Assembly: GCA_949298535.1 (NCBI GenBank)
Contig: CASFXA010000099.1
Coordinates: 1-34,764, forward strand
Length of the DNA: 34,764 nucleotides
Source: an uncultured Oscillospiraceae bacterium
Lineage (GTDB): Bacteria > Bacillota > Clostridia > Oscillospirales > Ruminococcaceae
Direction: 5' to 3'
In this document: one piece after another, positions 1 through 34,764 of the stretch
How the letters are laid out: the number at the start of each line of letters is the position of its first letter
Position numbering within the stretch: the first letter of the stretch is position 1
Made by a program: the position numbers and the translations under genes
The notes under the pieces: generated by a model
The model's input: only the letters and a program-made list of their open reading frames with translations
Told to the model about the DNA's origin: nothing
The model's database searches: none

Positions 1-2
1 AC

Positions 3-104
3 TGGGGCTCCATCAAGGGGAAGATTCGGGATGAGCTGTCGGAGTATATCTACACCAGAACCAAGCGGAAGCCAATGATTCTGCCGGTGATTCAGGAGAT
101 CTGA
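3..104 (+). CDS. Ribonuclease J, C-terminal end (partial)
   Basis: The window opens inside a plus-strand gene read in the frame starting at base 3, with a stop at 102-104. The 33 visible residues contain KIRDELSEYIY followed by TKRKPMILPVI. This is the typical last segment of ribonuclease J, a metallo-beta-lactamase-fold exo/endoribonuclease of Firmicutes. That C-terminal domain helps subunit association. The catalytic domains lie outside the window, so the assignment rests on this tail alone. A terminator hairpin follows 15 bases after the stop, so this is the last gene of its transcript. Confidence 0.75.
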   Translation, partial: WGSIKGKIRDELSEYIYTRTKRKPMILPVIQEI

Positions 105-118
105 CAGGTAAAAAAACA

Positions 119-170
119 AGAGCATGGATGAGAAATGGAACCCATTTTTATCCATGCTCTTTTTGTTTGT
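119..170. terminator. Bidirectional intrinsic terminator
   Basis: An 11-bp perfect stem (119-129 with 150-160, AGAGCATGGAT and its complement) is followed on the plus strand by a T-rich tract at 160-170. It is preceded by an A-run at 111-117, which is a T-run on the minus strand. It can therefore end both the RNase J gene and the minus-strand operon whose last stop is at 280. Confidence 0.85.
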
Positions 171-279
171 TTTCGGGAGAAGGCTCCCTTTTGGTCGGCG
201 CCCCCATATTGGAGACCGGGGAAGCCCTCCGGGATGGATCCGGAGGCGTGCCGGTAATTTTTATGGGTTCAGAAGAAAA

Positions 280-639
280 TCAGTGTTCCCCGCAGGCGCC
301 GGCGTGCTGATGCTCATGGCAAATGGAGCCGGTGGAATGGAGTTCTCCCTTGAGATAGGTTTCCACAGCCTCCCGGGCGGGTCCCTGCACCCCCACGATC
401 ACTTCGATTCCCCGCTGGTTGAAAATCTCCACGGCGCCGCCGCCCATACCGCCGGCGATGATGACCTCAACGCCCTGATCTCCCAGAAAGTTGGGAAGGA
501 AGCCGGGCTTGTGGCCCGGATTGGGGATGCTGGTTTCATGGAGGATCTGATTGTTATCCGTGTCAAAAATGGTGAAGTTCTCGCAATGACCAAAATGTCC
601 CGATACTTGGGCGCCCATGCAGGCTACAGCAATTTTCAT
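280..639 (-). CDS. NifX/NifB-type dinitrogenase iron-molybdenum cofactor family protein (ORP-like)
   Basis: 119 residues, starting at the ATG at 637-639 after an AAGGAGCG ribosome binding site; longer frames upstream lack one. It begins MKIAVACMG and carries the family signature GHFGHCENF (about residues 14-22) and a glycine-rich IIAGGMGGGAVEIF stretch. This is the small RNase-H-like fold shared by NifX, NafY, the NifB C-terminus and the Mo/Cu-binding orange protein of Desulfovibrio; members bind metal or Fe-S cofactors. The last 16 residues hold three His and two Cys, a likely extra metal-binding tail. It is the final gene of the DUF134/ATPase operon but is 215 bases downstream of the ATPase, behind a terminator-like hairpin. 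The cargo is unknown. Confidence 0.85.
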   Translation of the reverse strand: MKIAVACMGAQVSGHFGHCENFTIFDTDNNQILHETSIPNPGHKPGFLPNFLGDQGVEVIIAGGMGGGAVEIFNQRGIEVIVGVQGPAREAVETYLKGELHSTGSICHEHQHAGACGEH

Positions 640-678
640 GAAAAACGCTCCTTTTTTGTTATAACTGAAAAATATGAT

Positions 679-716
679 CCAAAAGACGGGGAAAAGCATT
701 TGAGGGGGCTTTTCCC
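679..716 (-). terminator. Internal terminator or attenuator before the distal NifX-like gene
   Basis: On the minus strand a 9-bp stem GGGAAAAGC (708-716 with 689-697, 10-base loop) is followed by CGTCTTTT. It lies between the first ATPase gene (ends 855) and the distal NifX-like gene (starts 639). It could cut off the last gene partly or fully. Confidence 0.5.
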
Positions 717-854
717 AACAAACCGGAAGGTTTGCCGCCTTTGGAGAGGATCCTGGAAAGTGGAACACAGAGCTGCCCGGGAGAGCATGGTTCCAGTGCC
801 GTTTTCGGTGGAACCGTGGGCCGGACAACGGTTTTGCCGGAGGAAAGAGGCTGG

Positions 855-1724
855 TCAGGGCCCCTGTTCCAGCAGCGCTGCGGCTTTGTGATAAATTTCC
901 TCCAAAGCGCCGCAGGCAGGTCCCCCCAGTTGGGGGAGGCTTTTTCCCTGGTTGATGGCTTCAGACACAGTGGGATCATAGGGGATCCGTCCCAGAAAGG
1001 GGATGCCGCTGCGACGGCAGAAATCTTCAATCTGTTCAGTCAGCTCCAGGCTCAGGTCGTATTTATTGACGCATACCGCCGTTTGCACCCTCAGTCCCGC
1101 GGCGGTGCGGATCAATCGCTCCAGGTCGCTGAAGCCGGAAAGGGAAGGTTCCGCCACAATCAGCGCCAGGTCCACCCCGCTGACGGAGGAGATCACCGGA
1201 CAGCCGATCCCCGGGGAGCCGTCAATAATGGCCAGGGGAGCATGGGGCGCATTTTGAAAGAGATTCTGCTTGACCTGGGAGACCAGCTTGCCGGAATTTC
1301 CCCGGCCCATTTTCAGCGTGGCCGTGGAAAAGGTTCTTTCGCCCCGGACCAAGGTCAGCCGGCCTGCCACATCGGGGGAGAGGGTGATAGCCTGCTGCGG
1401 GCATACCAGCGTACAGACGCCGCACCCTTCGCAGCTGTAGGGATCCACTGAAAAAGTGGTTCCTTCCCGGCGGATGGCCTCAAAGCGGCAAACCTGGGCG
1501 CAGAAGCCGCACCGGACGCATTGCTGCGGATGGATGCGGGCTTTCTGGGATCCGATATAATCCTGATGTTCTTCCTGCCCCGCCGCCTGAACCACCAGGT
1601 GCAGGTTGGGAGCGTCCACATCGCAATCAGCGAAGGCGGAAGCATGGGAGAAATAAATGAAAGCGGAGGCGGTGGTGGTTTTGCCGGTCCCGCCTTTTCC
1701 GCTGAGGATCAGCAGTTTTTTCAT
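855..1724 (-). CDS. MinD/Mrp-family P-loop ATPase with inserted 2[4Fe-4S] ferredoxin domain
   Basis: 289 residues. The deviant Walker A motif SGKGGTGKTTTA is at about residues 8-19, and CDVDAPNLH follows as the Walker A' region. A ferredoxin insert at about 65-115 has two full cluster motifs, CVRCGFCAQVC and CEGCGVCTLVCP. A later DGSPGIGCPV segment matches the switch region of MinD/CooC/Mrp enzymes. This is the COG1149 type, a soluble ATPase thought to move or load metal or Fe-S cofactors; in Desulfovibrio two such proteins (Orp3/Orp4) belong to the ORP complex. The start overlaps the stop of the upstream ATPase by 4 bases (ATGA at 1721-1724), so the pair is translationally coupled and probably acts as a heterodimer. 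Confidence 0.9.
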   Translation of the reverse strand: MKKLLILSGKGGTGKTTTASAFIYFSHASAFADCDVDAPNLHLVVQAAGQEEHQDYIGSQKARIHPQQCVRCGFCAQVCRFEAIRREGTTFSVDPYSCEGCGVCTLVCPQQAITLSPDVAGRLTLVRGERTFSTATLKMGRGNSGKLVSQVKQNLFQNAPHAPLAIIDGSPGIGCPVISSVSGVDLALIVAEPSLSGFSDLERLIRTAAGLRVQTAVCVNKYDLSLELTEQIEDFCRRSGIPFLGRIPYDPTVSEAINQGKSLPQLGGPACGALEEIYHKAAALLEQGP

Positions 1725-2557
1725 TCCGCGGCGCCCCCAGTCTTTTGCAGGAGTGTTTCAAAAAGGCATTTCATTTCAGGGCTCTCCCGGACAGCGATCT
1801 TTCCCGCAGCGCAGGCGGCGGCAATCTCCCGGCGGTAAGGAATGACGGCGCAGATTTCCAGTCCCTTCTGCTGGCAGAAGTCCTCCAGCGGGGGATAGGC
1901 CCCCTCCCCTTTGTTGAGCACCACCTGGCAGGGCTTGCCCAGCAGAGTGACTAGCTCATACACCATCCGGAAGTTGTGGAAGCCGAAAACGGTGGGTTCT
2001 GTCACCAGGATACAGCGGTCTGCCCGAGTCACACATTCCATGACGGAACAGCTGCTGCCGGGGGGACAGTCGATCACCGTAAAAATGTTCTTCCCCAATC
2101 CTTCTTTCAGGGCGCTGCGGATGACAGGGACAGGGGAGGCTTCTCCGGGATTGAGAACGCCGGTAATCACCTCCAGCGGGCCCCGGCGGCCCCGCTCCAG
2201 CATCCCCACCTGCCGGCTTGTCTCTGTTACCGCCTTTTGGGGACAGATCAGAGAACAGCCGCCGCAGGCGTGGCAGATTTCCGGCAGGATCAGCGGACGA
2301 TTTTTGGCGAAAAACAGGGCGTTAAAGTGACAGAACTCCACACATTTCCGGCAGCCATTACAACGCTCTGGATCAAAGGAGGGAAGAGGGACCCCAACCG
2401 TCTGCTGTTCCAGCTGCTCAGGCTGAAGAAACAGACGCCCGTTGGGTTCCTCCACATCGCAGTCGATGTACAGGGCCCTTTCCGCCGTGGCCGCCAGATT
2501 TACCGCCACAAAGGTTTTCCCCGCGCCCCCCTTGCCGCTGAGAACCGCGACCCTCAC
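1721..2557 (-). CDS. Second MinD/Mrp-family ATPase with inserted 2[4Fe-4S] ferredoxin domain
   Basis: 278 residues, paralogous to its downstream neighbour. It begins MRVAVLSGKGGAGKTF, the deviant Walker A, with YIDCDVEEPNGRLF following. The ferredoxin insert (about 60-115) has CNGCRKCVEFC and CHACGGCSLICP, both complete. VIDCPPGSSCSVME is the MinD-like switch motif. Its start overlaps the end of the upstream NifX-like gene by 4 bases. A pair of such ATPases with one or two NifX-like proteins is a recurrent arrangement in strict anaerobes. Biochemical function is not established outside the Desulfovibrio ORP work, so cofactor assembly is an inference. Confidence 0.9.
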   Translation of the reverse strand: MRVAVLSGKGGAGKTFVAVNLAATAERALYIDCDVEEPNGRLFLQPEQLEQQTVGVPLPSFDPERCNGCRKCVEFCHFNALFFAKNRPLILPEICHACGGCSLICPQKAVTETSRQVGMLERGRRGPLEVITGVLNPGEASPVPVIRSALKEGLGKNIFTVIDCPPGSSCSVMECVTRADRCILVTEPTVFGFHNFRMVYELVTLLGKPCQVVLNKGEGAYPPLEDFCQQKGLEICAVIPYRREIAAACAAGKIAVRESPEMKCLFETLLQKTGGAAE

Positions 2558-2910
2558 CGGATGCCGTGGAAGCCCGCATGAAAGCTGGTCATCAGCGGGA
2601 GCTTCCCCTCCTGAAAGGCGGCGATATTTTCTGCCGCGTTGTCCCCCTGGGACTGATAGATGGATACCCCCGCCGCCTGAAGGGCTTCAGCGGCGTTTTG
2701 ACCGCAGCGGATGGTAATGACGGCGTCGGCTCCCCCATCCAGGATAAATTGGGCGGCTTTGATTCCTGCGCCCCCTTCCGCTTCGGCGGCGGGATTGGGC
2801 AGCGCCTCGCCGGTGTTTTCTTCGGTGTGATGGAACAGAATAAAGGGGGCCCGGGCGAAGGAGACGCAAAGGGCCTCTTTGGTTTCGTCTACAGGAATAG
2901 CGATGGTCAT
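2554..2910 (-). CDS. Second NifX-type iron-molybdenum cofactor family protein
   Basis: 118 residues from ATG 2908-2910, with GGAGGAACAATC just upstream as ribosome binding site. Starts MTIAIPVDE and has the family core VSFARAPFILFHH plus GGADAVITIRCG (around residues 59-70). It is shorter on cysteine than the other NifX-like protein of this operon and lacks a His/Cys tail, so the two are probably not redundant. Start and stop overlap both neighbours by 4 bases (2907-2910 and 2554-2557), so DUF134, this protein and the two ATPases form one coupled unit. A role as acceptor or donor of a metal-sulfur cofactor is inferred from the family. Confidence 0.85.
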   Translation of the reverse strand: MTIAIPVDETKEALCVSFARAPFILFHHTEENTGEALPNPAAEAEGGAGIKAAQFILDGGADAVITIRCGQNAAEALQAAGVSIYQSQGDNAAENIAAFQEGKLPLMTSFHAGFHGIR

Positions 2911-3293
2911 GATTGTTCCTCCTTGTTGCTGGCAATGACGGCATGGCAGCTTTTTCTGTGTTTGTGGCAGCCGCCGCATCCGCAGTGGCTTTCTCCGCCG
3001 TCGCAGAGCTGGTAGTCCCCACCCTGGATCTTAAAGGGGAGACCGTCCACCAGGGCGATGCTCAGCTTTTTTCGGGCGCTGTTATAGATCTGCTGCACCG
3101 TGGTGCGGGCGACGTTCATATAGACGCTGCACTGCTCCTGGGAGAATCCCTCGTGGTCGATCAAACGGATGGTTTCGTATTCATCCACTGTCATCACCAC
3201 CACAGGCAGCGCTTTTTCTCCCCATCCCGCGGGGACAAAGGCGTCCGCTTTGGGCAGACAGCATACCCGTCTGCATTTTCTGGGCCTGGCCAT
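2907..3293 (-). CDS. DUF134-family putative DNA-binding regulator with Cys/His-rich ends
   Basis: 128 residues from ATG 3291-3293; the AAAAAGGAGGGAGACC ribosome binding site decides this start over an in-frame ATG further upstream. The N-terminus MARPRKCRRVCCLP is the DUF134 hallmark. The centre (about 45-85) reads as a helix-turn-helix with FSQEQCSVYMNVARTTVQQ, close to sigma-70 region 4. The C-terminal 25 residues contain six Cys and five His (HCGCGGCHKHRKSCH), which suggests a metal- or cluster-sensing tail. First gene of its operon; the promoter just upstream is bracketed by an inverted pair of palindromic sites, so autoregulation in response to metal or redox is a reasonable inference. 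Confidence 0.85.
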   Translation of the reverse strand: MARPRKCRRVCCLPKADAFVPAGWGEKALPVVVMTVDEYETIRLIDHEGFSQEQCSVYMNVARTTVQQIYNSARKKLSIALVDGLPFKIQGGDYQLCDGGESHCGCGGCHKHRKSCHAVIASNKEEQS

Positions 3294-3319
3294 GGTCTCC
3301 CTCCTTTTTCCTGTGGTTT

Positions 3320-3372
3320 TTGACATATGTCGTTTACTTTATGATTGTACTGCGGTTTATGGCATATGTCAA
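3320..3372. promoter_or_regulatory. Paired inverted operator-like sites around the ORP-operon promoter
   Basis: TTGACATATG at 3320-3329 and its exact reverse complement CATATGTCAA at 3363-3372 face each other across 33 bases. Each lies in a smaller palindrome (GACATATGTC at 3322-3331; GGCATATGTC at 3361-3370). The upstream copy covers the -35 box and the downstream copy lies in the early transcribed region, a layout suited to repression. The likely ligand is the DUF134 protein encoded next to it, by proximity only. Confidence 0.6.
3344..3372 (-). promoter_or_regulatory. Promoter of the DUF134/ORP-like operon
   Basis: On the minus strand TTGACA (3372-3367), a 17-base spacer and TACAAT (3349-3344) give a near-consensus sigma-A promoter, about 50 bases before the DUF134 start codon. 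Confidence 0.8.
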
Positions 3373-3429
3373 TATCTTTTTGGAAAAGAGTCCCCTTCTC
3401 TTTATTTTTCAGAGGAGAAGGGCGGGCAA

Positions 3430-3458
3430 TTGTGTTGAAAAGGCCGCTGTGCTATACT
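3430..3458 (+). promoter_or_regulatory. Promoter of the racemase-family gene
   Basis: TTGTGT (3430-3435), 17-base spacer, TATACT (3453-3458), 22 bases before the start codon used here. It is the only good promoter match between the two divergent genes on this strand. Confidence 0.6.
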
Positions 3459-3480
3459 GTTTTCCAGAGGAGGGATGAGG

Positions 3481-4173
3481 ATGAAAACCATCGGTTTGAT
3501 CGGCGGGATGAGCTGGGAAAGCACCGTCACCTATTACAAGGTTATCAATGAAACGGTCAAGGAGCAGCTGGGCGGGCTCCATTCGGCAAAATGTATTCTG
3601 TACAGTGTGGATTTTCAGGAGATCGAAACCTGTCAGGCCCGGGGAGAATGGGAAAAAAGCGGGGAGATCCTGACAGAGGCGGCAAAGGCCCTGGAGAGGG
3701 CGGGGGCGGAGCTGCTGCTCATCTGCACCAACACTATGCACAAGGTGGCTCCCCAGGTGAGCGAGGGGGTCAAGGTTCCGCTTTTGCATATTGCCCAGGC
3801 GACGGCGGAGCAGCTGCATTTGAGCCATATTACCCGTGTCGGCCTGTTGGGAACCAAATATACCATGGAGCAGGACTTTTACAAAGAGGTGCTGCGGCAG
3901 CAGGGCATTGAGGTTCTGACCCCGGGGGAAAAGGACAGAGAGCTGGTCAACGATGTCATTTACAAGGAGCTTTGTTTGGGGATCATCTCTCCCCAGTCCC
4001 GGAAAGAATATGTGCGGATCATCCAGCAGCTTTCCCGCCAGGGGGCCCAGGGGGTTATTTTAGGCTGCACGGAAATTGGCCTTCTGGTCAGCGAAAAGGA
4101 TACCTCCGTTCCCCTGTTTGACACCACCCTCATCCATGGCAGGCAGGCGGCTCTGGCGGCGCTGGAGGAATGA
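3481..4173 (+). CDS. Aspartate/glutamate racemase family protein
   Basis: 230 residues. Two ATGs are in frame (3475 and 3481); GAGGAGGG sits right against the first, so the second, 6-7 bases away, is the better start. It opens MKTIGLIGGMSWEST, the signature of PLP-independent aspartate racemases, and keeps both catalytic cysteines: C82 in ICTNTMHKV and C196 in ILGCTEIGLL. These enzymes interconvert D- and L-amino acids by two-base catalysis. Length matches the family (about 230). It stands alone between its own promoter and a terminator. Substrate (Asp, Glu or broader, as in YgeA) cannot be read from the sequence. The aspartate-dehydrogenase-like gene at 12155-12937 is a possible but unproven partner. 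Confidence 0.9.
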   Translation: MKTIGLIGGMSWESTVTYYKVINETVKEQLGGLHSAKCILYSVDFQEIETCQARGEWEKSGEILTEAAKALERAGAELLLICTNTMHKVAPQVSEGVKVPLLHIAQATAEQLHLSHITRVGLLGTKYTMEQDFYKEVLRQQGIEVLTPGEKDRELVNDVIYKELCLGIISPQSRKEYVRIIQQLSRQGAQGVILGCTEIGLLVSEKDTSVPLFDTTLIHGRQAALAALEE

Positions 4174-4257
4174 TGGGAGCCGGGAGAGATTCTCCCTGCC
4201 CGGGGGATCAGAGGCAAAAATAAAAGAAGGAGCCGGTTTCAGGCCCCTCCTCCGCAA

Positions 4258-4316
4258 AAAGCCGAAGGATGGCGCTGTCTTAAAGCGTTGTCCTCCGGCT
4301 TTCGGATCTTTTTCTG
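4258..4316 (+). terminator. Terminator after the racemase-family gene
   Basis: A long imperfect hairpin with outer arms AAAGCCG (4258-4264) and CGGCTTT (4296-4302) and inner paired blocks (AGGA with TCCT, GCGCT with AGCG) is followed by a T-rich stretch at 4309-4320. It sits between convergent genes and could also serve the minus-strand cyclase gene. Confidence 0.65.
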
Positions 4317-4319
4317 TTT

Positions 4320-5492
4320 TCAGCAGCGGCGGGGTACGGTGTTCATCGCCACGCCCTCATCCCCCAGCAGGGCATATTTCCGTTTTTTGTCCTGATACAT
4401 GGCCTCATCCATCTGGCGCAAAAAGGCGTCCGGTGTGTCCGTTCTGGGAGAAAAAATGCCATATCCCATGGAAAAAGCCAGCTGATAAGGGCGATGTTGG
4501 GTGGAATTGAACCGATCAGCCTCCTGATGGAGCTTTTTCATCAGCTGCTGAATTTCCTCTTTCTTTGTGATGGGACGGATAATGACAAACTCATCCCCGG
4601 CGTATCGGGCAGCGAAGTCTTTGGAATCGATGGTGTCGTGGAGCAGGATCCCCATATCCCGCAGGGCGTTATCACCTACGCTGTGCCCAAAGGTGTCGTT
4701 AATTTCCTTAAAGGAATCGATGTCCAGCATAATTCCTCCCAAAACGCAGTCGGGACGCTGCTTGGCTTCTTCCAGGTAGCGGTTGAGATAGGGACGATTA
4801 TACAGGCCGGTGAGAAAATCCACCGCAGAAACTTCGTTCTGAATGTTGATATAGAGAGTTACCAGACCAATGGACACTGATACCCAAATGAAAGAATATC
4901 CATAAAAGAACAGTTGCAGCAGGCTTCCGGCGAACACCGGCGCGAGAAACAGCACCATCGGCAGGAAAAGGTACTTTCGGATTTTTCTTTTGGACCGATA
5001 GACGATCACAATTCCTGCCACCAGGTAAGCATGAGTTACAATATAGGTAAGCAGAGACAGAGGGGTACGTTGGTAGACATTTTCGGCGGAAATGGTGAAG
5101 AAAACATCGGTGAACAGGTTCAGCAGACTCATCAGGGAGATCAGCAGCGCGGGAATACCGGCCCAGACATAAATGCGGCGGATTCTCCCTACATCTTCAA
5201 AGAGCTTATAGTCCACATAGATGGTCCACAGCAGGGAAAAGATAGATTCCCAGAAAAACAGGGAGACATTGAGAAACCGGGATAGAAAATGGGAAAAAAG
5301 AAACAGCTTGCCATCGACCCAAAAGGATACCGCTTCACAGACGCACAAAACCATTGTCAGCAGAATCATCGCTGAAAATAACTTTTCATCGAAGAAGACG
5401 GCCCGCGTTCCATTGCGGCTGCTGACCCACAGGATAATCAGCAGTGTTAGACCCAGAGCGTTTGTTATGAAAACGGAGGGCAGTTGGACCAC
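4320..5492 (-). CDS. Integral-membrane diguanylate cyclase (AGDEF variant)
   Basis: 390 residues. The start is a GTG at 5490-5492, nine bases after GGAGG. The first ~220 residues are strongly hydrophobic, with about seven predicted membrane segments (for example 10-24, 41-59, 81-93, 110-127, 149-165, 176-195, 201-215), a likely sensory module. A GGDEF domain occupies about 222-375, with DFLTGLYNR at its start and LGGIMLDIDSFKEINDTFGH. The signature loop reads AGDEF (298-302), which other active cyclases also use. The RxxD product-inhibition site is absent (DSKD at that position), so feedback control by c-di-GMP is probably lost. It probably makes c-di-GMP from two GTP at the membrane. The signal sensed is unknown. 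Confidence 0.9.
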   Translation of the reverse strand: MVQLPSVFITNALGLTLLIILWVSSRNGTRAVFFDEKLFSAMILLTMVLCVCEAVSFWVDGKLFLFSHFLSRFLNVSLFFWESIFSLLWTIYVDYKLFEDVGRIRRIYVWAGIPALLISLMSLLNLFTDVFFTISAENVYQRTPLSLLTYIVTHAYLVAGIVIVYRSKRKIRKYLFLPMVLFLAPVFAGSLLQLFFYGYSFIWVSVSIGLVTLYINIQNEVSAVDFLTGLYNRPYLNRYLEEAKQRPDCVLGGIMLDIDSFKEINDTFGHSVGDNALRDMGILLHDTIDSKDFAARYAGDEFVIIRPITKKEEIQQLMKKLHQEADRFNSTQHRPYQLAFSMGYGIFSPRTDTPDAFLRQMDEAMYQDKKRKYALLGDEGVAMNTVPRRC

Positions 5493-5521
5493 CAGGAAAC
5501 ACCTCCAGAAAATCTTTCAGC

Positions 5522-5562
5522 ATACTACATATAAGAATAACATAGCTCAAAGCGAACATCAA
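5522..5562 (-). promoter_or_regulatory. Promoter region of the membrane cyclase gene
   Basis: Two overlapping minus-strand candidates: TTGAGC (5550-5545)-N17-TAGTAT (5527-5522) and TTGATG (5562-5557)-N17-TATTCT (5539-5534). Either would give a leader of about 25-40 bases before the GTG start. Confidence 0.5.
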
Positions 5563-5821
5563 TGGCGAAATCATAAAATGAGAAATTTTCCATTTTGACC
5601 ATCAGGAAGTGTTATTTATTGGAAAAATCCGGAATTTTACCGAAAAATACAGCAATGCGTAGGGCTGGAAAAGCTCCTTCAGCGGGAGAAAAATTTTTTC
5701 AGCGAAAATAAAAGGATGGCATTGAAAAAAACGGGAGCTTATTCTCAGCGGACAAGGTGCAAAATGGCTTTCCGCAGCCGGACAGGCCCCGGCTGGGGGA
5801 TTCCGTGACAGTATCAAAGAT
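5563..5821. other. Gene-free spacer between cyclase promoter and adhE terminator
   Basis: No frame here has a ribosome binding site with a plausible protein. The stretch is AT-rich near 5563-5730. I see no repeat, promoter pair or RNA motif that I can support. Confidence 0.4.
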
Positions 5822-5868
5822 CAGAACAAAGGGCGGAGGAGCGCGACGCTCCTCCGCCCTTTGTTCTG
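5822..5868. repeat. Perfect 22-bp inverted repeat, likely adhE terminator
   Basis: Bases 5822-5843 and 5847-5868 are exact reverse complements around a 3-base loop (CGA). The GC-rich core is GGGCGGAGGAGCG. It lies 69 bases past the adhE stop, so termination of adhE is the likely role. The flanks lack a clean T-run, and perfection over 22 bp exceeds what a terminator needs. Confidence 0.7.
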
Positions 5869-5936
5869 GCTCCGTCCTGCAAGCGGCGAAGCCAGGAGAG
5901 AGAAAAAGGGGTAGACAGAATAGAAGAAAGCGAAGA

Positions 5937-8558
5937 TTATTTGCCGTAATAGGCTTTGAGATAGATGTCTTTCAGTTCCCGAACCAGGGGATATTTGGGG
6001 TTGGCGGTGGTGCACTGATCCTCCAGAGCGTGATCGGCCAGCAGGTCCACTTTAGAGAGGAATTCCTTTTCGTCGATGCCGCAGGACTGGATGGAGGGGA
6101 TGATGTTCAGCTTTGCCTCCAGTTCCAGCACCGCTTTGATGAGGCTTTGGACGCCTTCCTGAGTGGTGGAGGCAGGCAGCCCCAGATAGCGGGCGATCTC
6201 AGCATATTTTTCATCGGCGATAAACTTTTCATACTTGGGGAAGATGGTAAACTTGCTGGGAGCGGCGGCGTTGTAAGCGATGACATAAGGCAGCAGCACC
6301 GCGTTGGCCCGTCCGTGGGAGATGTGGAACTCGCCGCCCAGCTTGTGGGCCAGGGAGTGATTCACCCCCAGGAAGGCGTTGGTGAAGGCCATACCGGCGA
6401 TGCAGGAGGCGTTGTGCATCTTTTCCCTGGCCAGTTCGTCCCGGCCATTCTCGTAGGCCCGGGGGAGATACTTGAAGACCAGTTCGATAGCCTTCATAGC
6501 AAGGCCGTCGGTGAAATCGGAGGCCAGCACCGAGACATAGGCTTCAATGGCGTGGGTCAGCACATCCATACCGGTGTCGGCGGTGATGGTCTTGGGCATA
6601 CTCATCACAAACTGGGGATCGATGATGGCCACGGTGGGGGTGAGGGCATAGTCAGCCAGGGGATATTTGATGTTGCCGTTGGATTTGTCGGTGATGACGC
6701 TGAAAGAGGTGACCTCGCTGCCGGTGCCGGAGGTGGTGGGAATGGCTACCAGCGCCGCTTTTTTGCCCAGGGTGGGGAATTTGAAGGCCCGCTTGCGGAT
6801 GTCCATAAATTTCAGCTTCATGCCGCTGAAGGAGGACTCGGGATGCTCATAGAACAGCCACATACACTTGGCCGCGTCGATGGCGGAGCCGCCGCCCAGA
6901 GCGATGATGACGTCAGGACGGAAGCGGTTCATGGCCTCCACGCCCTTCATAATGGTTTCCACAGAGGGATCCGGTTCCACATCGGAGTAGATCTCGCTGT
7001 GACAATACTCGGTCCGCTTCCGCAGATAGTACAGCACCTTATCCACATACCCCAGCTTTTCCATGGTGGGATCGGTGACGATAAACGCCCGGGTGATGCC
7101 CGCCATTTTTTCCAGGTACTGAACCGAATCCTTTTCAAAATAAATTTTGCTGGGAACCTTGAACCACTGCATATTGACCTTTCTGAACGCGATGCGCTTT
7201 TTGTTGATGAGGTTGACAGAGGAGACGTTGGCGGTGGTGGAGTTGCGTCCAAAGGAGCCGCAGCCCAGGGTCAGGGAGGGGGTATTGGTATTGTAGATGT
7301 CCCCGATGGCCCCCTGGGAGGAAGGAGAATTGGCAATGACCCGGCCCACCTTCATGGCCTCGCCGTAGGCGGAACACAGCTCCAGATCGTTGGAATGGAT
7401 GACAGCGGAATGGCCCAGTCCTCCCAGCTCCAGCATCTTCCGGGCTTTCTGAAAGCCTTCCCGATAGTCCTTGACCACATAATAGGCCAGCACCGGGGAG
7501 AGCTTTTCCCGGGAGAGAGGATAATCCGGCCCCACGTCAGCCAGAGGCGCCAACAGAATCTTCGTGTCCTCCGGCACGGTGACTCCCGCCTGAGCGGCAA
7601 TCCAGGCGGCAGGCATCCCCACAACAGCGGGATTGACCGCTTGCTTTTCCTTGCTGATGACGTAATCGGATACCTTTTGGATCTCCTCGCCGCTGAGGAA
7701 ATAGCAGCGATTTTTTTTCATGTAGCGCTCAAAGGGCTCCTGGATGGCTTCGTCCACAATGACCGCCTGCTCGCTGGCGCAAATCATACCGTTGTCAAAG
7801 GTTTTGGAGAGAATCAGATCGGTGCAGGCCCGTTCCACGTCCACATTGCTGTTGATGTAGCAGGGGACGTTGCCGGGACCTACGCCCAAAGCGGGCTTTC
7901 CGGCGCTGTAGGCGGAGCGGACCATTCCGGAGCCGCCGGTGGCCAGGATCAGAGAGATGTTGGGATGGTTCATGAGGGCGTGGGTGGCCTCCATGGAGGG
8001 CAGCGGAATCCACTGAACGCAGTTTTTGGGGGCGCCTGCCGCAATACCGGCGTCCCGCAGCACCCGGGCGGCTTCCGCGGAGCATTTTTGGGCGGAGGGA
8101 TGGAAGGCGAAGATGACGGGATTGCGGGTTTTGGTGCAGATGAGGGTCTTGAACATGGTGGTGGAGGTGGGGTTGGTCACCGGAGTGACGCCGGCCACGA
8201 TTCCCACAGGTTCCGCTACCTCCTGATAACCCTCCATCTCGTTTTCGTCCACCACGCCTACGGTTTTTTGACCTTTGATGGAGTGATAAATATATTCGGT
8301 GGCAAACAGGTTTTTGATGATCTTGTCCTCGTAAACGCCCCGTCCGGTTTCCTCTACCGCCAGTTTCGCCAGACGCATATGGTTGTCCAGACCGGCAAGG
8401 GCCATCGCCTTGACAATGTCGTTGACCTGCTTCTGATCCAGCTCCATATACTCCTTCAGAGCTTCTTCGGCGTTTTGAACCAGCTGATTCACCATTTCCT
8501 GAACCTTTTGGCTGTCATTGGCCGGTGTTTCTGCGGGACGTTCTCCTTTTGCTGCCAT
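5937..8558 (-). CDS. adhE: Bifunctional acetaldehyde-CoA/alcohol dehydrogenase
   Basis: 873 residues, the usual AdhE length, started at an ATG seven bases after AGGAGG. The N-terminal half (about 15-440) is a CoA-acylating aldehyde dehydrogenase, with GVTPVTNPTST near 123 and the catalytic cysteine C260 in NGMICASEQA. The C-terminal half (about 455-873) is an iron-dependent alcohol dehydrogenase with ALGGGSAIDAAK, TTSGTGSEVTSF and metal-binding histidines in THAIEAYVS and NHSLAHKLGGEFHISHG. It reduces acetyl-CoA to ethanol via acetaldehyde, using two NADH, in the cytosol, where the enzyme forms spirosomes. It is monocistronic: own promoter with two Rex-like sites upstream, strong palindrome downstream. 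This fits induction by a high NADH/NAD ratio. Confidence 0.97.
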   Translation of the reverse strand: MAAKGERPAETPANDSQKVQEMVNQLVQNAEEALKEYMELDQKQVNDIVKAMALAGLDNHMRLAKLAVEETGRGVYEDKIIKNLFATEYIYHSIKGQKTVGVVDENEMEGYQEVAEPVGIVAGVTPVTNPTSTTMFKTLICTKTRNPVIFAFHPSAQKCSAEAARVLRDAGIAAGAPKNCVQWIPLPSMEATHALMNHPNISLILATGGSGMVRSAYSAGKPALGVGPGNVPCYINSNVDVERACTDLILSKTFDNGMICASEQAVIVDEAIQEPFERYMKKNRCYFLSGEEIQKVSDYVISKEKQAVNPAVVGMPAAWIAAQAGVTVPEDTKILLAPLADVGPDYPLSREKLSPVLAYYVVKDYREGFQKARKMLELGGLGHSAVIHSNDLELCSAYGEAMKVGRVIANSPSSQGAIGDIYNTNTPSLTLGCGSFGRNSTTANVSSVNLINKKRIAFRKVNMQWFKVPSKIYFEKDSVQYLEKMAGITRAFIVTDPTMEKLGYVDKVLYYLRKRTEYCHSEIYSDVEPDPSVETIMKGVEAMNRFRPDVIIALGGGSAIDAAKCMWLFYEHPESSFSGMKLKFMDIRKRAFKFPTLGKKAALVAIPTTSGTGSEVTSFSVITDKSNGNIKYPLADYALTPTVAIIDPQFVMSMPKTITADTGMDVLTHAIEAYVSVLASDFTDGLAMKAIELVFKYLPRAYENGRDELAREKMHNASCIAGMAFTNAFLGVNHSLAHKLGGEFHISHGRANAVLLPYVIAYNAAAPSKFTIFPKYEKFIADEKYAEIARYLGLPASTTQEGVQSLIKAVLELEAKLNIIPSIQSCGIDEKEFLSKVDLLADHALEDQCTTANPKYPLVRELKDIYLKAYYGK

Positions 8559-8606
8559 GATTGATTCCTCCTGTTATAATCCCCGTTTGGAAAAGGGGAA
8601 CTGTAT

Positions 8607-8624
8607 TTGTTAATCTTTTAACGT
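8607..8624. promoter_or_regulatory. Rex-like operator, proximal site at adhE
   Basis: TTGTTAATCTTTTAACGT matches 12 of 14 defined positions of the clostridial Rex consensus TTGTTAA-N4-TTAACAA. It covers the predicted transcription start and the first leader bases, a position that would block initiation when NADH is low. Confidence 0.65.
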
Positions 8625-8629
8625 ATCCT

Positions 8630-8658
8630 ATTATAGTCTTCTGCTGTGGCGGAGGCAA
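8630..8658 (-). promoter_or_regulatory. adhE promoter
   Basis: Minus-strand TTGCCT (8658-8653), 17-base spacer and consensus TATAAT (8635-8630). Predicted start near 8623, giving a leader of about 65 bases. Confidence 0.7.
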
Positions 8659-8675
8659 TAGACAAAAAAACAAAA

Positions 8676-8693
8676 TAGTTAAACTTTTAACGA
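8676..8693. promoter_or_regulatory. Rex-like operator, distal site at adhE
   Basis: TAGTTAAACTTTTAACGA matches 12 of 14 defined positions of TTGTTAA-N4-TTAACAA and lies just upstream of the -35 box. Two sites 69 bases apart centre to centre could allow cooperative repression. Confidence 0.6.
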
Positions 8694-8700
8694 AATGTTT

Positions 8701-9325
8701 GATAAAAAAGTAACAATACGGCGCAGTCTTTTTGAAGCTGGGGAAAAGGGGAGGATCAATGCCGGCAGCAGCCTTCCGTTCTCAAAGGCGCGGGGTCTTT
8801 CCCTTCTTTGGCGGGATGGGCCTTCTTGCAGGCGGTGTTGTGTGTTGGGAGCAATCATCCTGAGAAACCGCGGAGAAAATAGGCGGCGCAGGAGAAGGCG
8901 GAAGGGTGGAGAGGGGATCAAATTGCCGGGCGGAGAAGGACGCGCCGGCGTTGGAACATAAACAGAGCCGGGGAAAATACCTGTGGATGGGTCGGCGGTG
9001 CAGAAGCAGCCGGACAGTTTCTCGGTATTCCTTGTCAGATTTTTTGCGGACCGCTTCCGTATTGCCGGGGTTTTAGCTGTGATGCGGTTTCCTTTTGCGG
9101 TCCGAGCAGGGACGGGAAGACCGCTGGATCTGGAAAGGCGGAACTTCTCCCTGATTCCCGGAGCCTGATGCTGAGATCCAGACTCCTCTCAGGGGTTCCG
9201 GCGCCAGTTTTTCTTTGAACCAAGGAGGGAAAGGAAAAACAGGTTCCCACCCTTCCCGAAAATGTTCGCCAATGAAGGAAAAAGATCTCTCCACCAGCCA
9301 AAAACAAAAGGAGAATGATTGGATG
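8701..9325. other. Long gene-free region between adhE and the PAS-GGDEF gene
   Basis: About 620 bases with no supported gene. Short frames exist on both strands, but none has a ribosome binding site at a sensible distance, and their translations are rich in Arg/Pro/Gly as expected of noncoding GC-rich DNA. I looked for a c-di-GMP (GEMM) riboswitch upstream of the cyclase and did not find its conserved core. A loose CTGGATCT/AGATCCAG inverted pair near 9122-9180 is the only structure seen. Confidence 0.4.
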
Positions 9326-9354
9326 TTGTACAAGCGCCTCCTTTATGATAAAAT
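9326..9354 (+). promoter_or_regulatory. Promoter of the PAS-GGDEF gene
   Basis: TTGTAC (9326-9331), 17-base spacer, TAAAAT (9349-9354), about 90 bases before the start codon. Confidence 0.6.
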
Positions 9355-9450
9355 AAAAAATGGTAAAAATGGCGATAACCCTTCTGTGTTCTTTCCGGAG
9401 AGGAGAAGGATGCAAAAGGCGCTGTTGGATTGAAAGAAGGAGGAACCGCC

Positions 9451-11652
9451 ATGGAAAAACTGTTTGGCTGTGGCATAGGAACCTTGGCGGTGAGCGGAAT
9501 CAGCTGCTCATTGTTATCATCCAACCGGGATCTGGATTCTTTGTTAGGTTACAGAGAGGAATTACCTGCGGAGGTGCGAAAGAATTTCCTGTCGGTCATT
9601 ACGCCTGTGGATCGGCAACGCTTTTTGACCGCTTTTCTTCAAAGCGTGCGCCCTGGTATGACCATTCGCCAAACCGTGACGGCATCCAAAGAGGATGGAA
9701 CCCCTATTTTATTGTCTATTTACGGCAGCTGTGCGCCCCTCTCCATGGGGAGGCAGGTTTACAACTGCGTTTTTTTGGACATCACCAGAGTGGCGGAACT
9801 GCATGAGGAGCTGACCCAGGCAGATCAGCGGCTGGGAATGTTGGTGGACACCATGCAGGATGGAGTGCTGTTTTACCGTCATGGAGCGGTTATGCCGCCG
9901 CAGTTTATCAGTGATCGGATGCTTCAGCTGCTGGAATGTGATTATCAGCAGTTTACAGAGCTGCAGCAAACCAAATTGGAGAGCATTTTAACCCCTGAGG
10001 ATCGCCGATGGGTTTTCCCGCGGGAACTTCCGCCTCAAGAGGTGGTGGAGCTGCGGGAGATCCCGATTACCACCTGTGCCGGAAAGTTCAGATGGCTGCT
10101 GGTGGCCCGTCAGATTCTGGAGACGGAAGAAGACGGGATGCTGGTGTGCATTGTCGCCTGGGATGTGACCCAGAGCCGGCGGAATATCCGGGAGCTGGAA
10201 ATTGAACGGCAGCGGTACCGCTTGCTATGCGAATATACCCAGGATCTTCTGTATGACTATGATCCCTCTCAAGATATGCTGGTGCTGTATGGCAATATGG
10301 AACGGGTCAACGGCAGCAGGGATTATTCCTGGCCTCTGGGAGACTTTTTGGCAGAGCTGCCGGAGAGTGGGATGATGCCGCCGGAGGATGCAGAAAAGTT
10401 CCGGCAAATCTGTTTGGGAGAGTTGTCCGAGGAGGTGGAGCTTCGGCTCCGGTTTCCTGTTGGGGGAAGTGAATACTCCTGGTTCAGCGCCCGCCATGGA
10501 AATATTCAGCGGGATTCTGCCGGCAAAGTGGTGCGGGTGCTGGGAATTTTGAGCAACATCGATCAATCCAAGCGGGAGAGCGAGCATTTGCGGGCGTTGT
10601 CAGAGCAGGATTCCTTTACTGGATTGCTGAACAAAAACTCCACCAACCAGGCCATTTCGGAGTATCTGGCTGAGGAAGGGGAGGGGAAGGTCCATGCGCT
10701 GCTGATGATGGATCTGGACCGCTTTAAAGATGTCAACGACACCTATGGACATCAGTTTGGAGATATGGTGCTGTTGGAATTTAGCCGCACTCTCCGCAGC
10801 CTGTTCCGGGCTACCGATATTTTGGGCCGGGTGGGCGGCGACGAGTTCCTGGTTTTTATGAAGGACGTTTCCGGCGGACGGATTGTGGAGGAAAAGACGG
10901 CGGCTCTGTGCGCCACTTTCCGCAATAAGGTGATTTCCCAGGAGTATCCGGATTTCCGGTTGGGCTGCAGCGTCGGTGTGGCGCTGTTCCCGGTCCATGG
11001 CAAAGATTATTCCACCCTGTATGAAAGGGCGGACGAGGCGCTGTATCAGGCCAAAAAGAATGGCAGATCCCGCTATGAGATCTATCATTGGCAGTCCCCG
11101 CAGCTTCAGGAGGAGAAAATACCTTTGCAGGATCAGCGCCTGCGGAAGACTGGCGGAATTCTTTCCCAAGCATTGCAGCTGCTGCAGCAGGAAAAGGATC
11201 TGATGACCGGAATCCGCAGAACGCTGGAACAGATGGCGAAGGAATGGAACGTTCAGCGGGTATGGCTGATGGAGCTTTCCTCCGCTGAAAATCCCATCTC
11301 CTGCAGTTTTCAGCGGGAAGGGGTCCCGCCGCCCCCGTTGAAACAGATGCAGGGGCAGTCCTGGTGGTGCGGCAAGGAGCGATTCAACGTTGACGGCATC
11401 TTTTGCAGCGGGGATGTGTTGAATCAGTGGCCGGAATTTTCCAGAAGCTATCCGGGCAAGAAGATGTCGACGCTCCAGTATCGGGGGGAAACGAATGGAT
11501 TAACCTTGCTGTTGGGCCTGGATGATTGGAGCGACTCCCCGCAGATATGGAATCCCCAGGAAGCGGCATCCTTGGCGGATTTGGCTGGTTTATTAAGCTA
11601 TTATATCCTCGCCTTGAGAGGAGCGGAGACAAAAGTTGAGCAGGTTGTTTGA
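9451..11652 (+). CDS. Soluble PAS-GGDEF-GAF-like diguanylate cyclase
   Basis: 733 residues from ATG 9451, seven bases after AAGGAGG. There is no clear membrane segment, so it is probably cytosolic. The N-terminal ~390 residues form two or three PAS-like modules (phrases such as PLSMGRQVYNCVFLDITRV and RVLGILSNIDQSKRESEHL are typical PAS/PAC ends). The GGDEF domain runs about 392-555, with DSFTGLLNK, MMDLDRFKDVNDTYGH and an intact GGDEF at 462-466. RATD at 453-456, exactly five residues before GGDEF, is the inhibitory I-site, so c-di-GMP feedback should operate, unlike in the cyclase at 4320-5492. The last ~160 residues look like a GAF-type domain. It overlaps the next small gene by 17 bases. 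Confidence 0.93.
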   Translation: MEKLFGCGIGTLAVSGISCSLLSSNRDLDSLLGYREELPAEVRKNFLSVITPVDRQRFLTAFLQSVRPGMTIRQTVTASKEDGTPILLSIYGSCAPLSMGRQVYNCVFLDITRVAELHEELTQADQRLGMLVDTMQDGVLFYRHGAVMPPQFISDRMLQLLECDYQQFTELQQTKLESILTPEDRRWVFPRELPPQEVVELREIPITTCAGKFRWLLVARQILETEEDGMLVCIVAWDVTQSRRNIRELEIERQRYRLLCEYTQDLLYDYDPSQDMLVLYGNMERVNGSRDYSWPLGDFLAELPESGMMPPEDAEKFRQICLGELSEEVELRLRFPVGGSEYSWFSARHGNIQRDSAGKVVRVLGILSNIDQSKRESEHLRALSEQDSFTGLLNKNSTNQAISEYLAEEGEGKVHALLMMDLDRFKDVNDTYGHQFGDMVLLEFSRTLRSLFRATDILGRVGGDEFLVFMKDVSGGRIVEEKTAALCATFRNKVISQEYPDFRLGCSVGVALFPVHGKDYSTLYERADEALYQAKKNGRSRYEIYHWQSPQLQEEKIPLQDQRLRKTGGILSQALQLLQQEKDLMTGIRRTLEQMAKEWNVQRVWLMELSSAENPISCSFQREGVPPPPLKQMQGQSWWCGKERFNVDGIFCSGDVLNQWPEFSRSYPGKKMSTLQYRGETNGLTLLLGLDDWSDSPQIWNPQEAASLADLAGLLSYYILALRGAETKVEQVV

Positions 11653-11893
11653 AATCCGGGATTTTGATTACTTTCAGTTTGGCAACACCTATACTGGTAG
11701 CCTGGAACAGTTCCGCTACCGGATCGTGCCAAAGGATGGGGTGTTGACGGTTTCCCTGTGGCATGGGGAGCAATGCTTTGAACGGGCGGAGATCCAGAAA
11801 AATCGGGAATTTCCCCTCACCCCTCAGGGATTGGAGGAAGCGGTGGCCTATATGGAACAGCAATATCGGTGCTGCTGCATGGACGATCAGTAA
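11636..11893 (+). CDS. Small protein of unknown function, coupled to the diguanylate cyclase
   Basis: 85 residues from a TTG at 11636, overlapping the cyclase end by 17 bases; an AGGAG lies about 13 bases upstream, rather far, so translation may depend on coupling. I do not recognise a family. The sequence is soluble and aromatic-rich at the start (FEIRDFDYFQFGNTYTGSL), then looks like an alternating beta region and a final helix ending in YRCCCMDDQ with three adjacent cysteines. A strong terminator starts 10 bases after the stop, supporting a real two-gene operon. A role as partner or modulator of the cyclase is inferred only from the overlap. Confidence 0.65.
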   Translation: MSRLFEIRDFDYFQFGNTYTGSLEQFRYRIVPKDGVLTVSLWHGEQCFERAEIQKNREFPLTPQGLEEAVAYMEQQYRCCCMDDQ

Positions 11894-11903
11894 AAAATGG
11901 AGA

Positions 11904-11948
11904 AGAGCTTCTGAGCGGGAAAATTTCTCTCTCAGAAGCTCTTTTTTG
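11904..11948 (+). terminator. Terminator of the cyclase operon
   Basis: Perfect 12-bp stem AGAGCTTCTGAG (11904-11915) with its complement (11931-11942), followed by TTTTTT. Confidence 0.9.
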
Positions 11949-12029
11949 TGGGTATTCCCGGGAGGGAAAATGGGCAGACGGATCTGAACCAACAGAAAGA
12001 AGGAACAACAACCGCAGATGACGGAGATT

Positions 12030-12082
12030 TTTCCAAAAGAAAAACCCACCGACCAAGCAATGAAGTTTGGCCGGTGGGTTTT
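12030..12082 (-). terminator. Terminator of the transporter/lyase operon
   Basis: AAAACCCACCG (12041-12051) pairs with CGGTGGGTTTT (12072-12082), with further CCAA/TTGG pairing inside. On the minus strand it is followed by TTTTTCTTTTGG. It lies 73 bases after the stop of the aspartate-dehydrogenase-like gene. Confidence 0.85.
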
Positions 12083-12154
12083 CACGCTATAACTGCATGG
12101 AAGCGTCAGAAAAGAGGGAATTTCCCCGGGAACATTGCCGTTTTGGGGCCTCCC

Positions 12155-12937
12155 TCAGAAGGTGATGGGGGAGGTGAGGCGCCGCAGGGTAGCCAGGGTG
12201 CTCCAAGCCGCCAGATCCGGGCCCGGTACCTCGTGAGCGGGGCTGCCCTGCTGCAGGAAGATATGGGCCTTGCCGAAATCACCTGTGACATCCAGGGCGA
12301 AGCTGGAATATTCCTCAGGAGGAATGGGCTCCAGACGAACGGTGGTATTCTGCCAGTCCTGGCAGACCACACTGGTTGCGGCGGCAATATTGAGCCGCTC
12401 CGGATATTTGGAGACGGCGTCCCAGGCGCTGCCCTCATATTCTCCAGGCATTGCCCGGAATCCAGGAGGACATTTGGGGCACTCAGGAGGATATTTCTTT
12501 TGGGTCAGAGTCACCTGGATGGGGCCGTACAGCATCGCTGCGGCAATGACGTCAAAGCCGCCTACTGCACCGGAGGCCAAATGGATCTGGGTATGGTGCT
12601 TTCGGGCAACTTGGGAGATATACTGATAAAAGTCCTGATCCTGAAAAGCGCTGGCAGACAGACAGATCATATGGCATCCTGCCGAAAGAATCTGCTCTGC
12701 GCACTCTTTTACGGTATCGGCGTTGGAAGCGTCAATGAAATATTCCGGTTCCAGGGCGAGGACATCCTCCAGCCGCTGGTACCCCTGACAGCCATACAGC
12801 TGGGGGAAGGCGGCGGACTTTTCTTCATCCCGCTCCAGGATCCCCACCAGTTGGCAATCCTCCACCTTACCTTCGGATAAGCCCCGGGCAATAATCTTTC
12901 CCAGACGCCCGCATCCCAATAAAGCCACTTTGACCAC
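12155..12937 (-). CDS. L-aspartate dehydrogenase-like protein (DUF108/NadX type)
   Basis: 260 residues. The GTG at 12935-12937 is nine bases after AAGGAGG and gives MVKVALLGCGRLGKIIA; a TTG three codons upstream sits too close to that site. Residues 3-16 form the NAD(P)-binding GxGxxG turn. HLASGAVGGFDVIAAA (about 141-156) matches the catalytic-domain signature of aspartate dehydrogenases, which deaminate L-aspartate to oxaloacetate via iminoaspartate. Family length is about 240-270. Here it is the last gene of the TAXI transporter operon, 41 bases after the permease, rather than with NAD biosynthesis genes, so a catabolic role with another amino acid is equally possible. Family is fairly certain, substrate is not. 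Confidence 0.8.
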   Translation of the reverse strand: MVKVALLGCGRLGKIIARGLSEGKVEDCQLVGILERDEEKSAAFPQLYGCQGYQRLEDVLALEPEYFIDASNADTVKECAEQILSAGCHMICLSASAFQDQDFYQYISQVARKHHTQIHLASGAVGGFDVIAAAMLYGPIQVTLTQKKYPPECPKCPPGFRAMPGEYEGSAWDAVSKYPERLNIAAATSVVCQDWQNTTVRLEPIPPEEYSSFALDVTGDFGKAHIFLQQGSPAHEVPGPDLAAWSTLATLRRLTSPITF

Positions 12938-12978
12938 CGGCAACAACCTCCTTATGTTGGCAATGACAGTTTGTTTGC

Positions 12979-14856
12979 TCAGGCCATAGCCTTCTGCTGC
13001 TTCTTATGCTGCATCAGGCGTCCGCCGTACAGAATGGCAAAGAGGGCCCAACCGATCAGAGAGATGATGAAGCCGGACTGAATGGCGGTGCAGATAACCA
13101 CCAAATAGCCGATCCGCTCGAAGACTGTGATCTTCTGTTCCACATAGCCCTGGATCGCGCAGGCGGCGGCATAGCACACCACGAAGGCGGAAACCCAGGT
13201 GAAGAGGGTAATCAGGTCAAAGCCCATATGGAGATAATCGGTGTTCAGCGTAAAGACAAAGGGCAGCACAAATCCGGCGATCCCCAGCTTGACGGCGGTG
13301 AAGCCCACCTTCATGGGATTCTCCTCCGCGATACCGGCGGCGGCATAGGAAGCCACAGCCACAGGGGGAGTGATGGCGGAAATGCAGGCGAAATACAGCA
13401 GGAACAGGTGAGCCGCCAGGGGCATGACGCCAACCTTCACCAGAGCGGGAGCAATGGCAGTGGCGCAGATGATGTAGGAAGCGGTGGTGGGCAGGCCCAT
13501 ACCAAGGATAACGCAGACGATCATGGACAGCAGCAGGCTGAGGATAACGCTGTTTCCGCCCATGCTGACGATGAAGTCAGAGAACTTCAGGCCCAGACCG
13601 GTGAGGGCGAACATACCGGTAACGATACCGGCGCAGGCGCAGGCCGCCACAACGCTGGGGAGGCTCTTGCTGCCTTCCACGAAGCCGTCGATGATGCCTT
13701 TGAAGGTGAGACGCTCATGCTTATCCAGCAGACCGCAGATGACGATAGCAGCCATAGAGTAGATTGCGGCCAGCATGGGAGTAGTCTGGATGACCAGCAG
13801 CAGGAACAGCAGGATGGCCAGGGGGATAAAGAGCTTAAAGCCTCTGGCGACGGATTCCTTCAGGTTGGGAAGCTCATCCTCAGAAACACCCTGGAGGCCA
13901 TATTTGACAGATTCCAGGTCCACCATCTTGAACAGGGTCAGATAGTACATCAACGCAGGGAGCAGAGCGGCCAGACACACAGTACCATAGGGGGTGCCGG
14001 AAATGTCGGCCAGCACGAAAGCGGCAGCGCCCATGACGGGGGGCATAATCTGACCGCCGGTGGAAGCAACCGCTTCAACAGCGCCGGCAAAACGCTTCTG
14101 ATATCCCTGACGCTTCATCAGCGGAATGGTGAAGGCGCCGGTGCTGACCACGTTGGCCACGGCGCTGCCGGAGATGGAACCGAACAGGCAGCTGGCCACA
14201 ACGGCCATCTTGGCGGGGCCGCCCCGCGTTTTACCGGTGAGGGCGATAGAGATGTCCTGGAAGATCTTATCAGCTCCGGACACGCTGAGGAATGCGGCAA
14301 AGAGCAGGAACAGGAAGACGTTGGAGGCGGATACGCCGATGGCGGTACCCAGAACGCCCTGATCGCTGAAAATAGTGGTGACAACACGCTGGAAGCTGTA
14401 GCCGCGATGGCCCAGAATACCGGGCAGGTTGCCGCCGAAGAGGGCATAAGCCACAGTAATCAGGGAGATAATGGGCAGAATCCAACCCAGGCAGCGGCGG
14501 GTAGCTTCAATAACCAAAACTGTTACAATCAGACCGAAAACGTATAATCCGGTGGTCAGCTTGCCAGTCTGCATGATGACCACATAAGTGTCATAGTTGA
14601 AAATGACGTATGCACCAGAAATCACAGTGAGTACGATGCACAGCCAGTCAGCCCAAAGATACTTTTTGGGGTTTTTCTTACTCAGGGGTTTGTACAGGAA
14701 AACAAAGATGAGCCCCAGGGTCAGATGCCAGGAATAAAATTTAATGCTCTCCATGGGGCAGAAAGTAAATTGGCCAATGTGCAGCAGGCCGGTAAAAACA
14801 GAAAGTACAATAACGAAATACTTTCTTAATTTTTCATAGGTCAATTTTTGTTCCAT
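12979..14856 (-). CDS. TRAP transporter fused permease (TAXI type, DctQM-like)
   Basis: 625 residues from ATG 14854-14856, with GGGAGGAATAGT as ribosome binding site. Highly hydrophobic with about 16 or more predicted membrane segments. The first four are a DctQ-like small-subunit part fused to a DctM-like large subunit; typical phrases are SGSAVANVVSTGAFTIPLMK, GGQIMPPVMGAAAFVLADI and LGMGLPTTASYIICA. TRAP systems take up organic acids or amino acids with sodium, using an extracytoplasmic binding protein. That binding protein is the upstream gene, separated by a GC-rich hairpin. The substrate cannot be told from sequence; the operon context points to an amino acid or a derived carboxylate. 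Confidence 0.95.
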   Translation of the reverse strand: MEQKLTYEKLRKYFVIVLSVFTGLLHIGQFTFCPMESIKFYSWHLTLGLIFVFLYKPLSKKNPKKYLWADWLCIVLTVISGAYVIFNYDTYVVIMQTGKLTTGLYVFGLIVTVLVIEATRRCLGWILPIISLITVAYALFGGNLPGILGHRGYSFQRVVTTIFSDQGVLGTAIGVSASNVFLFLLFAAFLSVSGADKIFQDISIALTGKTRGGPAKMAVVASCLFGSISGSAVANVVSTGAFTIPLMKRQGYQKRFAGAVEAVASTGGQIMPPVMGAAAFVLADISGTPYGTVCLAALLPALMYYLTLFKMVDLESVKYGLQGVSEDELPNLKESVARGFKLFIPLAILLFLLLVIQTTPMLAAIYSMAAIVICGLLDKHERLTFKGIIDGFVEGSKSLPSVVAACACAGIVTGMFALTGLGLKFSDFIVSMGGNSVILSLLLSMIVCVILGMGLPTTASYIICATAIAPALVKVGVMPLAAHLFLLYFACISAITPPVAVASYAAAGIAEENPMKVGFTAVKLGIAGFVLPFVFTLNTDYLHMGFDLITLFTWVSAFVVCYAAACAIQGYVEQKITVFERIGYLVVICTAIQSGFIISLIGWALFAILYGGRLMQHKKQQKAMA

Positions 14857-14875
14857 ACTATTCCTCCCTAGAACA

Positions 14876-14902
14876 GTCCCCCGCGTTTGACGCGCGGGGG
14901 AC
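14876..14902 (-). terminator. Intercistronic GC-rich hairpin between TAXI binding protein and permease
   Basis: GTCCCCCGCG (14876-14885) pairs perfectly with CGCGGGGGAC (14893-14902), 7-base loop, with no T-run after it. It probably stabilises the binding-protein message or partly attenuates read-through, giving more binding protein than permease. Confidence 0.65.
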
Positions 14903-14925
14903 ACTTGCGCTTAACGGATCAAACT

Positions 14926-16011
14926 TTAGCCCTGATACTCGGGGGGGATCAGCTCTTCAGGGACATCAACACCCAGTTCCTTCAGGCAGCGGACGGTACC
15001 GGCATGGAGGTAGATGTTGGAGTTGAGGGTGTCCTCAGCGGTGCAATACTTCAGGCTCTGATGGATGATGGTCAGGTCATCAGTGCTCTCAAAGAGCATC
15101 TTGGTGATCAGATAGATCTGATCCTCAGGCACATCGCTGCTGGTGACCAGCATATTCCACTCGGAAACGCCGGCAACATCGTCGGGAGCGCCCTTGTAGA
15201 AGCCGCCGGGCATAGAGTCGGCCACATAGAAGTCATAGGTGGAGGTCAGGTAGTTCTGCTCATCCTCGTTGAGGGGGATAAAGGCCAGATCCTTGGTGCT
15301 CTCCAGCTCGCTGATGGCAGCGAAGGGAGGATAGCTGAACAGGATGGCGGCATCGATAACGCCGTTGCCCAGAGCGGTAGCGGTAGCGCCGTGGCCGTCA
15401 TTGTGCAGCTGCTTGGGGGTGATGCCCAGGTCAACAAACATCTGACGGAAGATGCTGTCCATAGCGGCGCCCTTGGAGCCCAGACCCACGATCTTGCCTT
15501 CCAGGTCGGAGAAGGAGGTGATGCCGGAATCCTTCAGGGTGTAGATGGTCAGCCAAGAGGGATACAGAGCGCAGGCAACACGGAGTTTGTCGTGCTGAAC
15601 GCCGGCAGTCCAGTCGGCAGAGGCGTTGACAGCCTCATACAGGGAGCTGGTCATGGCGATACCCAGCTCGGCGTCGCCGTTCTGGAGCATGCCCAGGTTG
15701 GCGGTACCGCCGCCGGTGGTCTCGGTGGTGAAGCTGAAGTAATCGGGCAGAGCGGAGTTGATAACCTGAGCCACGCCGCCGCCTACCAGATAGAAGTTAC
15801 CGCCCACGGAACCGGAAGCCATGGAATAACGGTAAGGAGAAGAGGGCTTCTCCACATCTCCGGCATCGAACTCGTCCACTTCCACCTCAACAGCGCTGCT
15901 CTCAGCAGAAGAGGCGGGAGCGGAAGACGCGGTGCTGCTGCTGGTTCCGGAGCAAGCGGTGGAAACCATCGCCAGAGCCAGAGCCATGACAAGTGCGATC
16001 AAACGCTTCAT
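14926..16011 (-). CDS. TAXI-family TRAP transporter substrate-binding lipoprotein
   Basis: 361 residues. A lipoprotein signal peptide (MKRLIALVMALALAMVSTAC) puts the lipid-anchored cysteine at 20, followed by a Ser/Ala-rich linker (about 22-40) and an acidic stretch. The mature domain begins near YSMASGSVGGNFYLVGGG, the hallmark of TAXI proteins. GGGTANLGMLQNGDAELGIAM and DLEGKIVGLGSKGAAMDSIF are also typical. It captures substrate outside the membrane for the fused permease encoded next. Known TAXI ligands include glutamate, glutamine and 2-oxoglutarate, but ligand prediction by eye is not possible. AGGAGG lies eight bases before the ATG. Gene order and the following hairpin fit higher expression than the permease. 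Confidence 0.95.
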   Translation of the reverse strand: MKRLIALVMALALAMVSTACSGTSSSTASSAPASSAESSAVEVEVDEFDAGDVEKPSSPYRYSMASGSVGGNFYLVGGGVAQVINSALPDYFSFTTETTGGGTANLGMLQNGDAELGIAMTSSLYEAVNASADWTAGVQHDKLRVACALYPSWLTIYTLKDSGITSFSDLEGKIVGLGSKGAAMDSIFRQMFVDLGITPKQLHNDGHGATATALGNGVIDAAILFSYPPFAAISELESTKDLAFIPLNEDEQNYLTSTYDFYVADSMPGGFYKGAPDDVAGVSEWNMLVTSSDVPEDQIYLITKMLFESTDDLTIIHQSLKYCTAEDTLNSNIYLHAGTVRCLKELGVDVPEELIPPEYQG

Positions 16012-16047
16012 AACAAAATTCCTCCTACAATAAAAATTTGCCTTGGG

Positions 16048-16446
16048 TCAGAGTTTTTGCATATAAACCTTCAAAGAGCGGAAAGCCTTTCCTCCCTGAA
16101 AGCCGCCTCCGCACACCCGATTGCCATGGAGGGCTACAGATGCGTGGATGTGGACAAACAGAGGGCTATCGCCTTTGTAGATCTCTTTGAGGGCGGGATC
16201 CATCTTCTCCCGTGCCATGACCTCTCCGGTGAAGGAGAGCATTTCTCCGGGCAGGCTGCCTGTCTCGGTGACCTCCACCTGAGGAGGGAAGGTGTCGCTG
16301 ACAGGGGTGGTGAAACGGGCCTCGCAGACAGAACCGATGGCGCCGCTGATGTAGACGTTATCCCAGCCTTTTTCCAGGATAAAGGCCTCGATGGCGCTCT
16401 TGATGTCCTGTCCCCGGCCAATGACCAGTTCACAAACTTCGTTCAT
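16048..16446 (-). CDS. PPC/DUF296-domain protein
   Basis: 132 residues. The whole protein is one PPC (plant and prokaryote conserved, DUF296) domain: LVIGRGQDIKSAIEAFI, then YISGAIGSVCEARFT, LPGEMLSFTGEV and PLFVHIHASVALHG. In plants this domain is joined to AT-hooks; bacterial stand-alone versions form trimers and have no settled function. The usual GG.GGHL end of the motif reads VCGGGFQGGK here, so one expected His of the possible metal site is missing. Start overlaps the stop of the upstream flavoprotein by 4 bases. Co-translation suggests the two work together, but no biochemical role can be claimed. Confidence 0.8.
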   Translation of the reverse strand: MNEVCELVIGRGQDIKSAIEAFILEKGWDNVYISGAIGSVCEARFTTPVSDTFPPQVEVTETGSLPGEMLSFTGEVMAREKMDPALKEIYKGDSPLFVHIHASVALHGNRVCGGGFQGGKAFRSLKVYMQKL

Positions 16447-17816
16447 GCTCTTGCCTCCTTATCCACGCATTTCAGCGCCTGACTGGCGGCGATGAGGATG
16501 GGATCGTATACCGGGGCCACAGAGGGGGAATAGACCAGATCCAGCTCATTGAGCTCCATCACAGTCATGCCCGCGGTGATGGCGGTGGCCAGGACGTTCA
16601 TCCGGCCAGCAACGGTCTCGGTGCCGATGGCCTGAGCGCCCAGCAATCTGCCGGTATGACGGTCCAGTACCAGGGTCAGATGGTTCTGTCCGCCGCCGGG
16701 ATAATAGGACGCCCGGTCATTTTTGGTGATGGAGCAGACAGCGGGAGCGAACCCGGCCTGCTCCGCCTGAGCCTCAGTCAGTCCGGTGGAGGTAGCATAG
16801 ATCTCAAAGATCTTGGTCACCTGGGAGCCCAGCACCCCTTTGAAGGTGCTGCTGCTGCCGCCCAGATTCTCTCCGGCGATGCGGCCCTGTTTGTTGGCGG
16901 TGGTGCCCAGGGGGACATAGCAAGGCTGACCGGTGATGAGGTTCTTCATCTGCACACAGTCGCCGCAGGCATAGATGTCGCTGTCGCTGGTGCGCTGATG
17001 CTCGTCCACCACGATGGCGCCCTTGAAACCGATTTCCAACCCGCAATCCCGGGCCAGGTCGGAGGCGGGACGCACACCAATGGAGAAGAGAACCAAATCC
17101 GCCGGAAATTCCCGGCCATCGGAGGTTTTGACGCCGGTGGCCTTGCCGCTCTCGTCACACAGAACTTCGGCGGCAGTGGAGTTGAGGCACACCTCCACAC
17201 CATGTTTTTCCAGCTCCGCCTGGATGCTGGAAGCATAATCCTCGATGAGGAAGGGCAGCAGCCGGGGCATGGCCTCCACTACTGTCACCTTCATCCCCGC
17301 CTGGGTCAGTTCCTCAGCGGTTTCCAGGCCGATAAAGCCGCCGCCGATGATGACCGCCCGGGCCGCCCCTTCGGCCACGCGGGCCTTCAGGGCGATGCCA
17401 TCCTCCACCGTCCGCAGGCAGTGAACGCCTTTGGAATGGGCTCCCGGAATGTTGGGGACGATGGGAGTGGCGCCGGTAGCGATGACCAGTTTATCATAAG
17501 GTTTGACAAAGGTCTCTCCATTATCAAGATTCCGCACCGTCACAGTTTTGGCCTGACGGTCGATGCTGGTCACCTCATGGTGAATATAGGTAGGAATTCC
17601 CCGCTTCTCGCTCAGGGTCTGAACATTGAGGGAAACAAGGTCCTCCGCGTCGGCGATCATGCCGCCGACAAAATAAGGCAGTCCGCAGGCGCCATAGCTG
17701 ACGAAGCCGGAACGCTCATAAACCGTGATGTCCATCGAAGGGCACATCCGTTTTGCTTTTGAAGCCGCGCTCAGACCGGCCGCGGTGCCGCCAATGACTA
17801 CAAGACGCTCTCCCAT
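16443..17816 (-). CDS. CoA-disulfide reductase/NADH oxidase-type FAD oxidoreductase
   Basis: 457 residues. GGTAAGLSAASKAKR (9-23) binds FAD ADP, VIIGGGFIGLETAEEL (about 155-170) binds NAD(P)H, and IYACGDC is the second FAD motif. C44 in SYGACGLPYFVGG is the single redox cysteine that defines CoA-disulfide reductases, NADH oxidases and NADH peroxidases. The enzyme would reduce a disulfide, persulfide or oxygen species with NAD(P)H. No C-terminal rhodanese domain is present. It lies 38 bases after the DapA-family gene and overlaps the PPC gene, so it belongs to the transporter operon. Its presence in an amino-acid pathway may mean defence or thiol recycling; the exact substrate is open. Confidence 0.88.
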   Translation of the reverse strand: MGERLVVIGGTAAGLSAASKAKRMCPSMDITVYERSGFVSYGACGLPYFVGGMIADAEDLVSLNVQTLSEKRGIPTYIHHEVTSIDRQAKTVTVRNLDNGETFVKPYDKLVIATGATPIVPNIPGAHSKGVHCLRTVEDGIALKARVAEGAARAVIIGGGFIGLETAEELTQAGMKVTVVEAMPRLLPFLIEDYASSIQAELEKHGVEVCLNSTAAEVLCDESGKATGVKTSDGREFPADLVLFSIGVRPASDLARDCGLEIGFKGAIVVDEHQRTSDSDIYACGDCVQMKNLITGQPCYVPLGTTANKQGRIAGENLGGSSSTFKGVLGSQVTKIFEIYATSTGLTEAQAEQAGFAPAVCSITKNDRASYYPGGGQNHLTLVLDRHTGRLLGAQAIGTETVAGRMNVLATAITAGMTVMELNELDLVYSPSVAPVYDPILIAASQALKCVDKEARA

Positions 17817-17854
17817 CTGGTTTCTCCTTCCAAATATGTTTTGCTGTTCAGGAA

Positions 17855-18769
17855 TTATTTGACGCTGTACTTGGCGATGACGCCCATCTCGTCCATCAGA
17901 GCCTTCAGCTCATCATAGTGCTTGCCGGCATAGTCCTGATAGGGCTTACGCAGAGAGCCGCCGGGCAGGCCCAGGATGTTGAGGGCAGCCTTGATGACGA
18001 CGGGGTTGGACAGGTGATAGAGGGCCTGGAGCAGGGGGAACCACTTGAAGTACTCGGTGCGGCACTCCTCCATGATCTGCATACTGGTCCAGGGACGGGA
18101 GTACTTGGCAGCCTCTTCAGGAATGATGTTGCCGCCGATGTTGGCAGTACCGGTGCCGCCCACAGCCAGGGTGGGGATGACGATGGAGTACTTGGGGAAG
18201 TCGCAGCACATGATGTTGACCTTGTCGCCGCACAGCCGCTTGACCTGAACCAGCTGCTCCACGCTGCCCAGAGCTTCCTTGTCCACAACAAAGTTGGGAT
18301 GAGCGTCGCTCAGCTTCTTGATGGTCTCAGGCATCACCTGAACGCCCAGACGAGAGGGGTTGTTGTAGATACCGCAGGGGAGGGTGGTGGCGCTCATGCA
18401 GGTTTCCAGATGAGCATAAGCAGCGGGCTGAGAAACCAGCACATAGGGGGGAACGGTGAAGATGACGCCGTCAGCGCCCTCAGACTCGCAATACTTGGCC
18501 ATGGCGACGCTGTCGTCAGTGGTCATGGAAGCGCAGCTGAAGAAGACGGGGATACGGCCCTTGGTCATCTTGATGACCTCATGGACAATGGCCTTCTTCT
18601 CGTCCAGGCTCAGCAGAGTTACTTCGCCGGCGGAACCCAGCACGAACAGCTCGGAAGTGCCGTACTTGATCTGACGGTCAATGAGCAGTTTGAACGCGCC
18701 GAAGTCCACTTTGTTCTGGCTGTCGAAAGGAGTGGGCATAGCAACCCAGGAACCGGTAGGTTTAATCAT
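17855..18769 (-). CDS. DapA/NanA-family lyase (class I aldolase fold)
   Basis: 304 residues, the family's usual length. The Schiff-base lysine is K164 in FVVDKEALGS, and the assisting tyrosine is Y135 in GIYNNPSRLG. That stretch keeps the arginine (R140) that in dihydrodipicolinate synthase holds a carboxylate. The substrate loop reads GSAGEV (45-50) where the synthase has GTTGES, so this is probably not lysine biosynthesis. Relatives include N-acetylneuraminate lyase, keto-deoxy sugar acid dehydratases and the pyrroline-hydroxycarboxylate deaminase of hydroxyproline breakdown. The last is attractive beside an LhpBEF-like dehydrogenase, but no hydroxyproline epimerase is present in the window. 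First gene of the operon running to 12155. Confidence 0.9.
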   Translation of the reverse strand: MIKPTGSWVAMPTPFDSQNKVDFGAFKLLIDRQIKYGTSELFVLGSAGEVTLLSLDEKKAIVHEVIKMTKGRIPVFFSCASMTTDDSVAMAKYCESEGADGVIFTVPPYVLVSQPAAYAHLETCMSATTLPCGIYNNPSRLGVQVMPETIKKLSDAHPNFVVDKEALGSVEQLVQVKRLCGDKVNIMCCDFPKYSIVIPTLAVGGTGTANIGGNIIPEEAAKYSRPWTSMQIMEECRTEYFKWFPLLQALYHLSNPVVIKAALNILGLPGGSLRKPYQDYAGKHYDELKALMDEMGVIAKYSVK

Positions 18770-18831
18770 AGATCAGTCACCTCATATAAAATTTTTTTCA
18801 GCAACCCAACGGCTGCCCTTTGCGCAATTTC

Positions 18832-18860
18832 ATTATAGTAAAGGAGTGGTACATTTTCAA
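18832..18860 (-). promoter_or_regulatory. Promoter of the DapA-family/TAXI operon
   Basis: Minus-strand TTGAAA (18860-18855), 17-base spacer, TATAAT (18837-18832), about 60 bases before the start codon. A 16-base palindrome-like element GTACATTTTCAAGTAC (18849-18864) covers the -35 box, a place where a repressor could bind. Confidence 0.8.
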
Positions 18861-18877
18861 GTACACGAAAGCACAAT

Positions 18878-18891
18878 GTATCATCCGCAAC
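18878..18891. promoter_or_regulatory. Degenerate Crp/NtcA-type site upstream of the DapA-family operon
   Basis: GTATCATCCGCAAC matches five of six fixed bases of GTA-N8-TAC and shares the half TGTATC with the site at 24005-24018. Its centre is about 60 bases upstream of the predicted start. Weak evidence. Confidence 0.3.
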
Positions 18892-19043
18892 AATTTGATA
18901 TTATCTACCATTTATTGCGAATAAAATTTGGGCAAATTATCCTAATTTGTTTATTTTTTTCTTAAGCAATTCCCGAAAAGCGGGGGAAAAGGGAAGTTTT
19001 TTTTCGTCCATTTTGTTCAAAAAATGGCATAAAAAATCGTCAC

Positions 19044-19128
19044 CCATCTTTCTGAAAATAGCAAAAGATGGATGAGAAGGATAGATTTCCCTTCCCCCGG
19101 AAGGCTACAAATGTCTTTCCGGGGGAAG
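19044..19128 (-). terminator. Terminator region after the flavin oxidase gene
   Basis: Two hairpins follow the operon end on the minus strand. The first has CTTCCCCCGGAA arms (19117-19128 with 19091-19102). The second has CCATCTTT arms (19064-19071 with 19044-19051) and is followed nine bases later by a T-run (TTTTTT). Together they separate the dehydrogenase operon from the DapA-family operon. Confidence 0.65.
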
Positions 19129-19146
19129 AAATTCACTTCTCTTTCC

Positions 19147-20334
19147 TTAGTTTTTGGGCTGATGGAGATCAAAGCGGTTGGGATCAAAGGAGGACGCGGC
19201 AGGAATATCGCTGTGGCCGTCACAGATGAGATCCGCTACCAGCCGTCCGGAGATGGGAGCCAGGCAGATGCCGTCTCCCTCATGTCCCGCGGCGATGAAC
19301 ATTCCAGGCACCCCGTTGGCGTAACCGATGAGAGGCTTGGAATCCGGGGGATAGGGACGAACGCCGCCCATAGCCCGGATAATGCGCATATCCTTGAGGC
19401 CGGGCATCAGATGCACAGCGTTTTCCAGCAGCTCCTGAAGGCCCTCGTAGGTGTTGCAGGTCTGGTAGCCCACAAACTCACGGGTGGCGCCGAAGAGGAT
19501 GTTGCCCTTGTGGGACTGGGTCAGGGAGATGCCCACACCCAGCTGCGCCTTTCTGGAATGGTCGTTCTTCAGGGTGGCGGGATTGTGCTTGGCCACGATG
19601 TAGCGGGCGTTGAGGACGCAGTGGTTGACATAGGGAGCCACTGCCTCGGTGATGTACACCTGGCCGCGGCGGGGCTTGATGGGAAGGTTGAGACCCGCCA
19701 TCTCTCCGATAATGGGAGCCCAGGCGCCGGCGGCGTTGACCACTGTATCAGCGTAATAGGTTTCGCTGGCGGTGCGGACGCCAACCACCGCTCCGCCCTC
19801 CATCACCAGCCCGGTGACAGGGGTATAGGGATGGATCTCCGCGCCCATATGAGCGGCGGCATCGCTGAAGGCCAGGTTCATCTTAAAGGGATTGACCTCT
19901 CCGTCCACAGCGCTGTAGGTGGAGGCGATAACGGCGTCAGGATTGATGCCCGGCTGACGCTTCATGGCGTCGGCGGTGGAGATGATCTCCACATCCATGC
20001 CTCTGGCCCGCTGCTTGGCGGTGACATCCTCCATGATTTTCAGCTCCGCCTCATTCTCAATGAGGATCATGCCGCCCTTCTGGACATATTCAATATCGGT
20101 GCCCAGCTCTTTGGAGAGATTCTTGTACAGCTCTACGCTCTGCAGCGCCAAAGTCAGGTGATCGTTGGGGGCTTTGGACTGGGGGATAACCATCTGGTCG
20201 CAGGAGCCGCTGGCCCCGGCGCAGAAGTAATCCCGCTCCAGCTGAATGACCTTTTTGCCCCGCTTGGAAAGATAGTAGGCCGAGGCGCTGCCGATGACGC
20301 CGCCGCCGATGATGATGACATCTGCCTTATTCAT
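19147..20334 (-). CDS. FAD-dependent amino-acid oxidase/dehydrogenase (DadA/SoxB/HcnC-like subunit)
   Basis: 395 residues. DVIIIGGGVIGSASAYYL (5-22) is the FAD-binding Rossmann motif. Typical D-amino-acid-oxidase-fold marks follow: TVVNAAGAWAP, KPRRGQVYITE and a C-terminal GHEGDGICLAPISGRLVADLI. This subunit type oxidises the C-N bond of an amino or imino acid (glycine, sarcosine, D-proline, D-hydroxyproline, opines) and passes electrons to partner subunits. Its start overlaps the end of the BFD-like [2Fe-2S] gene by 8 bases. It is the last member of a five-polypeptide set comparable to HcnABC or LhpBEF. Substrate unknown. The two hairpins just after it end the operon. Confidence 0.9.
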   Translation of the reverse strand: MNKADVIIIGGGVIGSASAYYLSKRGKKVIQLERDYFCAGASGSCDQMVIPQSKAPNDHLTLALQSVELYKNLSKELGTDIEYVQKGGMILIENEAELKIMEDVTAKQRARGMDVEIISTADAMKRQPGINPDAVIASTYSAVDGEVNPFKMNLAFSDAAAHMGAEIHPYTPVTGLVMEGGAVVGVRTASETYYADTVVNAAGAWAPIIGEMAGLNLPIKPRRGQVYITEAVAPYVNHCVLNARYIVAKHNPATLKNDHSRKAQLGVGISLTQSHKGNILFGATREFVGYQTCNTYEGLQELLENAVHLMPGLKDMRIIRAMGGVRPYPPDSKPLIGYANGVPGMFIAAGHEGDGICLAPISGRLVADLICDGHSDIPAASSFDPNRFDLHQPKN

Positions 20335-20626
20335 GGTCCTCTACCTCCTTTTTGGGGGCGTCGGCGGCCAGATCCGCCACCGAAACGCTGCGCACCGGGA
20401 ACCGGTAGGGGCTGTGCTTGATGCAGCCGGGATCCACTTTCCGCTCCCGCAGCATCCGTTCAATGTTTTTCCGGCAGGTCATTCCCTGGCAAACGCCCAT
20501 TCCTGCGTTGGTGCGCACCTTGATGGCGGTGAGGGTGGTGGCTCCTTCCTCAATGGCCCGCTCAATGTCCGCTACGGTGATTTCCTCACACCGGCAGACA
20601 TAGATGTTTTCCTTATTTTCGGTCAT
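20327..20626 (-). CDS. BFD-like [2Fe-2S]-binding protein
   Basis: 99 residues from ATG 20624-20626, after GGAGGG eight bases upstream. It has the bacterioferritin-associated-ferredoxin motif: CRC at 11-13 and, about 33 residues on, CQGMTC. The motif is flanked by the usual helix phrase ITVADIERAIEEGATTLTAIKVRTNAGMG split around it. In sarcosine oxidase and D-hydroxyproline dehydrogenase the same domain is fused to or paired with the pyridine-nucleotide-like flavoprotein and relays electrons. Here it is a separate gene: its start overlaps the upstream ferredoxin stop (ATGA) and its stop overlaps the oxidase start. The last 30 residues are a charged tail with no match I know. Confidence 0.85.
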   Translation of the reverse strand: MTENKENIYVCRCEEITVADIERAIEEGATTLTAIKVRTNAGMGVCQGMTCRKNIERMLRERKVDPGCIKHSPYRFPVRSVSVADLAADAPKKEVEDHE

Positions 20627-21132
20627 TTGTCGAACCCTCCTCTTTGAATGGTGCGCACGGACATGCAATATTCCTTGGGCACCTCCACCGTGACGACGGT
20701 GGTGTGGTCGTAAGCAGCGGGAGAAAGCACTTTATGAACAGTTCCCATGGTCAGGAACAGACCATCGCGGCCTGCGCAGCGCACCTGATCTCCCTGCTTG
20801 GGCTGAGGAAGGTACTCGTAGGGGAAACTGACCAGAGAGGTGGTCTCGGTGTAGTTCTTATGCACATTGAAAATGGACAGGCCGGGGCACCGGGCGATGC
20901 ACAGGCCACAGCCGTTGCATTTGGAAGCGTCCAGATGGGGCAGGGCGGTCAGGCCCGGCTCCACGGTGATGGCGCCCCGGGGACAAGCCTCCTTGCAGGG
21001 ATTGCAGGGGATTTCCTGAGCGCACTCAATGCAGGCCACCGGTCCCAGCTCCAGCCGGGCGGCATCCGGTACCCCTGGCAGGGAAGCCAGCAGCTCCTGG
21101 TCCAATACGCCGGAATATTTTACGTCTTTCAT
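20623..21132 (-). CDS. Two-cluster [4Fe-4S] ferredoxin-type subunit
   Basis: 169 residues. Cluster motifs are CIECAQEIPCNPCKEACP (about 34-51, an expanded first site) and CNGCGLCIARCP (about 73-84). After the clusters comes about 80 residues of beta-rich sequence (VRCAGRDGLFLTMGTVHKV) like the electron-transfer subunits of anaerobic oxidoreductases. Overlaps both neighbours by 4 bases (21129-21132 and 20623-20626). It probably takes electrons from the flavin subunits toward ferredoxin or another acceptor. This subunit is absent from the aerobic HcnABC and sarcosine oxidases, so it looks like an anaerobic elaboration. It is not a generic free ferredoxin, given its length and its place in the overlapping gene chain. 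Confidence 0.85.
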   Translation of the reverse strand: MKDVKYSGVLDQELLASLPGVPDAARLELGPVACIECAQEIPCNPCKEACPRGAITVEPGLTALPHLDASKCNGCGLCIARCPGLSIFNVHKNYTETTSLVSFPYEYLPQPKQGDQVRCAGRDGLFLTMGTVHKVLSPAAYDHTTVVTVEVPKEYCMSVRTIQRGGFDK

Positions 21133-22226
21133 ACCTCTGCCTCCCTGTAAAACTCTTTGACGATCTCCTCTTTGGCCTGGAAACGGCGCTGGCCAAAGGC
21201 GCCGGAGCGCAGGGCGGCGAGATTTTCCCGAACAGCCTGTTTCTTCTCCTGAGCCTCCGCGGTGCCCAATCCGAGGCTTTCCGCCGCGGCGATGCCAGCC
21301 AGGCGGCCCTCCTCGATGGCGGTGCTGGCCTCCTCCACGCCGGCGATGTCTCCGGCCACATAGTAGATGGGATTGGAGGTGCGCATATTTTCGTCATGGA
21401 GAGGGATCAGCCCGCCCATGGTTCCGTTTTCAGCCAGACGGCATCCAGCCAGGGAGGCCAGTTCCACCATGGGTGTCAGGCCCACGGCCATGCAAACGGT
21501 ATCGGCGTCCAGCACCTTCTCAGTGCCGTCGATTTTGTTGAAGTGCTCGTCCAGGGCGATCAGCTCCACCTTTTCCACCTTGCCGTCGCCCCAGACCCGG
21601 TTGACAGTGTGGGACAGGTAGATGGGAACGGCGGAACGCTTCAGCTTGGCGGCATGGACCGCGTAGCCGCCGATGGCGGGAGCGGCCTCCACCAGGGCCT
21701 GAACGGTGGCGCCAGCCTGCATCAGCTGGTAGGAGATAATCAAGCCCACGTTGCCGGAGCCGATCATCACCACATTTTTGCCAGGGAGGACCCGATGCTC
21801 GTTAATCATGGTCTGAGCGGCCCCCGCGGTCATGACGCCGGGAAGGGTGGAACCCTCAAAGCAAAGGTTGTTTTCAATGGCGCCGGTAGCGAGAATCACC
21901 CGGTCTGCCTGGATGCTGCGAACCCCTTCCGCGGAGCCGTAGACCACCCGGCCGTCGGGATAAACGCCATAGACGGGATAGCCCAGGTGGACCTCCACCC
22001 CTTTGCTCTCGGTTTCCGCCAGCAGCTGACGACCAATGTCCACGCCCCGGACGCCGGCCTTGTGGGCTCTGGAACCGAAGAATTTGTGGATTTGTTTGAA
22101 CAGCTGTCCGCCAGGCTTTTGGTTCTCGTCGATGAGCATCACCTTGGCCCCTGCTCCTGCGGCCTGGATGGCGGCGGAAAGACCGGCAGGGCCGGCGCCC
22201 ACGATGACGATAAGATTCTTATTCAT
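21129..22226 (-). CDS. Pyridine-nucleotide-disulfide-like FAD subunit (HcnB/LhpB/SoxA-core type)
   Basis: 365 residues. IVIVGAGPAGLSAAIQAA (6-23) binds FAD; VVMIGSGNVGLIISYQLM (about 152-169) is the second nucleotide-binding fold; YYVAGDIAGVEEASTAIEEG closes the FAD site. There is no redox-active CxxC, as expected for HcnB-like subunits rather than thioredoxin reductases. Its start overlaps the end of the [2Fe-2S] gene by 8 bases, the same overlap geometry as the BFD-like/oxidase pair. With those genes it should form the core of a membrane-associated or soluble amino-acid dehydrogenase. The C-terminal 45 residues (AQEKKQAVRENL onward) are a charged helical tail. Confidence 0.9.
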   Translation of the reverse strand: MNKNLIVIVGAGPAGLSAAIQAAGAGAKVMLIDENQKPGGQLFKQIHKFFGSRAHKAGVRGVDIGRQLLAETESKGVEVHLGYPVYGVYPDGRVVYGSAEGVRSIQADRVILATGAIENNLCFEGSTLPGVMTAGAAQTMINEHRVLPGKNVVMIGSGNVGLIISYQLMQAGATVQALVEAAPAIGGYAVHAAKLKRSAVPIYLSHTVNRVWGDGKVEKVELIALDEHFNKIDGTEKVLDADTVCMAVGLTPMVELASLAGCRLAENGTMGGLIPLHDENMRTSNPIYYVAGDIAGVEEASTAIEEGRLAGIAAAESLGLGTAEAQEKKQAVRENLAALRSGAFGQRRFQAKEEIVKEFYREAEV

Positions 22227-22539
22227 GGGTCACATCCCCCTCTCCCAGACCATGTTGGGTGCGCACGTCCATTCCCTCTCGAACGGGGGTGACGCAGGTG
22301 CGCACATTGGGAACGCCGTCCACCACCATTTTGCAGTCGTTGCAGCGTCCGATGCCGCAGAACAGGCTGCGGGGCTGATTCTTTTTGGCGGTATAACGGA
22401 AAGTGCGGACTCCGGCAGCAACCAGAGCGGCGGCCACCGGTTCTCCGGTGACAGCGGGGATCTTTTTGCCGTCGAAATAAATATAGGTGTCCGGTTGACG
22501 GCTTTCACCCAAAATCGGATGATTTTCTACACGCATCAT
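22219..22539 (-). CDS. Plant-type [2Fe-2S] subunit (HcnA/LhpF/SoxA N-terminal type)
   Basis: 106 residues. YIYFDGKKIPAVTGEPVAAALVAAG is split by nature into a beta hairpin and helix typical of HcnA-like proteins. The cluster ligands lie in LFCGIGRCNDCKMVVDG followed by TCVTP, giving the CxxxxCxxC...C pattern. It is the entry or exit electron-carrying subunit of the flavin dehydrogenase encoded downstream. ATG at 22537-22539 has GAGGAG five bases upstream; the next codon is also ATG. It starts only 13 bases after the cysteine-desulfidase-family gene, so all six genes from 23824 to 19147 read as one transcript. Confidence 0.88.
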   Translation of the reverse strand: MMRVENHPILGESRQPDTYIYFDGKKIPAVTGEPVAAALVAAGVRTFRYTAKKNQPRSLFCGIGRCNDCKMVVDGVPNVRTCVTPVREGMDVRTQHGLGEGDVTHE

Positions 22540-22552
22540 ATGTTCTCCTCTT

Positions 22553-23824
22553 TTATTGACCGATCATCATATGCAGGATCTCAATATCTGTCTCTTTCAT
22601 GCCCACCTTGCCCAGGCGCATGATGTTGCGCACTGTGGCGTCGGCATCCTCAGCCACCAGACCTTCGCCGCAGCCGAAGACCCGGCCGCTGAGAGCCATG
22701 TCGCCGGAGAAAAGGGCGGCGTCCACGGCGCTGGCGATTTTGGCGGCGCAGGAAGCTTTGGCGCCATCGCAGACGATGCCGGAGGTGTTGGCCAGGGTAT
22801 TGATGATGGTGCGGCAGACGGCGTCATAATCTCCGCCCCGCAGCCAGGTGACAGCGGCGCCAGCGGCGCATCCGGCCCCCACGACACCGCAGAAGGCGGA
22901 CAGCTTGCCGATTCCGGATTTGATGTAAATGGCGGTGAGATTGGACAGGGTCAGGGCGCGGTACAGCTTGTCCTGGCTGACGCCCAGCTCCTTGGCGTAG
23001 GTGATTACCGGCAGGGAGACGGTCATTCCCTGGTTGCCGGAACCGGAGTTGATCACCACCGGCAACACGCAGCCTCCCATCCGGGCGTCGCTTCCGGCGG
23101 CGGGCATCGCCCGGGCCATGGTGCGGACATTGTTGCCATAGTTGGCCACCAGCGTTGCGCCGACACCGCAGCCGTAGGTGCCCTTGAGGCCCTCCTCAGC
23201 GATACGGGTGTTGCACTGGATCTGGCGGTCCAGGGTGGGGATGAGGGCTTCCAGATCCCCTTCGGTGGCAAACTGGAAGATGCTTTGGAGATCCATTTTG
23301 GGTTTGTCGGAGGAATCGGCCTGAGCGGAAGCGGTCTTTTCCTCGTACAGCGGCACATGATCCTTTTCCACTCTGGTGATATGGGTGTGGCCGTCCTGTA
23401 CTTCCACCAAAGCCTCATGCTCCCCGGCGAAGGCCCGCACGATGATGAACAAATTGCTCACATCCCGGATCAGCTCCACCTGGCAGATCTTTTTGGCCAC
23501 CAGCTCTTTGGTCAGCTGAATGTCTTCAGCAGTCGCGCCGGTGAGAACTTCCAGCTTCTTTTCGCTGTGGCCCACAATGGAGCCCAGGATGGCGCTGGTA
23601 TCAATGCCCTTCATGTTGCCGGTGGTGGGAACAATGACCCCTTTGACATTTTTGATGATGTTGCCGCTGCACTGAACGATGAGACGTTCTGGCATACAGC
23701 CCAGCACCTCTCTGGCCCGGGCGGCGGCAAAGGCGATGGCAATGGGTTCGGTACATCCCAGGGCGGGGACCAATTCTTCCTGAAGGAGAGCGGTATAATG
23801 CTCGCAGGTACACTTATCCAACAT
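22553..23824 (-). CDS. UPF0597/L-cysteine desulfidase family protein (CyuA-like)
   Basis: 423 residues, normal for the family (about 420-440). LVPALGCTEPIAIAFAAA (19-36) carries the first cluster cysteine, C24. The later cysteine-rich segments SAFCGVVGAGCAAGAA and IVCDGAKASCAAK hold the other ligands expected for the [4Fe-4S] cluster that activates water loss or sulfide loss. Characterised members break L-cysteine into pyruvate, ammonia and sulfide; the fold is related to iron-sulfur serine dehydratases. In this operon it precedes an amino-acid dehydrogenase, so another substrate is possible. AAGGAG is 13 bases before the ATG, a wide spacing. First gene of its operon, with a Crp-type site in the promoter. 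Confidence 0.87.
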   Translation of the reverse strand: MLDKCTCEHYTALLQEELVPALGCTEPIAIAFAAARAREVLGCMPERLIVQCSGNIIKNVKGVIVPTTGNMKGIDTSAILGSIVGHSEKKLEVLTGATAEDIQLTKELVAKKICQVELIRDVSNLFIIVRAFAGEHEALVEVQDGHTHITRVEKDHVPLYEEKTASAQADSSDKPKMDLQSIFQFATEGDLEALIPTLDRQIQCNTRIAEEGLKGTYGCGVGATLVANYGNNVRTMARAMPAAGSDARMGGCVLPVVINSGSGNQGMTVSLPVITYAKELGVSQDKLYRALTLSNLTAIYIKSGIGKLSAFCGVVGAGCAAGAAVTWLRGGDYDAVCRTIINTLANTSGIVCDGAKASCAAKIASAVDAALFSGDMALSGRVFGCGEGLVAEDADATVRNIMRLGKVGMKETDIEILHMMIGQ

Positions 23825-23976
23825 AGGTCTAATTTTTCTCCTTTGTCATCTCTTTTTGGTTTACAGGGATGGTATGGCGCGGAAAACAACAAAAACGTAC
23901 GCCATTCAATCCCGGGGAAACCACTGGCGCAAAGGGCAGCCGCCGAGATTTTTGGGTACGTTGTTTTTACAGCATC

Positions 23977-24018
23977 AGTATAAAGTAAAATCGCAAAAAA
24001 GAATGTATCGAATGATAC
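23977..24018 (-). promoter_or_regulatory. Activator-type promoter of the dehydrogenase operon with GTA-N8-TAC palindrome
   Basis: Minus-strand TATACT (23982-23977) has no good -35 box (CATTCT at the 17-base position). Instead the palindrome GTATCGAATGATAC (24005-24018) is centred about 41.5 bases upstream of a start assumed seven bases past the -10. That is the classic class II activator position of Crp/Fnr proteins. GTA-N8-TAC is the NtcA-type consensus and matches the regulator's recognition helix. Confidence 0.6.
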
Positions 24019-24093
24019 CAGAGTTATAGAGAAAAATTTGATTATTTTTTGGCAAAAGTCAACAGTTTCAAAGAGAAGCAGCCCTCCCCTGGC

Positions 24094-24777
24094 TCAGCGG
24101 GAGGACTGCATATAGCGATGGTATTCTTCAGCATTGACCTGAATTCGCCGATTGATGATTCTGATGAAGCCTTCGTTGCACAGCTCGGTCAGCTGGCGGC
24201 TGATGGTGACCCGGGCGCCCCCCACGATCTCCCCCAGCTCGCTGTGGGTATAGTGGATGCGCAGATTGTACCAGCCGGGGTCGGTCATATTCTCCCGTTC
24301 CACCGCAGCGCAGAAAAGCCGTTTCAGGCGGTTTTTGCAGGAATTGAAGGCCAGGTTGCCGATTTCATAGCGGAGGATCAGCATTTTTTGGGAAAAGCAT
24401 TGGAGAAGAGTGTCCCGGAACAATTCGTTTTCCCGCATCAGACGGTAGGTTTCGTTGACAGGGATCAGATAAATGGTGGTTTTGGTTTCAGTTTGAGAGT
24501 AAAGACTGGTCTCTTTGTTGAGAAACAGCGGCGTCTCCCCGAAAAACCAACCGGCGGAGAGCGTGTAAAGGATTTTGAAGCAGCCTTCATTATTGTCCAT
24601 GTAATGTTTGGTGCGGCCACTTTTAATATAGTATACTCCCTCAATTGTTTCCCCTGGCAGCTGAAAGATATGCTTGGGCGGGTAAACCAGATGCTGCGAA
24701 ATGGGGGCCAGCAGCCGGTCCAGCTCCTCACTGTCCAGTGAAGATGTCATCAGGGTAGAGCGTTCAAACATTTCCAA
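24094..24777 (-). CDS. Crp/Fnr-family transcription regulator with NtcA-like recognition helix
   Basis: 227 residues. The start is a TTG at 24775-24777, nine bases after GGAAGG; an ATG two codons later is the alternative. An N-terminal cNMP-binding-type beta roll (about 20-130) contains GVYYIKSGRTKHYM and AGWFFGETPLFL. There is no N-terminal cysteine cluster, so it is not an Fnr-type oxygen sensor. The C-terminal helix-turn-helix reads HSELGEIVGGARVTISRQL. R189, V190 and R194 correspond to NtcA's R187, V188 and R192, which read GTA-N8-TAC. Such a site lies just downstream of this gene, in front of the dehydrogenase operon. It probably activates that operon; the effector is unknown. Confidence 0.88.
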   Translation of the reverse strand: MEMFERSTLMTSSLDSEELDRLLAPISQHLVYPPKHIFQLPGETIEGVYYIKSGRTKHYMDNNEGCFKILYTLSAGWFFGETPLFLNKETSLYSQTETKTTIYLIPVNETYRLMRENELFRDTLLQCFSQKMLILRYEIGNLAFNSCKNRLKRLFCAAVERENMTDPGWYNLRIHYTHSELGEIVGGARVTISRQLTELCNEGFIRIINRRIQVNAEEYHRYMQSSR

Positions 24778-25010
24778 AGCGTTTCACCTTCCGATCACGT
24801 TTGTTTTACCCGCTGAAACCGGGTGCCTTGCCGGGAAAATTCCTTTGAGGGAGACATCCTTGGAAGAAGATCGTCTGACAAAAGGAAATTTATAGGCAGA
24901 GATGATATAAAAAAGCCTGAATTTTGGAAAGTTTCGCCAGAAAAGACAGGTAAATGAATTTTTCCAGAGAGAAAATACCCGGAAGAAGACAGAAAAAATA
25001 TCTACAATTA

Positions 25011-25040
25011 ATTCTATCATAAACTAAAAACTGTCGTCAA
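25011..25040 (-). promoter_or_regulatory. Candidate promoter of the Crp/Fnr-family gene
   Basis: Minus-strand TTGACG (25040-25035), 18-base spacer, TAGAAT (25016-25011). It would give a leader of about 230 bases (24778-25004) in which I see no RNA motif or small gene. Confidence 0.5.
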
Positions 25041-25048
25041 GTCAAACA

Positions 25049-25079
25049 AAAGAAAACCCCTCCATCCAAATGAAGGGGA
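25049..25079 (-). terminator. Terminator after the HD-domain gene
   Basis: On the minus strand CCCCTTCATTTGGATGGAGG leads into GGTTTTCTTTTG; the CCCCT/AGGGG arms are at 25074-25078 and 25057-25061. Confidence 0.7.
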
Positions 25080-25200
25080 GCAAGTTGCATATTGTTATAG
25101 TTGTATAGGAATTTCCCGCGGCTGGATGCCGCTTTCGAGGATGCCTTTCGGAAAACGGCGGATGAAATGGGGCGCAGAAGGAAAAGTCCATCGTGAAACT

Positions 25201-25860
25201 TTACAGCAATACCTGATCGTTGATAATCAGCTGGAATTTCAGCCCCAGTTTATCGGCGGCCTTGCGGCAAAGGATCATCCGGTCCAGGAAAATTTCAAAA
25301 TAATCCATCACGGCGGAGATGCTGGTGTCGATGGTGACCCGCAGGATAAAGCGGGTTTTGTCCTCGCTGATGGTGGCGGCCGCCTGGGTGACGGCATAGT
25401 TGACCCGGTCATGGATGTCAAAGGTGGCGAAATCCCGGTTCCGGACACGGCTGCGGCGGACATCGGTCTTGTCCGCCAGAATCAGGGCCGCCGCCACAGG
25501 ATTGACCGGAAAAGCCGTGGATTCATCATGGTTGCCGATGGCGCTGATGATAGTGGCGATTTCCTCCGCCTCGGCCCCCATTTTATCCAACAAGCGGAAA
25601 GCCATTACCGCTCCGCTCTGGGCGTGGTCGATGCGGTTGATGACATTGCCAATGTCGTGGAGATAGCCGGCGATCCGGGCGAGCTCTGCTTCCCGCGGGG
25701 GGTATCCCAGGGTGAGGAGAATGTCCCGGGCTTTATCCGCCACCAGGCAGACGTGGGCGAAGCTGTGTTCCGTATACCCCAGCGCGATGAGGGTTTCGTC
25801 TTCCTTTTTAATATAGGCACGGATCTGGGGATCCTGACGGATTTGTTCAAAGGTAATCAT
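25201..25860 (-). CDS. HD-domain phosphohydrolase
   Basis: 219 residues; AAAGGA lies seven bases before the ATG. H32 and H36 in EHSFAHVCLVADKAR and H68-D69 in GYLHDIGN give the metal-binding H...HD pattern, with D162-type acidic residues later in the domain. The HD fold hydrolyses phosphate esters of nucleotides or phosphodiesters. The region after about residue 120 (ILADKTDVRRSRVRNR) is typical of a widespread, uncharacterised clostridial HD family whose C-terminal part resembles a small regulatory domain. Its relation to neighbours is loose: nagA upstream has its own terminator. No HD-GYP motif is present, so it should not be called a c-di-GMP phosphodiesterase. Confidence 0.85.
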   Translation of the reverse strand: MITFEQIRQDPQIRAYIKKEDETLIALGYTEHSFAHVCLVADKARDILLTLGYPPREAELARIAGYLHDIGNVINRIDHAQSGAVMAFRLLDKMGAEAEEIATIISAIGNHDESTAFPVNPVAAALILADKTDVRRSRVRNRDFATFDIHDRVNYAVTQAAATISEDKTRFILRVTIDTSISAVMDYFEIFLDRMILCRKAADKLGLKFQLIINDQVLL

Positions 25861-25974
25861 AGCGTATCCTTTCCGGGAGACAGATGAATGGGATTATTGC
25901 TGGAGCCGGCAATGGGTGAAAGAAATTTTCAGAAGGATTGTGCCCCGTTCAGAAAAAATCCATTCCCTGACCGG

Positions 25975-26020
25975 AAGAAAAACAGCCTCCCTTTGTCCAG
26001 CAGGTCGCAAGGGAGGCTGT
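25975..26020 (-). terminator. Terminator after nagA
   Basis: ACAGCCTCCCTT (25982-25993) pairs with AAGGGAGGCTGT (26009-26020). On the minus strand the stem is followed by TTTTTCTT. It lies 160 bases past the nagA stop; the intervening bases hold no supported gene. Confidence 0.9.
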
Positions 26021-26180
26021 ATCTGGAAAAGGCTGCGCTCCCAGTTATCCTGGATCTGTTTTTCCCTGTGGAACAGCTGGAAGAAGAAAATCTTCGGCAA
26101 AGAAGCCGTGGGGGCAGAATCTGAATCCATGGAAAGGATTTTTCTCATTTCTTCCCCCCGGATGGCTTTAGTGGAAGGGT

Positions 26181-27350
26181 TCAGGCGTAGGTTCGGGATT
26201 CCTTTCCGGTCTGATAGAGCAGTTCCCCCTCGGAGAAGGTGGCCAGCACCTGGTATTTGTCGTCCACCATCACCAGGTCGGCGTCCTTGCCCACATCCAG
26301 GGAACCTTTGCGATGGAAGATGCCCAGCATCCGGGCAGGGTTCTCGGTGAGAGGGATCACCGCTTTTTCCACCGGCAGGCCGGTGAATTCCATGATGTTG
26401 CGCAGGGCCTGGATGGTGGTGAGGATGCTGCCGGCCCGAATATCGGTGCCCATGATTTTGGCGTCGCCCCCCCGGACCACCACATTGTTGATTCCCAACC
26501 GATAGATTCCCTCCCGCATCCCTGCGGCCATGATGCTGTCGGTGACGGCGATGACCCTGCTGAGCCCCTTGGTTTTCAGCAGCAGCCGCACCACTGCGGG
26601 ATGAAGATGCTTTCCGTCGCAGATGGCTTCGCAGTAGCCGTCGCTTTCCAATACGGCGGTGGCGATGGCCGGGTCATGCTGCCGCATCAGCTTCATGGCG
26701 TTAAAGGTGTGGGTGGCGCTGACAGCCCCCGCCTCAATGCAGCTCACGGCTGTTTCATAATCCGCGCCGCTGTGCCCCAGGGAGACCCGCACCCCTTCCA
26801 TGGCCAGGCGCTTGGTCAGTTCCGCCGCCCCCTCCAGCTCGGGGGAAAGGGTGATAAGGCGAATTTGCCCCCCGGAGGAATCCTGGAGACGTTTGAACAG
26901 CGGATAGCTGCACGGCTGCAGCAGCTCCTCCGGCATCGCCCCCTTATATTCCGGGGAGAGGAACGGCCCTTCCAGATGGATTCCGTAAATCTGGCTGCAT
27001 TTCAGCGCGTTTTTGGCCTGCACCACAGAGAGGATGGAGCGGAGCATGGTTTCCTCCGTATCGGTGAGGATGGCAGGCAGAAAGGTGGTGGTGCCCTGGG
27101 AGACGAAAAAATCCCGCACATTCCGGATGTCTTTGGCGTCGGCATTATTGAAATCCACCCCGGCCCCTCCGTGGGTGTGAATGTCGATAAAGCCGGGCAG
27201 CACCAGGTTTTCCCGGGCGTCAAAGGTCTTGCCATAGGTGTCCCCAGGGGGCATAATCCCCTTGATTTTCCCGTCTACAATCTTCAGATTGCATCTGCGG
27301 ACAGCTCCGCCGATGACAGCGCGGGCATTGATGATGGTCAAACTGGCCAT
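26181..27350 (-). CDS. nagA: N-acetylglucosamine-6-phosphate deacetylase
   Basis: 389 residues, standard length. The amidohydrolase metal site is visible: HTHGGAG (58-64), E127 in HLEGPF, H193 in SLGHSG, H214 in ATHTFNAM and the catalytic D271 in VTDSIMAAG. The enzyme removes the acetyl group from GlcNAc-6-phosphate in the cytosol, feeding amino sugars from peptidoglycan or mucin to glycolysis. The THTFNAMKLM stretch differs from the common LTHLFNAM, and the RQHDP segment replaces the usual HHREP, so a related sugar phosphate is not excluded. It is not beside nagB or a PTS gene here. Its upstream promoter lies in the divergent region shared with the epimerase-family gene. Confidence 0.93.
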   Translation of the reverse strand: MASLTIINARAVIGGAVRRCNLKIVDGKIKGIMPPGDTYGKTFDARENLVLPGFIDIHTHGGAGVDFNNADAKDIRNVRDFFVSQGTTTFLPAILTDTEETMLRSILSVVQAKNALKCSQIYGIHLEGPFLSPEYKGAMPEELLQPCSYPLFKRLQDSSGGQIRLITLSPELEGAAELTKRLAMEGVRVSLGHSGADYETAVSCIEAGAVSATHTFNAMKLMRQHDPAIATAVLESDGYCEAICDGKHLHPAVVRLLLKTKGLSRVIAVTDSIMAAGMREGIYRLGINNVVVRGGDAKIMGTDIRAGSILTTIQALRNIMEFTGLPVEKAVIPLTENPARMLGIFHRKGSLDVGKDADLVMVDDKYQVLATFSEGELLYQTGKESRTYA

Positions 27351-27425
27351 GATGGATCCTCTCTTTCCCCGGTGAATAATAATGATAAGAATGACGGCTC
27401 ACTGTAAAAATAAAAAGGTAAAATT

Positions 27426-27454
27426 TATGTAAAGAATCTTTTTTGCCGGTTCAA
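27426..27454 (-). promoter_or_regulatory. Candidate nagA promoter
   Basis: Minus-strand TTGAAC (27454-27449), 17-base spacer, TACATA (27431-27426). An imperfect palindrome CCGGTTCAAACGG (27447-27459) covers the -35 box and could be an operator. Confidence 0.5.
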
Positions 27455-27628
27455 ACGGTAGCAATGAAAAGGAAAATAGGCTATCATTGCATATAGAAGG
27501 CCTTGTTTCTGTTTCTTTCAGTCTATAACAAGGGAATACAGATTGTCAATAAAAGGTGGACAAATTTTGTCCCGAACAGCGGGAGACCAGCGGCGCTGGG
27601 GTTGCCAAAGGAAAGGAGCGCTTGGACC

Positions 27629-28513
27629 ATGGAACTGACGATGGAAAACCAATTTCTGCGGGCGGAAGTCACCAGCTTTGGTGCGGAACTGACTTCTCTC
27701 TATCACAAAGGTACTCAGCGGGAGTATATCTGGGGGGGAGAGGCTTCAGTGTGGTCCCGTCAGTCTCCCATTCTTTTTCCCAACTGCGGCGGGGTGAAGG
27801 ACGGAACCTTTCGTATGGGCGGGAAGCCCTACAAAGGCGTACAGCACGGCTTCGCAAAGGATCTGATGCATCATATCGTCTGCGCCGATGACCGGGTGGT
27901 CACCTTCCGGCTGGAAAATTCCAGGGAAACAGCGGATTTTTACCCCTGGCCTTTCTCTTTGCGCACCACCTATAAACTGGACAAAAACTCTCTGATCTGC
28001 CAGTATAACGTAGTCAACTGCCACACTGATCCCATTTATTTCAGCCTGGGCTTTCACACCGGCCTGCGGTGTCCCTTCGCGGTGGGAACGGCGGCCAGCG
28101 ACTATGCAGTGGTGTTTGAGCATGGGGAAAAGCTCACCTATCTGGCCCAGAATGAAGAGGGGCGGCTGCTTCATAAAGCCTATGAAATGGATCTGCCCGA
28201 CGGGCGCATCCCCATTACCAAAGGGATCTTCAGCAAAAGCCTGGTGCTGATGGGGGTGGAGTCCAGCTATATTCAGCTGGAGGAGACCATCAGCGGGGAC
28301 TATATTCGGGTTCGGGGCACCAACAGCCCCTATACGGTGCTGTGGAGCGCGCCGGACAATGTGGCGACGGTTTGTATTGAGCCCTGGTACGGGGTGGGGG
28401 ATTTTGTGGACGCGTCGGGGAATATAGAAGAGAAGGCGGGGATTATCAGACTGCCGGCCAGGCAGGAGTTTACCTGCAGTCAGGTGCTGGAGATCGGTTC
28501 CCGGGACCGGTGA
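27629..28513 (+). CDS. Aldose 1-epimerase family protein (LacX/YihR-like)
   Basis: 294 residues from ATG 27629, ten bases after AAAGGAG; the frame is open further upstream but without a ribosome binding site. Galactose-mutarotase-fold signatures are present: HGFAKD (73-78), SLGFHTGLRCP and CIEPWYGVGD, with the catalytic histidine and glutamate inside them. These enzymes interconvert alpha and beta anomers of free sugars or act on sugar phosphates. The short LacX-like branch is typical of Firmicutes and has no firmly known substrate. It is transcribed away from nagA, so shared amino-sugar or sugar use is possible but unproven. No clear terminator follows within 50 bases. Confidence 0.88.
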   Translation: MELTMENQFLRAEVTSFGAELTSLYHKGTQREYIWGGEASVWSRQSPILFPNCGGVKDGTFRMGGKPYKGVQHGFAKDLMHHIVCADDRVVTFRLENSRETADFYPWPFSLRTTYKLDKNSLICQYNVVNCHTDPIYFSLGFHTGLRCPFAVGTAASDYAVVFEHGEKLTYLAQNEEGRLLHKAYEMDLPDGRIPITKGIFSKSLVLMGVESSYIQLEETISGDYIRVRGTNSPYTVLWSAPDNVATVCIEPWYGVGDFVDASGNIEEKAGIIRLPARQEFTCSQVLEIGSRDR

Positions 28514-28569
28514 GGGGGAAAGGGGTCCAGCCAGCCCCCGGCATTTTTGTGAGGGAATCCCATAAAAGT

Positions 28570-28587
28570 GCGTTAAATGCTTAACAA
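28570..28587. promoter_or_regulatory. Rex-like operator upstream of the hydrogen-sensor module
   Basis: GCGTTAAATGCTTAACAA matches 12 of 14 defined positions of TTGTTAA-N4-TTAACAA, including a perfect right half. It ends 18 bases before the -35 box of the next promoter. Confidence 0.5.
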
Positions 28588-28605
28588 ATTTAGAGAGTTG
28601 TTTCC

Positions 28606-28634
28606 TTGCTTTTCCAGGCGGTTTGTTGTAAACT
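28606..28634 (+). promoter_or_regulatory. Promoter of the ferredoxin/HydS/phosphatase module
   Basis: TTGCTT (28606-28611), 17-base spacer, TAAACT (28629-28634), about 110 bases before the ferredoxin start. Confidence 0.55.
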
Positions 28635-28751
28635 GAAAAACGGAACATTGCCCGCCAAACAGGGCTCTCTCCTTTTGCAGAAATCAGTTTTTCCGGGGCA
28701 AGGGCCTGACGACGATAGCCGGCATTTCCGGCGGATAGGAGAACAGCAAAA

Positions 28752-29000
28752 ATGAAGATCTATGTCTGCATTGGCAGTTCCTGCCATCTGAAAGGTTCCT
28801 ATGACATCATCGCCGTGCTTAAAAAGCTGGTCAGTGACCGGGGGCTGGAAAAAGAAGTGAGCCTCAACGCCTCCTTTTGTCTGGGTCACTGCATTGACGG
28901 CGTAACCATCAAGATTGACGATGAACTGATTACCGGCGTCACGCCGGAAAATATCACCGGAATTTTTGACCGGGCCTGGGCAGAGCGGCATCCTGCCTGA
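28752..29000 (+). CDS. Thioredoxin-like [2Fe-2S] ferredoxin (NuoE C-terminal type)
   Basis: 82 residues forming one thioredoxin-like [2Fe-2S] domain. Ligands C6 and C11 (VCIGSSCHLKG) and C43 and C47 (SFCLGHC) give the CxxxxC...CxxxC pattern of NuoE/HndA/HydC-type proteins. It is an electron carrier in the cytosol. Stand-alone copies commonly lie next to HydS-type [FeFe]-hydrogenase-like sensors, as here, and are assumed to feed or drain them. The start ATG follows GGATAGGAG by nine bases. A long hairpin plus an intrinsic terminator lie between this gene and the sensor gene, so the ferredoxin may be made in excess. Confidence 0.9.
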   Translation: MKIYVCIGSSCHLKGSYDIIAVLKKLVSDRGLEKEVSLNASFCLGHCIDGVTIKIDDELITGVTPENITGIFDRAWAERHPA

Positions 29001-29037
29001 GGCGGCCAACAGAACACGACGGTTTTCCGCCTCAGGC
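28995..29037 (+). repeat. 11-bp inverted repeat overlapping the ferredoxin stop codon
   Basis: GCCTGAGGCGG (28995-29005) and CCGCCTCAGGC (29027-29037) are exact complements with a 21-base loop. No T-run follows; it may protect the upstream message. Confidence 0.6.
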
Positions 29038-29051
29038 GGAGCCGCATCAGC

Positions 29052-29091
29052 CCGGCGGGAGAGGGCTCCCTTTCCCGCCGGCGATTTTTTT
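29052..29091 (+). terminator. Intrinsic terminator between ferredoxin and HydS genes
   Basis: CCGGCGGGA (29052-29060) pairs with TCCCGCCGG (29073-29081), followed by CGATTTTTTTA. No promoter is evident between it and the HydS start, so read-through probably supplies HydS. Confidence 0.8.
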
Positions 29092-29145
29092 ATCACCGGC
29101 ACTCACCCTTTTGTCCGGAGCGCCGGAAGGAAAGGAAGCGACGTT

Positions 29146-30852
29146 ATGGAGATCCTGGGCCTGAAAAAAGCCAACTGCAAAAACTGTCACCGGTGCATCC
29201 GGGAATGTCCGGTGAAGTCCATTGAATTTTCCAGCCAGCAGGCGCGTATCATCAAGGATGAATGTATCCTCTGCGGCCGCTGCGTCATCACCTGTCCCCA
29301 GAACGCCAAGGTGGTCCGAAACGATGTGGCTCAGGTCCGTCAGGCCATAGCCGAGGGCCGGAAGGTCATCGCCAGCGTCGCCCCCTCCTTTATTGTGGAT
29401 TTCCCTGTGGAGGGCATCGAACAGATGCGGCAGCTGTTGGCGGAATTGGGCTTTTCCGGCACCGAGGAGACGGCGGTGGGGGCCCATATCGTCAAATCCG
29501 AGTACGAGCGGATTGTTCGTCAGGCCAAGCAGGATGTGGTTATCACCACCTGCTGTCCGTCGGTTATCAAGCTCATCCAGAAATATCATCCTCAGATGCT
29601 GGGATGTCTGGCTCCGGTCATCTCCCCCATGGACGCCCATGGCAAGCTGATTAAGGAGCGGGACCCTGACGCTTTTGTGGTCTTCATCGGTCCCTGTATC
29701 TCCAAAAAAGCGGAGATTGAGGAATATCCCACAGGCGTGGACTGCGTTCTCACCTTTGAGGAGGTGCGGGACTGGCTCAGGGAGGAGCAGGTGGCCCCGC
29801 CCACTGCCCCCTGTGACAAATCCGGGGCCATGTCCCGGTTTTTCCCCAAGACCGGCGGTATCATCCAAAGCATGAACCGGACCGGCACCGGCTACCGGTA
29901 TTACGCCATCGACGGAGCGGAAAAGTGTATTCAGGCCCTCAAGGACCTGGAGAGCGGCAATCTTCACCACTGCTTTGTGGAGATGAGCATCTGCGAGGGC
30001 AGCTGTATCAACGGCCCCATGGTCCGTTCCTTCCGGGGAGGCGGGATGCTGGAGTGCCACGACAAGGTGACCGATTACGCCGCCCCCGGCTATCCGGACA
30101 ATATGGATTACCGGGATTTCACTCCCCAGTACCATTTCTCCCTGGACAAGAACGTTCGTCCGGAACTGGTGCGGGAGCAGGTGCCCGGGGAGAAGGAGCT
30201 GCGGGAGATCCTGGAAAAGATGGGCAAATTCATGCCGGAACAGGAGCTCAACTGCGGCAGCTGCGGCTACCCCACCTGCCGGGAGAAGGCCAAGGCGGTC
30301 TACAACGGCAAGGCGGAAATCACCATGTGCCTGCCCTATATGAAGGAGCGGGCGGAATCCTTCTCCGATAAGATCATCAGCTCCACCCCCAACGCCATTC
30401 TGGTGCTGGACGAAAATCTGGTGATTCAGCAGCTTAACCAGGCGGCCTGTCACCTGCTGGGCCTCAGCCGTCCCGATCAAGGGGTGAAAAGGGATGTGTC
30501 GGAGCTGTTGGATCCCACCGACTTTGCCTATGTGCTGGCGGACGGGCGCAGCATCACCGATAAAAAGACCTGGCTGGGGGAGATCGAGCGGTTTGTGGAG
30601 GAGACCATCGTCTACGATATGGACAGCAAGCTGCTCATCGCCCTGATGAAGGACATCACCGAACAGCAGCGGCGGGAGCGGAAAGCGGCGGAGCTGCGGC
30701 AGCAGACCATCGAGGTTACGGACCGGATCGTGGAGAAACAGATGCGGGTGGTCCAGGAGATCGCCTCCCTGTTGGGAGAGACCACGGCTGAAACCAAGGT
30801 GGCCCTGACCAAGCTGAAAAAAGCGGTGGACGGCAGTGAGGAGCGGCAATGA
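29146..30852 (+). CDS. HydS-type sensory [FeFe]-hydrogenase-like protein with PAS domain
   Basis: 568 residues from ATG 29146, with AAAGGAA ten bases upstream. Order: two [4Fe-4S] sites (CKNCHRCIREC 11-21, CILCGRCVITC 40-50); an [FeFe]-hydrogenase H-domain (about 70-300) with TTCCPSV at 134-140, GPCISKKAE at 182-190 and EMSICEGSCINGP at 279-291, so the H-cluster cysteines C137, C184, C283 and C287 are kept; an extra cluster motif C370, C373, C378, C395; a PAS domain (about 410-515); and a coiled-coil tail. This is the group C/HydS layout, thought to sense hydrogen or redox state rather than make hydrogen. It overlaps the phosphatase gene by 4 bases, its likely output partner. Confidence 0.92.
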   Translation: MEILGLKKANCKNCHRCIRECPVKSIEFSSQQARIIKDECILCGRCVITCPQNAKVVRNDVAQVRQAIAEGRKVIASVAPSFIVDFPVEGIEQMRQLLAELGFSGTEETAVGAHIVKSEYERIVRQAKQDVVITTCCPSVIKLIQKYHPQMLGCLAPVISPMDAHGKLIKERDPDAFVVFIGPCISKKAEIEEYPTGVDCVLTFEEVRDWLREEQVAPPTAPCDKSGAMSRFFPKTGGIIQSMNRTGTGYRYYAIDGAEKCIQALKDLESGNLHHCFVEMSICEGSCINGPMVRSFRGGGMLECHDKVTDYAAPGYPDNMDYRDFTPQYHFSLDKNVRPELVREQVPGEKELREILEKMGKFMPEQELNCGSCGYPTCREKAKAVYNGKAEITMCLPYMKERAESFSDKIISSTPNAILVLDENLVIQQLNQAACHLLGLSRPDQGVKRDVSELLDPTDFAYVLADGRSITDKKTWLGEIERFVEETIVYDMDSKLLIALMKDITEQQRRERKAAELRQQTIEVTDRIVEKQMRVVQEIASLLGETTAETKVALTKLKKAVDGSEERQ

Positions 30853-32024
30853 TGGAAAAGCTCTACATAGAATCCGGCTGGCTGAGCCTGAACAAAATGG
30901 GGGAGGAGCTGTGCGGTGACCGGGTGGAATGTCTGAATCTGGAGGACTGCTACCTGATGGTGCTGGCGGACGGCCTGGGCAGCGGCGTCAAGGCCAACAT
31001 CCTCTCCACCCTCACCTCCAAAATTATCTCCACCATGCTGGCCAACGATATGACCATTGAGGAATGTGTGGAAACCATCGCCAACACCCTGCCCGTCTGC
31101 TCCCAGCGGCAGGTGGCCTATTCCACCTTCACCATTCTCCAGGCCTTCAAGACCACCGGCGAGGTGATTATCACCCAGTTCGACAACCCACAGGTCATCA
31201 TTCTGCGGGAGGGCAAATCCATCCCCTATCCCATGGAGGAGCGGGTGATCGCGGGGAAAAAGATTCAGATTACGCATTTCCAGGGGCAGGTGGGAGACCT
31301 GCTGCTGATGATGAGCGACGGCACCATTCACGCCGGCGTGGGAACGGTTCTCAACTTTGGCTGGCAGCTGCCGGAGATCATCGAATACGCCCAGCGGAAA
31401 TATAAACCGGATCTGTCCGCCCGCTCCATGGCGGGGATCATCTGCGACGCCTGCCGGGATCTCTATATGGATATGCCCGGGGACGACACCACTGTGGCGG
31501 CGCTGCGGATCCGGCGGCACCGGGAAGTGAACCTGATGATCGGTCCCCCCGTGGAGCCGGCCCAGGATGAGGAGATCTGCCGGGACTTTTTCGCCCTGCC
31601 CGGAAAGCATATTGTCTGCGGCGGTACCACCTCTACTCTGGTCAGCCGGTACCTGAACCAGCCGGTGAATCCCAGTATCGATTACATCGATCCCAAGATT
31701 CCTCCCATCGCCTTTATCAAGGGGGTGGACCTGGTGACCGAAGGGGTCATCACCTTGGGACGGGTGGTGGAGCTGGCCCAGAAGTTTGTTTCCAGCCAGG
31801 ACACCGATACTCCCTGGCGCACCAGCAAGGACGGCGCCTCTCAAATCGCCCGCCTCCTTTTTGAGGAGGCCACAAAGGTGGAGCTGTATGTAGGCCGGGC
31901 CATCAATCCCGCCCATCAAAATCCCAATCTTCCCCTGAACCTGAGCCTGAAGCTGAGGCTGATGGAGGATCTGGCGGCTTTGCTGGAGAAGATGGGCAAG
32001 AGTGTTTCCCTGCGGTATTATTAA
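30849..32024 (+). CDS. SpoIIE/PP2C-type serine/threonine phosphatase of the HydS module
   Basis: 391 residues, translationally coupled to the sensor (ATGA overlap). The PP2C/SpoIIE fold spans about 1-220: LADGLGSGVKA with D41, LMMSDGTIHAG, and the metal-binding GDDTTVAAL. It would dephosphorylate Ser/Thr on a target such as an anti-sigma antagonist or an enzyme. The C-terminal ~170 residues (from LMIGPPVEPAQDEE) are a distinct domain with GKHIVCGGTTSTLVSRYL and a final helical region; I know this only as a companion part of phosphatases beside HydS genes. It has no membrane segment or receiver domain. The target is not encoded in the window as far as I can see. Confidence 0.88.
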   Translation: MMEKLYIESGWLSLNKMGEELCGDRVECLNLEDCYLMVLADGLGSGVKANILSTLTSKIISTMLANDMTIEECVETIANTLPVCSQRQVAYSTFTILQAFKTTGEVIITQFDNPQVIILREGKSIPYPMEERVIAGKKIQITHFQGQVGDLLLMMSDGTIHAGVGTVLNFGWQLPEIIEYAQRKYKPDLSARSMAGIICDACRDLYMDMPGDDTTVAALRIRRHREVNLMIGPPVEPAQDEEICRDFFALPGKHIVCGGTTSTLVSRYLNQPVNPSIDYIDPKIPPIAFIKGVDLVTEGVITLGRVVELAQKFVSSQDTDTPWRTSKDGASQIARLLFEEATKVELYVGRAINPAHQNPNLPLNLSLKLRLMEDLAALLEKMGKSVSLRYY

Positions 32025-32493
32025 AAACCGAAGGTCGTTGTCCCGGCGCCATTTGGGAATATCCCGGAGGAGGGGCGTTGGCGCGCCCTGAACCCAGGGG
32101 AAAATGACCTTTCCGCCCCAGGGCTGCCGCTTTTGGTTGGCGGCGCCTTCCGGAAGGACAGGGAGCTGTCCGCTGCTGAGGAAAAATTTTCCCTTTCAGC
32201 CGCCGGGAGAGTGAGCAGCCTGCTGAAAGGGGAAGCGCCTGTCGCCTTTGTCCTTGTTGTTGGAGGATTTTTCTCTGTCCCCCTGGGAGCGAAGCGGGAA
32301 AGGCCTGAAATTTACCGCCTCCGTTTCCTTACATTCTTTGAAGCAGCTATGGTGGGAGAGCCGCAATGCCCGGTGTATTGCGGCTCTCCGTAATTTATGG
32401 AGCGGGGAAGTTCATCCTGTTCCATATTTTTTTGTTCGGAGTGCAGCTTTTCTCTGTTCCAGGGCGTATTTAAAATGAAAGGAGGTTGGAGCA
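32025..32493. other. Intergenic region with two inverted repeats before the sigma-factor operon
   Basis: No supported gene. A 13-bp perfect stem GGAGAGCCGCAAT (32355-32367 with 32377-32389) without a T-run, and CCCTTTCAGC (32191-32200) with its complement at 32222-32231, are the visible structures. They probably end the phosphatase message. I cannot identify a convincing promoter for the sigma factor. Confidence 0.5.
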
Positions 32494-32982
32494 ATGGTTT
32501 TGTCTCGTTCGGAGACGCTTGCGGAGCAGGCGATTTCCCAATATGGGGAGATGGTGTATCGGCTGGCGTTTTCCCACACCGGATCCCGCCAGGACGCCGA
32601 CGACATCTACCAGGAAGTGTTTTTGCGGCTGGTCCGTTGTTCCACCGCCTTTGAGGATGGGGAGCATCTTCGGGCCTGGCTGATCCGGGTGACGATCAAC
32701 TGCTGCAATTCTTTGTGGCGTTCCCCCTGGAAGCGGAGAACGGTGCCCCTGGTCCAGGTGGAGGATACCCCTGTGGAGATGGGGCCGGAGCTGGCGGAAT
32801 TGACCGAGGCTTTGGGACGTCTTTCTTCCAAGGACCGGACCGTGATCCACCTTTTTTATTATGAGGATCTGTCGGTGGCGCAGCTGTCCCGGCTGTTGGG
32901 GGAGCGGGAGAGCACCATCCGCTCCAGACTGACCCGGGCGCGTCAGCGCCTCAAACAATTGCTGGAAGGGGGAGAAGCATGA
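32494..32982 (+). CDS. ECF-type sigma-70 family sigma factor
   Basis: 162 residues, the size of ECF sigma factors. Region 2 covers about 14-75, with AFSHTGSRQDADDIYQEVFL as the -10-recognition and core-binding helix. Region 4 covers about 105-158, with LSSKDRTVIHLFYYEDLSVA and the helix-turn-helix LGERESTIRSRLTRAR. It directs RNA polymerase to a small stress regulon. AAAGGAGG lies eight bases before the ATG. Its stop overlaps the start of an RsiV-like anti-sigma gene, the SigV/RsiV arrangement. It probably activates its own operon, though I could not pick out its promoter by eye. Confidence 0.92.
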   Translation: MVLSRSETLAEQAISQYGEMVYRLAFSHTGSRQDADDIYQEVFLRLVRCSTAFEDGEHLRAWLIRVTINCCNSLWRSPWKRRTVPLVQVEDTPVEMGPELAELTEALGRLSSKDRTVIHLFYYEDLSVAQLSRLLGERESTIRSRLTRARQRLKQLLEGGEA

Positions 32983-33869
32983 ATCAGGAGGAATATAACC
33001 GGCTGCTCAGCCAGGTTGCGCCTTCGCCGGAACTGGTGAAGAGAACCAGGGAACAGATACATCTGGAGGGGGAAAGACGCAGGAAAAAAGCAGAGAGCAG
33101 GTGGCTCTTCCGGGGATTTCGCCGCGGTTTGGCTGTTGCGGCGGCGATGTTGGTGATGGGGGTCAATATCAGTCCCGCTTTCGCCCAGATGCTGGAAAAG
33201 GTTCCGGTGCTGGGGCAGGCGGTGCAGGTGGTGACGGTGCGCAACTGGTTTTCCCAGCAGGGGAACCGCCAGATCACGGTAGACCAGCCTGGCCTGTCCG
33301 GGGACGGCGCTTCCTGGGCAGTGAATATCAATGAGGAAATCCAGCAGACGGTGGACCGCTACCTGGAGGAAGCGAATCAGAGGCTGGAAGAATATAAGCA
33401 AGCCGTGCTGGCCACAGGGGGAAGCGAAGAAGAATTTGACAGCCGGCATTTCCAGGTGTCGGTGGATTATGAGATCCAGTATCAAAGCGACCAGTACCTT
33501 TCCTATGTGTTGTATGGCCGGGAAAGCTGGACAGGAGCCGGGCAGATCACCCGATTCTACAACCTGGATCTGACCACCGGAGAAGTCCTGACCCTGGAAC
33601 AGCTGTTGGGAGAGAACTGGAAGGAGCTGGCGGAACAGGCGGTCCGTCAGCAGATGGCGCAGCGGGATCCGGAGGGGAACCTTTATTTCCCGCCGGAGAT
33701 GGGCGCTTCCCCTCAGGTGACAGAAGAAACTTCCTTTTATCTGAATGAAAACGGCGACGTGGTGCTGTATTTCGAGCCTTATACCATCGCCCCTGGCGGT
33801 TATGGTCCCCAAACCTTTGTGGTGGAAAGGGAAGAGGAGGCAGGAGGGGAAGACGCTTCCGTATCCTGA
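32979..33869 (+). CDS. RsiV-like membrane anti-sigma factor (DUF3298-type C-terminus)
   Basis: 296 residues, coupled to the sigma gene by ATGA. The cytosolic part (1-45) is short and charged and should hold the sigma factor. One membrane segment spans about 48-66. It is followed directly by SPAFAQ, a good signal-peptidase site (A-F-A). The extracellular part has the RsiV-type domain, ending FYLNENGDVVLYFEPYTIAPGGYGPQTFVV, which in Bacillus binds lysozyme. In Bacillus subtilis, lysozyme binding lets signal peptidase cut RsiV and free SigV; the same logic is inferred here. The last dozen residues are acidic. No other domain is seen. Confidence 0.88.
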   Translation: MNQEEYNRLLSQVAPSPELVKRTREQIHLEGERRRKKAESRWLFRGFRRGLAVAAAMLVMGVNISPAFAQMLEKVPVLGQAVQVVTVRNWFSQQGNRQITVDQPGLSGDGASWAVNINEEIQQTVDRYLEEANQRLEEYKQAVLATGGSEEEFDSRHFQVSVDYEIQYQSDQYLSYVLYGRESWTGAGQITRFYNLDLTTGEVLTLEQLLGENWKELAEQAVRQQMAQRDPEGNLYFPPEMGASPQVTEETSFYLNENGDVVLYFEPYTIAPGGYGPQTFVVEREEEAGGEDASVS

Positions 33870-33918
33870 TGAAAAGACCGGCCTCAAAAGCCTGAATTGA
33901 ATAAAAGGAGAGTTTTTG

Positions 33919-34389
33919 ATGAAAAAGATGATCGCTTTGCTGTTGAGCTTTACCTTTATTTTTGCGGGATGCAGCACAACGGAGGAGAAGACATTTCCCA
34001 CCGATGAGGAGATCCTGGAAAAAATGACCCCCTATCTCACCAACGCCCAGGAGCAGGACCCCGCCCTGTACCCCTCTTACGACGATTTTTTGAAGGCCAA
34101 TCTGGGGTTCGGGGAGGATCAGGTATCCGATGCGGTGCTGTATATGGGGGCGCCGAATCAAAACACCACCTTCTTTTTGATGCTGACGATGGCGGAAGGA
34201 GCGGATCTTGATTTTATCACAGAGAAGCTGGAGGCCAAAGCGGTTTCCATGGTGGAGACGGCTTCCATGGGATACGCCCAGGGCTGTACAGATTATAAGA
34301 TCATCCAAAAAGGAGAAAAAATCTTTTTGGTGATGCACGAGGACCAAAGCTCCTTGGAGGAAATGGTGCAGTGGCTGGAAAGCCTGTGA
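33919..34389 (+). CDS. Small lipoprotein of unknown function
   Basis: 156 residues from ATG 33919, eight bases after AAAGGAG. A TTG directly before it is also in frame but too close to that site. The signal peptide MKKMIALLLSFTFIFAGCS ends in a good lipobox, so the protein is anchored outside the membrane through a cysteine at about 18. The mature part is acidic and of mixed helix and strand (TDEEILEKMTPYL, SDAVLYMGAPNQNTTFFLML). It resembles the DUF4358 group of clostridial lipoproteins, but I am not certain. Forty-nine bases after the anti-sigma gene with no terminator between, so it is probably part of that envelope-stress operon. Confidence 0.75.
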   Translation: MKKMIALLLSFTFIFAGCSTTEEKTFPTDEEILEKMTPYLTNAQEQDPALYPSYDDFLKANLGFGEDQVSDAVLYMGAPNQNTTFFLMLTMAEGADLDFITEKLEAKAVSMVETASMGYAQGCTDYKIIQKGEKIFLVMHEDQSSLEEMVQWLESL

Positions 34390-34660
34390 GGGGTGAGCAG
34401 AAAGGCGGGGGCAGAAAGGGCGTTTGCCCCGTCTGGAATCCCCGGCTTTCCCGGCGGAAAATTCCGGTTCCCGGAAAGAGCTGTTCCTGTCAGCAGGGAA
34501 AGTCCAGCCTCCTGAAACTGGGGAACGCGGGTCTGATCCGGATTGCGCCACCCGCGCCCGCCGGGAGATAAAACCGGAAGGATCGCCGCTCTTTTCAGAA
34601 GCTATACGGCGTGTTGAAGGGGAAATTATTTCCCCTGGCGCGCCCGGACTTTTCTACAGA
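34390..34660. other. Gene-free stretch after the lipoprotein gene
   Basis: No frame with a ribosome binding site and no clear terminator; sequence is GC-rich with short runs such as TCCCCGGC. Nothing I can support beyond the hairpins that begin at 34661. Confidence 0.4.
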
Positions 34661-34750
34661 CAAGCGGAGGGCTCCGACATTTGTCGGAGCCCTCCGCTTG
34701 AGCGTGTCGAAAAAGTTCCACACGCTTCCAGGGGGACTGGGTCCCCCTGG
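34661..34750. repeat. Cluster of three consecutive perfect hairpins
   Basis: Three stems follow each other: 34661-34678 with 34683-34700 (18 bp, 4-base loop); AGCGTGT 34701-34707 with ACACGCT 34720-34726; and CCAGGGGGAC 34728-34737 with GTCCCCCTGG 34741-34750. The first could terminate the upstream operon. Three in a row look more like a repeat element or the edge of a structured element continuing past the window. Confidence 0.7.
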
Positions 34751-34764
34751 TATCGATTCTGGTT

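Follow-up and report, generated by a model that had tools for sequence, protein, structure and literature searches.

What does a locus metabolize in which a gene for a homologue of the [4Fe-4S] cysteine desulfidase CyuA adjoins the genes for a multisubunit flavin/Fe-S dehydrogenase? The locus lies in a 34,764-nucleotide stretch of DNA from an uncultured Oscillospiraceae bacterium (contig CASFXA010000099.1, genome G000; 'the window'). Our tentative answer is that it forms a catabolic locus with two units, in an anaerobe, in which the product of the complex would be passed to CyuA; in the architecture part of this reading we have high confidence.

The six-gene unit and its five-subunit complex

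The six open reading frames described in an earlier, sequence-only reading are all present on the minus strand, each with Pfam support (Table 1), and look like a single transcription unit. The BFD reading frame extends over 20327-20668 from a TTG, with an internal ATG at 20626; if translation starts at this ATG, the HcnA/HcnB, HcnB/Fd2, Fd2/BFD and BFD/HcnC junctions overlap by 8, 4, 4 and 8 bases. The 4- or 8-base overlaps claimed throughout the operon are then correct for the five subunit genes but not for CyuA and HcnA, which are separated by a 13-base spacer.

Table 1. Features of the locus, in positions of the window
Feature	Position	Strand	Support or remark
Crp/Fnr-family regulator, upstream of CyuA	24094-24777	-	cNMP_binding, HTH_Crp_2
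Conserved leader stretch before CyuA, able to fold as stem-loop	23884-23975	-	87% identical in G002
15-base motif GGCTGCCCTTTGCGC in leader before CyuA	23927-23941	-	
CyuA-family [4Fe-4S] cysteine desulfidase homologue, 423 aa	22553-23824	-	Pfam SDH_alpha 203.7 bits
HcnA-like [2Fe-2S] subunit	22219-22539	-	Pfam Fer2_4 95.8 bits
HcnB-like FAD subunit without own BFD domain	21129-22226	-	Pfam Pyr_redox_2 125 bits
Fd2, two-cluster [4Fe-4S] subunit, conserved C-terminal beta domain	20623-21132	-	Pfam Fer4 27.8 bits
BFD-like [2Fe-2S] subunit	20327-20626 (ATG start)	-	Fer2_BFD 54.5 bits + SO_alpha_A3
HcnC-like catalytic subunit, DAO fold	19147-20334	-	Pfam DAO 246.5 bits
Terminator-like hairpin and T run after HcnC	19031-19075	-	By eye and folding; conserved in L031
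Sigma-70-type promoter-like site for second unit, TTGAAA-17-TATAAT	18832-18860	-	11/12 matches; conserved in L031
15-base motif GGCTGCCCTTTGCGC just before DapA	18811-18825	+	Inverted relative to copy before CyuA
DapA-family lyase, distinct subfamily (YNNPSR, DKEA, CCD(F/Y)P)	17855-18769	-	DHDPS 180.3 bits
CoA-disulfide-reductase/NADH-oxidase-like flavoprotein, Cys44	16443-17816	-	TIGR03385 423.1 bits (cut-off 578.8)
PPC-domain protein	16048-16446	-	PF03479 47.8 bits
TAXI-family TRAP solute-binding protein	14926-16011	-	TIGR02122 222.6 bits (cut-off 84.35)
TRAP transporter permease	12979-14904	-	DctM 303.4 bits
Aspartate-dehydrogenase (NadX)-like protein	12155-12946	-	Asp_DH_C 37.2 bits (cut-off 27)

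The first gene is predicted to encode a CyuA-type [4Fe-4S] β-eliminase, as the earlier family assignment had it. Aligned to Methanococcus maripaludis CyuA (PDB 9he0/9fsl), the protein keeps the equivalents of Cys23, Glu25, Arg223 and Asn239 (C24, E26, R248 and N264) and of Cys287, Cys329, Cys336 and Lys339 (C312, C352, C359 and K362), among them three conserved cluster cysteines and the Cys/Glu catalytic pair. The catalytic and cluster residues are the same as those of the CyuA/CdsB L-cysteine desulfidases; the difference lies in the gene partner, which in the window is a dehydrogenase complex.

The gene content, order and families of the other five genes support the proposal that they encode one five-subunit flavin/Fe-S amine-oxidizing complex. 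We compared it with a sample of 89 loci (L034-L098, L119-L122, L152-L171) that was drawn from the best 80 of 115 relatives among the matches listed, the last 15 (L099-L113) being left out as unrelated ferredoxins, plus further stretches (33 other places were listed, and the 20 stretches taken cover 21 of them). Four loci without HcnB (L069, L075, L165 and L166) were dropped; the remaining 85 are not independent, because some come from one genome or close species (e.g., L034 and L121). Among the matches listed, 54 of these 85 loci have five separate genes in the order HcnA-HcnB-Fd2-BFD-HcnC, and 13 more have a long, fusion-like Fd2 without a separate BFD; the five-gene complex is neither unusual nor new in kind.

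The 'fixed coupling' of this complex to a cysteine desulfidase that had been proposed is rejected: CyuA is found near the complex, within the fetched stretch, at none of the 85 other loci (among the matches listed; both flanks extend beyond 5 kb at 52 of them), nor in ~9 kb upstream of the complex in a second congener (L032, where the downstream end is cut), nor in 20 kb at L033. Among the loci examined, CyuA adjoins the complex solely in the window and in one congener (L031). Titles, abstract starts and term counts, in a search that most subscription journals lie outside, yielded no literature linking CyuA to the five-subunit complex or to the DapA module described below.

All 16 Fe-S ligand positions of Fd2, HcnA and BFD are invariant in the aligned rows, window included, among the matches listed: eight of eight cysteines in Fd2 (86/86 rows), four of four in HcnA (80/80) and four of four in BFD (72/72), with no row from loci in which that subunit is missing or fused to another. 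Because of this invariance, two [2Fe-2S] and two [4Fe-4S] sites have good support at the level of motifs, in line with the up to four Fe-S centers first suggested. The suggestion of two flavins holds in part: the FAD motifs fit, but FMN is unsure because the R-x-W motif is replaced by R-x-M in HcnC of the window group (3/3 rows); 26 of the 28 other rows of the window's branch have R-x-F. This R-x-W motif, expected in the β subunit of HcnABC-type enzymes with FMN between α and β, is proposed for FMN in the available text of one study (PMC4575208).

Comparison with known enzymes places the complex among several partial likenesses. HcnB matches sarcosine oxidase α (2gag_A) and 1y56_A, and the best solved relative of HcnC is 1y56_B; this enzyme, Pyrococcus horikoshii L-proline dehydrogenase PDH1, was solved as two chains (A and B) without separate Fd2 or BFD chains and is closer to the proline branch (see below) than to the window. 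The D-hydroxyproline and flavin opine dehydrogenases (α4β4γ4) have equivalents of HcnA, HcnB and HcnC as in the window; however, they have three subunits only, with the second [2Fe-2S] motif inside α, and the plasmid clusters that we examined contain no Fd2 gene. In Thermococcus proline dehydrogenase, the γ subunit is a ferredoxin-like Fe-S subunit. The five-gene plan of the window is similar to that of the αβγδ L-proline dehydrogenase of Thermococcus profundus (pdhA, pdhF, pdhX, pdhB): according to the available text of the reports, the genes for α, γ, δ and β form one cluster, pdhA-F-X-B (PMC4364671, PMC4575208), and δ resembles the C-terminal 90 residues of the Pyrococcus α subunit (PMC4364671, PMC4575208, PMC8704557). 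The resemblance is one of layout; the window differs in having HcnA as a separate gene and a β subunit that falls outside the proline-type branch.

The second unit and the DapA module

The sequence-only reading ended with this transcription unit; after the terminator-like hairpin and the promoter-like site of the second unit, six more genes follow on the same strand, and the gene set extends on to position 12155. This adjacent set, absent from that reading, contains a DapA gene that recurs with CyuA-family genes elsewhere. The same-genus genome G002 (L031) has all twelve genes in the same order, together with the Crp-type regulator.

The DapA-family lyase scores under the cut-off of the NCBIfam equivalog for 4-hydroxy-tetrahydrodipicolinate synthase (188.2 vs 206.15 bits) and lies in its own clade of the DapA tree; C188 and C189 are invariant in the 12 aligned members of its subfamily. 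Both CoA-disulfide reductase models place the flavoprotein under their cut-offs (TIGR03385, Table 1; NF007123, 425.9 vs 458 bits); its Cys44 lies in GACGLPYF and is presumably the active-site cysteine. The NadX-like protein reaches 111.6 bits with TIGR03855 (NadX), under the cut-off of 206.55.

Elsewhere, the DapA subfamily was found at 11 places, with a CyuA-family gene at six, the CoA-disulfide-reductase-like flavoprotein at six, the PPC protein at seven, TAXI and TRAP genes at six and homologues of the Crp/Fnr regulator (42-50% identity) at three; the five-subunit complex and NadX occur at none of the 11. Two of these loci (L239 and L240) are near-copies, and a third (L241), whose gene is broken by an internal stop, is counted here and absent from the tree and alignment. 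The CyuA homologues in these modules are 28-35% identical to that of the window, so the DapA-CyuA association is one of families, not of orthologues. At L237, CyuA is absent and a PLP enzyme of the D-cysteine desulfhydrase/cysteate sulfo-lyase family, which scores under every curated cut-off, is present instead with a RidA-type protein. Sigma-54-type regulators adjoin CyuA-family genes at several DapA-module loci (one family-tested); in the available text of one report, CdsB in Clostridium is under a sigma-54 activator (PMC6615313).

Substrate type and the link between the units

In the HcnC tree, one branch sits in proline operons, that is, loci with a P5C dehydrogenase, and the window belongs to the other (support for the split 100/99), on the side of the hydroxyproline-cluster subunit (97/90), whose own placement depends on a long branch. 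For pTi AR125, the opine-type subunit clusters with the proline side and not with the window; another pTi subunit joins the window's side by a very long branch. The mark of the proline branch is a P5C-type dehydrogenase, not AOR alone; AOR was rejected as a mark because AOR-family genes also occur near L158, L161, L163 and L164 of the window's branch.

It is possible that the substrate is a D-amino acid or opine-type compound unrelated to sulfur, with CyuA removing some other β-substituent or being a mere neighbor. Asp/Glu-racemase-family genes, which suggest D-amino acids, occur in 9 of 29 clustered loci (fetched stretch; one representative family-tested), all 9 in the window's branch; opine dehydrogenases have the same α-β-γ plan, and CyuA-family genes have many kinds of neighbor. 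However, the placement of the pTi AR125 subunit counts against an opine, and the recurrent DapA-CyuA linkage and a shared motif (vide infra) argue that CyuA takes part.

A D-hydroxyproline dehydrogenase pathway we consider improbable, despite the position of HcnC on the same side of the tree as the subunit from a hydroxyproline-type cluster (Arthrobacter p232, which carries proline racemase, DHDPS-family, aldehyde dehydrogenase and M9 peptidase genes), the DapA gene that comes after the complex in the window, and the DapA and aldehyde:ferredoxin oxidoreductase genes near the complex at L163 and L164 of the same branch. The PF05544 proline racemase/epimerase family is found in none of three genomes (G000, 86% complete; G002, 97%; G009, 77%); the window DapA is 24% identical to the Arthrobacter protein and in a separate clade with no complex beside its other members; and CyuA, the flavoprotein and NadX would be left unexplained. 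A hydroxyproline-like label for the loci with DapA and AOR (L163-L166) was rejected, since the DapA proteins of these loci score above the ordinary dapA cut-off and are unlike that of Arthrobacter.

That the two units are unrelated and neighbors by chance is quite unlikely: a terminator-like hairpin and a strong promoter-like site lie in between and each half is found alone elsewhere, but the gene order is the same in G002 and the 15-base motif precedes both units, exact at only these two places in the G000 assembly. A control with the reversed pattern (≤1 mismatch, seven genomes) yielded near-matches in much the same number as the motif itself, so only exact copies are meaningful; G009 has one exact pattern match, with another base at the open position. 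The hairpin between HcnC and DapA was not picked up by a simple scan. For the CyuA leader RNA, the folding energy (MFE -30, z -2.25) is equaled by 4 of 200 shuffles and Rfam gives no match to a known RNA family; at the DNA level, a search of 61 related genomes finds it full-length in G000 and G002 only, the other matches being short, with E above 0.006.

A plain L-proline dehydrogenase is very unlikely: the five-gene order is the same as in loci beside P5C dehydrogenase and HcnC has its best solved relative in 1y56_B, but HcnC lies in the separate branch, much higher scores against 1y56_B come from the proline branch (L035, 318 bits; window, 172; L155, 184), the pocket motifs differ (GHEGDGI in the window vs GFSGHGF, and R326 vs Tyr), and no P5C dehydrogenase is among the twelve annotated genes. 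We found no supporting evidence for the ferredoxin delivery or electron bifurcation first proposed, and an oxidase of that kind is hardly credible: Fd2 has two [4Fe-4S] motifs and, among fold matches to its cluster region, HydB of a bifurcating hydrogenase ranks first (57 columns, E 0.019), but this match, with E not below 0.001, spans a ferredoxin-type region common to many proteins, no high-potential partner is seen among the annotated genes, and amine/imine couples, at about -0.1 V, could reduce ferredoxin only with the help of such a partner. The AlphaFold2 model of Fd2 (mean pLDDT 90.1) has no match at E ≤ 0.001 in a fold search against the PDB.

A possible pathway and its meaning

In the two-unit catabolic reading that we favor, unit 1 would provide a CyuA-type [4Fe-4S] β-eliminase together with a five-subunit complex of the same kind as the proline and hydroxyproline dehydrogenases. 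Unit 2 would supply the TAXI/TRAP importer along with a Schiff-base lyase of the DapA type, the CoA-disulfide-reductase-like flavoprotein, the PPC protein and the NadX-like dehydrogenase. We infer anaerobic life, the electron path, the substrate class, the order of the reactions and roles for DapA, the flavoprotein, PPC and NadX. The substrate would be taken up by TAXI/TRAP; HcnC, on its FAD, would oxidize an imino, N-substituted or D-amino acid at its C-N bond; the electrons would reach a soluble carrier by way of the flavin of HcnB and the [2Fe-2S]/[4Fe-4S] centers of HcnA, BFD and Fd2. Once hydrolyzed, the HcnC product would be a cysteine-like amino acid, which CyuA would convert to H2S (or another leaving group), ammonia and pyruvate.

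A cysteine-derived substrate is possible, if doubtful; thiazolidine-4-carboxylate is perhaps the foremost specific candidate, its L-form being described as a proline analogue in titles and abstract starts. The PLP enzyme that replaces CyuA at L237 favors the two-unit reading; against it, a sulfur substrate leaves the DapA step unexplained, the complex of the congener L032 has no CyuA upstream, and the DapA modules lack NadX and have only distant CyuA homologues. We think it unlikely that the locus encodes a dedicated anaerobic pathway in which the complex oxidatively opens an imported cysteine derivative, N-blocked or cyclic (for example a thiazolidine-4-carboxylate that cysteine forms with an aldehyde or an oxo acid), with sulfur released as H2S via CyuA, a new DapA-type lyase subfamily taking part and the leader element controlling both units.

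A seemingly unique operon resolves into two recurring modules. One is a five-subunit form of proline/hydroxyproline dehydrogenase that is common among the genomes searched, with a proline branch and a second branch; the other is the recurrent DapA-CoADR-PPC-TAXI/TRAP-CyuA gene set. If the substrate is indeed derived from cysteine, the locus would represent a new anaerobic route to H2S.

Layout of the locus and its leaders

The six minus-strand ORFs that the sequence-only reading assembled into an operon are all present, and family searches assign them to the kinds of family that it had named, that is, the cysteine-desulfidase homologue CyuA and the five subunits of a complex: HcnA, HcnB, Fd2 (two [4Fe-4S] clusters), BFD ([2Fe-2S]) and HcnC (the catalytic subunit). 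The 4- and 8-base overlaps it described are found at the four junctions between subunit genes (8, 4, 4 and 8 bases if BFD begins at the ATG at 20626); CyuA and HcnA are separated by a 13-base gap. The six genes hold together as one unit, and the gene set runs on past 19147 into a second unit. In G002, a genome of the same genus (locus L031), the regulator and eleven genes occur in identical order with 86-99% identity, and the NadX-like gene closes the set. This continuation and the order kept in G002 indicate a locus of two predicted units, one of which is formed by the six genes.

Features of the locus in the window
Feature	Position	Strand	Location	Remarks
Unit 1 (CyuA and complex genes)	19147-23824	-		
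CyuA leader	23884-23975	-	before CyuA	
15-base motif GGCTGCCCTTTGCGC	23927-23941	-	inside the CyuA leader	
Terminator-like hairpin	19031-19075		after unit 1	also in L031
Promoter-like site	18860-18832		before the second unit	11/12 matches
15-base motif GGCTGCCCTTTGCGC, inverted	18811-18825	+	just downstream of the DapA promoter	
Six further genes: DapA-like, CoA-disulfide-reductase-like (CoADR), PPC, TAXI binding protein, TRAP permease, NadX-like		-	past the hairpin and promoter	
Crp/Fnr-type regulator gene			upstream of the locus	family search

The leader before CyuA is 87% alike in G002, above its flanks, and occurs at full length only in the window genome and G002 among the 61 genomes searched. 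This stretch is predicted to be foldable (z -2.25; 4 of 200 shuffles did as well) and matched no family in Rfam. The exact 15-mer, which links the two units, occurs at only the two tabulated places in the window genome assembly (86% complete). G002 has an exact copy before DapA and, before CyuA, a copy with one change; were the two leaders to pair as RNA, that change would preserve a G-U pair. Near-matches to the 15-mer do not exceed those in the control. The motif may be an RNA element, or a protein-binding site present in both orientations.

Spread and make-up of the five-gene complex

Among 61 related genomes, 53 gave Fd2 matches at E <= 0.001, mostly to other ferredoxins; strong relatives outside the window genome are confined to three, G002 (96%), G009 (69%) and G013 (39%). 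From a scan of genomes from 84,980 species, the best 80 of 115 loci were retained, of which 65 (L034-L098) were taken as true relatives and 15 (L099-L113, E >= 2e-7) were set aside as unrelated ferredoxins; five-subunit complexes are common in L034-L098. HcnC was found at E <= 1e-75 in 4 of 393 other genomes sampled from the order and in 24 of 397 from the phylum; all 4 places from the order sample and 21 of 33 from the phylum sample were fetched. Among the matches listed and the places fetched, HcnB is present in 85 of 89 loci. The window's gene order, with five separate genes, recurs in 54 of 85 loci among the matches listed, and 13 more of these 85 have a long, fusion-like Fd2 and lack a separate BFD. 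All 16 ligand cysteines are invariant across the aligned rows of the complex subunits. The AlphaFold2 model of Fd2 is confident and matched no PDB chain at E <= 0.001, so its C-terminal beta domain is here left with no named relative. L033 (10025-15429), the locus in G013, carries two identical copies of the HcnC gene along with one complete and one partial HcnB; at the break lies a stretch of bases that are masked or unknown, possibly an assembly matter.

The sequence-only reading had also suggested electron delivery to ferredoxin, perhaps by bifurcation. Redox potentials make either activity unlikely for this complex, and we found no support for them in this analysis.

The complex represents a variant of an enzyme type already described. 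A parallel is the enzyme of Thermococcus profundus, whose gamma subunit we take to be a ferredoxin-like Fe-S protein. Its alpha, gamma, delta and beta subunits, with delta resembling the C-terminal 90 residues of Pyrococcus alpha (PMC4364671, PMC4575208), follow a plan like that of the window complex; PdhF and PdhX are likened by description only.

Branching of the HcnC tree

The tree, built from 80 HcnC rows among the matches listed, separates into two branches (support 100/99). The first (49 rows) takes in every locus that has a P5C-type aldehyde dehydrogenase cluster (13 loci) or an aldehyde:ferredoxin oxidoreductase (AOR) and ferredoxin pair (9 loci), out of 68 loci clustered among the matches listed; these gene clusters were identified from one representative each. 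For L-glutamate gamma-semialdehyde dehydrogenase (cut-off 613.6), the dehydrogenase of L049 scores 786.3; among 29 loci clustered separately no P5C-type cluster reached two loci. Scored against 1y56_B, a solved subunit of proline dehydrogenase, the HcnC of L035 (first branch) reaches 318 bits, compared with 184 bits for L155 and 172 bits for the window HcnC, both in the second branch. The dehydrogenase loci and the fit to 1y56_B suggest that the first branch is most likely L-proline dehydrogenase; apparently, its complexes serve L-proline oxidation in anaerobes. AOR was considered as a mark of one branch and rejected: AOR-family genes also lie near L158, L161, L163 and L164, all of the second branch, so they do not separate the two.

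The second branch, to which the window HcnC belongs, is distinguished in the alignment by R326 for Tyr, GHEGDGI for GFSGHGF and an insert at 243-264. Arthrobacter plasmid p232 carries a hydroxyproline-type cluster whose beta subunit groups on the window side of the tree (97/90, on a long branch); an opine-type subunit from pTi AR125 groups with the proline side, and of two from another pTi, one groups with each. An Asp/Glu-racemase-family gene lies within the fetched stretch of 9 of 29 clustered loci (one representative family-tested). At the position of the R-x-W motif put forward for FMN binding (PMC4575208), R-x-W is found in 48 of 49 proline-branch rows and R-x-F in 26 of 28 other second-branch rows; the three window-group rows have R-x-M, which leaves the presence of FMN in the window complex unsure.

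CyuA, the DapA unit and a candidate pathway

Fixed coupling of CyuA to the complex, as first proposed, is not borne out: CyuA is absent from the fetched stretch of all 85 other complex loci among the matches listed, and in 52 of these loci each flank exceeds 5 kb. In a second congener (L032), whose stretch is truncated downstream, the 9 kb upstream of the complex hold no CyuA, and 18 other CyuA places, three of them paralogues in the window genome, have no complex subunit within 4.5 kb. The window genome has four CyuA-family matches. The window CyuA retains the catalytic, cluster-binding and near-cluster residues named for M. maripaludis CyuA, except the non-conserved Cys289 (PMC12647591).

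One window-genome CyuA paralogue (L221, 2366-6727) adjoins amidohydrolase-like and GntP-like permease genes, named by eye. Upstream of the L032 complex (8118-12541) lie LarA-type racemase and altronate-dehydratase-type genes (family search) and a GntP-like permease gene (named by eye).

Of 298 other genomes, 10 carry relatives of the window DapA (42-70% identity, E <= 1e-68), at 11 places in all. These 11 do not count as independent cases: L239 is nearly a copy of L240, and L241, on a short contig, is a broken gene. Within 9 kb, contig ends permitting, CoADR is found at 6 of the 11 (44.8-59% identity; L245 has a 31% one), PPC at 7, TAXI and TRAP at 6, a Crp-type protein at 3, and a CyuA-family protein, 28-35% identical to the window CyuA, at 6; neither NadX nor the five-subunit complex is found at any. 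Taken with the complex loci, these counts show that CyuA-family enzymes accompany the DapA unit more than the complex; the window joins both. Members of the DapA subfamily share an invariant Cys-Cys pair and group as a clade (98/95) separate from the ordinary DapA proteins found in L163-L166. The set in L237 includes a RidA-type protein (family search) and a PLP enzyme of the D-cysteine desulfhydrase/cysteate sulfo-lyase family, below every curated cut-off; L235 has OsmC and an M20 amidohydrolase (family search). A sigma-54-type activator adjoins CyuA in several module loci (by eye; that of L235 alone family-tested), an arrangement like that of CdsR and cdsB in Clostridium (PMC6615313).

Among the genomes examined, CyuA, the complex and the DapA unit occur together in two, of one genus; we found no description of this combination in titles, abstract openings and term counts, which cover few subscription journals. 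The sequence shows the families, ligands, gene order, branch and co-occurrence. In the most likely scheme, the substrate would be imported by TAXI/TRAP and its C-N bond oxidized on HcnC, with electrons passing via HcnB, HcnA, BFD and Fd2; the imine would then be hydrolysed, and CyuA would carry out a beta-elimination. Because the complex belongs to the proline/hydroxyproline type and some partners to the sulfur amino-acid type, the first candidate substrate is a thiazolidine-4-carboxylate or another cysteine in N-substituted or D form. We rate a cysteine-derived substrate as less likely than not. The DapA-CoADR-PPC-TAXI/TRAP-CyuA genes are, across L235-L245, a recurring gene set.
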